From Pyropia yezoensis (lineage: Eukaryota > Rhodophyta > Bangiophyceae > Bangiales > Bangiaceae), in assembly GCA_009829735.1 (NCBI GenBank), contig CM020620.1:8820545-8884544 (forward strand): a DNA stretch of 64,000 nucleotides, written 5' to 3'. The position numbers and the translations under genes were made by a program. This document shows positions 1 to 64,000 of this stretch, one piece after another. Under the pieces are notes generated by a model, which saw only the letters and a program-made list of their open reading frames with translations, was not told the origin of the DNA and ran no database searches. Numbering within the stretch: position 1 is the stretch's first letter; every line of letters begins with the position of its first letter.

Positions 1-2233
1 TTGTTCCGCTTCCAATCCTTGAGTTTTCTGTCGAGCGAGGGTATCTAACTTCCCAACAGAGACCAGGTCGCAAAACAAGCGGTACTCGTTTCGCTGGTGA
101 TGGAGGCTACTCTGGTCCCGAGTACTATATCTGGCAGCGGCCCACAAGGTGGCTCTAAGGGCCCTGGCGGACACCCTCGCGTCGTACTCGCGTCGTCGAG
201 TGCTCGACCTGGATTTTTCAGACCCCCGCCACTCGGCCATTGTTTAATCTAACAGGTGTCCAGTGAATTTGAAAGGGGTCACTTCACTCCGCTTTCGACG
301 AGAGGGTGCTCCACAACGTGCTTGAGGGCGACTTCGCTGATCTGAAGTGGACGAATCCTGCACAACGGTGCCTCTCGAATTATTTGCTGTGTTAGTCTTT
401 GTAGGCTCTCCCGCTCGTGCCTTCGGTGCTCTGGACGTGCGGCAAAGAGACCGAACACAGATCAATGCACCTCCCCTGGTGCGCACGCGCTCAGAGGACA
501 AACGACTCCATGTTATCCAGAAAGCCCAGGGCATGTGCGGGATCCGTGGTGCACTCCCACCGCGCGCCGCGCCGCGTCACGCACCCGCCGGTTCCCTGGC
601 TACCCCCCGCCCCCGCCCCCGCCCCCTACTCCCCTCCTCGCGGTCACCCTGTTGAGGCTGCTTTGTTTGCGCCTCACTCCTTTACCAGAAGCCACTCCGA
701 TAATGGGAGGTTCTCTTTGCTGCTTTTCGCAAGAGACAGCCTTCGTGGCCCATCCAGTATCCATGTGCCCGCCCTCCAGCAACACTTCGCCACATGCCAC
801 TCCCCTCCGTCCACGCCCAGGGCTGTTGAAATGAATATCCGTGAAGCTGGGGACCATACCGTGGAGTGGGGTCGGGTAGGCGTTCTCAGGGTGGGGTTGG
901 GTGAGGCCGCACCACATCGCACGAGAGCGCAGCCAATAGCTGGCCACAGTTCTTCCAGGCCACCGCCTGGTGTATACGCGGCGAGGATGGGGTTGGGATA
1001 GAGCGGGACTCACAACTGTGGTAGTTCCATGTACAGCTGCGAACTTGGACGGACCAGAACAGGGGGGCGCCAGAAAGAAGAGCGCGCGCGCGCGCCAAAA
1101 AAAGCGCGCACCCGGCCAGCCAAAAAAACCCAGGGCGCACCCACCCCACATGCCCACCCACCCCCCCCCCCCCCCCCCGCAATCCACCGTCGTCGTCACC
1201 CTCCCCACCGCACCGTCGTCTTCGTCACGCTCCCCCCCACCGTCGTCGTCACGCTCCCCCCCACTGTCGTCGTCACCCCCCCCCGCGCTGTCCGTCGTCG
1301 TGGCCACCCCCCCCCGACCATCCGTCGTACGCATCGCCCTCCGGCCGTCGTCGCCACCTCCCCCGTCCATCCATTGTGTGCGTCGTCCTTTCTTCTGTTT
1401 TTGTTGACACCCCCCCCCCCCCCCCCACCGCTGTCGCCCCCGCCCCCTCTGGCATCCATTGCCGGCATCGGCGCCCCCGCTTGATTCTGTCGTCATCTCC
1501 CCTCCGCCCCACTTTTCTCACCTCGCTGTCTTCGATGCTACTGCTGTCCCCGCGCCTCCCTCATCGCTCTTGGCTCCCGCGAGCGTCGCATCCCCCCCTG
1601 CAGTGGTGCTCTCCCCTTCTTGTGTTACTTCTCCCTGCCGCTTTCCTTCTGCGCTGCTGTTTGTCGCGTGTGGGATTCTATCCTGTCGTTTCCACCACCC
1701 AGCGCGCCCATCTTTGGACGATTTTTCTCCTTTTTTTGTTGTTGCTATTGCTGTTGTCGCTGTCTCCCGGTGTGGGCGCTTGCCTATGCCATGTTTTGGT
1801 CGACTCAGCAACCCTCGCACTTGGTGTTGTTTCTTCTTGGCTCCTCCTTGCCCTCTTTCTCCGCGATAGCGCTCCTGGCGCCGTCGTCCTATCAGGTTCA
1901 TGTCCGTTTTTGTCGTGCTCTTTCCTTCGATAAACTTCGTTGATGGACGTTTTTGTCCGTCTCATCCTGTGTCTCGCGTATCATCGATAACCCCCGCTGT
2001 TCCGTCCAGAGGGGCCCGCTCTCGTCTGGCTCACTCGAGCGATACTTACGCCGGACTGCGTTCTGTTCGTGGCCGGCCTATCCGGTGGGGGACAAAGCAA
2101 GGCACAAACGCGCGTAGACGCACGATAACGGGGGAGTGTCTGCTGGGATTACCGATGTTGGAGGGGTGGAACACTTTGCGGCAGGAAGAGGAGGGGGCAG
2201 CATATGGGTGAGGAACCACCCACACTCGGGCAG
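1..2233. other. Gene-free, C-rich low-complexity sequence
   Basis: No convincing gene is visible. The stretch is dominated by pyrimidine-rich DNA with long C runs (about 1160-1180 and 1408-1430) and CGTCGTCGTCACC-like units. Every reading frame gives only Pro/Arg/Ser/Gly-rich translations without domain character. About the last 30 bases before 2238, read in reverse complement, resemble 11469-11500. This identifies them as the outer end of the palindrome arm that element A interrupted. Confidence 0.6.
1150..1460. repeat. Degenerate CGTCGTCACCCTCCCC tandem repeat with poly-C
   Basis: Short units of the form CCACCGTCGTCGTCACG followed by C runs recur several times, interrupted by C homopolymers of 10 to 20 bases. 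The pattern is simple-sequence DNA and probably prone to length change and to assembly error. No function is evident. Confidence 0.6.
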
Positions 2234-2238
2234 CCCTC

Positions 2239-2707
2239 TGTGGCATTTTTGACCCCAGGGAAGGGGGCAACACATCCCATGCAAGGGGCGGCAGGCAGCT
2301 ATCCTGACCCATTTCTCCCCATGCATATGGGTCCATATTCCCTAAGTTAGGAAATGTTAGCTTAGTAGTAAATCCAACGTGGATTTGAGGGTTTTCTGCA
2401 TTTTATCGTCTTGAATTCTCGTGTGGCCCGGTGGGCAGGTGCTGGGGTGGGAGATTCCGAGTGGCGAGATTCTGAGTGGACCCTCGGGGGATAAGGGGAG
2501 GGACAGCAGGGCTTGGCCTCGCTTCCCCGTCCCGACCAAGAAACTGTTGGTTCACACACCATCTTCTTGTTTTGTCGTGGGGGGTTTGCCCCACAACAGG
2601 GATAGAGTGTGTGCAACTTGCACTTCTTCCGGTTCCCCCGACACGGAAGGCAGCCCTTGCGCACCGCCCCAACTTGGGTGCCGTGTGTGCGAGTGGTTTT
2701 CGCGACC
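2239..2707 (+). repeat. 5' LTR of element A
   Basis: It begins TGTGGC and aligns over its whole length with 7370-7838. Its last bases read CGCGACC where the 3' LTR has TGCCACA, so the terminal CA has been lost by mutation. Related LTRs are at 6648-7117 (inverted) and 57614-58084 (inverted). Confidence 0.9.
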
Positions 2708-2709
2708 TT

Positions 2710-2727
2710 TGGTGGAGCAGCAGGGGA
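2710..2727 (+). promoter_or_regulatory. Primer binding site of element A
   Basis: TGGTGGAGCAGCAGGGGA lies two bases after the LTR, where a minus-strand tRNA primer site is expected. It starts with TGG, complementary to a tRNA CCA end. The identical 18 bases follow the unrelated LTR at 52345-52707, which strongly supports the assignment. The tRNA would end in GCTCCACCA; I cannot say which isoacceptor it is. Confidence 0.8.
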
Positions 2728-3581
2728 TAGAGGTAAACTTTACCTCGGGGTGCACCCGGGTGTAGGGGGCCCTCCGTCTGAGAGGAGCGGTGGTCTTGGA
2801 TTATTTCGTGCGGATCGTTAGCCAACACGGTTGGATCGGACCCCCCGACGTTCGGGAAACTCTCCGGTGACGACTTTACTCCGCCGCCTTTGAATACTGG
2901 CCAGACACAGGTTGTACCTGGGGTCGCGGAGGTGCTAGAGGCACTCCAGCCAGCAGGGCCGTGGGTGTCGGTGCGGGCGGTATGCCACCCCGACAAAGTC
3001 GGGTGCTCACCCTGCGGGTCTTCCTCGGACCGGTGGTTTGCTCTTCGGCCTCCGGGTGGTACACGCAAAGGGAGCGTCCCCAGGTGAGAGGATTGGCCCC
3101 GGCGAGATCCACTCGGGTTGGATTCAACTTCGGCGTAGAGCCATCGCCAACTAGGCGGGTGGAGGACGGCGGACCTTCACTCGTCGGTGATGGGCTCGAG
3201 CCTATGACAGGGGTCGTAACAAGTAGTTACCCCCGCCACCCTCAAGGAAAGTATCTTTGATCGGGAGCGTAACGCCCCCTGGGGTGTATATCTCGGGTCT
3301 AGTACACTATACCACATCCTGAGGACCAGGTACTACTGGCCCTTATGAAAGTGACTCATGTGGATGGGTTGTTGTATGCACAAGTGGTGCGTGGAGACGT
3401 CCCGCACTACCTCTGCGTGTAGCACCCCTGACAGGACCACTTCAGAGACCGGGCCGCAGTTTGTGTCCGTTATGTTCCAAGGAGTATTGCCCAGGCCGAA
3501 GATCCCTTCTGCAAGTCGCAGAGGGAGGCGCTGGATACCGTCGCAGAGTCGCGATTCTTCGTCGGAGACGATGGCCTCCTC
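2728..3581 (+). pseudogene. Scrambled internal region of element A
   Basis: This stretch should hold gag, protease and reverse transcriptase but has no open frame. It contains displaced copies of downstream pol. About 3253-3345 resembles 3636-3735 (the integrase zinc-finger region), and about 3448-3485 resembles 4051-4088 (the integrase core around its second aspartate). The region therefore looks deleted and patched with duplicated fragments. Confidence 0.65.
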
Positions 3582-4958
3582 ATGAGGAGGGGGGTATTCC
3601 AGGAGACCGAACAACTTGTCGTCCCCGCATCCCTCAAGGACAGTAGCCTTGAGAGGGAGCATAACGCTCCCACAGGTGGACACCTGGGGTCTAGTAAACT
3701 ATACCAGACCCTGAGGACCAGGTACTGCTGGCCGTTCATGGTGGGGGACATCTACAGTTGGGTGGCTAGCAGCACCAGTTGGGCACAGAACCGTCCGATG
3801 GAACGGCGGCCTAGTACGGCTATGCTATTGTTCCCGGCCAAGGAGCCCTTCGCCGCGTTGGCGATGGACATCCTTGGGCCACTGCCAGTGACCGAGGAGG
3901 GCAACCAGTACCTCCTGGTCATCTGTGACCGCTTCACGAAACTTACGCGAGCGATCCCACTGGCAGAGATCACGGCCATGTCGGTCGTGTCAGCCTTCCT
4001 AGATCACTGGGTTGCCGCGTATGGCATCCCGGACAGTACATTGTCGGACAACGGACCGCAGATTGCGTTCGTACTGTTTCAGGGAGTGCTGGAAATGTTG
4101 GGGGTTCAGGCAAACTATGCCACCCCCTACCACCCACAAACTAATGGGCAGGTGGAGCGCTTCAACAAAACTATTGTTCGACAGCTGCGCCACTATGTGA
4201 GTGAGCACGTGAAGACGTGGGACCAATACGCTTCTATTTTTACAACCGCCTACAATTCGCAGGTTCACTCGTCTACCAAGGAAGTACCCCTCGCTTTTGT
4301 GACCCCACGTCGCGTGCGGTCTATTGCCGTACGGCGGCCGCTCCCGACTAGGGCGGCCGATGGCAGTACACCTACTCCTACTGAGAGTGAGGTGGAGCTC
4401 GCCGCTAGGCTCGAGAAACTCATCCCTAAAGTCAGCGCTGAGATGGACAAAGTGCAAAAGCGCTACAAACGTACTTTTGACAAGAAGGTGCGTAATGCCA
4501 AGCACGTCCCCGAGCAGGGTGACCGGGTGCTGGCACACTCACATACCCCAACTGGGGGTAAGTTGGTGTTCCAAACGAAGGGGCCATACCGAGTCCTTCG
4601 TACGGATGGGCGACGGTTTACCATCGAATGTGACGATGGGATCCGCAAAGTAAACGGACAGGACGTGGTAAAAGTTGCGCCACCTCCGGCAGGCGACCCG
4701 GTCTGGGCACGTGCGCTGAAAGCGTGGCGCCTGCCTTCGCTACCTGCGACCAAACAGGGCCCGCGGGAGTACGTGTTCGATAAGTTCATCGACCACGGGT
4801 GGGATGAGGACACTAACCGCCTCATGTAGAGGGTGCGTTTATTCGGCTATAAGGCCAAAGATGATACGTGGGAGTACGTGGAGGATCTTCCCACTGAAAT
4901 GGTCCGGGCGTACTGCGCCCGGAATGATATCGACCTTAACTGCCCTCCCTCAACGTGA
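3582..4958 (+). pseudogene. Integrase-chromodomain end of pol, element A
   Basis: The open frame at 3582-4829 is nearly collinear with the integrase half of the pol gene at 60478-62478. The DDE triad of the integrase core is recognisable (MDILGPLP, SDNGPQ and NGQVERFNK). The N-terminal HHCC zinc finger is damaged: both histidines remain, but the two cysteines of the CTSC motif are Ser and Trp (STSW). A TAG at 4827-4829 stops the protein in the middle of the C-terminal chromodomain, whose remainder (KDDTWEYVEDLP) continues in frame to a TGA at 4956-4958. With gag and reverse transcriptase gone and the zinc finger lost, it is non-functional. The chromodomain marks the family as a chromovirus. 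Confidence 0.9.
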
Positions 4959-5069
4959 GGGAAGGACAAGTGACGGTGCCAAGAGAGTGCTTCAAGTCGA
5001 AGGGGTACGCATAGTGGCTTTCAACTACAGCCGTAACCTACACACTCTCACAGCAAAAGCAGCTGCCAA

Positions 5070-6550
5070 CTAGGCACGCATGCTAGGTTCCCAAACACCA
5101 CAACCCTCGCCCTCGCGCGGAGGCGAGCGGTGAGACCCACGCCGATAATGTTCCCCAATCGTCGGATGGGGCGGCGGCTCCAAGTCGGAACCGTCGCGCC
5201 CCTCACGGTCGCGAAAGTGGCGACGACCGCGGCTATTAATCTGCTTTGTCTTGCGCGCAAGATGGCGACGCAGACGCCGGATAGACTCCGTCTCCGACGA
5301 GGTTGAGGACTCCGAGGTGGAATAAGACAACTCGTCTTCCGACACGGAGGGAGATCGCCGCAGTGGGTTTAGCCATGTAGACATCATGGGAGGCCACGGC
5401 CACCACGATTGCCTTGTCCGGGGGGAGGCGCAGTGTGGCGCTCCACCCCCGGGGCATACGGGTAGTCCCCGATGCCCAACGCCTCTTTGAGGACCACGCG
5501 GCCGTCGTGAAGCTCACGGCCGACCCAGACGAGCTGGCGAAGTGCGCCATCGTCCTTGGGCACGCGGGAAGATAGGCACAACTTGTGCTCGATGCTCTCC
5601 CACTTGATGAGCTTGTGGAGACGCAGCATCTCCTCAAGTAGAGTGAGCTGTCCCGATGGACACCCCTCAGCAACTAGCTAAGGGGTGAGCTGCTCCAAAC
5701 CTTGGATAAGGCGGGGGGGATAGATGCCAGAACATCCCCCGCCGCTGTACACAGGACACCCAGGTCGACATGACCTCAAGGAGCCACTGGGTTGCCAACA
5801 TGGCGAGCACCAGGTGGTCCGGGCTAGCCGTCAACATGACGGAGCCGAAGTGGTCGATCAACCGTCGTAGTAGCGCCGGGAACCCATAGGGGACCGCGAC
5901 TTGAGGCCACCACTCGGGCTTCTTGGGGTAGTATTGCTCATTGCTAGCAGGTGACTGCTGCGGAAACTCGAGTTGAGACGAGGTCACCAAGTAGGGACCT
6001 CGCCGGTAGTCTTTCTCCATCCCCACGTTGAAGTGATGACTGTGCGGATCGAAGTCGCGTAGGTACGGGGGGCCAGTTGCCACCGCGTCCAAAGTGAAGG
6101 TCGGCACGTCTCCGGGGCCCGCGGTGGTACCCCCCGCGGGCCAACAAGTTCTGGGCTCGCTGCACATCTTCGACCTCGTCCTCATCCAGGAAGGCAAACT
6201 GGTCTGTCTTGAAGTCGGCAGAAAACCCGACCCTACGGGGATACTTCTCCCGTAGGCGGTCCCAGACGCGACTCATCGCTGTGCCAAGTCGGCCACAGCG
6301 GATAACTGTCAACCCCTCCTCGTACAGGGGCCAAGGGGGGGTAGAACCACCTCCCCAAGGCCTCCCGTGGAACAACGCGGCCCGTCTCCGGGGGAGATCC
6401 CGCCGCCAACCCAAAGCCGGGTGACGCGGGCATCCTATCCCCCGGAGCGACCGCAGAGCCCCCGCCGGAAGTCCCGGCGGGCGCTACATCGCAGGATGTA
6501 TCCTCCATCCGCTCATCCAGGGATTCAGTCTCCAACCCCGCGGTCACCAT
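5070..6550 (-). pseudogene. Antisense accessory ORF of element A, frameshifted
   Basis: On the strand opposite to pol, the start codon at 6550 opens a protein similar along its length to the intact 647-aa antisense ORF at 58423-60366. Shared stretches include SLDERMEDTS, AGTSGGGSA and VVPREALGRWF, and both end in SMRA. Several frameshifts split it into overlapping open segments (about 6550-6233, 6414-5944, 6197-5667, 5673-5236 and 5387-5070). The stop lies 111 nt from the pol stop, exactly as in copy B. Function is unknown; no zinc knuckle or other Gag signature is seen. Confidence 0.8.
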
Positions 6551-6647
6551 GGCTCTCACCAAGTCAGGGAGAGACAGCTCGGTTGCAGCTGCACGAGGCC
6601 CGCCTCGAGTTGAGGGGGGCTGGGATCGCGGGTAGACGGGTGGCCTC

Positions 6648-7117
6648 TGTGGCAAAAACCACAAGCACACACGGCACCCAAGTTGGGGCGGTGTGCTAGG
6701 GTTGCCTCCCGTGTCGGGGGAACCGGAAGAAGTGCAAGTCGCACACACTCTGTCCCTGTTGTGGGGCAAACCCCCCACGGACAAACAAGAAGATGGTGTG
6801 TGGTTCAACAGTTTCTTGGTCGGGACGGGGAAGCAAGGCCAAGCCCCGCTGTCCCTCCCCATATCCCCCCAGGGTCCCCTCAGAATCTCGCCACTCAGAA
6901 TCTCCCACCCCAGCACCTGCCCACCGGGCCACACGAGAATTCAAGACGATAAATGCAGAAAACCCTCAAATCCACGTTGGATTTACTACTAAGCTAACTA
7001 TCCCAAACTTAGGGAATATGGACCCAAATGCAGGGGGAGGAACGGATTAGGCTAGTGGCCTGCCGCCCCTTGCATGGCACGTGTTGCCCCCCCTACCTGG
7101 GGGTCAATACTGCCACA
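6648..7117 (-). mobile_element. Nested solo LTR inside element A
   Basis: This 470-bp LTR of the same family lies in opposite orientation to its host. It starts TGTGGC, ends GCCACA and is flanked by a perfect 5-bp duplication, GCCTC at 6643-6647 and 7118-7122. Removing it restores the sequence GGTGGCCTCCCCAGCG found in the equivalent region of copy B near 58330. It is therefore a later insertion that lost its body by LTR-LTR recombination. Confidence 0.9.
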
Positions 7118-7356
7118 GCCTCCCCAGCGTGGGGCGGCCCAGGGTAAGCTGTAGGGGATGTGTTGGTGAAGGAGGTGGTGGTAAGGTGAGCACCGATAAG
7201 AGCAAGCTGCCAAGTGGGCAAGCTTGAGGAGAGGGGCGGTCGACGTGACCGCATCCACGTCCGCGTGACGTACCGGGGGGACAGCAAGTCGCGCCCCCAA
7301 CGCCGCAATGTGAGTTTTAATACCTCCTCGCAGGGCCGACCGGTTCGGTCGGAACT

Positions 7357-7369
7357 GAGGAGAGGGAAG
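7357..7369 (+). promoter_or_regulatory. Polypurine tract of element A
   Basis: GAGGAGAGGGAAG directly abuts the TG of the 3' LTR at 7370, the position of the plus-strand primer in LTR retroelements. Copy B has the matching purine tract next to its LTR at 58085-58097 on the minus strand. Confidence 0.8.
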
Positions 7370-7838
7370 TGTGGCGGTATTGACCCCAGGGAGGGGGGCG
7401 ACACATCCCATGCAAGGGGCGGCAGGCAGCTATCCTGACCCATTTCTCCCCATGCATTTGGGTCCGTATTCCCTAAGTTAGGAAATGTTAGCTTAGTAGT
7501 AAATCCAACGTGGATTTGAGGGTTTTCTGCATTTTATCGTCTTGAATTCTCGTGTGGCCCGGTGGGCAGGTGCTGGGGTGGGAGATTCCGAGTGGCGAGA
7601 TTCTGAGTGGACCCTCGGGGGATAAGGGGAGGGACAGCAGGGCTTGGCCTCGCTTCCCCGTCCCGACCAAGAAACTGTTGGTTCACACACCATCTTCTTG
7701 TTTTGTCGTGGGGGGTTTGCCCCACAACAGGGATAGAGAGTGTGCAACTTGCACTTCTTCCGGTTCCCCCGACACGGGAGGCTGCCCTTGCGCACCGCCC
7801 CAACTTGGGTGCCGTGAGTTCGAGTGGTTCTTGCCACA
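7370..7838 (+). repeat. 3' LTR of element A
   Basis: Begins TGTGGC and ends GCCACA. The sequence immediately after it (7839-7843, CCCTC) is the second copy of the target duplication. Confidence 0.9.
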
Positions 7839-8931
7839 CCCTCAACGTATTCGTGATGGTGTCAGCGACACGTGCCAGCCAATAGGACGATAGGGTGCGG
7901 GGAAGAGGATGGAGATGGTGACGGTGGTGGGTCTGGGGAAGAAGACGGTGGTGATCGAGGGGGGCTCAAAGGGTTAATGTCGTCTTTGGTCTGTGTCTGT
8001 GGTTGCCCCTCCGGTCTCCCCCGGTGGCGCCGACACCCACGCACTATATACTCGCGTCGGGGCACGCCAGGTGCCCCAAAGCACGTGCTTCCTCGTTGCG
8101 CCGCCGGTAGGCATAAAATGGCCCAAAAACAAAACATGGCTCTCAGAACAAAGCATGGGCGGGCGTGCGCACTGAAGGAGTGCAGCCCCAGTTTGCCCCA
8201 AACGAAGGGCTCCGGCGTTCAGCGCCTAGTGCGCCGTCCGAGCCGGCCCCAGACGCCAGGCGGTCCGAAGATCCGAGAGGCGTGTAAGCACGGTTCGATC
8301 GAGTCGATCGAATCTGCCAGCCGGCTAGCCAGTCACATCGCTGCAATGCTGCAGCGAGGACACTCTAACGGACTCGCCAGCTGTGGCAGATGTGGCTCGT
8401 CATGGGTGCTGACGGTGGCGCCTTTCGACAGGCCATGATGCGTTGTCGATGGCCGCTGTTGTGCGGCCAGCAGACACCGTGAGACAGCGGCTGACTCATC
8501 ATGAGTCTGGAAGGTACTCCGCGTCATGGCCCACAATACAAGGAAATTGATCCATGTTGCCAGGAGTTGGTTCGGCAGGATCTGTAAGGAGAGGTCGCAG
8601 ATAATATCGTATAGGTATGACCATGGGATCAGGGGGGAGATCCTTACACTTCCCTAACCCGTAGAGTACCAACGGAGATGCACGTACGGTCACCTCGTTT
8701 CAACAACCTCATGTGAAGCGGGTAGGGAGATACCTTGAGTAGGTCGGCAAACTCGGGGTCCGCGTTGTACTCTTGGTCTAGGGTGGCAAGGTCTTGATCA
8801 CATTGGCTTATGGACATGATGTCGTTGATTTCAGTTTTCTCGGGTAGGTGTCCGGTGGTCTTGGTTAGCACGCGACTAACAAGATCTTAATTGGAAGCGT
8901 GCTTGTCGGGGGCGTCTTGTGGTTGCCTCAA
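7839..8931 (+). repeat. Left arm of 3.6-kb palindrome
   Basis: About 1.09 kb that is the reverse complement of 10403-11473. Inner parts look almost identical (translations from the two arms differ by about one residue in 188), while the outer 40 bases carry several mismatches. Element A inserted at its outer end; the arm resumes for about 30 bases left of 2234. The arm carries no convincing gene apart from the tail of a decayed pol (to 8644). Confidence 0.9.
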
Positions 8932-10322
8932 AAGAGCATCAGCTACGGGGTTGGATGTGCCCTTGATGGGAATGATCTTGAAATCGAACTGCTCCAAAAG
9001 CTCTAGCCACTTGACTTTGCGGTCGTCGAGCTTCTGCTAGGTTTTTAGGTACCTCAGAGACTCATGGTCGGAGTGCACCTCGAAAAGCCTTCCATGGAGG
9101 TAGCAGCGCCAGTTTCGAATGGCTTGTACTACTGCGAGATGTTCGCGCTCCCGGATACTGTAGCGCTGCTCGTGGATGTTCAGCGTCAATGAGAAGTAGG
9201 CCACTGGGCGTCGTCCTTTTCGGTCATTTTGGTCAAGGACAGCGCCAACAGCATACCCGCTGGCATCTGTGGACATAAAAAAGATTGGATGCGTCATTTC
9301 GAATGGCCTCAGTACAGGTGCACTTGTCGTCAGGGTTTGTAGTTGTTCAAAAGCCATCTGGTCGTCAGAGTTCCAATCAAAGTCGACGTTTCCAGTTGGC
9401 CTTGTGAGTGGTGCAGCCACGGATGCCATTCCCTTGATCAATTGTCGATAGAAGTTGACCATGCCGAAGAAGGATTGCACATACTTTTTGCTCTGTGGAG
9501 TTGCCCATAATCAAATGGCCTGGACCTTGTAGTCCTCCATAGAGAAACCTTTATTGGAAATGACGTGGCCGAGGTAGTCCACAGTTGTTCGAGCAAATTG
9601 GCATTTGCTGAGCTTGGCGTAGAGCTTTTCTCTCGCAACTTGTCCAGGGCTTGCCTCAGGTGCTTAAGGTGATCTTCGTAAGTTTCACTGTAGACCAGGA
9701 TGTCGTCGAGGTTGACACATATGAAATCGTAGAGATAGGGTCGGAAGATGTCATTCATTAGGTTCATGAAGACCGCGGGGGCATTTGTTAGCCCAAAGGG
9801 TAGCACCGTAAACTCGTAGAACCCGTATTTTGTTCGGAACGCCATCAGCGGGATAGTATCCGGGTCAAGCCGGATCAGGTGGTAACCTGATCGGAGGTCG
9901 ATCTTCGTGAAGTACTTGGCCTTTCGGAGTTGGTCGAAGATGTCGTCAATTCGTGGTAAGGGATATGCGCTCTTGATAGAGGCCTTGTTCAATGCTCGAT
10001 AATCGATGCACATTCGCCAGCCATCGTTCTTCTTCGCTGAAGAGAGTACAGAGGAGCCCCACGGTGAAGCGCTTGGTTGGATGAACCCCTTTCGTATGAG
10101 GGTTGCAAGTTGTGTCTTGAGTTCATCGAGTTCCCACTCAGATAGGCGATAAATGCAACTGCCACGTGGGTGAGCGTCCGCGGTAAGCTTGACGCTAACC
10201 TTGTGACTGCGTTCAGGAGGAAGTCCATCCGGAAGCTCTTCCGGGAGGACGTCGGCGTACTCCTTGAGAAAATCTTGAACGCCAATCTTGTCTTCATGTA
10301 AGGATTTCCCCCCTAACCCCAT
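8644..10322 (-). pseudogene. Ty3/gypsy RT-RNase H remnant in the palindrome centre
   Basis: The minus strand encodes a reverse transcriptase ([31 protein letters not shown] and [12 protein letters not shown]) in which the usual YLDD box reads NLDD. A frameshift follows near 9650, then an RNase H (MSTDASGYAVGAVL, EREHLAVVQAI and VHSDHESLRYL). The RNase H is followed by a stop near 9040, another near 8888 and a tail ending at 8644. Integrase is not seen. The protein is only distantly like the pols of elements A, B and C, so it represents a separate lineage. It is inactive. Confidence 0.85.
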
Positions 10323-10402
10323 GCCTCAGACCTATAGGATATTATCTGCGACCTCTCCTTACAGATCCTGCCGAACCAACTCCTGGCAACATGGATCAAT
10401 TC

Positions 10403-11473
10403 ATTGAGGCAACCACAAGACGCCCCCGACAAGCACGCTTCCAATTAAGATCTTGTTAGTCGCGTGCTAACCAAGACCACCGGACACCTACCCGAGAAAA
10501 CTGAAATCAACGACATCATGTCCATAAGCCAATGTGATCAAGACCTTGCCACCCTAGACCAAGAGTACAACGCGGACCCCGAGTTTGCCGACCTACTCAA
10601 GGTATCTCCCTACCCGCTTCACATGAGGTTGTTGAAACGAGGTGACCGTACGTGCATCTCCGTTGGTACTCTACGGGTTAGGGAAGTGTAAGGATCTCCC
10701 CCCTGATCCCATGGTCATACCTATACGATATTATCTGCGACCTCTCCTTACAGATCCTGCCGAACCAACTCCTGGCAACATGGATCAATTTCCTTGTATT
10801 GTGGGCCATGACGCGGAGTACCTTCCAGACTCATGATGAGTCAGCCGCTGTCTCACGGTGTCTGCTGGCCGCACAACAGCGGCCATCGACAACGCATCAT
10901 GGCCTGTCGAAAGGCGCCACCGTCAGCACCCATGACGAGCCACATCTGCCACAGCTGGCGAGTCCGTTAGAGTGTCCTCGCTGCAGCATTGCAGCGATGT
11001 GACTGGCTAGCCGGCTGGCAGATTCGATCGACTCGATCGAACCGTGCTTACACGCCTCTCGGATCTTCGGACCGCCTGGCGTCTGGGGCCGGCTCGGACG
11101 GCGCACTAGGCGCTGAACGCCGGAGCCCTTCGTTTGGGGCAAACTGGGGCTGCACTCCTTCAGTGCGCACGCCCGCCCATGCTTTGTTCTGAGAGCCATG
11201 TTTTGTTTTTGGGCCATTTTATGCCTACCGGCGGCGCAACGAGGAAGCACGTGCTTTGGGGCACCTGGCGTGCCCCGACGCGAGTATATAGTGCGTGGGT
11301 GTCGGCGCCACCGGGGGAGACCGGAGGGGCAACCACAGACACAGACCAAAGACGACATTAACCCTTTGAGCCCCCCTCGATCACCACCGTCTTCTTCCCC
11401 AGACCCACCACCGTCACCATCTCCATCCTCTTCCCCGCACCCTATCGTCCTTTTGGCTGGCACGGGTCGTTGA
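10403..11473 (-). repeat. Right arm of 3.6-kb palindrome
   Basis: Inverted copy of 7839-8931. A roughly 100-bp piece of it (10690-10792) also occurs in direct orientation just inside the arm at 10302-10402, so the centre was rearranged when the palindrome formed. Confidence 0.9.
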
Positions 11474-11535
11474 CACCATCACGAGTACGTTCAGGGCTGC
11501 CCAAGTGTGGGTTGCTTCCTCACAGTGAGGCACAC

Positions 11536-11765
11536 GGCCCGCGCCCCCTCCTCGTCAGCCACCCGCCCCACGCGCCCACCCTAGTAAGCAACCTGCTTCG
11601 CGCCCCCCTCCTCGTCAGGAACTCGACCCGCCCCCCCCCCCTCGTCAGTTACCCGGCGCGCGCCCCCCTCTCGTCAGTCACCCGCCCCGTGCCCCCGCCT
11701 CGTCAGTCACCCGCCCCGCGCCCCCACCTCGTTAGCCGCCCGCCCCGCGCCCGCCCGCTCGTCCA
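11536..11765. repeat. CTCGTCAGYCACCCGCCCC minisatellite
   Basis: About eight degenerate units of 22-28 bp built on CTCGTCAGTCACCCGCC plus a C-rich spacer. No gene is seen from 11474 to 12621 apart from this repeat and two hairpins. Confidence 0.75.
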
Positions 11766-12197
11766 CCTGGCTTCGAAGCACCGCAAGGCTGAAGACGCTT
11801 CGGTGCGGCTGGAGAGGCCAATGGAATGGCAGCCTGGCAGGACTTCTCTCGTCAAGGCCACCCGTCCCAGCGGCCGATGAATCGATGGTCGCCGTTTAAA
11901 CGTCGGTCCATTGCGAGGCGTGTGAGCGCGCCACGTGACGGCACATCCACTGTGATCCAGGGCCGTGATCCTTGCGCAATGGCCGAAGGTCGAGATCAGC
12001 AATGTGTAATGGAAGAAAAGAAAACGAGGACCTCAACAGATTCAATAATGTGAGCGCCGGACTTTTTTGTTAATTCCCGATTGCAAAGATCATCATCTGT
12101 CGATCTTTACGACTGCCGTGCCCGGAAAAAAGGCGCCACGTGGCTCGTTCTTCGCCAATCAATGGCCCCTTCCGAAGGCTTGCGGGTTGGTTCTCAG

Positions 12198-12240
12198 ACT
12201 ATCGCTCTCCTAAAACACGAGGTTTTAGTGGAGCGATAGT
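12198..12240. repeat. 43-base imperfect hairpin
   Basis: ACTATCGCTCTCCTAAAAC and its near-complement GTTTTAGTGGAGCGATAGT (17 of 19 pairs) surround a 5-base loop. GGCGATAGT near 12450 is a further inverted copy of the outer motif. The pattern resembles the end of a small foldback or MITE-like element. Confidence 0.6.
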
Positions 12241-12489
12241 GCCAGGACTATCGGATCGTAGGGTATGAACGTTGATTTTGAATAAAGGTGTATCGCAATT
12301 GCCGTAACTCTATTCTCGAACCGCGTCGAATCTGGTGCCGTTTTAGGCCTCGGTTGGTCCGTCCCACATTGCTGAAGAGCCCGATTTTGCCACGTTTAAT
12401 CTCCAGCGCTACGTTTCGTCGACCGGGCACGAATGTCGTCTAAGTTGGGCGATAGTCCACTTTGCTGGCTGTGCCCTAAAGCCCATACA

Positions 12490-12541
12490 AGCTCTGAGAT
12501 ATCCTCTTAGCCTAAAGTAGCTCGGAGGATAGCTCAGAGCT
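12490..12541. repeat. 52-base imperfect hairpin
   Basis: AGCTCTGAGATATCCTC (12490-12506) is complementary to GAGGATAGCTCAGAGCT (12525-12541) at 16 of 17 positions, with an 18-base loop. It lies about 80 bases outside the left end of the DIRS-like element. No transcript is implied. Confidence 0.6.
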
Positions 12542-12621
12542 ATTCTGCGTCGAGGAATAGCCAAGCCATATACGTGCCTCCATCTGAGGAATGAGCCATG
12601 GTGACACAACTTCCGTCTAAC

Positions 12622-13006
12622 TTGTCTATGCCCATGCAGGTAACTGCTTACTCGCTGCCGCCCCCCCACCTTCCCCCCTCCCGGCCGATCCCCCCCCCTT
12701 CACGCCGCCTGCCGCCTCGCGTCTGGCTGTCGCCCGCACTGTTGCCGTGGGTTGGCCCGGTCGTGGCTGTGGCTGCTGGCGGGGGAGGGTGATGGCGCGC
12801 CCTTGACCCGCCTCACACCCAGCGACGAGGCGCCGCCGGGCCAACTTTGGCCCGTGCGTGCACGCCGGCGGCCCTTGGACAACCCCTGTGAGGGGCAGAG
12901 AGAGGGGAGGGTGGGGGCGTGCGGGGTGCGGCCTCATTTGCCCGCGGCGCTGGCGGTGCGGGCTGCCGAGTTGGCCCGGCACGTCCGCCCCTTCTCCCGC
13001 GGCGAC
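12622..13006 (+). repeat. Left terminal repeat (A1) of the DIRS-like element
   Basis: TTGTCTATGC... aligns with 17430-17817 with few differences, mainly in poly-C length. It includes GGTTGGCCCGGTCGTGGCTG and GGGCCAACTTTGGCCCGTGC blocks, the latter a GGGCCAAC/TTTGGCCC palindrome. Confidence 0.85.
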
Positions 13007-13088
13007 TCGCCCGCCGCGTGAGCAGGGGCTCATCAATGCTGCGTGCCTGTGGCTACGACGCATTTTCTCGCCGGGGTCCTCCCTCGCG

Positions 13089-14398
13089 ATGGGCTCCAAC
13101 GACGGTGACGCGGCAGCCGCGTCTACCGAGGTGCAGGTCATTGCTGACCTCCAGGCGAAGCTGAAGACCGCGAAGGCTGCTGTGGTGGCCCTCCAGGCCG
13201 CGGCAAATGCAGACGCCCGGAAGATCCCGCCGCCCGCGCCGGCCGCCACTCCTGTTCTCGAAGGGCAACGTGTCAGCAGCGGAGCGGCCGGCGGCGGTGT
13301 CGCCGCCGCCGCCGGCGGCAGCACGGGCGGCGGGGAGCCCGCCAAAGGCGGCCCCCACGGCGGCGGCGGCAACGGCGGGTCGGGACCGTCGAGCTCCTCC
13401 TCCGGTGCCGGTCGCGGCGGGGATGGACGCCCCTCGCAGCGCTCGTCCTCGTCCTCGGACGAGCCAGAGCTCCTCCATGCCGCCGTTGACGATATCGACG
13501 CCATCATGATCGGGCGACTCGGCCCCTACCTCAAGGACTTTGAGATTCCTCGGCGCGTCGCCCGCCCGGCAGGTTTCTCCATTCTCTTTGAGCCCAGCGA
13601 GGTCGAATTCCGGGCTACCTTTGCCGACAATGTGCGAGACCGCATGGAGGCCACTTCCCTTTATCAAGTCTGTTATTGGCGCCAAGAAGCCATCAACGAG
13701 GCTACCAACGCCTATTACCACCACGAGGACTACACCCCGACCGAGCTTGAAGAGTGTCCCGGCGGGTACGTCATCTACCTCAAGCGCATCCATCGCATTG
13801 ACGTCAAGCGCTTTGACTACCTCGAGACGAAGCAGACGGACCAGCTGCCGGCGCGGGAGTTTGAGCGAGCAGACTGTAGCATAATACATACTCACCGATC
13901 GGCTTACCTAAAAGGTAGGTACTCGTAATGAGATGGGAACAAAACACCAAATCTGGCCGGAGATGTCAGGGATTACGCCCGGATGCGTAGTGGTTTGAGC
14001 GCGCCATTCCGCTTACTTCTCAACGGCCCGGGTTCGATTCCGACTCTCCGTTAACTACATTTTCGTTATTCCACACAGACCTTCTCCCCGTCAACCAGCA
14101 CCATGGCGCCGCCATGCGTCAGTTCCGGGCCCAACGGGACACCAACCGCATTAAAAACGCCGCCAAGGTCGCTGCCTACCAGGCGGGCGGCTGTGACGCC
14201 GCCGCTACCCCCAAGCCCAAGCCCAAGCCCAAGTGCAAGAAATACCAGGCTTGCAAACCGGGCGACGGCGGCGAAGGTGGCGGCCGCGATGGAGGCGGCG
14301 GCGATGGCGGAGGCGGTGGCGGTGGCCACGGTGGGGGCCGCAAACGAGGCCCTCGTGGCGGCGGCGGTGGCGGTGGCGCCGCCGCTGCGGACGCCTAG
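13089..14398 (+). CDS. ORF1 (Gag-like) of the DIRS-like element, interrupted by a 203-nt segment
   Basis: The first exon (ATG at 13089) has an Ala/Gly/Ser-rich N-terminus with a heptad-like stretch (EVQVIADLQAKLKTAKAAVV) and a conserved-looking second half (YLKDFEIPRRVARPAGFSIL and GGYVIYLKRIHRIDVKRFDY). A GT at 13876 and an AG at 14077-14078 bound a 203-nt insert. Joining 13875 to 14079 preserves the frame and continues as YLLPVNQHHGAAMRQFRAQR into a Lys- then Gly-rich basic tail ending at 14398. Capsid and nucleic-acid binding roles are inferred from position and composition. The tail overlaps the start of pol in another frame, as is common in DIRS elements. Whether the insert is spliced or is a disrupting element is open. 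Confidence 0.6.
13876..14078 (+). other. Intron-like insert with tRNA-like promoter boxes
   Basis: The segment starts GTAGCATAAT and ends TTATTCCACACAG, compatible with a spliceosomal intron. Within it (about 13959-14050) lie TAGTGGTTTGAGCGC, close to a tRNA A box and D arm, and GGTTCGATTCC, an exact B box, followed by CTCTCCG that can pair with an upstream CGGAGA. The T stem pairs poorly and about 19 extra bases separate acceptor and D arm. It is therefore at best a tRNA pseudogene or tRNA-derived SINE fragment. Confidence 0.4.
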
Positions 14399-16388
14399 AC
14401 CGGAATTTCCAGTCACGGCACTGGGGGTGGGCACCCCGGTGTCGGTGGGCGATCAAGCCCAGGCGGGCCCAGACCCCGGGATTCCGCCTTCTGCGCGTGT
14501 CCGCAGCCGGTTGGAGGGCTGGCGGCGGATAGGGGCAAGTCCCTTGGTCGTCGACACTTTAACCCAGGGCATCTACCTTCCTTGGACGCGCACCCCTCCC
14601 CGCTTGCGGAATAAGGGGTACGTGGTGGCCACGGCCGACAAGGACTACCTGGAGAAGGAGATTGTGCGTGGCCTGCTGCACGGCTTTTACCGGGAGCTGA
14701 CGGCGGAGGAGGCCGCTCAGGCCCACTGCATCGTAGGCGCGTTCGCTGTCACGTCGGGGGGCAAGCAGCGGATGGTGATCGACTACCGTCACCCCAACGC
14801 CTACCTGGCCGACAGGCGGTTCAAGTACGAGTCGTTGTTCGACCTGGCGCTGCAATTGCGGCCTTGGGACGCGTTCCTTTCGTGGGATATATCGCTCGCG
14901 TTTTGTTACCAGGAGATCATGCAGGCGGACCGCAAGTTCCTGTGCTTCACGGCGCTGGGGCGGGTGTTCGCGCCCATCGCGATGCCGTTCGGTCTGCGGC
15001 TGGCGTCGTACTACTGGACCAAGGTGTGCCGGCCGGTGGTGGCCGAGCTGAGGCGACTGGGGTTTAGCATTGTCGCTTACGTGGACGACTTTGGCGGGGC
15101 TCCCCCGTCGGCTCCCGATCAAGCGGCGACAAAGGACGTCGTGCTGGCGGGCGGCGACGTGGTACGGGACCTGCTGGCCAGTTTGGGGCTCAGCTTCCAC
15201 ACGCGCAAGGGTGTGTGGGACGGCCGCACCGCGTTGTCTTTGTTGGGCCACGTGGTGGCACGGGGCCTCTTCATTCTGAAGCCCAACCGTGCAACCAAGA
15301 TTATGGGGGCAACTGCCGGCCTCCTGGGTCGGGCGGCACACCACCGACGAAAAGTGAAGGCCCGCTCGCTGCGCCGCATCTGCGGGCTTGCCGTCACGTC
15401 GGCGGGTTTCCGCCTTCGGTCGCTGTACTCCACCCTCGGCGGCACCCAGACGGGCTGCGTTCGTCTGACTCACCAGGACTTACGGGACCTGGGGTGGTTG
15501 GCGGCGCTCACCACGCCCGCCGGTCTCGGCCGCGCTCTTTGGTCTCCCGCTTTTACCCATACGATGCACACCGATGCGAGGTTGTCGGGGTGGGGGGCCG
15601 TTCTGGACAACGCGACGCCGGCCAGGGGCTTCCATGCGCCCGCCTACGGTGGGGCTCATATCATCCTTTTAGAGTTGGTGACGGTCCGCCTGGGGCTGGA
15701 GAGCTTCCGGCGCTTTGTGTCGCGGCGCGACGCGTGGCTGTTGCTCAAGTCAGACTCGACCGTTACGGTGGGTGCCGTCAACGCAATGGCGTCCGAATCG
15801 CCCACGATTATGGAGGAGCTGCGGCGGATACACGCCCGCTGCCTTGCGTAGGGAATTCACATACGCGCGGAGCACCTCCCCAGCGCCGTAAACGCCTACA
15901 CCGACCGTCTAAGCCGGGAAGGGGACTCGACCGACTGGACGTTGTCGGCAGCGGCATTCCAGGATCTCGAGGAGCGCTTTGGCCCTCACACCGTAGACTG
16001 GTTTGCTTCGGCCAACAACGCGCGGTGCGGCCGGATTTACGCCAAGGACTGGGCGCCGGGTTGCGAGGGAGTAAACGCGTTGAAACACGACTGGCGCGGG
16101 GAGAACAAGTGGGCCAATCCTCCTTTCAACTTGATATCGGCAGTGGTGGACAATGCTATCCGCTCCGGCTGCGCCCTTACACTCGTGGCGCCTTGCTGGC
16201 AGGCGCAACCTTGGTACTGGCGCGCGGCAGAGGCGTGCACCTACCATTGGCGGCTGCCCGAGACTGTGGCGCGCTTTTGCCACGGGGCCAGCGCCAGGAA
16301 GGAGCTCAAGGCTCCGTGGGGCGTGGATGAATTCCGCTTCTCGGGCGCCGAGCCCAGGAGCCCGCCGCCCTACGCTTCGACCGCCTAG
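14103..16388 (+). pseudogene. RT-RNase H-methyltransferase polyprotein of the DIRS-like element
   Basis: The frame runs from 14103 to a TAG at 15849-15851 and continues in the same frame to 16388. The RT contains MVIDYRHPNAY, FLSWDISLAF, MPFGLRLASYYW and the catalytic AYVDDFGG (Y at about residue 326). RNase H follows (MHTDARLSGWGAVL, LELVTVRLGLESF and LLKSDSTVTVGAVN). After the stop come IRAEHLPSAVNAYTDRLSR and a domain with HTVDWFASANNARCGRIYAK and KWANPPFNLI. The NPPF motif is typical of the N6-adenine methyltransferase-like domain in DIRS pol. The in-frame TAG falls between RNase H and that domain, in a place with no obvious reason for regulated readthrough. I treat it as a disabling mutation. 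Confidence 0.8.
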
Positions 16389-17428
16389 TGGCGAAGCACG
16401 CCGGCCGTCACCTGGGTGCCCACGATGGTGCCCAACCCGCGCGCGCCCTCCTCACGGCCGCCTTCACTGACAACACCAAGCGGACATACATGGCCGCCTG
16501 GGACCGCCTAGCCACCTACTGCCACGAGGAGAACCTGTGCGCCCTACCCGCCTACTACACGACGGTGGCGGGCTACGTGGGGCGGACGCACGCGCGTGGC
16601 ACTGTGTCTGCCTCGTCCGTGGGTACTTACCTTTCCCCCGTGGACACCATTCATGAGCTGGCGGGCTATGAGCCCCCTACGGCCCACCCTATCTTCCAGC
16701 GGTTGCGCAAAGGGTACCCGCGCTTATCCGCAGCGGGGGCGGGCGCCATGCTCGAGTATTTGGGGCCGCTGGCGGCTACCAGCTTCCAAGAAATCTTAAT
16801 GTTGGGTGTGGCTAAGCCGTCGCCCGAACAGCGGCGTATTTGCGCCGGGCTGGTCTTAGCCATCCTTATGTTTAACGGGCCGGGCGCCGCCGCGGCTACG
16901 CGAGCGGCCGACCCTCACCTTTACGCCGCAGGGGCTGCACATTCAGCAGGCGTTCCACAAGAGCGAGACGCGCACGTGCGCGCGCTGTGCCTTCCTTGTG
17001 CCCGTGCACCCAGCCGGCTACGCCTCGGACCCGCCGCTGACCTTCCTACGCGCGTACGGGCGCGACTTTGCGGCAGCGGGCGGGTCGGCCTGGGCGCCCT
17101 TTTTGCCAGGCTGGGGCAGCTCCCCGGCCCTCGCGTGACCTCGCGGTGGCTGTGCCAGGCCCTCACCAGGCTCGGCGCCACACCGCCGGTGGGTGTGAGA
17201 TGGTCTATAAAGTCCCTGCGGAGCGGGGCAGCCACCGCGGCCAACGCCGTCGGCGTGCAGCTCCCGGTCGTCGCGGCGTACATGGAGCACGCGGGACCGG
17301 CGGTCGCCGCGCGCCACTATATCTACGCGCGGCTGCTCCCGTCGGCCGCGGCCTGGGAGTTCTTTGGCCGTTACCTCTCCGACTGGTCTGGCATTCTCGG
17401 CCCCGCCCGCAAGGGTGGTTACGCATAA
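16388..17428 (+). pseudogene. Tyrosine recombinase of the DIRS-like element, frameshifted
   Basis: The N-terminal part (TKRTYMAAWDRLATYCHEEN and SVGTYLSPVDTIHELAGYEP) and the C-terminal part (SLRSGAATAANAVGVQ followed by HAGPAVAARHYIY) are in one frame and match DIRS-type recombinases. The usual HxxR of the catalytic core reads KSLR. Between about 16910 and 17135 the sensible protein (LTFTPQGLHIQQAFHKSETR, then CARCAFLVPVHPAGYASDPP) is in a different frame. Two compensating frameshifts are thus present. The first catalytic arginine region reads FNGPGAAAATRAAD; Arg to Gly there is possible but inferred. The enzyme would integrate the circular cDNA; this copy looks inactive. Confidence 0.75.
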
Positions 17429-17429
17429 T

Positions 17430-17817
17430 TTGTCTATGCGCATGCCGGTAACTGCTTACTCGCTGCCGCCCCCCCCCCCCCCCCCCCACCCCAGCCGGTC
17501 CCCCCCCCTTTACGCTGCCTGCCGCCTCGCGTCTGGCTGTCGCCCGCACTGTTGCCGTGGGTTGGCCCGGTCGTGGCTGTGGCTGCTGGCGGGGGAGGGT
17601 TCTGGCGCGCCCTTGGCGCGCCTCACACCCCGCAACGAGGCGCCGCCGGGCCAACTTTGGCCCGTGCGTGCACGCCGGCGGCCCTTGGACAACCCCTGTG
17701 ACGGGGAGAGAGAGGGGGGGGGTGGGGGCGTGCGGGGTGCGGCCTCACTTGCCCGCGGCGCTGGCGGCGCGGGCTGCCGGGTTGGCCCGGCACGTCCGCC
17801 CCTTCTCCTACGGCGAC
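17430..17817 (+). repeat. Right internal repeat (A2) of the DIRS-like element
   Basis: Direct copy of 12622-13006, starting TTGTCTATGC two bases after the recombinase stop codon. A short flanking motif, GGCCCCGCCCGCAAGGGTGG before it and GGCCCCGCCCGCAAGAGTGG after it (about 18021-18040), forms the B1/B2 pair. Confidence 0.8.
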
Positions 17818-17992
17818 CCATCCGCCCACCCTGCGCTTCCCTCAGCTTGGCGGTCTTGGCCGGCGCCATCCGCCCCTTCTTCCTTCGCCCGTGACCACGC
17901 CTCCAGTCTCCCCCGGGCTCCCTCGGTGTGTGTTCAGCGAGGAGTCTGTTTGCCTTGTTTGCATCCTCTACGAATCGTTGGAGTTCTGTGAC

Positions 17993-17998
17993 AATAAA
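17993..17998 (+). terminator. Candidate polyadenylation signal of the DIRS-like element
   Basis: AATAAA lies in the 3' region between A2 and the B2 motif, on the coding strand and downstream of all ORFs. The position fits a transcript end, but no direct evidence is available. Confidence 0.4.
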
Positions 17999-18261
17999 TC
18001 TGCGTCCAATTGGCTTTCCTGGCCCCGCCCGCAAGAGTGGTTATATTCGGAACTGATGGACGACAGGTGCAATTGTCCAGAACCCCAAGCCACGCTGGCC
18101 ACTCAGCGCCCGACCTTGCGGGTTTTTCACCGTGCTCCAGAAATAAGTGGACTGCAATGTCCCAAGCATGTCTGGGGAAGGTCAGAATATTGCTCAACCC
18201 GATATATAGACATGCTCTAAGCTATCGCTAAGAAAACTAGCTGGATGGGTTTGAGTTTTAC

Positions 18262-20269
18262 GGTACGTTGCACAAAAAAGATACATCGATGTTCTTCTCC
18301 GCTCGGGCGCGGGCAGGACACCGGCTGTGACGAGGTCCACGGCCCCCATGCTGACAGAAGGATCACAGAGGTCCATGCGAACTCCTGAGGTTCCTGGGTC
18401 TCCTGGCTGGTGCACCGCTCTCAGGGACACCCTGGGTGGACCGGTTGCTTGCGACCCTGAAATGGGGACTGCCTTTTCGGATTGTTTTGCTCGTCTCGGG
18501 GGTCGGACCGGGCCCATGTCCTAACTGAGGCATGGAAGAGGGGTGATCGATTTTGGGGAGGAGCCGGGGGGCACCAGGAGGCCATTGTTTTGAGAATATT
18601 TTTCCGTGCCCGAGTCCCCGTTCTTGAGAGGGACGTTCGTGGGGAAAATGTTCCATGTCATGGGCTCGTTTGATTAGTATACGAAGAAGCCTGGCACACA
18701 TGTGTACCATGCCCTTTCGGGCACGATCGGCAGGTGCCCCGCACACCTCCTCATGAGGCGGTCTCCCCCCCCCCTGCCTCTCCTGTTCCCCTCTCCTGGT
18801 CCAGGCACCTCGGGGAGACAACCCCCCCCAGCCCTCTACCCTCCGCGGCGGTCCCTCATGCGGGGACTTAGGCGGGTCCACCTTCGGCGAACGGAGCGCG
18901 GTGCGGGAGGGTGTGCCCAGATGGGTGCGTAGGCGCTAACAGTGCGCGGCCCCAGGGAGCAAGGGGGAAGACGTCGCGCGCATGAGAAGCGTGGGGGGGG
19001 GGGGCATGGTTCATGTGAGAAGCGGCGCGAGTGCACGAGAAGCCTTGGTGCTTTTTAGCTTGTCGGGCTGATCGCCACCGCCCCTCCCAAGGGCCCTCAA
19101 AGTCGGTCCCCACAATACCTTGCGCCATTCCAACACCAGATTCTCCCCCCTCCCGCTGCACCAGAAGTACCCCGCCCCGCCGCGCATATCCCTACTGCCC
19201 ATTGGTGCCGCCGCGCCCGACCTCCTGCGCCCGCAATAGAAAAAAAAAAAGCCTGCGCAGGCGCGGGCACCGGCGCTGGTGGCGCAAGCACCACCGCCAC
19301 TACAGCCGCCGCCGCCCACTCCACTCCAGGTGTAACAGTGGCTTTACCCCGCCCGTCTTCCCCTCACGCAGACGAACACGAGCCCGGTACCCTCATCCAG
19401 CTATCAATTCTCTCGCCATCGCCGCAGATGCCCGCGTCCAAAAACGCGTGACCGGACTCCCCTCAACGAAGCAATCAACGTCCTCTCCCCGCCCCTCGCC
19501 AAAATCGGACGCCACCGCCGCTTACAACGCTCTCCCTGCGGCCTAAGCGCGGCTGCCGCCACCACACCCCTCAGCCCAAACACCGACCTCACAGTCCCCA
19601 CCGACTGGCCCCCCCCTCACGAAGCGCCACCATCGTCCCCCCGCCCTCCCCCTGAAACCGTCCCCGCGGCCACCTGCCCCCCTCCCCCCCACTCCCCCAG
19701 ACACCTGCGCCACGATTGCCCCCCCCGTAAAAACGTAGCCACAGTCGCTTGTGGCCTGCCCCCACCACACCAAACGGTCCACGCGACCGCCTGCCGCCCA
19801 CTCCCCCCCCCCGCTGAACACTCTCGCCGCCACTACCCCCCCAAAAACACATCGCCACAGCCGCCTGTGGCCTGCCCGCCGTCGCGGCCGCCTCGGCAGC
19901 CGCCGCGGCGGCCGCCGTGACAGCCGTGTAGGCGTTGGTCGCCGCCGTCGCCGCGTCGGCCGCCGCCGCGGAGGCCGCCGTCGCCATCGCCACCGCCGCG
20001 GTCACGACCGACGCCGCGTCGGCCGCTGCGGCATGCTTCACAGGCACCACGGTAGGCGGGGTGGCCGCCACCGCGGGCAACGGCAGTGGCGGGGCGACGG
20101 CCATCACCCCCTCGGCTACCGCGCCCGCGGTCGCAACCGACTCCTCCTGTACCGTCGCCGTCGCAATCGCCGCCGCCGTCTTCTCACTCCCCTGCACCGC
20201 AACCTCGTCGTCGTCGCCGCCGCCGCCCTCGTCGCCGTCGCTGTCCTTGCCGCCGTGACCGTCGCCGCC

Positions 20270-20300
<31 letters not shown>

Positions 20301-20407
20301 CCGCTGCCGCCGCTGCCGCCGCCGCTACCGTTGCCGTCGCTGTCGCCGTCGCCGTCGTCGCCGTCGTCACCGTCGTCGCCGTCGTCGCTGTCGTCGTCCT
20401 CGTCGCT

Positions 20408-20459
<52 letters not shown>

Positions 20460-20724
20460 ACGTCCCCACCGTCGTCGACGCCGACCACGGCACCAGCTCC
20501 ACCCCCCGTGTCGCGGCCCTCCCACCGAGCGTGCCCCCCTCCGGCTGTCCCGCCTGATGAGCACGCTTGCTGCGGTTTCCCGGATGGGATTCACCGCGCC
20601 CCTTGTTGGGCCCATTACACCGGGTCATACCGTGAAGGCACCTGATTGGCGCAGGCCCGTGGCCCGAAGGTTCTCGGAGGCTTGAGAAAAGTATGCTCGA
20701 TGTATCTTTTTAGTGCAACGTACC
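18262..20724. mobile_element. 2.46-kb segment bounded by 28-bp terminal inverted repeats
   Basis: The left end GGTACGTTGCAC... (18262-18289) and right end ...GTGCAACGTACC (20697-20724) are reverse complements at 27 of 28 positions. No transposase is visible inside, so any element would be non-autonomous. No clean target duplication is seen. The interior is GC-rich with no reliable ORF; its most striking content is the trinucleotide tract at 20238-20470. The superfamily cannot be assigned. Confidence 0.55.
20238..20470. repeat. GCC/GTC trinucleotide repeat
   Basis: A long mixed (GCC)n and (GTC)n tract. Read on the minus strand it gives Asp/Gly repeats inside a 299-codon open frame (19589-20488) that has no other domain-like sequence. 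I regard that frame as a by-product of the repeat. Confidence 0.8.
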
Positions 20725-22688
20725 ATAGCTCCACCGACATGCTCCAAGAGCATTAGAGTTAATAAAGCCGCCACATCTATTATTCATTATGTATGTAAAT
20801 AAAGCGCCACACCTTTCATCCGTGCTATGTATTTTTCTCTCTTTTATGTCTTCGCGTCGCTTGTGCACCACAGCGGCGGCAGCCGCTCGAACGTCCGCCA
20901 GCCCCAAAGAAGCCGCCGACGCCGCAGCCGCCACAGCCACGGCGTCCCAACGCAAACACCCTTTCCGCCGCCGCCACTGCCCTACCCCCATCCTCACCAA
21001 AAGAATCATCTCCGCCGCCACCGTCCCGCCCCTGCTCCTCCCTGAAAAAGACACTGGCTCCGCTACTCACCCCCAGCCCCACACACAGCACCGCCACAGC
21101 CACCTTCCCCCCCCCAGCGCAACCAAAAAAAAAAAAACGACCGCCGCCGCCACCGCCGCGCCCCGACACGAAGCACCACCGCCGCCAGCGTACCGCCACC
21201 GGGAAGCCCCATGGGAAGCGCGTCGCCACCACTAGCATCCTGTGTTCTCCTACTAAATGAAATATCCAAATGCAGGCGTCATCGTCCCACCCCGCCCCAA
21301 CAAAGAAAGACACCACCACTACATACTGTCACCGCCCCACATCCCCCCCCCTGAAAAACAAGGGCGCCACCACTATCCCCCCCGACAATATGTACGCCTT
21401 CGAGACGGCACCACCCCGACGGCGGTTGCCGTCACCACGCCCCTCATCCCTTTGCCCCTCCCCTCCCCTTTCCAAGCCAATTTAGGGTGTCGACATGAGA
21501 CGCAAGAGGGCGGGGGGGGGGGGGGGAGGGCGAGGGGAGGGACGAACGGAGGCTCCCCCTCGCCGCTGGGGCGGAGCGTTGCGGGTGGAATTTCACACTA
21601 CGCCGGGGCGCGTCGAATTTCCACCGCCGTCCCGCGGGGGAGCTTCCCCGCCCCCCCGCCCTCCCAACGGGCTCTGGATCAGGACTGGTCATGGCGGCAG
21701 CGGGGCTGACGCACGTCACTGTGACGGCGGCGCTCCCCCCCCCCACCCGCGGATTGCCTGCCCTACGCTGTGTGGGTGGAGGCTCCTGGGCGCGCGCGCC
21801 AGGGAGGCGCGCGAGCAGGTGGGGAGGGGGGTGCACCCGTTGCGCTGCCGCCACCCCCTCAGCGCACCCCCACTGTCCTTGCTGACGGCGATGGCAGAGG
21901 CTGTAGGGGTGGCGGCGGTGGTGGTGGGGGTGGGGGGGGTGGAAGGGGGTGGGGGTGGTGGCGGTGGCGGTGGCGGTGGTGGTGGTGGCGGGCGAGCGTC
22001 GGAGGGGGTGCTGGGGGGACGGCTGGGGCGGGGGGGGGGGACAGGAGCGATCCGCGCTCCGGCACGGCCAGAGGACGCGGCGGAGACCCCCCCCGCGAGG
22101 AGCTGGTGTATGTACCCGCCCGTGTGACGTGGCGGACCCTAGGAGTGACGGGGTGGACGGTGTGGTTGGGCGGGAGGAGGGAAGGGCGGGGGGAAGAGGT
22201 GGGGGGGAGGGGGGGTGGTGGTGGGCAACAACGCCGCCGTTGCGGCTGTTGCCGCCACCCGCTGCGGCTGCTGCTGCCGCCGCCACCGCGGCGGCACCCC
22301 CAAATTCGCCATCGCCCCCGCCGCGACGCGGGATGGTGAGGGCAGAGCGGCGGCACGCGGCGGGGCGCGGCGAGGCGCGTGGAGCGGCGCCTGGGGTGGC
22401 ACTTTCACCCAACGTCGCCGCGTTTGCAGAATGAATACAAGAGGCTGCCGCCGCGGGGGATGAGGCGGGCTGCCGCGGCACGCTAGTCCCGCCCCGACGC
22501 AGCGCCGTCCGCCATCCTGCCGCCGCCGCCGCTCATCTGTCCGCAGTGCTCCCTTCAAGCATCGTACTCTCCTACGTGCGAGCCGCCTCGGGCGCTCCTG
22601 CCCCCCCGCACTGCTAGCGCCCCCTCCCCTCTGCATCTACTCTCGCTTCTCACCTCTGGTCTGTCTCTCCCCGACACACTCGGCGACG
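20725..22688. other. Intergenic GC-rich low-complexity DNA
   Basis: AT-richer bases at 20750-20840 include two AATAAA hexamers, which could end a transcript arriving from the left. The rest is poly-C, poly-G and GGT/GGC repeats with no supported gene on either strand. The last 200 bases are pyrimidine-rich and precede the ATG at 22689. Confidence 0.5.
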
Positions 22689-23774
22689 ATGAGGTGCCCG
22701 AGGTGGTTGCCGGTGTCGTCGGCGGCGGCTGGGCTGGTGGCGGCCGCAGCAGCGGCGGCGGGCGTCGGCGCGGCGACCACGTCGGTGCCCCTTCACCGGA
22801 TCCTCGCGGCGCCCGGCGGGGTGCTGACGCTCCCCGACGGCCGCCAGCTGGGCGCCAAGGTGTACGACCTGGGCGGCTGCGTGTCCACCCACACCACCCG
22901 CACTGGCGCGCCGCGGGGGGCCACCACCAGCAACTTTACGCTGCTGCTGCAGCACACGGGCCCGCCGTGTGTGGTCGCCCGCCGCGGCGGCGGCGGCGGC
23001 GGCGGCGGCTCGCCCACCGTCGTTGGCGCGCAGGCCATCCGGGTGGTTGCGAATGGATGGACATTTGCCGCCCCCTCGCTGACCGTCGAAGACGTGGACG
23101 CCAATGGCAAGGCACCCGAGGACGCCTCGTCGGGCTGGCGGGACACCATCACCGCGGTGGGGGTGGCGGACGGCAAGCTGGTCCGGCCGGCCGTGTCGGT
23201 GGCGCCCGACGCGCTCGTTGGCGTCACGGACGGTGCGGTGGCGGCGTCGACGCTGGCCGAGGCGGGCCTGCCAGCCGGCAGCGGCGGCGGCAGCGGCGAC
23301 GCGGTGGCCCTCCAGTCCGTGGCGTATGCGTCGTGGAGCCGGGTGGAGAACGTGGGCCCCGACGACGCCGCCCTCGGGCGCGGCGTCTTTTCGTTTGGCG
23401 CCCCCCTCTCTGAGCTGCTCGTCCTGTACAGCCTGGCACAGGCCGAGGCCGCCGACGACCGCATCATCACCGGCGCGTACGTGTCTGGCGTGGAGGTGCC
23501 CGACGGGTGCCAGTGCGCGGCGGGCCCCCCCGAGCAGCGGCGGCAGCTAGTGCCGGGCGCCGTCGCGGGGGAGTGCCATTTCGTGACTCGGGAGGTGACG
23601 CCCGTCGCGTGTGACCTCCGGGGCGACCAGTGGTGCGAGTCGCGCTCGTCGTCGCGGTGGGTTGCGACGGCGGGGGAGGGGAGCGGGGGGGTTGGCTGTT
23701 CGTCGCGCAAGTCGACCGTCCAACGGGTGGTGACCAGCTACAAGCCGGTCAAGAACTTTTCCGTGACGCCGTAG
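22689..23774 (+). CDS. Secreted protein of unknown family, 361 aa
   Basis: Single uninterrupted frame from a clear ATG. The N-terminus is a signal peptide (basic MRCPR followed by an Ala/Val/Leu-rich core to about residue 30). The mature part is a predicted globular, beta-rich sequence with recurring short hydrophobic strands (QAIRVVANGWTFAAPSLTVE, ITAVGVADGKLVRPAV and ADDRIITGAYVSGVEV). Several cysteines cluster in the last 100 residues (DGCQCAAG, GECHF, ACDLRGDQWCES and VGCSSRK), consistent with disulphides. An eight-residue Gly run sits near residue 105. I do not recognise the family. It is separated by about 400 bp from the convergent ubiquitin ligase gene. Export to the cell wall or medium is inferred from the signal peptide only. 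Confidence 0.65.
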   Translation: MRCPRWLPVSSAAAGLVAAAAAAAGVGAATTSVPLHRILAAPGGVLTLPDGRQLGAKVYDLGGCVSTHTTRTGAPRGATTSNFTLLLQHTGPPCVVARRGGGGGGGGSPTVVGAQAIRVVANGWTFAAPSLTVEDVDANGKAPEDASSGWRDTITAVGVADGKLVRPAVSVAPDALVGVTDGAVAASTLAEAGLPAGSGGGSGDAVALQSVAYASWSRVENVGPDDAALGRGVFSFGAPLSELLVLYSLAQAEAADDRIITGAYVSGVEVPDGCQCAAGPPEQRRQLVPGAVAGECHFVTREVTPVACDLRGDQWCESRSSSRWVATAGEGSGGVGCSSRKSTVQRVVTSYKPVKNFSVTP

Positions 23775-24194
23775 GGCGGGGGTTGGGGGTGGTAGCGGTG
23801 GCAGCATGGGGAATGAGCGCTTGGGGGGAGGTAGAGGGACTGACGCTGGCTGGCGCGCTGGCTGCCACTGCACAGAGCATTGTACTCGCGTCAGCGCCAA
23901 CGCCTACCGTTTCTTGTATCGCCTGCGTCAACGACCCGCAAGCCGGCTGGCCTCCCCTCCCCAGGCGTCCATGCGCTGCCAGACACCACGGCCGTCGCAC
24001 CGCTGACCGCGACACTCAACCACTCCGCCCATGCTAAAGCCCCATCTCACCTGCCCCCCCCCCCAGGCTACGTCCCGATCCTCAGCGGCGGCCTCGTGGA
24101 CACGCCCCCCCCCCGTCCCCTCTCCCCGCACAGGAACGCCCCTTTGGCCGTCGTCGCTGCCATTGCCGTCGCCGTCCCCACCGCCCTTCCCCTC
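23775..24194. other. Intergenic spacer between convergent genes
   Basis: Holds the 3' flanks of the secreted-protein gene (+) and the RBR gene (-). No canonical AATAAA is seen on either strand in the immediate downstream bases, and there is no further gene. Confidence 0.5.
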
Positions 24195-26504
24195 CTAAAA
24201 ACCACTCCCCAGGACACCTTCCCCCCGAGTCTCCATAGGGTCCTCAGGCGACTCCGCGACAGCCACCCCTCCCCGCCCCCCCCCACCGGCGGGCATCTTT
24301 GCCGGGGGGCCGTCCTCTCGCGGCCCGTCCGGGTCCGTTCGCTTGCGCGCCCCCGCGGGTGGGCTGTGCGGCGCCACCGCGCCACCGGCTGCTGCCACCG
24401 CCATTTCCGTCGGCGGCGCCCGCGGCGCCACCATCACCGCTGCTGCCACCGTCGCCGCCGCCGCCGCCACCGTGCTGTGCCCTACCATCGCCGCAACCGC
24501 CCCCGTCACGGAGCCACCCGCGCGTCGGTCACGCGCGACGCCCTCCGCCGCCGCCGCCGCCGCCGCCACCGACGCGGGCGTGGCAGCGACGCTGCCTCTC
24601 CCAGCCGCCCCCCCCCCGCCCCCAGCCGCCGACCCAGTGGTGCGGCCGTCCTCCCTCAGAGGCGCGCCGGCCGCGCCCACCGCCGACGCCGCCCGCGACC
24701 CCAGGCAACGGACGGCGGCTAGCGCGACGCCCCAGGCGCCGTCCGTCCGTACCCTTTCCCCGCCGCCGGCCGCTGTCGCGTCAGCCGGCGGGGCAGCAGC
24801 GGCGACACGACCGTCAGCACGGGTCGGCGTCGATGCGGCTGGCCATCTCCCCTCGTCGGCGGCGGTTGCCATCCGGGTGGCCTCCTCGGCTCGCCACTGG
24901 CGCGCTCTCGCCGCCCTGGCCACGGCGGCGGCGTCGACCAGCGGCCCAGCGGCGGCGACACGGCCACCAGCACGGGCGGGCGGCGCCCCGCCCCCCCACC
25001 GCCGCACGCTCGCCACCGCATCAAACTGCCTGTCCAGGTGGGCGATGCGATCCAGTAAGAGGCGGATCCGACGGTCGTGGAGGTCGGGCGGGTCGGCCAC
25101 CGCGGTGAGGGCGGAAGCCAGCGCCTCTTCCGCGCGGCGGCGCGCGCTCGCCAGCCCCAAGGTCGGCTCTGGAGCGGCTGCCGCGGCGGCGCGCCACGCT
25201 GCCGACGACGCGGCGGCCACCTCCTCGGGCGTGCGCAGCGGGATCCATGTAAAGATCGCCCCACAGCGGCAGCTCATGTGAGAGCACCCAGCCCATCGGT
25301 CAATGTGCGCGCCGCACACGGGGTTTGGGCACACCCCAACGCGGCCCGCCGCCCACTGGTGGTAGAGCGCGTCGCCGCCGTCGGGGGAGTTCCCGGCGGC
25401 GGCGGCCGCCGCCACCTCACCAGACCCACACGAGCACGTGGCGACCGGGTACTCGCACGCTCCGCACGTCCGGCGTCCACACGCGCCGCACCGCAGCGAC
25501 ACAAAGGGCGCGTGCGCTGGCAGCAGAGACGCGGGCAGCAGAGGCTGCAGCAGCAGCAAGACCCTCTGTGCCGGCCGCGGTCGCGGCAGCGGTGGCCGCG
25601 GCGGCGGCGTCGCCCCGTTCCTCGGGATGCCTGCCGCCGCGTGCCTCGTCGCCGCCGTCTCATTTGCCGCCGCCGCGTTGCGTGTTGCCGCCGCCGGCGC
25701 GGCGGTCGCCGGCAGGTCCCGCCCGTCCGCCCGTAGCAGCTCGCGGCAGTCGGGGTGGCCACACCAGAGGGCGGTCGGGTCCCACCGGAGGGCCTGCCGG
25801 GAGGCCAAGTAGGCCCACCGGCGGGCAACCGCCGGCGGCACCACAGCCGCCACATCAGTGGCGGTCGCGACGGCGGCGCAGTCTGGGTCGGGGCACTTCA
25901 CCGCACCCGCCACGCCTCGGTCGGAGAGGACGGCCGCCCAGTAGCGGGCCAAACACGACCGGCAGTAACGGTGGGCGCAGGCGGCCACGCCGGCGCCTCC
26001 GTCGGCGGGAATGTCGTCGGTGCAAATGGGGCACGTGGGGGGAGCGGGGGGGGTCCCAACGGCGCCACCTTCATTCGCACCCCCTCCGGTGTCATGAATG
26101 CCGCCACCATCACCACCACCGTCATTCGTGGGGACGTCTCCGCCACCCCCGCTGTTGCCGACAAGCGACTCTTCAGCGGCGGGGCTGGCAGCAGTAGTGA
26201 CCGCGGCAGCGGCGGCGTCGGCAGCGGCGGCGGGAGCGGGGGCAGTGGCGGGAGCGCCCACCGCCCCACCTCCACCGTCGGCCACATCCCCCGCCGTGGG
26301 AGCGTCAGCCACCACCACCGCCGCCACCGCCGCCTCGTCAGCTGCAGCCGCCGCCTCCGCTATCTGTGCGTCCGTGGCAACGACGGGCGGCGGCGCTGCG
26401 GGCGGCGGGCGCGCTGCGTCTTGAAACAGGGTAGGCGCGGAGGAAGGGTCGTCGGTGCCACCGACGGGCGGCGGCCGACTGCCAGCCGCCGCGTCCGTGT
26501 CCAT
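24195..26504 (-). CDS. RBR-type (RING-between-RING) E3 ubiquitin ligase, 769 aa
   Basis: RING1 begins CPICTDDIPADGG (C158) and contains CAHRYCRSCLARYW and CPDPDC. An IBR-like middle contains ALWCGHPDCRELL and RCGACGRRTCGACEYP. RING2 reads CPNPVCGAHIDRWAGCSHMS with the following CRC. In this family RING2 receives ubiquitin from the E2 on a cysteine; by alignment with parkin and HHARI this is the C of AGCSHM (C407, codon 25286-25284). Flanking regions are Ala/Gly/Pro-rich and probably disordered. The frame stays open upstream to 27134, but that part is Pro-rich without character. I chose the ATG at 26504, which has a TATA-like sequence about 220 bp upstream. Cytosolic substrate ubiquitination is inferred from the family; substrates are unknown. 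Confidence 0.85.
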   Translation of the reverse strand: MDTDAAAGSRPPPVGGTDDPSSAPTLFQDAARPPPAAPPPVVATDAQIAEAAAAADEAAVAAVVVADAPTAGDVADGGGGAVGAPATAPAPAAAADAAAAAVTTAASPAAEESLVGNSGGGGDVPTNDGGGDGGGIHDTGGGANEGGAVGTPPAPPTCPICTDDIPADGGAGVAACAHRYCRSCLARYWAAVLSDRGVAGAVKCPDPDCAAVATATDVAAVVPPAVARRWAYLASRQALRWDPTALWCGHPDCRELLRADGRDLPATAAPAAATRNAAAANETAATRHAAAGIPRNGATPPPRPPLPRPRPAQRVLLLLQPLLPASLLPAHAPFVSLRCGACGRRTCGACEYPVATCSCGSGEVAAAAAAGNSPDGGDALYHQWAAGRVGVCPNPVCGAHIDRWAGCSHMSCRCGAIFTWIPLRTPEEVAAASSAAWRAAAAAAPEPTLGLASARRRAEEALASALTAVADPPDLHDRRIRLLLDRIAHLDRQFDAVASVRRWGGGAPPARAGGRVAAAGPLVDAAAVARAARARQWRAEEATRMATAADEGRWPAASTPTRADGRVAAAAPPADATAAGGGERVRTDGAWGVALAAVRCLGSRAASAVGAAGAPLREDGRTTGSAAGGGGGAAGRGSVAATPASVAAAAAAAEGVARDRRAGGSVTGAVAAMVGHSTVAAAAATVAAAVMVAPRAPPTEMAVAAAGGAVAPHSPPAGARKRTDPDGPREDGPPAKMPAGGGGRGGVAVAESPEDPMETRGEGVLGSGF

Positions 26505-26720
26505 GGTACAACGATGGGCGTAGGCGGCGGGCCGGTGAGTGCAACCGACTGGCGGCGGCGGCGGCACCCCACCGCCCGCCGCGTCCGCGAGCAGAACACT
26601 CGCGGGGGAAGGGGGGGGGGAGGGGGGGGGGGAGGGGGTTGGGTAGAGGAAGGAGGGAGGGCCGGGGGTGGACGGGTGGGGAGGTGGAAGCGGGGGAGCG
26701 AGCGAGCCCGGCGGGTGACC

Positions 26721-26730
26721 CCATTTATGG
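26721..26730 (-). promoter_or_regulatory. TATA-like box upstream of the RBR gene
   Basis: CCATAAATGG on the minus strand is an isolated AT-rich box in otherwise GC-rich DNA, 217 bp before the chosen ATG. It fits a core promoter only by position and composition. Confidence 0.3.
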
Positions 26731-27936
26731 TGCGCGTCGGGGGAGGGGTGAGGTGGGGTGAGGCGGGGGAGGGAAGCGCGGGCTGCAGAGGGGCGGGGCG
26801 TGCGTGGGCGCGCGCGCGCAGCGGGACGCCGCGGGGGACGGTGAGCGGGGCTGCGGGCGCACGCGCACGCGGCATGTGGGGGAGGAGGGTGTCCGCGCCA
26901 TGCGCGCGGGGGGGGGGCGCACGGGGGTGTTTCGAGGGGGGGGGGGGGGGGGGGCTGGGCCCCCCGCCGGCTGCACGGGGTTGGGGGGGTGTGGCCCGCC
27001 GCCGCCACGGGCGGTGACAAGGCAGGCCCCGCGGGGTGGTGGTGGGGGGGGGGGGGTGGTCCCCACAACCTGGTCACTGCAAACGGCCCACCCACAGAGA
27101 CCGGTGATGTGGCCGCGCCAGAGTCGGGGTCCACCCCCCTCCCTATCGATCCATATGTGTATGTACTGTACAGTACATTGATAGCGATCTGGGGTCAGGA
27201 TCCGCCCCCCACTCCAGACGCGCTGCCTGGCACAGGGAAGCGTGGGCGGGGGGTGTGGTTGGGAGGGGGGGGGGGGCGCAAGGGACGCCCTCCGTCTGGT
27301 GGGGTTTACCGTCGCCCCCCGCACGGAGAGGTCGCCGACGGCCGCGTCCACGGCCGGCGCGGGAACCGGGGGACAACCGCATACGCACAGTGGGGCGGCA
27401 CGCAACAAGTGATGGGGACCCAAACAGGGCCCCCCGCGTCGGCCGACCATCCCCCACGCGTTCCGTGCGGGCGATAGGCGACATACCAAGACGCAACAGG
27501 GAATCGTCCCCGTCACGCGCCATCCCAATCCCCAGGGAATGATCTCCCCCTTCGCCCCCTCCCCCGTCCACGTCGGGGGCGTGGAGGGTCGATCGAGTGG
27601 TGAACGCAACAGCTGCACCATAGGTTTGGGGAGGGGGGGGGGGGGGTGGCGCCACGGATGCAGTGTGGGGCTACGACGGCGCTGATTCCCGCCTGAGGCA
27701 GCAGTCGCCACCCTTTGCTGGTGGGAACGAGAGAGAGAGGGGAAGACGAAAAGGGCGGAAGGGGGGGGAGAAGGGGACTACCATGAACGGAAAAGAACAA
27801 GAACAGCGGTTGCTTTTCAAGGCAGCGGCGACAGCGGCGGTGGAGGCTTCACGCCTCCGCGGAGGGGAGGCGGGTCTCGTACACGAGGCCCGCCTTCCCT
27901 GCCCCTCCCCCGCCCTCCACCCCCCTCGCTACCGTC
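26731..27936. other. Intergenic region with poly-G tracts and a GTAC palindrome
   Basis: Runs of G (26932-26953, 27044-27056, 27259-27270 and 27632-27646) dominate. No gene is supported. A perfect 16-bp palindrome at 27162-27177 sits here (separate entry). Confidence 0.5.
27162..27177. promoter_or_regulatory. Perfect palindrome TGTACTGTACAGTACA
   Basis: A 16-bp perfect inverted repeat upstream of the RBR gene. Its half-site GTACAGTAC recurs in non-coding DNA at 38583, 40049 and 44527 (and in the mirrored arm at 45916). The symmetry is that of a dimeric protein binding site, but no binding factor is known for this organism. Confidence 0.35.
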
Positions 27937-30900
27937 TCACGGTGCGGCCTCCCACTCGTGCGGCGGCTGGGGGGTCACAACTGGCGGCGGGCGTGGCCGC
28001 GCAGCGTCGCCCAGCCACAGCCCGTCCACGGCAACGTCCCCAGCGACGGGGGAGCCTCCCACGCCCCCCCCCCGGGCCGTGGCGCCGCGTGCGGCCACTC
28101 CCCCCGCCGCCTCCTGCTCCTCCTCCACGACGAGGGTGCTGAGCATGGGGCCGCCCACCTGGCCCAGCAGCTGCACCGTCACGGACGTGCGGGCGGCGAC
28201 GAGGAAGTCTGCCGACACGGCGCGGTCCGCCGCGTTGCCCGCCCGCACAAACACGTCCACGTCGGCGGCAACCTGGCGGAGCGCCGCCCCGCCGCGCCCA
28301 ACGCCGCTGGCCGCCGCGGCGGTCGCCGCCGCGTCGGCGCCAACGTACACGTCCATGAGGCGGCGCCCCTGGGCGATGTGGTACATCTCCACCCACGTCA
28401 GCGTCACGCGGTACACCCCGGCCGCCGGGACGGAGAGGGTGTAGACGAGGCCACCGACGAGCGCGGGCGGCGCGTACCGAAGCGCCGTGTACTGGGGCAG
28501 CAGCGGCAGCGTGCGGCTCCACGCGCGGCTGCCCGGGGAGTAGCCCATGTCGGCCACATAGATGGTGCCGTCCGTGGCGGCAGCGGCGGTCAGGGCGGGG
28601 CCCCCACAGTTGATGGCGGTGGCCCAGGGCGCCGCCGCCCGGTCCAGCCGGAGGGTTGACAGGAAGGGGCGCCCCCGGACCCCTGCCACCGTCACGGCCA
28701 CGACCGTGTCGGCCGGCAGGGCCGGCGCGTACAGGGGCGGGTAGACGACCGTCAGGGTGCGGCGGGCGCCGCCAGCACGGGCCACCACGTCCAGCTCCCG
28801 CTCCGCCGTCGCGGGCGGCCGGCCATCGGCCGCCACGGTCACCCGCAGCAGCCGGTCGCCCGGCGAGTCATAGTAGAGCTCCTTCCACTGCAGTGTCAGG
28901 CGGTACGAGCTCCCCGCGGTAGGTAGGGGGAGCGTGTACGCCAGGTCCCCAGTGTGGGTAAAGCGCATGCGGTTGCCCGCGGGGTCGTCGCCTGCGGCGA
29001 CACCCCAGCTGGTGCTCCCCGCCGAGTAGTAGGCGTCGGCCGCCCAGCCGCTCACCGCCGGGCCCCCGCAGTTGATGGCGTAGACGGGGGTGAGGGAGCG
29101 CGTTGCGCCAGCGCTCGGAGAAGGAGCAAGGACAGCAACGGGGTTCCCCGCGGGGGAGCTTGGGATGGAGCTACGAGTGGGAGACTGCTGTTCCAACTCT
29201 GGCTGCTCAGGCGCGGGCCCAGCTATCAATGTCGGTGTGACAGAGAAAGCGATAGTGGCCGACGGGGTCGGAGTGGCCGACTGGGCCGGAATGACCACCA
29301 AAGTGGCCGTGGCCGTCGGCATCGATGTGGCTGTTGGGGTTGCGGTCGGCGTCGGAGTGGATGAGGCTGTCGGCGTCGGAGTGGATGAGGCTGTCGGCGT
29401 CGGAGATGGAGTCGGAGTGGGCGAGGGTGATGGAGTCGGCGTTGGCGATGGCGATGCGGTGGGCGTCGGCGTGGGGCTTGGCGTAGGCGACGGCGACGGC
29501 GTCGGCGAAGGAGTGGGCGTCGGCGTTGGAGTAGCTGTCGGCGTCGGCGTTGGAGAAGGCGACGGCGACGGCGTCGGCGAAGGAGTGGGAGTCGGCGTTC
29601 GAGTAGCTGTCGGCGTTGGGGTGGCGGTCGGGCTCGCCGTTGGCGACGGCGTCGGGCTCGCCGATGGCGTTGGCGTGGGGCTGGCCGACGGCGACGGCGC
29701 CGGCGATGGTGTCGGCAACGGCGTCGGGCTCGCGGACGGCGACGGCGTCGGCGTCGGCAACGGGGTCGACCCAGACTGATCAATAAATACAGCAGTCGGC
29801 ACCAGGCCCAGGATCCACGACCGGAAGGACTGCACTCGGGTGTAAACTGGGACAACAGACGGGAAATGCATCCAAGCCAGAGATCAAGCGCCCGAGGCGG
29901 GAATGGCAAGACGGAGAGAAGCATTGCCACGAGTGAGAGAACAGAAAGAGACGATACAGAATGCACACCATAACGTCAGTACCAGCGCACGCACATACAC
30001 GCAGAAACGCCCACGCCCGCGCATACAACGCACTGACACTGTGGCGCGCCGGCGTGGCCCCCCACGCGTGCGCACCACGGGGTAGCTCAGGGAGAAACGG
30101 GCACGACGCGCAGGGGCCCACCGCGGCGCCGTGTCGGCTCCTGGCGAGCGGCCGCTGGCACAGCGGCGGCGATGCTGCGGCCGGCGTGACACCCCCAACT
30201 GCCGCGCTGACCAACCCGTCTCCGAAGCACACCCCACATCCCACCAGCGGCCAGCCCAACGCGCCCACCCCGTGTCGCAACGTACCACCTGGCATGTTGG
30301 GGCGGGCGCAGCCGACGCCAAACGACACCACCCCCACCTGAACGCGCTGGCCATTCAAAGCGCGGCGCATAAAGAGCGGCCCGCCACTGTCGCCCTGGCA
30401 CGCGTCGCAACCGCTCGTTCCGCCCGCACACAGCTGCGTATCCCACACAACGCCCATCGCGGCACGGCACTTGGCGGGGCCCACCACCCGCAGGTCCACC
30501 TTGCGCAGCGTGGTGGACTTCCAGCCATTCTCCTGAACTGCCCCAAAGCCTGTTGCCGAAACGACATCCCCGTCGTCGACGGCACCGGCCGCATCGAGGG
30601 CCACCGCAGAGTCGAGCGGCAATAACATGTTCGACTCGAGCGTCACAATCGCAATGTCATTGACCAACGTGAAGGGGCTGTGGTCGGGGTGAAAGGTGGT
30701 CGTCGCTACCCGTATGCGCAGCCCCGACGTGGTGGTGAACCCGCCGACAGACACAAAGTCGGGGGGGCTTGCATGGCCGCCAGTCACACAGTGGGCGGCA
30801 GTGAGGACCGCGGGCGTATCACCAACGGCAATGAGGGAGCCCATGCAATACGGGGTAAAGCTGCCGTCGTAGAAGAGAGCCACGTTAAACTTCTGCTCCG

Positions 30901-31591
30901 CTATGGACTGGGTGCCCCGCCCACCCACGATGCGGGTCTGACGGCCACGGCCGTGACTTGCCATGCGGCTGTCCGACGACAGGACCGGACAGGCGGTGGG
31001 GATTGGCTCAAACCGGACCTCTGCCTTGGCCACACACGACGCCACGCCCGGCGAGCGCGCGACCACCAGGTGGTACTTGCCCTTGCGGTTGAGCAGCTGG
31101 CCCTTGATGGCGTGGCTGCCGCCGGCCGGGATGCCCCGCCGCGAAAAGGCACGAAGGGAGCGGGGGCGACCTGCAAAGCCGGCACGCGCCCACGCCGCGT
31201 ATGCGTCGGTGGTCATCACGTACGTGCTGAGGGCGGCGCCTGGCCCAGTCGCCGCCGCTTCCAGCGAGTAGTCGACATGGCAGGGGCAGGTGGCGGTGCG
31301 CTCGAGAACCACCACATCAGACGACCGGCCACAGACCTGGTCAAACGCCTCGACGCGCACGACCGAGCCGCCACCGGACGGCCGCCAGCCTAGCGTCGAC
31401 GCCACGTCGGCGGCGGGCGCGCCCACCACCACCCCACCTGCGCTGGTGCCATCGACAGGCGTGACGGCCGCGGCAGTGACAGGCAGCGAGACGGCCACCC
31501 CCACAACCACCGCCGACGCGGCGGCAGCCACCGCCGCGACCGCCACCACCACCGCCGGCCGCCACTGTTGCGCCACGCGGGTGCCCGCCAT
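27937..31591 (-). CDS. Secreted trypsin-like serine protease fused to two malectin domains
   Basis: Exon 1 is 31591-30286 and exon 2 is 29846-27937, with an intron at 30285-29847 (donor G|GTACGT, acceptor TTGTCCCAG|TT). Splicing completes the trypsin fold as [20 protein letters not shown] and yields 1071 aa. An N-terminal hydrophobic segment (residues 11-43) targets secretion. A Cys-containing pro-region follows, then the protease. R220-I221 (RIVGG) is the activation site. The triad is H267 (TAAHC), D312 (NDIAIV) and S402 (GDSGGPL). D396, six before the serine, predicts cleavage after Arg/Lys. A Ser/Thr/Pro repeat linker of about 200 residues leads to two malectin-like carbohydrate-binding domains, each starting with INCGGP (about 691-830 and 846-1000). 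Role inferred: a protease anchored to glycans outside the cell or in the secretory pathway. Each exon alone would be mistaken for a separate gene. Confidence 0.85.
29380..29770 (-). repeat. Minisatellite coding the Pro/Ser/Thr linker
   Basis: Imperfect GGCGTCGGCGTTGGAGT-type units, written on the plus strand, encode TPTPSPT-like repeats on the minus strand. The linker is probably extended and O-glycosylated. Unit number is likely to vary between strains. Confidence 0.8.
29847..30285 (-). other. Intron of the trypsin-malectin gene
   Basis: A 439-bp intron with donor GTACGT and a pyrimidine-rich acceptor TTTCCCGTCTGTTGTCCCAG. Its removal joins the two halves of a conserved trypsin motif in frame. 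Read through, exon 1 would run on as unrelated sequence to a stop at 29780. Confidence 0.85.
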
Positions 31592-32639
31592 GACGTCTTG
31601 GCCCCAATTTGCCTGCCCGCCCCGCTGTCGCCGCTGCCGCCGCCGCTACCGTAGCTCGTACGGCGTGCGCGGCGCAGGCGCGGTGCCGCACCCCCCCACC
31701 CCAACAAACCCCGGGCGACCCGCCGTTGCCGTGTCCAGTAGACCGAGCATGTTTGTCCACATGGCGGGCATCTCGACATAGTAGGGCACTAGAAAAGGAG
31801 AGCCTCGACTCCACAGCGCCCCATCCCCACCGCTCCCTTTCCGCAATACAGGTCCTATGGACGGGATGAGTAACGATCCTCTTTTGGTCTCACCGCCAAG
31901 ACAGGCGGTGTCGTGGTCGCTGCGAGAAGCATTCACAGGTCCACCCCAGCCGCCCGGCAGCGGCCCTCGTACGGAGTTGGAGGCATCCCGGCAGGTGTCA
32001 GGCCTTGCACGGGCGGCACAACTGGCGGCGGCACGCCGGGAAAGTCCTCACGTCCTACCGGACAGCCTCCGCAGGGCAGTTACGCATCCATCCCTTCGAG
32101 GGCTCCGCGGCGGCGTAGCGACACTGCGGGAGTCTTCTGCACAGAATACCCGCCCTCCCACCAAACAGCGAGCGTCGGCGCATCATGAAGGGCATCGGCC
32201 AGGTGGCAGCATGGCAGCGCGACGCGCAGGAGGGCCCACAACGAGAGAGAGGTTCACAAGGAGAGGGAGTGCCCGAAAGGAGGGGGGGGCGGCTGAAATG
32301 TAGGGAGCCGCCACGCGCTGTTGCTCTTCAAGGCATGCAGCCCACTTCATGGTCAGTGTAATTGCATAACTATGCTAGCGTGTCAGATCAGATACATACT
32401 TGTTGGTGAAGCGTGATCGCAAGGGATGTCCTGTCAGCTGCCAGTTCAGTCGAGTCCCGATTTTGAGTGGACATTACGGAGAAGAACACACCGCAGGACT
32501 CTGCCTGGAAGTCTTATACAGGACGGTTCCCACACAGATCATGGCCGCTGCATTTCTGGGGTACAGTATGGCCAAAGCATGCCGCAAGCCGCAACCCCTT
32601 GCAGCATCCTCCCATTGCAGAGCTCTCTGGGACTGTTTT

Positions 32640-32732
32640 GGCGGGTTATCCAGCACTGCTGGTTATCCAGCGACATGACCTGGTTCTCCAGCCATGACCT
32701 GGTTGTACAGCGACATGACCTGGTCATCCAGC
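32640..32732. repeat. 21-bp minisatellite TGGTTNTCCAGCGACATGACC
   Basis: About four and a half degenerate copies of a 21-bp unit. It lies in a non-coding, less GC-rich patch. Confidence 0.8.
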
Positions 32733-33066
32733 TAAAAATTTCAACAGGGGTGACGCATGACCGAGCGCAAACCTCGCTGCGGGGGCCCGATCATTGGTCA
32801 TGATGACCGCGCCCGACCGCGCCCGCGGTCGGGCGGAGGGGTGGTGTGCCGCGCGCCGCGCCACGGCGCTTCGTTGCGGCCGCAGGGACAAAGCGCGTTG
32901 CCCGCGGGCGGTGGCCGCCCTCGTGCGAGCTACGCCCACCAAGCGTATGCCAGACGGGCGACAGCCCGACCCGGGACTCCTCCCCGCGGCAACGACGGCG
33001 GGGGCGTGGGGTGGGGGGGGGTGCCGACGCCCCAGTCCCTGTCTTTCCCTCTTCTTTGGAGGAGCA

Positions 33067-33108
33067 GGCGCCCAGAGCTGGGCGCCAGGCGCCCAGAGCT
33101 GGGCGCCA
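33067..33108. repeat. Tandem pair of 21-bp imperfect palindromes
   Basis: GGCGCCCAGAGCTGGGCGCC plus A occurs twice head to tail without spacer. Each copy is itself nearly self-complementary, so the pair could extrude a cruciform or act as a repeated binding site. Confidence 0.8.
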
Positions 33109-33659
33109 GCTCCCCTCCCCACGTACAGCGTCGAGGGGCGAGCCCCTGGCAGAGCGCCGGGCGACGCGGCATGGGTTTTCTTCCCGCCTGGTGCCCCACC
33201 CACGGGGCAAGAGCCTGCGCCGGCGGGCCGCCGCGGGGAGGGGCAAGGCCCCCCCCGCGGCGGTCCCGCAGGGCAGGCGGCGGTTAGGGACTGCGGCACC
33301 GGCTGCCGCGGAGGTAGCAGCGGCGCGCTGCAAGGGGGGGGGAGATGGTGGTGGGGGGGGGGCAGGCGGCCAGGTGCGGAACAAAAGAGGGGGGCGCCCG
33401 TCGGGCAGCTGCTGCTTCAGCCCCGTCTGACCGCCCGACATGTACCGCACGCGGCGGCCGCTGTCGGGGCGTGCGCGTGGGCGTCTACGCGCGTCTGTGG
33501 CGTCTGCGCATGCCGGGCGGCAGCGAGGGCGCGGCCAAACAGCATGGCACGGCACCTTCCGTTCACCCCCGCCCCCCCCCCCTCTTCGCCCCCTACCTAA
33601 ATGGATACCATATAGCTAAGCTTCAGCTCCGCGACGCCACACGGCGGCGGGAAAACCGC

Positions 33660-35639
33660 ATGGCGGGACGCACGCGCGCCCTTGGGGTGGCCACGGCGGC
33701 AACCGCCGCGGCGGTGATGGTGGCGGCGGCGGCGTCCGCCGGCGGCGTCGTTGGACTGTACCCCCGCCCCCCTGTTTACGCGCGACCACATCAACCCCTG
33801 TAGCGCGACGGTCACCCTGGGGCCGACACGCTGCCCGTGGGACATGTCGTGGGAGGGGTTCACGCCCGGCCCGCTACGCAATGTGTCGTTCGGGGTTGTG
33901 GCGACGGTGCCCCCGACGGGCGACGCGGTCGGGTCTTACCTCCTCATCCGCGTCCGCAACGTGACGGCCGATACGCCTGTCAGGCATACGGCGGCGCCCG
34001 GGAAACCCCTCCGCATCTCTTGATCCTTCGGTTATTAATTTCATTCGCGTCCCCTAACTTTAGTTAATCATTTTGGAAATTGAGTATCTAGGCGGAGTGA
34101 TTTTGGGAGTGTTGGGCTGGATCCCTTCTCGGACTCGCAGGTTGCGGATCCTAACCCCGATTCCGATCTACGGGTGGCACAGCTGCCCCAGGCAGCAGCC
34201 CAGGACGTAGCCACACGATCGAGCCGACTCGATCCTTCTCCCGGAATGAGCATTTGTACGGGCGACGCAGCCGCGTCCTGCCCCGCATCCCTGTTTCCCA
34301 CGTCCACCGTTTTTCCGCATTCCTACCATCTCACCCTGTCCAGCGAGAGTTTCGCGCGCGCTCACAACCGTTGTTTTTCTGACTCGAGGGCATGCCCTTC
34401 TCGTGCTTGTTTTGTGTCTCTATTTTGACGCTTTTCTCTTTTTCTTTTTCTCTGTAGCTCATCGATTAAATCGACACGGCATCTGGCACACGCGGCTCCA
34501 CTCTCACGAGTAACCTCAGCTGTACTGGTCCCGCCCACAGTACCGGCGCCTGGACGTGGCCGCCGACGTGACGATCCTGGTGGGCCTCGAGGCTGGCTCC
34601 TGGGGCCCACGGCTGTCTACTTGCCGAGGTGCACGTCGGCGCGTCGCCCGTGCGGGACGCGTGCCCCGCGCTGGACGTGTCTCTGGCTGGGGGTGGGGGG
34701 AGTACCACCGACGCTCGACGTTTCCCCGCCCCCCGTGACGTGCCGCTCCGGGAGGGCACGGTGCCCGTGGGCGGCGACGACGGCGACGGGCGCGGCTCCA
34801 CCGCTTCCGACCCCGTGGCACGCTGGTAGGCGGCCGCCCCGTGTCGACCGCCAACGGCGAGCTGTCCCTGCTTTCAGAGTTGCTTTGCGGCTCCACCGGG
34901 CGCATCTACTGTTCCGGCACGTACCTGCCCCCCCGGCACGTCCTCACCGCCGCCCACAGTGAGGTAACTCCCAATGAATCGGTACAGGTGGCGGTTCCAA
35001 GGGGGGACCCCGCGGGCGTCGTCCACCCCGTCGCCGCATTGCCACCCACCACCGCCACGCCCTGACCGTGGACGGCGGGGAGTGTGCTGTATAAGACTTT
35101 ACCGTCTTCTTCGTGTGGATGAGCCGACGGTGCGGCGGCTGTCCGCAGCGCACTGGCCGCGGCTCGCCCTCAACGGGGACCCACATGCGCCCGCCGTGGG
35201 CGCCGCCGTGCGGACGGCCGGCTGTGGCTTGCCCGTCGACGAGGCGCCGACGCCAGGCGGGGCGCGGTACGTGGACCAGCCCGCCCCGAAGCCCCGCCAG
35301 TGCGTCGCGTGGGGCGGCCAGCAGCGGCGTCGCGGGCTGCCCGGCTGGGATTGGGACCGCCCGCCGGACCACCCCGCCTTTGTTTGCGCCGCCCTCTGGG
35401 CGGGCGGCTGCTCCCCCTGCCGTGGCGACAGCGGAGGGCCCGTGTACCAGGTGGTGCCGCCGCGCCGTCGCCAGGGGGAGCCCGTGTACGTGCAAGTGAC
35501 GAGAATGGTTTATTGCAGCCTCCCAGACTACCCATCGGTGTCAGCGCGGCTGTCGGCCGCCAAGGAGTGGGTCAGGCGTTGCCGCAGCGTGTGCCGGGGG
35601 GGGGGTGGGGGGGGCGGGGCAGGTAGGATCCGCCAATGA
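33660..35639 (+). pseudogene. Second trypsin-like secreted protease, decayed
   Basis: An ATG at 33660 begins a signal peptide (MAGRTRALGVATAATAAAVM) but a shift near 33755, in a C run, moves the frame. An N-terminal region follows (LFTRDHINPCSATVTLGPTR, then CPWDMSWEGFTPG), then AT-richer DNA ending in a polypyrimidine-AG sequence near 34457 that could be an intron end. The protease is recognisable as CGSTGRIYCSGTYLPPRHVL with TAAHS, a DFTV/LRVDEPT catalytic-Asp region split between frames near 35090, and CSPCRGDSGGPVYQV. At least three frame changes are needed. TAAHS replaces the usual TAAHC, so the His-loop disulphide is lost. It lies divergently beside the intact trypsin-malectin gene. Duplication and decay is the simplest reading; unrecognised introns or sequence errors are alternatives. 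Confidence 0.6.
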
Positions 35640-35736
35640 GGTGTGCGGTGAGGGGGATTGAGGGGGTTGAGGTGCCACGGGCGGCCACGGATAGGCCGCG
35701 CGCGGCGTCCACCGACAGTCAGCCCGCGACGTGGCG

Positions 35737-35796
<60 letters not shown>
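35737..35796. repeat. (GCC)20 microsatellite
   Basis: Twenty uninterrupted GCC units between the decayed protease and the membrane-protein gene. The 300 bases that follow contain no gene. Confidence 0.9.
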
Positions 35797-35802
<6 letters not shown>

Positions 35803-36078
35803 GCGGTCAGCCCGCGTGGGCGTTCATCACACAGACAAGGTGTTCCACTCGGGGGCTGCGCCAGTTAGGATCCGCGGCCAAAGGACAGCTCAGCTCGGTC
35901 GTCTGTGGCAAGCAGCCGGTACCGGTTGTCGGGCGGCGGGGCCTCTCCTCCGCCCGCCTTGGCTCCGACCGGTCGCCGCGATCGGCACACGACGACTGCC
36001 TACAGCCGCCGCCGCTCCGGCAGCGGCGGCGACGGCGCCAACAGTCCGCACGACCCCACGGCGACCCGGGCCGGGCGA

Positions 36079-37888
36079 TCACTCTTTGCGCGGCCGCCAC
36101 TGCCCACGGAGGGCGACGGCGGCGGCGGCAAAAAAGAGGGCCACGTACGCCACGCCCACCGCGCCAGTCAGACCAGCGAGGAGGCCGACGCGGTAGCCAC
36201 GGCGGGCCCCGAGGTAGAGCGTCTGCACCCGAACCAGGGATGCCCCCTCCAGCGAGCGGTACACATCTGCGGCCCCACCCCAGCCAGGGAGGGTGGCGGT
36301 GAGCTCATCCCGTAGGGAGGCGCCTCGCCAGCGGGCGCCTGCTGCCTCTTCCACCGTCAGCCACACGAGGCCGGCGGTAGAGATGAGGCCTCCAATGGCA
36401 ATGATGGCGAGGGCACCCACATCCCGCGCACCCCACACGCGGGTGGACAGGAGGAGCGCGACAATGGCAATCGCCTCAGGGAGGACAACAATGATGCCCA
36501 GGACAATGGCGGTTGCCGACGCGGGGTCGCCGGGCGGCGGCACCCCCCACGCACTGCGGTTGTAGCGCCCGGCGAGCTCGCGCGTCACCTCCCGCATCGA
36601 AGCGTAGTAGACGTTGGTGCTCCACTTGATGCGAGGAAGCTCTGTGGTGGCCGTTAGCGCTGGCTCTGGCCCAGCCTCCTCGCCGTCCCTTCCCGGCAGG
36701 GCATGCGCGCAGGGGGTGAGGGACTGCGCCAGCGCCACCTCTGCCGCCGACTGCCGGTTAATCTCGCGGGAGCTATGGCCGAGCAGCCACGCCGGCCGCA
36801 CCAGCGTATCCTTGACGTTCCACTCGTGGGTATTTGAAAACGCACAGTGCGGGAGGGCGCTGGCATTTTGCTGCTCTGGCGGCCCTTCCGAGTAATTCGT
36901 CTTGTGGTCGGGGTCAAACGTCCAGGTGGCAGCGTAGATGACCACCTGGTGGGGGCTGCCGACGGGAGCGGCGCCCCCGTCGTCGTCGCTGTTGCTGCCA
37001 CACAGGCGAGCACGGTCGGCAGCAACAAACAGCGCCATGGGCGGTCGACAAAAGACGTAGGCCACCGCTTGGAGCCACTTGTGCCGCCCTGCAGCGGCCG
37101 CGGCGGACCGGTCGGCGGGGTCCCACATGCTGTGGACGTTCCAAGCCGGGCCCAGCGGGTCGGTCTCCACTGGCGGCGTGCCCTCCGCCTCCACCTTGGT
37201 TTTGGCTGTGAGGGTAAAGCCCGCACGGATCGCCCACGAGTGGGCGGCGGGTTCCCCCAGCCAGGACGGGTCCACCACCGCCGCCCGGCCCAGCGTCAGC
37301 AGGTCCTCGTCGGCCATGGACACGGGCGATGCGACTTCCGCGTTCTTGTACATGAGCAGCGGCAGGTGGGTCTTGTTGTAGTAGTCGCCCCGCCGAGAGC
37401 CAATCACATTGACGGCCGACAGGTCTTGGCACTCCTTTGTCTGGCACACCCCGACAGTGACGCGGGCGATGGCCAGCACATCATACAGGCGCGCCAGCCG
37501 GAGGAGGGCCCCGGACACGCTGTTGCGCTGGAGCGTCAACATTCGCATCACAGCCGCCTCTTGGACCAGCTGTGTAGGTCGAGAGGTGGCGGCGGTGGCG
37601 GCGGCGGCAGCGGTAGCGCGGCCGGCGGTGGCCGCCGTCTCGGGCAGGACGGGTGAAAAGGTGACCGCGTGGACGCGGCGGCCGGCGCTGTCCCAGTTTC
37701 GCAGCCGGTCTAGCTGCTCGCCCCAATGGAGCCAGTCGCCACGGAATCCAGTCATCACCCCCCCCTCTGGCGCGGTGGCCGCACTGGAGCCGGCAGACGG
37801 CCGGTCAATGCGGCGCCACGATGCTATGGCCGCCGCGTCTGTGACGGGCGAAGCGCACGCGGCAGGCCCGCCGGGGGGGCCCCGTGCA

Positions 37889-37925
<37 letters not shown>

Positions 37926-38166
37926 CGCCGCCGCCACCACCACCGCCACCCGGCGCCCCGCACTGGAGGGCAGCCAGCAGGTGAAAGGCGCCGAGGGAGT
38001 CGTTGGAGGGCACGGGGAAGGGCGGCGCCACAGCTTCCGCCGCCGCCGAGGCGGGGATGATGGCCGCCGCGGCCGCTGACGCAGCCACCATCAGCAGTAC
38101 CACCGCCACCGCCGTCGCCGCCGCCGCTGCCGCCGCAGCTGCCGCCGCCACCGCCGCGCGAGCCAT
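36079..38166 (-). CDS. Multi-pass membrane protein with large lumenal/extracellular domain, 695 aa
   Basis: The start is the ATG at 38166 (MARAAVAAAAAA); the open frame further upstream lacks an ATG. Residues about 5-35 form a hydrophobic signal or signal-anchor. A Gly-rich run follows, then about 430 residues of soluble domain with cysteines and possible N-glycosylation sites (NKT, NYS, NAS and NRS). Near the C-terminus there are three hydrophobic helices (ATAIVLGIIVVLPEAIAIVA, VGALAIIAIGGLISTAGLVW and VGLLAGLTGAVGVAYVALFF) and a short basic tail ending WRPRKE. The overall shape is an ectodomain followed by a three-helix membrane anchor. I do not recognise the family. A TTTTAAT box lies about 190 bp upstream on the minus strand. 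Location at the plasma membrane or an endomembrane is inferred. Confidence 0.65.
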
Positions 38167-38739
38167 TGTTTTGACAAAGTAGGCGGGTGGGAGGAGGGGG
38201 AGGAGCGGCGGACGAAGCAGGGCGGGGGGCAGACGGCGGGCAGATGGCGCACCGAGGAGGCGTGCAACGAGCGGCAAGGGCCCCTAAGGATGTCTAAGAG
38301 AGGTGGGGGGGGGGCGGGAAGCGCCACCACCCCGCTCTGGCGCGCCGATTAAAAGGGCGGGGCACCGCCGTCGGGGGACGGCGCAAGTGACATTGGCAAT
38401 GGCTAACACGCCCGCCGCAGCGGTCCCTCGCCACTGCTCGTGGCCGTGGAGACCGACCCCGGGGTCGGCCCAGCCGGCAAGCCGCGCCCCCGACTCTCCC
38501 CCCCACCTCATGCACGTGTGCATACAGCGCACACCGCGGCCGCCCACGCTCCCCCTCCCCCTACGATACACAGCGCGTGTACGTACAGTACATGCTCCCC
38601 ACAGAGGGGCCCGCACCCGCACCCCGCCCCACCCGCCCATCTCCCTCTGGCCTGCGACGCCCAGCCGTGGCAAGTCCCCGCATGCAGCGATGGGCGGCGG
38701 ACCCCCACTCCCACCCCCCCCCCCCCCCCCCCCAACAAG

Positions 38740-38850
38740 TCGTAGCGGCTGGTCCCCACCTCGCCACGGTGTGGCTGGACCACGACACGGAGTGGCTGGT
38801 CCCCACCACGCCGCGGACTGGCTGGTCCCCGTCACACCAGCTGCCTGCCT
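38740..38850. repeat. GTGGCTGGTCCCCACCACGCC minisatellite
   Basis: Four degenerate copies of a roughly 28-32-bp unit containing GGCTGGTCCCC or GGCTGGACCACG. Confidence 0.65.
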
Positions 38851-39175
38851 GGGGTCCCCGCCACTCGACTTGGCACTCCGCCCAGGCTGGTGCGGGCCGC
38901 CCGCGCGCCCCCCCCCCCCGTGAGCTGCGCGACCCCGCCGCGCGCGCCACGGCAAAGCGGGGGGCGAGCCACCACGGCCGACCACGCGGCGGCTGCGGCG
39001 TCATGCCATCCTATGACATGGGGGCAGTGGACTGGGGGGGGGGGTAGCGGCCTGCACGCACACGGCCCGTGCTCGGCGGGCACGCCCCCCCAGCCCCTGC
39101 CACCGCATCAAGTGCCCGGGTGAGTATCATCCGGATTGGCGCCCCACCCAACGGGGCCAGCTGCGGCACGGGCCG

Positions 39176-39545
39176 TTGCATCGCTGGTCCGCTCGCCGCC
39201 CTCTCCCCCGTACCAGGTGCAGTGCCCACCTGCCGCGCTTCCGCCGGGAGCGCCGCGGCAAGAGCGCGCCAGACCAACGGGCTACCAAGACGGAGGGGGG
39301 GGGAAAGGAGGATCACCCACATGATAAACTCCAAGCGCAGTTTAGCCACCTCAGCATCCACCTCACTGTATCTTATGAGCTCAGCTCAGCTGTGTCACGG
39401 ACCCCGCATGGCCACGCCAGCTGAATCAGCTGCGGGACCTCTGCATCGCTGGTCCACCTCCCCCCTGCAGGGGAACACCCCCCGCGCCCGCCTGCCGTGC
39501 TTCTGCCCGGCCGCGCCGCGGCACGAGCGGCCCGACCAATCGTGT
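39176..39545. repeat. Two diverged copies of a ~110-bp block
   Basis: About 39176-39290 and 39441-39545 share TGCATCGCTGGTCC at their start, then CCTGCCG(C/T)GCTTC, GCCGCGGCA and AGCG..CC.GACCAA in the same order. This looks like an old local duplication; no gene is implied. Confidence 0.55.
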
Positions 39546-40048
39546 GGCGGCGTTGCACGAGCTGCGTCGGGTGGGTGCAACCCACCGTAGGGGGTTGCGG
39601 GGGGCGTGCTGCGGCCTTTGCACAGCAACGATGAGTGATACTGTACAGCACTCCACATCGCACAGCAGCATTATCACCAGGTCCAGCGATCATGACGCTC
39701 CTTTTGCCCCTCTACAAGCAGTATGCCCATGCATCCAAGGATTGTCCCCTCACGGCAACGTTCCAGTGGCCACCAAAAGTCAAGGGCGCTCCCAGTCGAT
39801 GTGGCGTGCCTCGCATACACAAGACGGGCCCCCTCCCCCCGCTTCACGCCCCGCGCCACGCGTCGCCAGAGGAGGTCTGGCGGCCCCCTCCTTCATCACG
39901 CGCCCCAACAGCGCGTGGTGGCTCGCTCCCAACCCGCTGTATCAGGATAGAGGTCTTACGCTTGAGGGCACCGGGAACACATGAAGGGATAGCCCAGCAG
40001 TGAGCGTGGGGAGACTGGAGCGCAACACAACCCCCGACCGCCAGGGCT

Positions 40049-40057
40049 GTACAGTAC
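40049..40057. promoter_or_regulatory. GTACAGTAC motif upstream of the copper ATPase
   Basis: CTGTACAGTACC lies 604 bp before the ATPase ATG, and a partial copy ACTGTACAGC is near 39637. GTAC is the core of copper-response elements in Chlamydomonas, but that factor belongs to the green lineage. Any copper role here is speculative. Confidence 0.25.
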
Positions 40058-40660
40058 CACGGGGAGAGACCGCGCGCACCAGGACGGCAGTGTCGACCGC
40101 ACGCAGGTCTGTCGGCCTGTGCCAAGGAAGAGAAGCCAACGCGCAGCCCGTTAGCGCTCAAAAAGATAGTCACCACCACCCCTCTTGGCGGATGGGAGGG
40201 CGACGACTCGTGCGCGGCCGCGTTTGCGGTGGACGAGGCCCTGTCGGCCACCCGGAAGCGGGAGTGGAGGCCGGATCAAAGTGGGCTCCCTGCAGGCCTG
40301 CTGGCTGCAGGGACTCCCTGGAGGCCTCCGCAGCCCAGCTGGGGGCTGTGGAGGGAGTCCCAACGCGCTGGCGGCTGGGACGGACCACCCCTTCCCTCTC
40401 CCCCCCCCCCCCTCCACCAGCCACCGCCCTCACGCCGTGCAGCGGCGCGGCGGAACGGCCGTCGCCGCTCTGCCCCCCTCCTCTTCGTCCGCTCCTTCCT
40501 CGTGCCGGACCGACGGCCCGGTTGGCGCGCGCGCCCTCCCCCCCTGAACGCTCCCACCACCCCCCCCCACCCCCGCGCTCCGCCTCCCCCCCCCCCTGCC
40601 CTCCCCCTCCACCACCACCCGCCGCTTACGGGCGGCCGCTTGCCCTTTTCCCCCGCCTTC

Positions 40661-43600
40661 ATGCGTGTCACGGCCGTGTCTGGCTGTGCGTGGGCCCCCC
40701 TGGCGCCCCTCCCGCCGCGCCGGTCCGCCGCAGCGGCAGCGTCGACGGCCGCCGCGGCCGATCGGGGGGGGCGCCCGCTCGGTGGGCTCGGCGGGCGCCC
40801 CGGCTGGGCGCCCTCCGCGCCGCTGCGGCAGCGGTGGCAGCGGCGGCAGCGGCGGCCGCCCCTGCCCCTGTTCCTGCCCCTGCCACTGCTGCCGCCGCGG
40901 GCCGTCGCGGGCAGCGACGGCGGGGCGCCGCCGCCGCTGCCGCCGCCGCACCCCCCGCCGCCGGCCGCCGCCGCCGCCGTCCCCCACCGCCTCACCTACC
41001 ACGTCTCCAACCTGCGGTGCGGGGCGTGCGCGGGCGCGGCGGGCCGCGCCGCGACCGCCGCCGCCCCCCCGGGCACCGTCGTTGACGCGGCGGTGAGTGC
41101 GGTGACGGGGGTGGCGGTGGTGACGCTCGCGGCGGGCGCCGACGCGGCGGCGGTGGGGGCGGCGGTGGTGGGGGGGCTCGCCGCCGCGGGCTACCCGGCC
41201 ACCCCTTGGGGGGGGGACCTGCCGTCCGCTGCGCCGGGGGCGGCCGCCACCGTGGCGCCGGCGCCTGCTGCGGCCGTCGCCGCCGCCGCCCCCCCCACCT
41301 CCGCCACCACTACCACCACGGACAATGGCGCCGCCACCCCCGCGACCACCGCTGACGGTGCGGCCACTGGTAGCACGGCGGACGATGCGCCCCCGTCCGT
41401 GGCGTCGGTGGTTGCCCTGGTGCTGCTGGCGGCGGTTGCCTTTGTGGCGGCCACCGTCGGCAGGGGCGCCCCCGCCGCGTCGGGGAGTGGCGGCTGCTGC
41501 GGCGGCGCGGCCGCGGCGCTGACGGGCGCCATGCGGGCGGGGCGCCCCCCCCTCCCCCCCCCCCCGCCAGCGTCGGTGGGTGGGGCACCCCCGTCGCGGC
41601 TGCGGCGGCGGCGGTCGCGGCGGTCGGCCCCGCCCGGCGGGTGCTGGTCGCCGGCGCCGCCGCCCTCTTTGCCCGCCGCTCCCCGACCATGGACACGGCG
41701 GTGGCGCTGTCGGCGGCCGCCGGTGTTGCCGCGTCGGCGGTGGGCGTGGCGACGGGCGCGTACCCGCCCTTCTTTCACGAGCCGCTCGCCACCCTCGCGG
41801 TGGTAGCGGCGGGGCGGGCCGTGGAGGGCCGCCTCCGCCGCCGCGCCGCCGCCGCCGCGGACGCGCTCGCGGCGGTGGCGCCGTCGGCGGCGCTGCGGTG
41901 GGCGGGCCCCCCGGGGGGGGGGGGCGGGGGGAGGGGAGAGTACGCGCCCGTGCCGGCCGACGCGATTCGGCCGGGCGATCGGCTGCTGGTGCCGGCGGGC
42001 ACGCGGGTGCCCGTGGACGGGGTGGCCACCCCGCTTGACGGGGACGGCAACGGGGACGCGGCGACGCCGGCGTCGACAGCGGCAGCGGCGGCGGCGGCGG
42101 CGACCGAGGCGGCGGCTCCGCTGGCGTGGGTAGACACCTCGGCGGTGACGGGCGAGGCGGCGCCGCGGCCCGTCTTTGCCGGCACCCCCCTGTGTTCGGG
42201 CTACCTCCCCGCCGCCGGGGGGCCCCCCCTGGGCGTGGCCGCCACCGCCACCGCCGCCAGCTCGACCGTCGCCCGCGTGCGGCGGGCGGTGGCGCTCGCC
42301 GGCGCGTCCCGGTCGGCGGGGGTGCAGCGGCTGGCCGACGCTGCCGCCGCTCGCCTGGTGTGGGTGGTGCTGGGTTTGGCGGCCGCCACTGCCGCCGCGT
42401 GGTCGTCCATCCCGTCGCTGGCGGCGGTGGGAGTGGCGCGGCTGGGGGCCGCCGCCCACTGGCGGCTAGCCGCCGCCGTTGCGGCGGCGGCGTGCCCGTG
42501 TGCCATGGGGCTGGCGGTGCCCCTCGCGCTGGCCGTCGCGGCGGGGTCAGCTGCTGCGCAGGGCATCCTGTACGCTGACGGGACGGCGCTTGAGGGCGCC
42601 GCGGGGGTGGGAGTGGTGGCGCTCGACAAGACGGGCACCCTCACCAACGCGGCACCCGCAGCCGTCACCGTGACGGCGAGGCCAGTGGCGGTGGCGGCTG
42701 CGGCGGCGGCGGCGGCGGCGGCGGTGTCCACGGGCCGGATGGGCACTCCCCCCCGCGGACCGCCCCCCCTCCCGCTGGGCCTCCCCCCGGGCGATGACGC
42801 GGCGGTACTGCAGCTGGCGGCGGCGGTGGAGCGGCACGTGGCGCACCCGCTGGGCGCGGCAATAGTCGTTGCCGCCGCCGCGGCCGACGACGCGGCCGCC
42901 GCGGACGCGTGGGTGGTGTCTGCCCCGCGGGTGACGGTCGGGGCGGGCGTGACCGCGACGGTGCGCCGGCGGCACCGCGCCGACGACCATGGCGGCGGCG
43001 GTGTCGTCGTGGCCAACGACGGCGACGCGGCCGACGCGGCGGGCGTGACCGTGGCGGTGGGCGCCCTGCCGTGGCTGGCCACCTCTTTTGGGGCGGCGGC
43101 GCCGGTAGGTGCCGCCTGGGCGGCGGCAAAGGAGGCGCCCGGGGGGCCCGCCGTCTCGCCCGCTGCCGCAGCTGCCGCCGATTGTCCCGACGCCCCTGCC
43201 ACCATCCCCGGCACTGTCGTGGGCGTCTACGTTGAGGGCGCGGGCCTCGTCGGCACCCTCACCGTCGGAGCGACGCTGCTGCCGGCGGCGGCGGCGGGGG
43301 TGGCGCGCCTCCGCGCGCTGCCCGGCGTTACCACCCTGGCGGTGCTGTCGGGCGACGGCGCGTCGGCGACCGCCGCCGCCGCACGGGCGGTGGGCATTGT
43401 CGACGGCGTCGACGGGGGGGTGGTGCGCGGGGGGCTCACCCCCGCTGGCAAGGTCGCGGCGGTGCGGGCGCTCCAGGCGGGGCGGCTGCCACTGCCAACG
43501 GGCGCGGCGGACCCGCCCGATGCTGCCCCCCCCTCCCCCCCCGCTGCCGGCCGTGGGCGGGTGCGGGTGGCCATGGTTGGCGACGGCGTCAACGACGCGC

Positions 43601-43998
43601 CCGCCCTCGCGGCGGCCGACTGTGGCGTGGCGGTCCGCGCCGGCGCGGCGGGCGCCGCCGCCGCCGCCGCCACCCTCACCGTCGCGTCGGGGGACCTGCG
43701 GCTGGTGGCGGTCGCCCTCTCCACCGCCACCGCGGCGGTGGCAACGGCCCGCCGCGGGCTGGCCTGGGCGGCCGCCTACAACGCGGTGGCCCTGCCGCTG
43801 GCGGCGGGCGTGGGCGTGCCGTGGGGGGTGGTGCTGCCGCCGTCGGCGGCGGCGGCGGCCATGGCCGCCTCGTCGGTGGGGGTGGTGGCCGCCGCGCTGC
43901 GCCTGGGCGGGCGGCTGCGCCGGGAGCGGCGGGAGCGGCTGGCCGAGGGCGGGGGGGGGGGGGGTGGGGGGGGTCTGGGGGGGGGGGTGGGTGAGTGA
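40661..43998 (+). CDS. P1B-type (Cu+-type) heavy-metal transporting ATPase, frame break in a poly-C run
   Basis: The ATG at 40661 starts an Ala/Arg/Pro-rich presequence of about 105 residues resembling an organelle transit peptide. An HMA metal-binding domain follows (YHVSNLRCGACAG; CxxC codons at 41018 and 41027). The ATPase core is in the next frame: MDTAVALS helix, the A-domain TGE (42148-42156), the CPC of the membrane metal site (ACPCAMGLAVPLAL, 42493-42501), the phosphorylated DKTGT (42625), a His-Pro locus (HVAHPLG), GDGVNDAPA (43579) and a final helix with MAASS. CPC with DKTGT, HP and GDGVND indicates Cu+/Ag+ export by P1B-1 ATPases; plastid PAA-type pumps are the closest idea. The two frames meet within C-rich 41543-41565, so an indel, real or technical, must be crossed. 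Poly-Gly and poly-Ala insertions lengthen several loops. Confidence 0.85.
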
Positions 43999-44310
43999 GT
44001 CCACAGAGGGGGAGGGCAGCCAGGGGCGCGCTGGGGGTAGGGGACTTACTGCACGTGGTGCCAACGGGATGGGGGACAGAGGGGGAGGGGGGGGGAAGCG
44101 CCCGCCCGCTGTAACCCCCAACGGGCGTCCCTACAGAGGGCACGGCAGGCCTGGCCGTGCCTCGGCAGCCGCCGCCGTGGTGGCGGTGGGGACGGCGGTG
44201 GGCGGCCGCCGCGGGTGCGGCGCCGCGGCCGCCACCCCTCCGCTTTCCCCCATGTCGTTGCGTGACGTGGCCCGCAGGGGCCGCGCACACGCCGCGACGC
44301 GCAAGCGCAT
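43999..44310. other. Spacer after the copper ATPase
   Basis: GC-rich DNA with poly-G runs. No gene is seen. It ends at the left arm of the 1.8-kb palindrome. Confidence 0.5.
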
Positions 44311-46140
44311 TGAGGCACGTGCATCGAATCGCAGATCTGAGCTTCGAATCGCATGCGAGATTACCGCCTGTACCCCCCCCCGTCTTGTCCTGTGACGCCA
44401 CTGTCCAGCACACAGTGCGCCCCACGCCACGAGCGGCACACGGTTGTGCTCCCCGCAGCTTGGGCTCCATGCCCATGTGTATTTTGTGGAAAAAGATTGA
44501 AAATCGGCCACCTGCTGCCGTCATCCGTACAGTACCAAAGCATGCCCACCCGTTCGTCACTCACCCCATGATGCCAACACCACCAGGCACCGAAGAGCAA
44601 CACCACGCACCAAAGTGGCTTCCTCTACCCGTCCTGCTTCTAGTACGCAAAAAAAAGCGGTGTGTACCTTTGCATGTTGGCCAGGATAGGGCTTGGTCAA
44701 AAAAGAAAGCAGGAGAAAACAGCTGTCTTTGAGCCCCTCCTCCCATCGCCAAGAGAAGTATAGCAACCGGGCACCACCGTGGCCCTAACTATACCTCTGA
44801 GCCCCTGTGAGCTTGCTGGCATATGAAAATCCCACTGCCGGTACTCAAACATGCTCCAAGGAACAGCTGTTTGCACACACTCAGACCCTCCGTTCCCAGC
44901 GTATGGTTGCAGAAAAGAAGCGGATTTGTACAGAAAGGAACCACTCTGGCTAGCTCAGCGTCTCACTGGAAGTCCTGAAGATGCTTTGGGACGCAAAGGT
45001 TCATGTGTGGTGCGATTCATTGTCCCACGGCGCGTGCTGTTCTGTTTGTTTCATCGTGTGGCGTTGAAAGTAGCTCTTGATCTGGTCCTTGGCGTCACTG
45101 TTGCCGGTGAGAGGGCTGTTACTGGGTCCAAGTCTCTCTTCTTGTTGTTCTTTGGCAGTATGCAGGTGAGACACAGTTTAGCAGTGTCCCAGCAGGCAGC
45201 GCGTTCTACTGTATGTTTCTTCCCGGAGCACTTTAGTGCACAGCGCTACTGGTCGACACGATTCCACTTCCTGGCGGGTGGAAGGGGGCATAGAGTTCCT
45301 TTGTACGCTAGTAAGCGTGTGTGAGCACAAAAAACGGCTCCTAAACGCACGAGGAGCACATGTCTACACGTCTTGCTTCTCGGAAACGCGGTACAATGTC
45401 CCTTGGACGATCCGAACATTGAAGCAGAGTACTCCACGACACCACACCTCTTCTTTTAGACGCACATACTCGCAGGGACTTCCAGTGAGACGCTGAGCTA
45501 GCCAGAGTGGTTCCTTTCTGTACAAATCCGCTTCTTTTCTGCAACCATACGCTGGGAACGGAGGGTCTGAGTGTGTGCAAACAGCTGTTCCTTGGAGCAT
45601 GTTTGAGTACCGGCAGTGGGATTTTCATATGCCAGCAAGCTCACAGGGGCTCAGAGGTATAGTTAGGGCCACGGTGGTGCCCGGTTGCTATACTTCTCTT
45701 GGCGATGGGAGGAGGGGCTCAAAGACAGCTGTTTTCTCCTGCTTTCTTTTTTGACCAAGCCCTATCCTGGCCAACATGCAAAGGTACACACCGCTTTTTT
45801 TTGCGTACTAGAAGCAGGACGGGTAGAGGAAGCCACTTTGGTGCGTGGTGTTGCTCTTCGGTGCCTGGTGGTGTTGGCATCATGGGGTGAGTGACGAACG
45901 GGTGGGCATGCTTTGGTACTGTACGGATGACGGCAGCAGGTGGCCGATTTTCAATCTTTTTCCACAAAATACACATGGGCATGGAGCCCAAGCTGCGGGG
46001 AGCACAACCGTGTGCCGCTCGTGGCGTGGGGCGCACTGTGTGCTGGACAGTGGCGTCACAGGACAAGACGGGGGGGGGTACAGGCGGTAATCTCGCATGC
46101 GATTCGAAGCTCAGATCTGCGATTCGATGCACGTGCCTCA
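44311..46140. mobile_element. 1.8-kb palindrome with ~665-bp arms (foldback-like)
   Basis: 44311-44976 and 45476-46140 are inverted copies that appear essentially identical, including short open frames of 63, 69, 72 and 81 codons that translate identically from both arms. A 499-bp unique spacer (44977-45475) separates them. The whole segment is much less GC-rich than its surroundings. No transposase, no LTR ends and no clear target duplication are visible. The outer ends continue as GCGCA(T/A)TGAGGC with one mismatch. Either a foldback transposon or a recent inverted duplication would fit. Confidence 0.75.
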
Positions 46141-46597
46141 TTGCGCGGCCGCTGTCGCCGCCGCCGCTGCTATCACCGCCGCCGCTGCTGTCTCCACCGC
46201 CGCCGCTGTCGCCGCCGCAGCGGCGCGGGGACAGCCGCGGCCGCGGCGACAGCGGCCACCGCCGCGACCCGCCGCGACGCGCGAGTGCGTGTCGATTCCC
46301 ATGCCGCTGTGCCGGCCACGCCACCATCAGCACGGCCCTATTTTTTCTCTTGTCAACGCGCACCCCACCACGGGCGCGGTAGCCACCGCCGGGCCGTGGC
46401 GCCAGGCACGCCCACCCCCCCCCCCCCCCCCCTTGGCCCCGCCGCCCCCCCCCCTCTCCGCCACCCACCATCGCGCCCCCCCCCATCCCCATACAACAGT
46501 CAGCCCCCGCCCGCAGGCGCCCCCCCCCGCCCCGCCCCCTACCGAGCACCCCCCCCCAACAGGGTGGGGAGCTCCGACGCCCCCGCGGCGCGGCCGC

Positions 46598-47206
46598 TCA
46601 CGCCGCCTCGTGGCCGCGGGCGGCGGCGAGGAGCCCCGCTGCCTCCTCGCCGCCCCCCCCCACGCTCACCCGCCGCTCCACGGACCGGCCGCGCTCCCGG
46701 CGGGCGCCGCCCGTGGCCGCCGCCGACGCGGCCGCGGTGCCCGCCCCCCCCCCCGCCGCCGCCGCCGCCGCCGCCGCACCGGCTCCCAAGCCCGATGCCG
46801 ACGTCGCCGACGGCGCCGACGACAAGGCAGCGCCCGTCCCACCGCCGCCGCCCCCACCGCCCGCCGTTGCCGCCGTTGCCGCGGCGGCCGCGGCGGCGCC
46901 CAGTCGCCGCTTCCAAAACTCCACCACCGCGCACGCCGCGCAGCCGAGGAGCGGAAACGTGCCGGGCGCGACGAGCAGGAAGAAGAGCACCCACTCGACC
47001 GCCTCAATGGTGTGGGTCACCCGCGGGTGGCGGCCCCGCCAGCTGGGCAGCGGCGACGGCGGGCGGGGCCCCGCCGGCGGCGCGGCCGCCGCGGGGGCGG
47101 CTGCCGCCGCCGCTGCCGTCGCCCCCTTGGCGCCCCCCTCGGACGCGCCGGCTACCGAGCCGGGCGTGGAGGGGGGGCCCCCGCTGGCAGACCCGCTGCC
47201 ACCACT

Positions 47207-47253
<47 letters not shown>

Positions 47254-47580
47254 TACCACCACCGCTCCCGGGCGGCTTTGGCGCCGCCGACGGTTGTGGG
47301 GCTGCCGAGGGCGGCGCGCCCGCGGTGGCACCCCGGCCGCTCGTGGCCGCCACCGATGGTGGGGGCCCGCCGCCAACGGGTGGCGCCGCGACCGCCGGCA
47401 GCGGCGCCAGCGGGACGGCCGCGGCGGCGGCGGCCAGGGCGGCCGCCGCCCCACCAGCTGCGGCGGCCAGGACGGGGGCGGTGGCCAGCCGCAGCCGCCG
47501 CTGCCGCCGCCGCCGCCCAGGCCGGCGGTGGCGGCGGCGGTCCCCGTCGGGGGGGGGCGGGGGGGGGGGGGGGGTGCCAT
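46598..47580 (-). CDS. Small single-pass membrane protein, probably organelle-targeted; start uncertain
   Basis: The open frame (extending to 48031 but without any in-frame ATG) encodes an Arg-rich segment followed by an Ala-rich hydrophobic stretch (RRRRQRRLRLATAPVLAAAA), poly-Gly linkers, then a distinctive block, VTHTIEAVEWVLFFLLVAPG with TFPLLGCAACAVVEFWKRR, containing one transmembrane helix and charged flanks. An Ala/Gly-rich tail ends at 46598. An ATG at 47580 in another frame opens M-A-P followed by prolines just before a C run; a length change in that run would connect it to this frame and give a transit-peptide-like start. The TM block looks conserved and gene-like, unlike the low-complexity remainder. 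I cannot name the family. Opposite-strand frames across this region are GC shadows. Confidence 0.45.
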
Positions 47581-49216
47581 CCGATGAGGGGGCGGGGAAG
47601 AAGGGAAGAGGAAGGCGGGGGGGGGGGGGGGAAGGGGGGGGACAGAGAGAGAGAGGGGTGGGGTGGGTGGAACACCCGCACCCACCAGCGGGGGCGGCAA
47701 CGACGGCGGCGGAAACGGTGGCGGCAATGGCGACGGCGGCGAGCCGGCGACGACAGCGGCGGTGGCTGCGACCGGTCGACGGGGTCCCCCGACGAGCGGC
47801 ACAAGCGGTGGGTCGGGGGGGCGCCGCTGAGACGGGAGACGCCGGCCGTGACAGGCGATAGGAGCGGTGGTGGTGACGGCGGCGGCGGCGGCGGCGGCGG
47901 CAGGCACCTTGAAGGAGGGCGCCGCGGCGGTCCAGCCGGCGGCGACCGGAGCTGCCAGACACCAACCGGGGGTGCGCGGTGGGGGTGGGGATGGACAGAG
48001 GGCAGGACGGCGGACCCGGCTGACGTGCCAACTACAGCGGCGTACCCCCCCCCCCCCCCCCCACCCACCCCCCCCTCCCCCGCGGCCGCCCCGCCCCCCC
48101 CTTCCCCGCGGCCGCCCCCCCCACTCCTCCCGCTCGGCGGCGGCGGCCACCCCAATTCAGCGCCCCGCAGCGGCGCCAGCCCGGCCGCTGCGAGTGGGGG
48201 GGGGGGGGGGGGGGGGGGGGGTAGAGACACCCCCAAGTCACGCCGCGTGGGAGGCGGGGACGAGGGGGCGGCGGGGCAGGGCAGGGACGGCGGGCAGGGG
48301 GTAGGCGCAGGGAGGAGGGGGGGGGGATGCGCGGGCGGCGGCCGCCCGCGGGGGAAGTTCTGCCGGCCCGTGCCACACCCCCAACGCCAACCGAGAAGCC
48401 TCCGCCCTCCTCGCGGCGCTCGCGTCACGGGGGCGGGGGGGGGGGGGGGCAGGGCGGCGATGGCGGTGTCGGTAGCCGCGGCCGCGAGCACCTGCCGACG
48501 ATGGCCACGCGTGTGTGTGCTGGGACGGCACAGCGGAGAGAGGGGGGCAAGACGCGAGGCTACCGGCGCGAATTGTTTGCACGTACGTAGGGCCAGGCAC
48601 GCGCGCAATTCCACTTGCCAGAGGTGTGAACGCGTGCCCGCAAAGTCTGGTAACCAATGGGGGACAGAAAGTAGGGTGTTTCACAGATCCAGAATCGCCA
48701 CCCAGGGAGAGGCCATTCTACGATGCCACCGCGAGGCAAATAGTAAGTTGAAACGAAAATACAAAATCACTTCGATGAAATCCAAGCGATGCGGCGGGAC
48801 CGCCGGAGTCGCGTCTGCGCCGACCTACCTGTGGCCATCACAGTTCCGCCACACAGGTGATTTTCTGCCCATCACTCGCAGCCAGCTGGGGCCATCTGGT
48901 GCTGATCCGTGATCGCGCCAGCGTTCGCGGGCACGAGCGGAGTCCGCCCACGCCGGTCGCCCATCCCGCACAGGTCAAACCATCCCGCCTTTGTTCCTGC
49001 CGCCCCAGCCGCCCCTCCCCCTCGCCCCCCCCACCCCCCCCCATCCCCTATACGCCACTGCCATCCCAACCGGGGATGGCGCGGCGCACGCGCAGGAGAG
49101 ACATGTCGACTTTGCGCCAACGGGTTCTTCTCTTTTCCCTGCTGGCTCGCTGCGCTGGAGGTGGGCGCCGTCGACAAGGGAGACCTCCTGCCTGGGGTGC
49201 GCAGTTGACCAGGGTA
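47581..49216. other. Intergenic low-complexity region
   Basis: Long G and C runs (47566-47575, 47618-47630, 48048-48064 and 48197-48222), then ordinary-composition DNA from 48500. No convincing gene on either strand. Confidence 0.5.
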
Positions 49217-50123
49217 CAGAGGTGTGATTTTAATCATTTTCTCCGCAGGATAAATGTGATTTAAATCAACCCTTGATTCTAAATCATATAGAGCGATTTT
49301 TATGAATTAAACAATTGCCTCCCGATTTTAATTGCAAGAAAGTGATTTTTATTGCCTGCAGTACCTGGTAACTGGACTAGCACGACTCCAGAGCTCGCCT
49401 GATCATTGACGTGCCTCTCTGCGTGCACATCAACCTCAGGCAGAAGGCTCCTCCCCTACGCTGCGGCGAGCACTCGCTGGCGGGCCGCCCAGGCCTTTTC
49501 AACGGCCGCTCAGGGGCTACAGGCCCGCCAGCTAGGACAGGGCCCTTGGGTGGCGAGTTATCCCCCATGGCAGTCTGTGTCAGGACGGACAGAGGGGGGT
49601 GGTCATTGTGGCAGCACACCAAAGCACAAGCGCGGTGGTCCAAAGCAAGGGGGCTGGGTGTGTCACAAGCACTCTGAGTGAGCATTTACACCCCAAACGA
49701 CAGGCCAAAGAACGCAAGGGGAGAGGCGCAACGGTCACGATCCCACTGGCAGGGTAGGGCACGTACCGTGGAGAAGCGCGCCAACCAGTGGAGGACAGAG
49801 AAGGTTGCTCATAGATTCGGGTGGACACGCAGCGCCTTGCCGTCGCCTAAGGGTGCTCATGCGTACGCGTGCGAGTGCCGGCCGTGTCGCCGATGCCTCG
49901 CGTCAGAGCCAAGTGCACGAGGCAGATCCCCACCACGAGTTCCAATCGTGCGCCATGCAGCTGTCATGGCAATTAAGTAGTCACTGACCTGAAAGAATGT
50001 GGGAAGTATTGCATTTCTGGGTATAGGGCATGAGATTTAAATCAGAACGCCCTCGATTTTAATGATTAAAATTCATTAAAATCAAGTTCATTTAAATCAC
50101 GTTAAAATCACCGTGCATCTCTG
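49217..50123. mobile_element. Non-autonomous hAT-type DNA transposon, 907 bp
   Basis: Flanked by a perfect 8-bp duplication, CCAGGGTA at 49209-49216 and 50124-50131. The ends are inverted: CAGAGGTGTGATTTTAAT on the left and CAGAGATGCAC...GTGATTTTAAC on the right (minus strand). An 8-bp duplication with CAGAG termini is the hAT signature. AT-rich GATTTTAAT and GATTTAAAT motifs are repeated near both ends, like hAT subterminal transposase sites. No transposase frame is present, so it would depend on an autonomous partner. Confidence 0.85.
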
Positions 50124-50384
50124 CCAGGGTATCTCTGCATCTGGGCTGGGCTCTTCTCTGGGAGCGCGCTCCGCAACACCCAGCGTGCACGGCATCTGCA
50201 GCGTGACCGCGGCGGGGTACCGAAGTCCGACGCCTGGTTCCGTTGGGTCACGCAGAACGCGTCGGAGGAGCGTTTCTGTGGGCTTTTTCGTGTCAATAAA
50301 GCCACTTTCCACGCAATACAAAGCATTCTCCGTTCCCCATCTTGTGCCCCCAATTTTCGTCGTCGTGGTCGACGTCACCTGAGC

Positions 50385-50897
50385 TTGGAGGTGCAGCTGG
50401 CTATCGCGCTGTACCCCCTCGGACGCTGCGGAAACGCGTGCTCAGTCGAGGCCGTGGCGGACATGTTTGGCGTCTCAGGCGGGGCCGTGGTGAAGTGTAC
50501 CCGGGTGCTGGGTGCGGTTGCCCCGCAGCACGTGAAGTGGGCCAACGCGCGACGTCGGGCCGAGCTGTCGGCGAGTGCGGCGAGCAAGTTTGGAATTGAG
50601 GGCTGCTTCGGCTAGGCTGATGGAACAACTTTCCTGCTCGCGCTCCAGCCGGCGTTCCAGCCATCGACCTACTATGACCACAAGCAAAGGTATAGCTTGA
50701 GCGGCCTCATCATCTGTGATTTGGACGCCTGCATCACCAACGTCGTTCTCGGCTGTACTGGTGCGGCCCCCGACACGTTTGTGCAGTCGCTGGCGTCGTG
50801 GCATCGCCGTCCAAATTTATTCTTTTCAGCGGGTCAATACCTGCATGGTGAGAAAGGGATGCTGTATTCGTGGAACCTGATTGGGCCGATTAAATAA
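50385..50897 (+). pseudogene. PIF/Harbinger transposase fragment
   Basis: One frame with a single internal TAG (50613-50615). Before it is a helix-turn-helix-like region (QLAIALYPLGRCGNACSVEA and VADMFGVSGGAVVKCTRVL, then GIEGCFG). After it ADGTTFLLALQP carries the first catalytic aspartate, followed by YYDHKQRYSLSGLIICDLDA and HRRPNLFFSAGQYL. This order matches the DDE_4 domain of HARBI1-like transposases. The frame ends at 50897 before the rest of the catalytic domain. The fragment is therefore truncated and interrupted. No matching terminal repeats were found. An AATAAA at about 50295 precedes it. Confidence 0.75.
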
Positions 50898-50948
50898 GCA
50901 ACCGGATATTGATGGACCTGAGCACCGAAACATCAACTACCAACTTGC

Positions 50949-51310
50949 TGTAGCACAATAGGGAACCGCTGCACGTCCACTCTCAGGGAACACTCACCAA
51001 GGGGGATCGGCACCAACGTGACCGGTAGGCCAAGGTTGCTGTCCTTGGAGCGCAAGCCACGGGACCAAGATGGGTGCCCCAATGGGAGGGGTTTGTTGTT
51101 CTACCTTGGCCGGCGGTGGATTTGCCGCCGGCCCCCACGTTATAAACCCTAGGAGACACTACTAACTACCCTCCACCCCAAGATGCAAGTCCCTCTGGTC
51201 ATACGTAACTTATAGATACCGTGACCAATACGGACTCCCAAATTGAAAGTTAAGAGTTAGAAGTAGTCCCCCTATGTCAGGGTCACAATACGGTCATCCA
51301 TATTGCTACA
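50949..51310 (-). mobile_element. Solo LTR of the element-C family
   Basis: This 362-bp sequence runs from TGTAGC to GCTACA and is the reverse complement of the LTR at 52345-52707. It is flanked by a perfect 5-bp duplication, CTTGC at 50944-50948 and 51311-51315. The internal region is absent, so it arose by LTR-LTR recombination. Confidence 0.95.
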
Positions 51311-51662
51311 CTTGCTCGATTGCGGTTGAAGTCGGAGCACACGATTGGCACTTTTTAGGGTCGATGGGGGTGCCTTGAGGAGCTGCGCATAGCGCTGTCA
51401 ACGGACAAGCAGTTTTCCTTCGCATTGACGTGGGTCGTGGCATGCGTTGTGCACAACGCAAGTTGTGCACAACGTGTCCGTAGAGAGCGGCAACTGGTTC
51501 CCCCTACCGCCCTCTGCGGATCCTTTCCGGAATCCGCTGTGTCGCCAATGATGGGCGCTCGTGCTCGTCGGGATTAAGTGCTGGGAAAGGTTTGCGCTTT
51601 TGATGAGAGAAACAGGCATCTATAGTGAGAGCTTGTGATGCCAACACAAGTAACACAGTATC
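51311..51662. other. Non-coding spacer
   Basis: Unique-looking DNA between the solo LTR and an ORF fragment. Contains a near-tandem GTTGTGCACAACGCAAGTTG/TGCACAACGT at about 51450-51478. No gene seen. Confidence 0.4.
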
Positions 51663-52343
51663 TCACGACGGCTCGGAATCCCCCATCGCAGCTCTCAGCA
51701 AATCGCGAAGCGTCTCGTTAACCGGCTGCTTCTCTATCGCGGTGGTAAACAACGCCACAAGTTTGGTCAGTTCAACCTCCGCGGCCTTGGGGCGTTTCGA
51801 ATATTGTTTCTTGTCAAACCGGCGAGCCCCGTCGCCGAGTGACTCTGCTAGGGAGCTCATCATGTCCGCACCCCCCGGCATAGCCGCCTCGAGAGTGGCT
51901 TCCCGAACTGCGGCACGCCAAGACCTCTCGCTGGAGCCAGATGGGCTGATACCAGCGCCTCGCGCGGGAGTAATGGGGGCGCCAGAAGTTCCTGCCGTGC
52001 TGCCTTCGCCGGTGAGGGGCGCCGGCGGGATAGACCCATCCGTCGAACCTTCCTTGGCGTCGCCCCGCGCGCGATCGGGCGAGTCGCCAGGCCGGACGGG
52101 ACGAACGCCCGATTGGCTTCCTTCTCGCCGGGGAGGCAATCAGCCAACCCGGTCGCATGGATACGGTCCCCGCAGTCCTTATCCCCTGAGCCCCACTCCC
52201 CTCTCGCGTCGCCGCCAGCGCCTCCACCCCCGCTGCTGCTCCTAACTGTCCCCGCGCTGCTGCGCCCCGCGCCGTTCCCAGGTGAGCTGTACGGTCCGTC
52301 ATCGAGGAGGGAGCCGCCAAAAGGTGAAGAGACACGTTGCATA
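51663..52343 (-). pseudogene. Unidentified ORF remnant cut by element C
   Basis: The minus strand carries an ATG at 52343 (MQRVSSPFGGSLLDDGPYSS) and, after a frame change around 52100, a helical-looking C-terminal segment (DMMSSLAESLGDGARRFDKK, then EVELTKLVALFTTAIEKQPV and LRDLLRAAMGDS) ending at 51663. The 5' LTR of element C begins at 52345, two bases beyond this ATG, so the insertion separated the gene from its upstream part. Composition differs from the low-complexity shadows. The sequence could be the end of a Gag from another retroelement, but no motif proves it. Confidence 0.35.
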
Positions 52344-52344
52344 C

Positions 52345-52707
52345 TGTAGCAATATGGTTGGCCGTATTGTAACCCTAATATTAGGGGGGCTACTTCTAAC
52401 CCTTCACTTCCAATTTGATAGTTCGTACTGGTCACGGTATCTATAAGTTACGTATGACCAGAGGGACTTGCATCTTGGGGTGGAGGGTAGTTAGTAGTGT
52501 CTCCGAGGGTTTATAACGTGGGGGCCGGCGGCGAATCCACCGCCGGCCAAGGTAGAACAACAAACCCCTCCCATTTGGGCTCCCATCTTGGTCCCGTGGC
52601 TTGCGCTCCAAGGACAGCAACCTTGGCCTCCCGGTGACGTTGGTGCCGATCCCCCTTGGTGAGTGTTCCCTGAGAGTGGACGTGCGACGGATCCCTATTG
52701 TGCTACA
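52345..52707 (+). repeat. 5' LTR of element C
   Basis: 363 bp, TGTAGC...GCTACA. A TATA-like TTATAA at 52511-52516 lies about 190 bp before the LTR end and could drive the element. Same family as the solo LTR at 50949-51310. Confidence 0.9.
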
Positions 52708-52708
52708 T

Positions 52709-52726
52709 TGGTGGAGCAGCAGGGGA
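52709..52726 (+). promoter_or_regulatory. Primer binding site of element C
   Basis: TGGTGGAGCAGCAGGGGA, one base after the LTR, identical to the site of element A although their LTRs are unrelated. Confidence 0.85.
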
Positions 52727-52932
52727 CGGGTTTCCGTCACCCTTGTGGTGACGCCGTCTTCGGCCCTGGCACACGGATAGGGATCCGGTCCTTTTCTTGT
52801 ACTCGTGGTGTTGCGACCTGATCGATTGTGTTGAGTTTTTACCTGTGACGGTGATCTACTGTTACTCTCCCCAATCTACTCCCTTGCTCTCTTATTCGTG
52901 GTGATTGTTACGTCGGTCGACTGACTGTGACG

Positions 52933-55116
52933 ATGTCTACCCAAGAGACGGGGAACGTTCAAGATGACGGATCGGCGTCGACGCCGACCCCGGAGGTGAC
53001 TACGGGAACTGGGATCGGGAACCCGATCGACAACATTGAGACGCCAATGCTTTCCGGTGCCGGATCGACGTTTGGCACGGCTCGGACGGCAGGAGGCGGG
53101 GGCCCGCCTCAACTGTCGTCGACCGACCTCACTCCGTCGCCTCCTTCACCCGGGGATTCCCTGATGGCATCATTGGCCCGCATCGAGGCCCGGTTTTCCG
53201 GACTCGACGCTCGCCAGGAGCGGACGGAGGACGCGATGGCAGTGTTGATGTCAACACGCCACACGACGGGACCCCGTCGTGTTCCTCCCACACCAGTACG
53301 GTTCGAACCGGCCGGACTACTTTCGGAGTCCACCAGGGTCAACCCCGGTGTTGCTACTCCTGGACAACCCCCGGACACAATGGGGTATGGTTCCGACTCG
53401 TCGGCTGAGTTGGAACGTAGCCACACGGAGCGATACGCTCGGAGCACCCGAAGCGGACTCCACGGACACGACCCGGCGGATACTTACGCCGGTGGAGAGT
53501 CGGTTATTGGGGGAGGGGGTACCCTCTCACAGTACCCCCACGACGAAGGAGGCCAGGCAACTCGGGTTCCCGAGGTGCCGACGCCTGAAGTACCATCTTC
53601 AGTGGTGGAAGCTATGACCGCGCAGGTAACTGTGAGCCTACTGAAGCGGATGGAGTCCGATGAGTTTGCTCATCAATTGGCTAAGCGACTGGATATCCAG
53701 GACGCCGACACGGAGATCGTCAACGAAGTCTTCAGGTCGGTACTGACTCCCGAACGTTATCGTTTGGAAGACCGATCTACTACCGTATCGGAATCGATGC
53801 GTAATACGTCGCACCGAGCGATCCGCTCTATGCAGACCCTTATGAAGGGTGTCCCAATGTTCGGGGGCCCCAACGGACGCCCGTTGGCAGTCATCGGCTT
53901 CTTGACAAGCTTCAAGGCAGCCGCAGACAAGGCGCTCGTCAACGAGGGGCTGGCCCTGGAGATCCTCCCTTTCTTTGTTGATGAACGGGTGCGAGGCATT
54001 CTTCGCCAGGCATCCCCGATGCCGGGAATGAGGGTCGCGGCCACCCCCATGGATTACCGTGGGATCCTCAAGGAGCTGCTGAGCAGTTACCTCAGTGAGG
54101 ACAAGTGCGAGGACCACTACCGGGCCCTGCGCACTGCCACCGCCCAGAGCTGGGAGGATGAGGAGATGTTTGGACGCCGGATCCAAGAGCTCGACTACGA
54201 GCTGGGGAAGCTCCTCGGAGAAGGGGAGCTACGGGCCATCCTGTTCGCAGGAGTACCCAACTACGTGCGGATATCCGCTCGGGGAGCCAATACGGCACGG
54301 ACCAACTTCAGTCGACTGATGCATATGTGCAAGTCCCTAGGGGACGCCTACCGGGTTCTACACCCGGAGTGTGCCTTGGCCCCGAAGCCCAAGGGTGAGG
54401 GAGGCAAGCCCAGTCTTACCCCGGTACCGAGGCCAGAGAAGGTGGAACGTAAGGCCGCACCAGTACTGGAGGCGACCGAACATCCCCCTATTGGTGAGGA
54501 TGAACCTCTAGTCGACCAACAGGGCCACCTGTTGCTACCGGCGACGCCGGTGATTGATGAGCATGGTACGGTAGCGTACATCGCCCCGGCTGGAACCCAG
54601 TTCCAGGTCAACGAAGGAGCGGGACGGCGCGTCCCGTATGTGCGGACGACGGGGTATGCCCCGGTTACGGGTAACCCCCACCAGCCCCTGCCTACATGGG
54701 CAGTACGTACGGAGGCACCTCCGCAGATTGCGGGCCGACCCAACCGGTTGGGGGAGTCCATGTTCCGGTTGACCCAAGGACCCAAGGCCTACCAGGGAGC
54801 AGGCACTCCGGCGCCCGAGAGAGGCAACCGCAGCTACGGGGCTACCCCGATGCGAACTCAAGGAGGGACCGGCACGTCCGGATGTATGTTGTGTGGGGAT
54901 CCCCAGCACTGGGTGTCTTCCTGCCCACTCATCCCCGAGGAGTCTCGGCGGGCAGCGGCGCACCGCAAGGCATCCACCGGGGGGTATCCCGCCAGAGCAC
55001 CCGGACCCGCACCGGGTAGGCAGCCAGCTCCAGGTGGAGTACTGGCCGTCGAGGAGGCACCGCCTCAGCCGGATGTCCCGGCGGACAGCACCCTACCAAG
55101 GGCGGGAAACGAGTAA
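52933..55116 (+). CDS. gag: Gag polyprotein of element C, 727 aa
   Basis: The ATG at 52933 starts MSTQETGNVQ. A Ser/Thr/Pro-rich N-terminus contains a coiled-coil-prone stretch (MASLARIEARFSGLDARQER). The central helical region (about 220-460) includes VIGFLTSFKAAADKALVNEG and HYRALRTATAQSWEDEEMFG, typical of the capsid/retrotransposon-gag fold. A CCHC zinc knuckle, CMLCGDPQHWVSSC (C651, C654, H659, C664), marks the nucleocapsid. The stop at 55114-55116 follows a slippery GGGAAAC heptamer. Gag forms the cytoplasmic particle in which reverse transcription takes place. The frame is intact, indicating recent activity. Confidence 0.9.
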   Translation: MSTQETGNVQDDGSASTPTPEVTTGTGIGNPIDNIETPMLSGAGSTFGTARTAGGGGPPQLSSTDLTPSPPSPGDSLMASLARIEARFSGLDARQERTEDAMAVLMSTRHTTGPRRVPPTPVRFEPAGLLSESTRVNPGVATPGQPPDTMGYGSDSSAELERSHTERYARSTRSGLHGHDPADTYAGGESVIGGGGTLSQYPHDEGGQATRVPEVPTPEVPSSVVEAMTAQVTVSLLKRMESDEFAHQLAKRLDIQDADTEIVNEVFRSVLTPERYRLEDRSTTVSESMRNTSHRAIRSMQTLMKGVPMFGGPNGRPLAVIGFLTSFKAAADKALVNEGLALEILPFFVDERVRGILRQASPMPGMRVAATPMDYRGILKELLSSYLSEDKCEDHYRALRTATAQSWEDEEMFGRRIQELDYELGKLLGEGELRAILFAGVPNYVRISARGANTARTNFSRLMHMCKSLGDAYRVLHPECALAPKPKGEGGKPSLTPVPRPEKVERKAAPVLEATEHPPIGEDEPLVDQQGHLLLPATPVIDEHGTVAYIAPAGTQFQVNEGAGRRVPYVRTTGYAPVTGNPHQPLPTWAVRTEAPPQIAGRPNRLGESMFRLTQGPKAYQGAGTPAPERGNRSYGATPMRTQGGTGTSGCMLCGDPQHWVSSCPLIPEESRRAAAHRKASTGGYPARAPGPAPGRQPAPGGVLAVEEAPPQPDVPADSTLPRAGNE
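55104..55110 (+). promoter_or_regulatory. -1 ribosomal frameshift site between gag and pol of element C
   Basis: GGGAAAC fits the X XXY YYZ rule in the gag frame (G GGA AAC) three bases before the gag TAA. A -1 slip puts ribosomes exactly into the pol frame, which is open from 55110 through the pol ATG at 55125. Downstream are a CCGGGG/CCCCGG pairing (about 55129 and 55163) and a perfect stem CCGCGGGG-AAAG-CCCCGCGG near 55170-55190. Confidence 0.6.
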
Positions 55117-55124
55117 GAGGAAGG

Positions 55125-57613
55125 ATGACCGGGGGGCGCTGGGGTAACCCAAGCAAGCCACCCCGGAGTACCGCGGGGAAAGCCCCGCGGAGAGCGCGGT
55201 TGAGCCGACGCCGCATCAACCCCCGGGTACACCTTCCGGCCCCGACGACACGGCGTCAGGGGATTGATGACCAACCACCAAGGTTGGGAGGAGAGGACGG
55301 GAAGCCCCGTCACATGGAACCAGACAAGGGCCCTGTTCAGGATGCCCGAGCTACACCGGATATCGGTGTAGGCCACGTGCTGTTTACCTTGGAGAACTTC
55401 AAGGTATCAGCCACACTGGGGGTTGACCCCCAGTCGACACGATCGTACTACCCTGTACTGGATACAGGGGCTGGACCCAACCTTATCCGGAAGGATACCC
55501 TCCCGGACAAGTGGCTTCCGCGAGTCAGAGTGACTCGGGGACCCACCATCAAGGACGCGAATGGTCGCCTCATTCGTACGACCGCAGCGATGTCGCTGCG
55601 GGTTACCATCGGGGAACTCACCACGGAAGTCGACTTCCTGGTGTGTGAGACCCTATCGGTGCCCTGCATACTGGGGTGCACCTTCATCAACGTTCAAGTT
55701 GATGCAATCCGGCCAGGCCGGAGGACCGTCGAGCTTCAAGAAGCCGACGGGACGAAGCGAGGACACACGGCTATCGTCAGGGACCTGACGCTACAAGGGA
55801 GCCACGTTAACGTGGCTGAGGTGTACGCAAGTGTCGAGCCGAAGACACTTTGGTTGGCCAAGCGAACTCGCTTTGAGCCGTTGTCGGAGACAGTCCTCCC
55901 GGCTAACTGTGACCTCGCAGGCATCTGCAGAGTCAAGTCCAACTTGCGGACGTACAAGCGCCATGGGTTGACCATGGCCAACGGTCTCATAGACCTCCCA
56001 TCAGGAGGGTCGTCCCTCCTAGTGATGGCGAACGATCGCCGTAAGGCAGTCACCCTCCCGAAGGGAACTATCTTCGGGATTGCCGAGCTCTACGAAGGAG
56101 ATATCCTTACCCCTGACAAGGAAGGTCAAGTGGACCCACTTGAGGTGCTGGCGGTCGCCGAGACCACCGAGCGACAGCAACCCGATGACGGGAAGCCTAG
56201 TCGACCATCATTACCGGCGGATATTCCGCCGAAGGACCAAGAAGCATTGAAGGCACTGGCCGGGGCTGACCTCGACCACCTTCCCCCTTCCGTAGCCGAA
56301 GGGGTACGACGGATGTTAAGAAAGCATGACGTCATGTGGACAGGCGGAGCCCTGGGTACCATTGGGGCAACCCAACATCGTATTGACCTGGTACCAGGCG
56401 CACGCCCCGCCCGGTCACAACCGCACCGAGCGGGACCTATGCAACGAGAGATCGTTGATGGAGAAGTGAAGAGGATGAGTGAAGCGAATGTGATACGACC
56501 TTCGATGTCGGAGTGGGGTGCCCCAGTGGTTATCGTACCGAAGAACGATCAAACCCCTCGGTTTTGCATCGATTATCGACGCCTCAACTTGGTTACCAAG
56601 AAGGACTCCTACTCTTTACCAAGGATGGATGAATGCATCGACTCCCTGGGGGAAGCTACGGTGTTTACCACCATCGACTGCAATGCTGGATACTGGCAGA
56701 TCCCGGTGGCGGACGAGGATATCCCCAAGACGGCATTCGTCTGTCACAGTGGAGTGTACGAGTTCCTAAGGATGCCCTTCGGATTGTCCAACGCCCCCGC
56801 TACATTCCAGCGGGCTATCGACATTATACTGTCGGGGGTGAAGAGGCGTAACTGCCTAGTGTACCTCGATGACGTCATCGTCTTCTCGCGTAACATGGAT
56901 GACCATGTGCAACATGTTGACGAGGTACTCACCCTCTTGAGGAACGCCGGGGTAACCCTGCGTCTGAAGAAGTGCGCCTTCTTCCAACAGACGGTCGAGT
57001 ATCTGGGCCACCAGATAACCCCTGGTAAACTAGGGGTACTCGAAGCCAATACCCGGGCACTCCGGGATGCCCGGTTCCCTAACACCCAGACGCAGCTCAA
57101 GAGCTTCCTGGGAATGTGCAATGTATACCGACGGTTCGTCAAGGACTTCGCTCGGATAGCTAAACCGTTAACGGTTCTTACGAGCAGTACCCTGCCCAAG
57201 GTACTCCAACCCCCTTCGCCTAGCGAAGAGGAGGCATTCGAGTCGCTGAAGCGAGCCCTACTATCCCCACCCGTCCTTGCGTTACCGCACCGACGGGGTA
57301 CCCTCGTCATCGATGTCGATGCGTGCGACACCCAAGTGGGATGCACCCTGCTACAGGGGGAGACGTTGATCGGTACCGATAACGTTATCCCGGACCTACG
57401 TCCGGTAGGATACTTCAGCCGGACACTCAACCCGGCTGAGCGTAATTATAGTGCCACCGAGCGTGAATGCCTCGGAGTTATATGGGCAGTGCAACTGCTC
57501 CGTCCATACCTGGAGGGCTCCAGGCTCATCGTGAGGTCCGACCACGAACCCCTACGATGGCTCCTCAACCTTGGTGACAAGGATTCCGATAGCCATGGGA
57601 GGCTAGCCCGATG
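55125..57613 (+). CDS. pol: Pol of element C (protease, RT, RNase H), 3' truncated
   Basis: Domains in order: an aspartic protease with DTGAGPNLI (D113) and a hydrophobic CILGCTFIN flap-end; reverse transcriptase with FCIDYRRLN, TIDCNAGYWQI, MPFGLSNAPATFQ and the catalytic YLDD (residues 580-583); RNase H with VIDVDACDTQVGCTLL, TERECLGVIWA and VRSDHEPLRWL. The reading frame runs into the LTR of element B at 57614 just after RNase H. Integrase is therefore missing from this window. The frame is -1 relative to gag, and translation most likely occurs as Gag-Pol by frameshifting rather than from the ATG at 55125. No internal stop is present. The protein is the same broad lineage as pol of elements A/B but clearly distinct. 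Confidence 0.9.
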
Positions 57614-58084
57614 TGTGGCAAAAACCACTAGCACACACGGCACCCAAGTTGGGGCGGTGTGCTAGGGCTGCCTCCCGTGTCGGGGGAACCGGAAGAAGTG
57701 CAATTCGCACACACTCTGTCCCTGTTGTGGGGCAAACCCCCCACGGACAAAAAAGAGGATGGTGTGTGGTCCAACAGTTTCTTGGTCGGGACGGGGACGC
57801 AGGGCCAAGCCCCGCTGTCCCTCCCCTTATCCCCCCAGGGTCCACTCAGAATCTCGCCACTCAGAATCTCCCACCCCAGCACCTGCCCACCGGGCCACAC
57901 GAAAATTCAAGACGATAAATGCAGAAAACCCTCAAATCCAAGTTGGATTTACTACTAAGCTAACTATCCCAAACTTAGGGAATATGGACCCAAATGCAGG
58001 GGGAGGAACGGATCAGGCTAGTGGCCTGCCGCCCCTTGCATGGCACGTGTTGCCCCCCCTACCTGGGGGGTCAATACTGCCACA
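57614..58084 (-). repeat. 3' LTR of element B
   Basis: 471 bp, TGTGGC...GCCACA on either strand because the ends are inverted repeats. Homologous to the LTRs at 2239, 6648 and 7370. Confidence 0.9.
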
Positions 58085-58097
58085 CTCCACTCTCCTC
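58085..58097 (-). promoter_or_regulatory. Polypurine tract of element B
   Basis: Minus strand GAGGAGAGTGGAG directly upstream of the LTR, matching the tract of copy A in place and sequence. Confidence 0.75.
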
Positions 58098-58422
58098 AGT
58101 TCCGACCGACCCGGTCGGCCCTGTGAGGGGGTGCGTAAACGCACGTCTCGGCGTTGGGGGCGCGACTTGCTGTCCCCCATCGAGTACGTAACACGGATGT
58201 GGAGGCGGTCACGTTGACCGCTCCTCTCCTCAAGCTTGCCCACTCGGCAGCTTGCTCTCCTCAGTTCACACTCCACCATCACCACCACCTCCCCCTCACC
58301 TTCCACTGGGCCGCCCCACGCTGGGGAGGCCACCCGTATACCCACGATCCGAGTCCCCCTCAACTCGAGGCGGGTCTCGTTCTGCGATAGCCAGAGCGTC
58401 TCTCCCCAACTTGGGGAGAGCC

Positions 58423-60366
58423 ATGGCGACTCCGGGAGTGGAGACGGACTCTCTTGACGAGCGCATGGAGGACACCTCCTACGGTGCAGCACCCGCCGGG
58501 ACTTCCGGCGGGGGCTCCGCGATCGCTCCGGGGGACGGGACTCCCACGTCGCCCGGCTTTGGGTTGACGGCGGGGTCTCCCCCGGAGGCGGGACAAGTTG
58601 TCCCGCGTGAGGCCTTGGGGCGGTGGTTTTACCCCGCTTGGCCTCTCTATGAGGAGGGACTGACTGTTCTTCGCTGTGGCCGACTAGGCGCAGCGATGGG
58701 CCGGGTATGGGACCGCCTACGGGAGAAGTATCCCCGTAGGGTCGGGTTCCCTGCCGGCTTCAGGACGGACCAGTTTGCCTTCCTGGACGATGAGGAGGTT
58801 GAGGACGTTCAGCGTGCCAAGGCCATGGTGGACCGCGGGGGAACTATCCCGGGTCCCGGCGACTTGCCGACCTTCACGTGGGACGCTGTGGCAACTCGCC
58901 CACCGTACCTCCACGAGGCCGATCCGCAGACTCATCACTTTGATGTGCGGATGGAGAAAGACTTCCGGCGAGGTCCCTACTTGGTGACCTCGGCTCAACT
59001 TGAGTTTCCTCAACAGTCTGCTGCCAGTAAGGAGCAGTACTATCCGAAGAAGCCCGAGTGGTGGCCTCAAGTTGAGGTCCCCTACGGGTTCCCGGCGTTG
59101 TTGCCACGGTTGCTTGACCACTTCGGCTCCGTCATGTTGACGGCTGCCCCTGATCACCTGGTGTGGGCCATGTTGGCCACCCAGTGGCTCCTCGAGGTCA
59201 TGTCGACCTGGGTGTCCTGTGTTCAGCGGCGGGGGATGCTCTGGCATCTCCCCCTCCGGCTCCTCCAAGGTTTGGAACAGCTCACCCCTCAGCTAGTTGC
59301 TGAGGGGTGCTCATCAGGACAACTCACTCTACTTGAGGAGATGCTCCGCCTCCACAAGTTTATCGAGTGGGAGAGCATCGAGCACAAGTTGCGCCGCCCC
59401 ACTCGTGGGCCCAAGGACGATGGCGCACTTCGCCAGTTCGTATGGGTCGCTCGTGAACTTCATGACGGCCGTGTGGTCCTACGAGAGGGGTTGGGCATCG
59501 GGGACTACCCGTATGCCCCGGGGGTGGATCGCCACACTGCGCCACCCCCGGACAAGTCCATAGTTATGGCCGTGCCGTCCTATGATGACCATATGACTCA
59601 ACCCACTGCGGGGGTCCCAAGTCGGGGTCGCAGTTACACCCGGGTACCGCCAATTCGGCGGGCCCCTCCGCTTCCTCCTGTTCCTTTCCAACCTCACGGG
59701 AACATCCCGATCAGCGTGGCCGTGGAGTCTTCCACCCCGGTGTCCCCAAACTTGGGGGCCACCCTCCTGACGGTATACCCCAAGTTGGTGTTACCGCCCA
59801 CGCCTCTAACCTCAGAGATGATGATCACCACGTTGGTGCGCACCATTTCCTGGTTGGCCGCGTCGACCGCAACCCTACAGAGTTCCGAGACTCCTCAACT
59901 TGAGGAGCGCGTTCGTACTGCAGTGGCGACCGCGAGTTGCGAGTCGGTGGCGGAGTTTATGACAGCCGAGTTGGCTCGCATTGGGGCTATTATGCCCCAG
60001 CCAGCCCCACTTGGGCGTGGCAAACGTCGCGCGAGCCGGGCATACTCGCCTCCTCGCCGTCGTCGCCGACACTCGCGGCGCTCTCCTTCCGTATCGGAAG
60101 ACGAGCTGTCTTACTCCGTTTCGGAGTCCTCTATCCCGTCGGAGACGGAGTCTGTCCAGCGTCTGCGTCGCAAACTTGCGCGCAAGACCAGGCAGAAGAG
60201 TGGCCACGGTCGGCGCCACTTGCGCGACCGTGAGGGGCGCGACGGTTCCGACTTGGAGCCGCCGCCCCCTCCAACGAGTGCAGACCGTTATCGGCGTGGG
60301 TCTCGCCGCTCGCCTCCACGTGAGGGCGAGGGCCGTGGAGTGGGAGAGTCTAGCATGCGTGCCTAG
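58423..60366 (+). CDS. Antisense accessory ORF of chromovirus B, 647 aa, function unknown
   Basis: Uninterrupted from the ATG at 58423 (MATPGVETDSLDERMEDTSY) to 60366, on the strand opposite to pol, between pol and the 3' LTR. Residues 1-65 are Gly/Pro/Ser-rich. Residues 65-400 look globular and helical, Trp/Tyr-rich (LGRWFYPAWPLYEEG, HLVWAMLATQWLLEVMSTWV and FVWVARELHDGRVVLREGLG). The C-terminal 90 residues are strongly basic with Arg/Ser runs (RRRRRHSRRSPS, RRKLARKTRQKSGHGRR) and alternating acidic patches, suggesting RNA binding or nuclear location. No Cys-His knuckle, protease or transposase motif is seen. A decayed homologue sits at the same place in copy A. Antisense ORFs between pol and the 3' LTR are known in some plant Ty3/gypsy elements; relation to those is not shown. 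Expression would need a promoter in the 3' LTR or the 340-bp leader. Confidence 0.8.
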   Translation: MATPGVETDSLDERMEDTSYGAAPAGTSGGGSAIAPGDGTPTSPGFGLTAGSPPEAGQVVPREALGRWFYPAWPLYEEGLTVLRCGRLGAAMGRVWDRLREKYPRRVGFPAGFRTDQFAFLDDEEVEDVQRAKAMVDRGGTIPGPGDLPTFTWDAVATRPPYLHEADPQTHHFDVRMEKDFRRGPYLVTSAQLEFPQQSAASKEQYYPKKPEWWPQVEVPYGFPALLPRLLDHFGSVMLTAAPDHLVWAMLATQWLLEVMSTWVSCVQRRGMLWHLPLRLLQGLEQLTPQLVAEGCSSGQLTLLEEMLRLHKFIEWESIEHKLRRPTRGPKDDGALRQFVWVARELHDGRVVLREGLGIGDYPYAPGVDRHTAPPPDKSIVMAVPSYDDHMTQPTAGVPSRGRSYTRVPPIRRAPPLPPVPFQPHGNIPISVAVESSTPVSPNLGATLLTVYPKLVLPPTPLTSEMMITTLVRTISWLAASTATLQSSETPQLEERVRTAVATASCESVAEFMTAELARIGAIMPQPAPLGRGKRRASRAYSPPRRRRRHSRRSPSVSEDELSYSVSESSIPSETESVQRLRRKLARKTRQKSGHGRRHLRDREGRDGSDLEPPPPPTSADRYRRGSRRSPPREGEGRGVGESSMRA

Positions 60367-60477
60367 TTGGCAGCTGCCTTTGTTGTGAGAGTGTGAGGGT
60401 TAGGGCTGTAGTTAAAAGCCACTCTGCGTACCACTTCGACTTGAAGCACTCTCTTGGCACTGTTGCTCGGCCTTCCC

Positions 60478-63400
60478 TCACGTTGAGGGAGGGCTGTTAG
60501 GGTCTATCTCATTCCGGGCACAGTACGCCCGGACCTTCTCAGCGGGAAGGTCCTCCACATACTCCCACGTATCATCCTTGGCTTTGCAGCCAAACCAACG
60601 CACCCTCAACATGAGGCGGTCAGTGTCTTCATCCCATCCGTGGTCGATGAACTTATCGAACACGTACTCCTGCGGGCCCTGTTTGGCCGCAGGCAGTGAG
60701 GGGAGGCGCCACGCTTCCAAAGCACGCGCCCAAGCTGGGTCGCCTGCAGGCGGTGGTGCAACTTTGACCACGTCCTGTCCGTTCACTGTGCGGACCCCAT
60801 CGTCACTTTCGATGGTGAAGCGCCGCCCATCAGTACGAAGGACCTGGTACGGTCCCTTCGTCTGGAATACCAGCTTACCCCCAGTTGGGGTGTGCGAGTG
60901 TACCAGCACCCAGTCACCCTGCTCGGGGACATGTTTAGCATTGCGCATCTTTTTGTCAAAGGTACGCTTGTAGCGCTTTTGTGCTTTGTCCATCTCAGCC
61001 CTGACTTTAGGGATGAGGTTTTCAAGCCTAGCGGCGAACTCCGCCTTACTCTCAGTAGGAGTAGGCGTACTGCCACCATCCTCCCTAGTTGGGAGCGACC
61101 GCCGCACGGCAATAGACCGCACGCGACGGGGGGTCACAAAAGCGAGGGGTACTTCCCCTGTAGATGAGTGAACCTGCGAATTGTAGGCAGCAGTAAGGAT
61201 AGAAATGTATTGGTCCCACGTCTTCACGTGCTCACTCACATAGTGGCGCAGCTGCCTAACAATAGTTTTGTTGAAGCGCTCCACCTGCCCATTAGTTTGT
61301 GGGTGGTAGGGGGTGGCATAGTTTGCCTTAACCCCCAACATATCCAGCACTCCCTGAAACAGTACAGACGCAAATTGCGGTCCATTGTCCGATAGTGTAC
61401 TATCTGGGATGCCATACGCGGCAACCCAGTGATCTAGGAAGGCTGACACGACCGACATGGCCGTGATCTCTGCCAGTGGGATCGCTCGCGTAAGTTTCGT
61501 GAAGCGGTCACAGATGACCAGGAGGTACTGGTTGCCCTCCTCGGTCACGGGCAGTGGCCCAAGGATATCCATCGCCAACGCGGCGATGGGCTCCTTGGCC
61601 GGGAACAATAGCATAGCCGTAGTAGGCCGCCGTTCCATCAGACGATTCTGTGCACAACTTGTGCAGGCAGCCACCCAACTGTAGATGTCCACCACCATGG
61701 ACGGCCAGTAGTACCTGGTCCTCAGGGTCTCGTACAGTTTACTAGACCCCAGGTGACCACCCGTGGGAGCGTTGTGCTCCCTCTCAAGGATACTGTCCTT
61801 GAGGGATGCGGGGACGACAAGTTGTTCGGTCCCTTGGAATACCCCCCTCCTCATGAGGAGGCCATCGTCTCCCAGAAAGAAACGCGTCTCTACCACTCTA
61901 TCCAGTATATCTCTCTGCGACTTGCAGAAGGGATCCTCGGCCTGGGCCTTCACCACCTCGTCCAGGGACAGGGGCAAGTACTTCTTGTTCCCTGGCGCCT
62001 CGGGGTTCAACGCCTGACCCGAGCGCGTGACTACCCCCACGATGGGGATGTCCTCATCGACTGGGTTAGTGTCCAGCCCCTCTGTAGGTACCCGAGAGAG
62101 GCCGTCGGCAAGGGCATGTTGCCTGCCAGGTCGGTATTCAATGTCAAAGTTGAAGGGTGCCAGTCGCACCCTCCACCGGTTGAGACGAGTGTTCGTACAG
62201 TCCGTCTTAAAGATGAACTGCAACGCGCGGTGGTCACAGCGGATGAGGAACTTCTCACCCTCCAGGTAGTGACGAAGTGACGTCACCGCCCACACCACTG
62301 CGAGTCCTTCCAACTCGGTGACTCCGTAGTTCTTCTCGGCCGAGTTTAGCCCCTTACTAAAGTATCCCACCGGCAAGTACTCCTTGTCCCGCTGCTGCTG
62401 AAGCAACACACAACCAAGTTGGTCGTAGCTAGCGTCCACATCCAGGATGTAGTGGCCTCCCAACCTGGGAATAGCCAAGATGGGGGGGCTTCAGCAGAAG
62501 GTCCCGAAGAGTCTCAAAGGATTCCTGCTCCACCCGACTTGGGGGAGGTAGGTTCTTCGGTAGCGTTGAGCTCACTAACTCATTCAACGGCTTCGCCACC
62601 TTGGCGAAGCCCTTGGTGAAACGTCGGTACACGTTACACATCCCGAGGAAGCTCCTCATCTGGGTCTGGGTCCGGGGGTACTGAGCCTTACGAATGGCCC
62701 TCAAGTTCTTCTCGTTAACACTGAGACGCCCCGGATGGACAACATGTCCCAAGTACTCCACCTCTTGAGTAAAGAGGTGGCACTTACTCGCCTTCAGTGA
62801 CACACCGGCGTCAGCAGGTAGCTTGAACACCTGGCCAAGATGGCCGATGTGTTCCTCCGGACTTCGGGAGAACACAATGATATCGTCTAGGTACACAAGA
62901 CAGATCTGCCACCGTACTCCGGCCAGAATCATGTCCATAGCGCGCTGGAAAGTTGCCGGCGCGTTACACAGACCAAACGGTAGACGCTTGCACTGGTAGG
63001 TCTCACATTGACAGGTAAAGGTAGTTGTATGCCTGTCCTCCGGGGCAATGGGAATATGCCAGTACCCCGCGTTACAGTCCAGGGTAGAGAACACGTTTGC
63101 CTCCCCCAGAGAGTCCAGACAGTCATCCATCCTAGGTAGAGGATAACTGTCCTTCACCGTGCTCTCGTTGAGCTTACGGTAGTCGATACAAAACCGGGGG
63201 GTCCCATCAACTTTGGGGACGATAACCACCGGACTCGCCCACTCGGCGTTGCTGGCCTCGATCACATCGAGGGCCTCCATGCGAGCAACTTTCTCCTTAA
63301 CGAGGGCCCTTGAACGAGGTCCTCCCCTATACGGTTGTTGGCGTATAGGGGGTGCACCGGGCTTCAACTCGATCCGGTGTTGGGTGGCTCTCATGAGTCC

Positions 63401-64000
63401 CAATTGACCATCCCACAACTTGTGATATTGGTCCAAGAGGCGTTCAACTTGAACCCTCAACCTGGGGGGGACACCCTCCATGTTCACATGGGGTCGAGGA
63501 GAGGCGGCCGACTTGGCTTGATGCTTCTCCTTTCCGGACTTCGGGTCGCTACTTGCGCCCACGTTGAGGGTGACCGCTACTACCGGTCCCTCGTGTTGGT
63601 CGATATAGCCGAACTTGGCTCCCGACTTGAAGTACTTCGGCGTCGGGCTCAGGTTCATCACCTGGATCCTCCACGGGACTCCGGCTTTGGAGTCCATCGT
63701 GCCAAGGGCAACATGCACTTGGTGCTTGCGAGCAAGACGGGGGTGAGGGTGCACCATCCCGTTCCCCGTAAAATCAGTTACAACATCAACGTGCGCCACC
63801 GAGTTGGGGGGCAACGTGACTTTGCGGGCTAGACGCAGGGTAGCAGTAAACCCTTCCCTCACAGAGCAAACAGGCTTCGACTGTGAGACTGTCACAGGAG
63901 CCACAGACTTTCCCTTACCAAGGATGGGGATAGTCTCCCCATTCATCAACTTGACCCAGTACTCAGGGCCACAAATCAAAGGCACTTGTGTAACAACATA
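60478..64000 (-). CDS. pol: Pol of chromovirus B (RT, RNase H, integrase, chromodomain), one frameshift
   Basis: The first frame enters from beyond 64000 and runs to about 62490, covering the protease-RT linker and reverse transcriptase (FCIDYRKLNESTVKDSYPLP, LDCNAGYWHI, LPFGLCNAPATFQ and the catalytic VYLDD). A run of seven C (62482-62488 on the plus strand as G) shifts the frame; six would join it. The second frame (62478-60478) has RNase H (YILDVDASYDQLGCVLL, TELEGLAVVWAV and IRCDHRALQF), the integrase zinc finger H235, H242, C272 and C275, the catalytic D304, D364 and E400 (D-35-E spacing), and a C-terminal chromodomain (YVFDKFIDHGWDEDTD, then LRVRWFGCKAKDDTWEYVED). Apart from the homopolymer indel the protein is well preserved. 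Chromodomains direct integration to particular histone marks. The stop is 111 nt from the stop of the convergent accessory ORF. Confidence 0.9.

Follow-up and report, generated by a model that had tools for sequence, protein, structure and literature searches.

Antisense accessory open reading frames (aORFs) have been described in several LTR retrotransposons, among them gene23 of Grande and the corresponding frames of RIRE2, PvRetro13 and fungal Boty. In the available part of that account, such aORFs have no clear similarity to other proteins and the GENE23 product is nuclear (PMC7264820). Another group is Retand, a non-chromovirus lineage of flowering plants: antisense TRP28 ORFs are present in 97% of its clusters, and its active elements include non-autonomous ones. 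Retand antisense ORFs contain the TRP28 or Transposase 28 domain (PF04195), and a regulatory, DNA-binding role has been proposed for them (PMC11963269, accessible sections). Non-autonomous elements can carry an extra ORF, as does TelKA2n of bdelloid rotifers (PMC5408684, accessible sections), and the human retrovirus HTLV produces the nuclear protein HBZ from an antisense promoter in its 3' LTR (cited in the accessible sections of PMC11963269 and PMC7264820). The same sections of these two papers call the function of LTR-element antisense accessory ORFs unknown.

In red algae, the titles and opening abstracts of the open-licence PMC papers listed yielded no antisense ORF in a retroelement, and the accessible part of PMC6317226 contains no mention of an extra ORF, additional ORF or aORF. 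According to the corresponding part of PMC7423979, the published Pyropia yezoensis gene models were predicted on a repeat-masked assembly, so ORF genes of this kind may be missing from the annotation. Here we analyse a stretch of 64,000 nucleotides from P. yezoensis contig CM020620.1, hereafter the window, in which a Ty3/gypsy element carries a long antisense ORF between its pol and its 3' LTR, the positional definition of an aORF-3R.

The antisense ORF and its host element

The ORF belongs to a Ty3/gypsy element (element B) spanning 57614 to about 66995 in window-equivalent coordinates, with the minus strand as its sense strand. A second, decayed copy (copy A) lies near the start of the window. 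Their features are as follows.

57609..57613, no strand: target-site duplication CGATG, repeated immediately after the 5' LTR
57614..58084, minus: 3' LTR of element B, with TG...CA ends, paired with the 5' LTR
58085..58097, minus: purine-rich tract adjoining the 3' LTR, which sets the element sense as minus
58195..58422, plus: open in-frame extension upstream of the ATG, leader-like rather than coding-like (Ka/Ks 0.61)
58423..60366, plus: antisense accessory ORF of 647 codons, ATG in a GCCATGG context, stop TAG (translation and copy comparison)
60367..60477, no strand: spacer of 111 nt between the convergent stop codons (divergence 0.078, 21 diverged copies)
60478..62478, minus: pol, with RNase H, integrase and a weak chromodomain (Pfam)
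62429..63985, minus: pol, reverse transcriptase (RT) in a separate overlapping frame (Pfam and ORF list)
66525-66995, window-equivalent: 5' LTR of element B, in sequence beyond the window
2239..2706, plus: 5' LTR of copy A (alignment)
5070..6550, minus: decayed ORF homologue of copy A, in frameshifted pieces and without 467 nt (alignment to B)
6648..7117, minus: reverse solo LTR between the copy A LTR and ORF, in the leader, 97% identical to the LTR of B
7370..7839, plus: 3' LTR of copy A (alignment)

Translation confirmed that the 647 codons at window 58423-60366 (plus strand) contain no stop, as the first-pass annotation had reported; they sit within a stop-to-stop open run of 724 codons. 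The position between pol and the 3' LTR is established by Pfam domains, LTR alignment and coordinates. Since the pol domains and gag lie on the minus strand, the ORF is antisense to gag-pol, and the claim of a truly antisense orientation is borne out by the sense-direction purine-rich tract at the 3' LTR, by the CGATG duplication and by an LTR pair 99.6% identical over 472 aligned bases. A sense-strand gene at the same site was rejected, all three sense frames carrying many stops. Between the 5' LTR and pol, the sense strand has a 678-codon gag frame that includes a CCHC zinc knuckle; the antisense ORF is therefore accessory, added to a normal gag-pol set. Pol of copy B is broken into two frames. 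The proposed chromovirus assignment is tentative: the C-terminus of the copy B integrase matches Chromo (PF00385), but weakly, at 18.5 bits (E 0.0019) and below the 25.1 cut-off.

Both copies had been said to place the ORF stop exactly 111 nt from the convergent pol stop. This holds for copy B; the pol frame of copy A terminates early, so its spacing applies at most as a homologous position. Nor is copy A recognisable end to end, as had been thought: besides its frameshifts it lacks 467 nt of the ORF (B about 59611-60070) and carries the reverse solo LTR in its leader. With part of the copy A ORF missing, the comparison of the two copies is by itself weaker than first stated.

Element B is inserted into the pol of a different Ty3/gypsy element, C (window 52927-57613, plus strand; L009:5478-7223), whose gag and pol lie on the plus strand and which is split by B. 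In the 1.8 kb examined downstream of element C pol there is no complete antisense ORF of at least 150 aa, and a relation of the ORF to the gag of this neighbour was rejected. Elsewhere in the window, a perfect 1,093-nt inverted repeat (7839-8931 and 10404-11496) flanks a 1.5-kb stretch, where minus-strand frames at 9037-10325 resemble, by eye, another Ty3/gypsy RT and RNase H. Another perfect inverted repeat, with arms of 671 nt (44305-44975 and 45476-46146) separated by a 500-nt spacer, lies in locally lower GC.

Codon-level selection among copies

Besides B, the ORF is found at 98-99% identity in at least 39 further genomic places, the best-scoring among 1,528 candidates. A 26-nt tag taken from the ORF has 686 exact occurrences in the genome. 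Genome searches scored the best 40 or 150 of 1,364-1,528 candidates and close copies filled these lists; among them, more distant relatives of the ORF in the same genome were not found.

Ka/Ks was computed between B and 35 copies drawn from 38 ORF-bearing loci, leaving out L001 (B itself), L010 (copy A) and L030, the last two with fewer than 1,800 aligned bases. In the ORF frame it was 0.17-0.37 for all 35 copies: the 7 young copies ranged over 0.174-0.276, and the 28 older ones, whose Ks is 0.30-0.49, over 0.183-0.374. Four of the five other frames gave 1.0-2.8. The fifth, the mirror sense frame, gave 0.29-0.48 yet is full of stops, and its low values fit third positions that coincide with those of the ORF. 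Three of the 28 older copies (L034, L038 and L039), 11-15% diverged, keep all 647 codons with neither indel nor stop; another, L024, has no in-frame stops but a compensated shift, and the remaining 24 contain at least one stop each, as expected of old insertions.

Constraint was followed along the ORF in 25 older copies, L011, L027 and L032 being dropped for poor alignment. All seven segments are constrained (Ka/Ks 0.17-0.33), and constraint tightens at the ATG, from 0.61 in the upstream extension (24 copies) to 0.26 in codons 1-60 (25 copies); the extension is thus not coding to the same degree as the ORF. Of the 25 diverged copies, 21 retain the ATG and 23 the TAG. As a control, pol gave Ka/Ks of 0.13-0.16 in diverged loci, of which only 2 contained enough of it, and of 0.22-0.40 in four young loci, where changes are few; L002, L004 and L008 were unusable because their pol is deleted.

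The stretch 60217-60477, which covers the final 150 nt of the ORF and the 111-nt spacer, is among the least diverged between copies (0.085 and 0.078, respectively, in 21 diverged copies). Sixteen of 551 windows of 111 nt are at or below the spacer divergence, all of them starting at 60216-60366. Ks in the older copies is 0.235 in the tail, compared with 0.37-0.51 in the other segments. A second overlapping gene beneath the tail was rejected, although tail Ks is low, as only the mirror frame is constrained besides the ORF; the spacer showed no unusual RNA fold, and an RNA structure there was likewise rejected. A shared 3'-end signal or gene conversion could possibly account for the low divergence of the convergent 3' ends.

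Recent selection was assessed in 23 young intact ORFs, namely B, L002-L008 and 15 deletion derivatives (described below) chosen for intactness. Variants shared by at least two copies comprise 70 synonymous and 10 nonsynonymous changes, against 37 and 50 among private variants (Fisher P 9e-10); the neutral expectation for N/S in this ORF is 2.1-2.8. In our reading, shared variants were transmitted through transposition and private ones mostly reflect later decay. Adding five copies, two of them broken, brings the synonymous-to-nonsynonymous (S:N) counts to 72:12 shared and 57:90 private; the 10 pol-bearing copies alone give 55:58 private and 5:2 shared, a class too small to tell.

Taken together, Ka/Ks in the ORF frame, the shared and private variants and the three diverged full-length copies indicate that the protein is under selection. 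These comparisons of sequence strongly support a real, conserved antisense accessory gene, as the first-pass annotation had proposed, and show purifying selection on its product. The annotation had named dN/dS near 1 and absence from other family members as outcomes contrary to its proposal; the ratio is about 0.2 across copies, and the ORF recurs in family members.

Nature of the protein and alternative explanations

The reading that we favour, at slightly better than even confidence, is that of an accessory gene of a high-copy Ty3/gypsy family, expressed from an antisense mRNA and encoding a nuclear, nucleic-acid-binding regulator, perhaps with a benefit in cis. The copy comparisons show that the ORF, on the strand opposite gag-pol, is kept by purifying selection on its protein. 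Translation would most likely proceed from an antisense mRNA whose start lies within the 3' LTR or just internal to it and whose end lies near the 3' end of pol. The product combines a Trp-containing, probably helical middle with a basic Arg/Ser-rich tail that could serve in RNA or DNA binding and in nuclear localisation; the protein would most likely act in the nucleus, regulating transcription, RNA handling or chromatin of the element itself. The more specific roles in splicing, silencing or particle RNA that the first-pass annotation put forward are speculative. This nuclear, nucleic-acid-binding role is inferred from composition and by analogy with plant antisense ORFs.

The tail (residues 526-647, 122 aa) contains 24% Arg and 16% Ser and has a net charge of +18. 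Its earlier description as basic and RS-like is right as to composition, but with 5 RS/SR dipeptides in 122 residues it lacks the extended repeats of an SR protein and is an Arg/Ser-rich tail rather than a classical RS domain. In the middle region, which includes W213-W214, a low-confidence model places helices at about 223-345. Structure prediction, which had been suggested as a check, was run by single-sequence AlphaFold2 and gave no usable fold: mean pLDDT was 40 for residues 55-400 and 57 for residues 205-345, the latter all helices, and both models are unreliable. A fold search with the 205-345 model reached a best E of 0.51, which is not meaningful.

It seems unlikely that the element captured the ORF, in inverted orientation, as a host gene that may still serve a function derived from the cell. 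The protein has no match to a Pfam family with an E value of up to 1, no relative in the PDB by sequence or profile, no match in a phage collection and no relative in IMG/VR or GTDB, where the seed-pattern scans detect only short-seed matches; the first-pass statement that it matches nothing known is thus upheld as far as Pfam, the PDB, IMG/VR and GTDB go. The lack of a homologue in phage, viral and prokaryote collections leaves room for a eukaryotic origin. On the other hand, copies with Ks up to 0.49 share the ORF, which makes it a resident part of the element, and all scored genome matches look like copies of the repeat family (the best 40 or 150, beyond which a distant host gene could hide).

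A structural particle protein, env-like or a second nucleocapsid, would use a helical domain and an Arg-rich tail for genome packaging, and the basic Arg/Ser-rich tail and the helical middle of the low-confidence models could suit such RNA packaging. This possibility is distinctly unlikely. A zinc-knuckle gag is already present, and a structural protein made in bulk from the antisense strand would require a promoter of its own. Membrane segments are expected above a hydropathy of about 1.6, and the best 19-residue Kyte-Doolittle mean is 1.23, low for such a segment; by hydropathy, the protein thus shows no transmembrane segment of the kind expected in an env-like accessory protein.

Antisense or double-stranded RNA might instead tune silencing, with the long frame as a by-product. 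Functions as antisense RNA have been put forward for regions of this kind (PMC7264820, accessible sections), and the low nucleotide-level divergence of the tail and spacer would agree with this. However, selection tracks the codon positions of the ORF and tightens at its ATG, and shared nonsynonymous variants are depleted, neither of which is predicted by a function in RNA only. Ka/Ks largely refutes RNA as the sole function, an explanation that we regard as very improbable. Finally, a chance frame kept open only by the youth of the copies is virtually untenable and was rejected: regional GC is 63% and the window holds many other long frames, but the open run of 724 codons exceeds all of 300 first-order Markov sequences modelled on the region (9.4 kb; median 260, maximum 436 codons), and Ka/Ks is about 0.2 at Ks of 0.3-0.5.

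Deletion derivatives and comparison with known systems

An internally deleted form of about 5 kb, which the first-pass annotation did not anticipate, is present at at least 40 places. Two examples on different chromosomes, L004 and L008, in which the structure was checked from LTR to LTR, have identical internal deletions. They keep both LTRs, the entire ORF, pol from its C-terminal end as far as window-equivalent 61282, a small fragment at 63293-63625, and the 5' leader together with the N-terminus of gag; most of gag, the protease, RT, RNase H and most of the integrase are gone. A stretch spanning the deletions is 98-100% identical at 40 of the 40 places scored, L004 and L008 included, and the exact junction occurs 27 times in the genome. 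The ORF site was inspected in 20 of the 38 other junction places: 15 have all 647 codons, three carry a stop or frameshift, one has an unaligned 5' part and one is without the ORF, so that ORF sequence is present at 19 of the 20. Among at least 39 other places selected by pol, five out of five inspected contain ORF sequence (three intact, one open without a stop, one frameshifted). In this small sample, the ORF is therefore found in most copies and is conserved like other proteins of the element, with Ka/Ks of about 0.2 compared with 0.13-0.16 for pol.

In L004, the pol remnant (3556-4689, minus strand) forms one open frame in which the region upstream of RT is fused to the integrase C-terminus and chromodomain; its part 3556-4360 is free of stops in all 8 copies examined. 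Rearrangement is also seen in another short copy, L002, which at 4344-4651 carries an inverted pol piece and 61 nt of the antisense ORF beside the 5' LTR.

Derivatives without most of gag-pol usually carry the ORF intact, from which we infer that it may benefit the very copy encoding it, and not just the family in trans. Eight derivatives share 28 ORF sites absent from 10 pol-bearing copies and 4 other derivatives, 25 of them synonymous and 3 nonsynonymous; these changes may have arisen in an unsampled pol-bearing lineage. The pol stub retained in the derivatives, compared in eight copies, has shared S:N counts of 13:4, private counts of 14:10 and no stops in any of the eight, the ORF of these copies giving 56:7 and 18:10. 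This similar pattern in the stub counts against a simple reading in cis. In 13 core derivatives alone, shared (20:4) and private (30:14) counts do not differ significantly (P 0.25). By sequence distance, a pol-bearing copy is the nearest match to the ORF of L004; that of L008 ties, and that of L072 is slightly nearer to a pol-bearing copy; the ORFs of derivatives may therefore be refreshed by recombination with pol-bearing elements.

Derivatives that lack most of gag-pol yet keep the ORF amount to a natural experiment that could separate benefit in cis from benefit in trans, and the nori family is a good test case, with a 108-Mb genome, three chromosomes, hundreds of copies and codon-level evidence of selection. 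A bolder version, speculative and rather unlikely as a whole, combines a cis-preferring gene, an ambisense replicon and a sequence-novel red-algal protein independent of the flowering-plant TRP28 type. If it were true, a mobile derivative could borrow Gag and Pol from its relatives and would still have to bring the antisense gene, whose product, and neither Gag nor Pol, would be the one protein that a copy cannot borrow.

As in Retand, the antisense ORF lies between pol and the 3' LTR and is a regular feature of recently active elements. Unlike Retand, the nori protein has no match to PF04195 at E up to 1, the host is a red alga, the element has a weak chromodomain, and the region from pol to the 3' LTR of element B measures about 2.39 kb, compared with 2.9-6.6 kb (PMC11963269, accessible sections). 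Lacking PF04195 and the span of 2.9 kb or more in a non-chromovirus, the family falls outside the Retand/TRP28 group. The TelKA2n ORF is described as env-like, in the part of its account cited above, whereas the nori ORF is antisense and encodes no membrane segment. HBZ is a functional analogy only, with no sequence relation claimed; HTLV is an exogenous retrovirus and the nori transcript is putative. The comparison with Grande gene23, RIRE2, PvRetro13 and Boty is by description, from the available part of the source: in Pfam the nori protein shows no domain shared with their aORFs but resembles them in position, orientation and recurrence within the family. The family thereby extends antisense accessory ORFs to red algae, with a protein devoid of a recognisable plant TRP28 domain.
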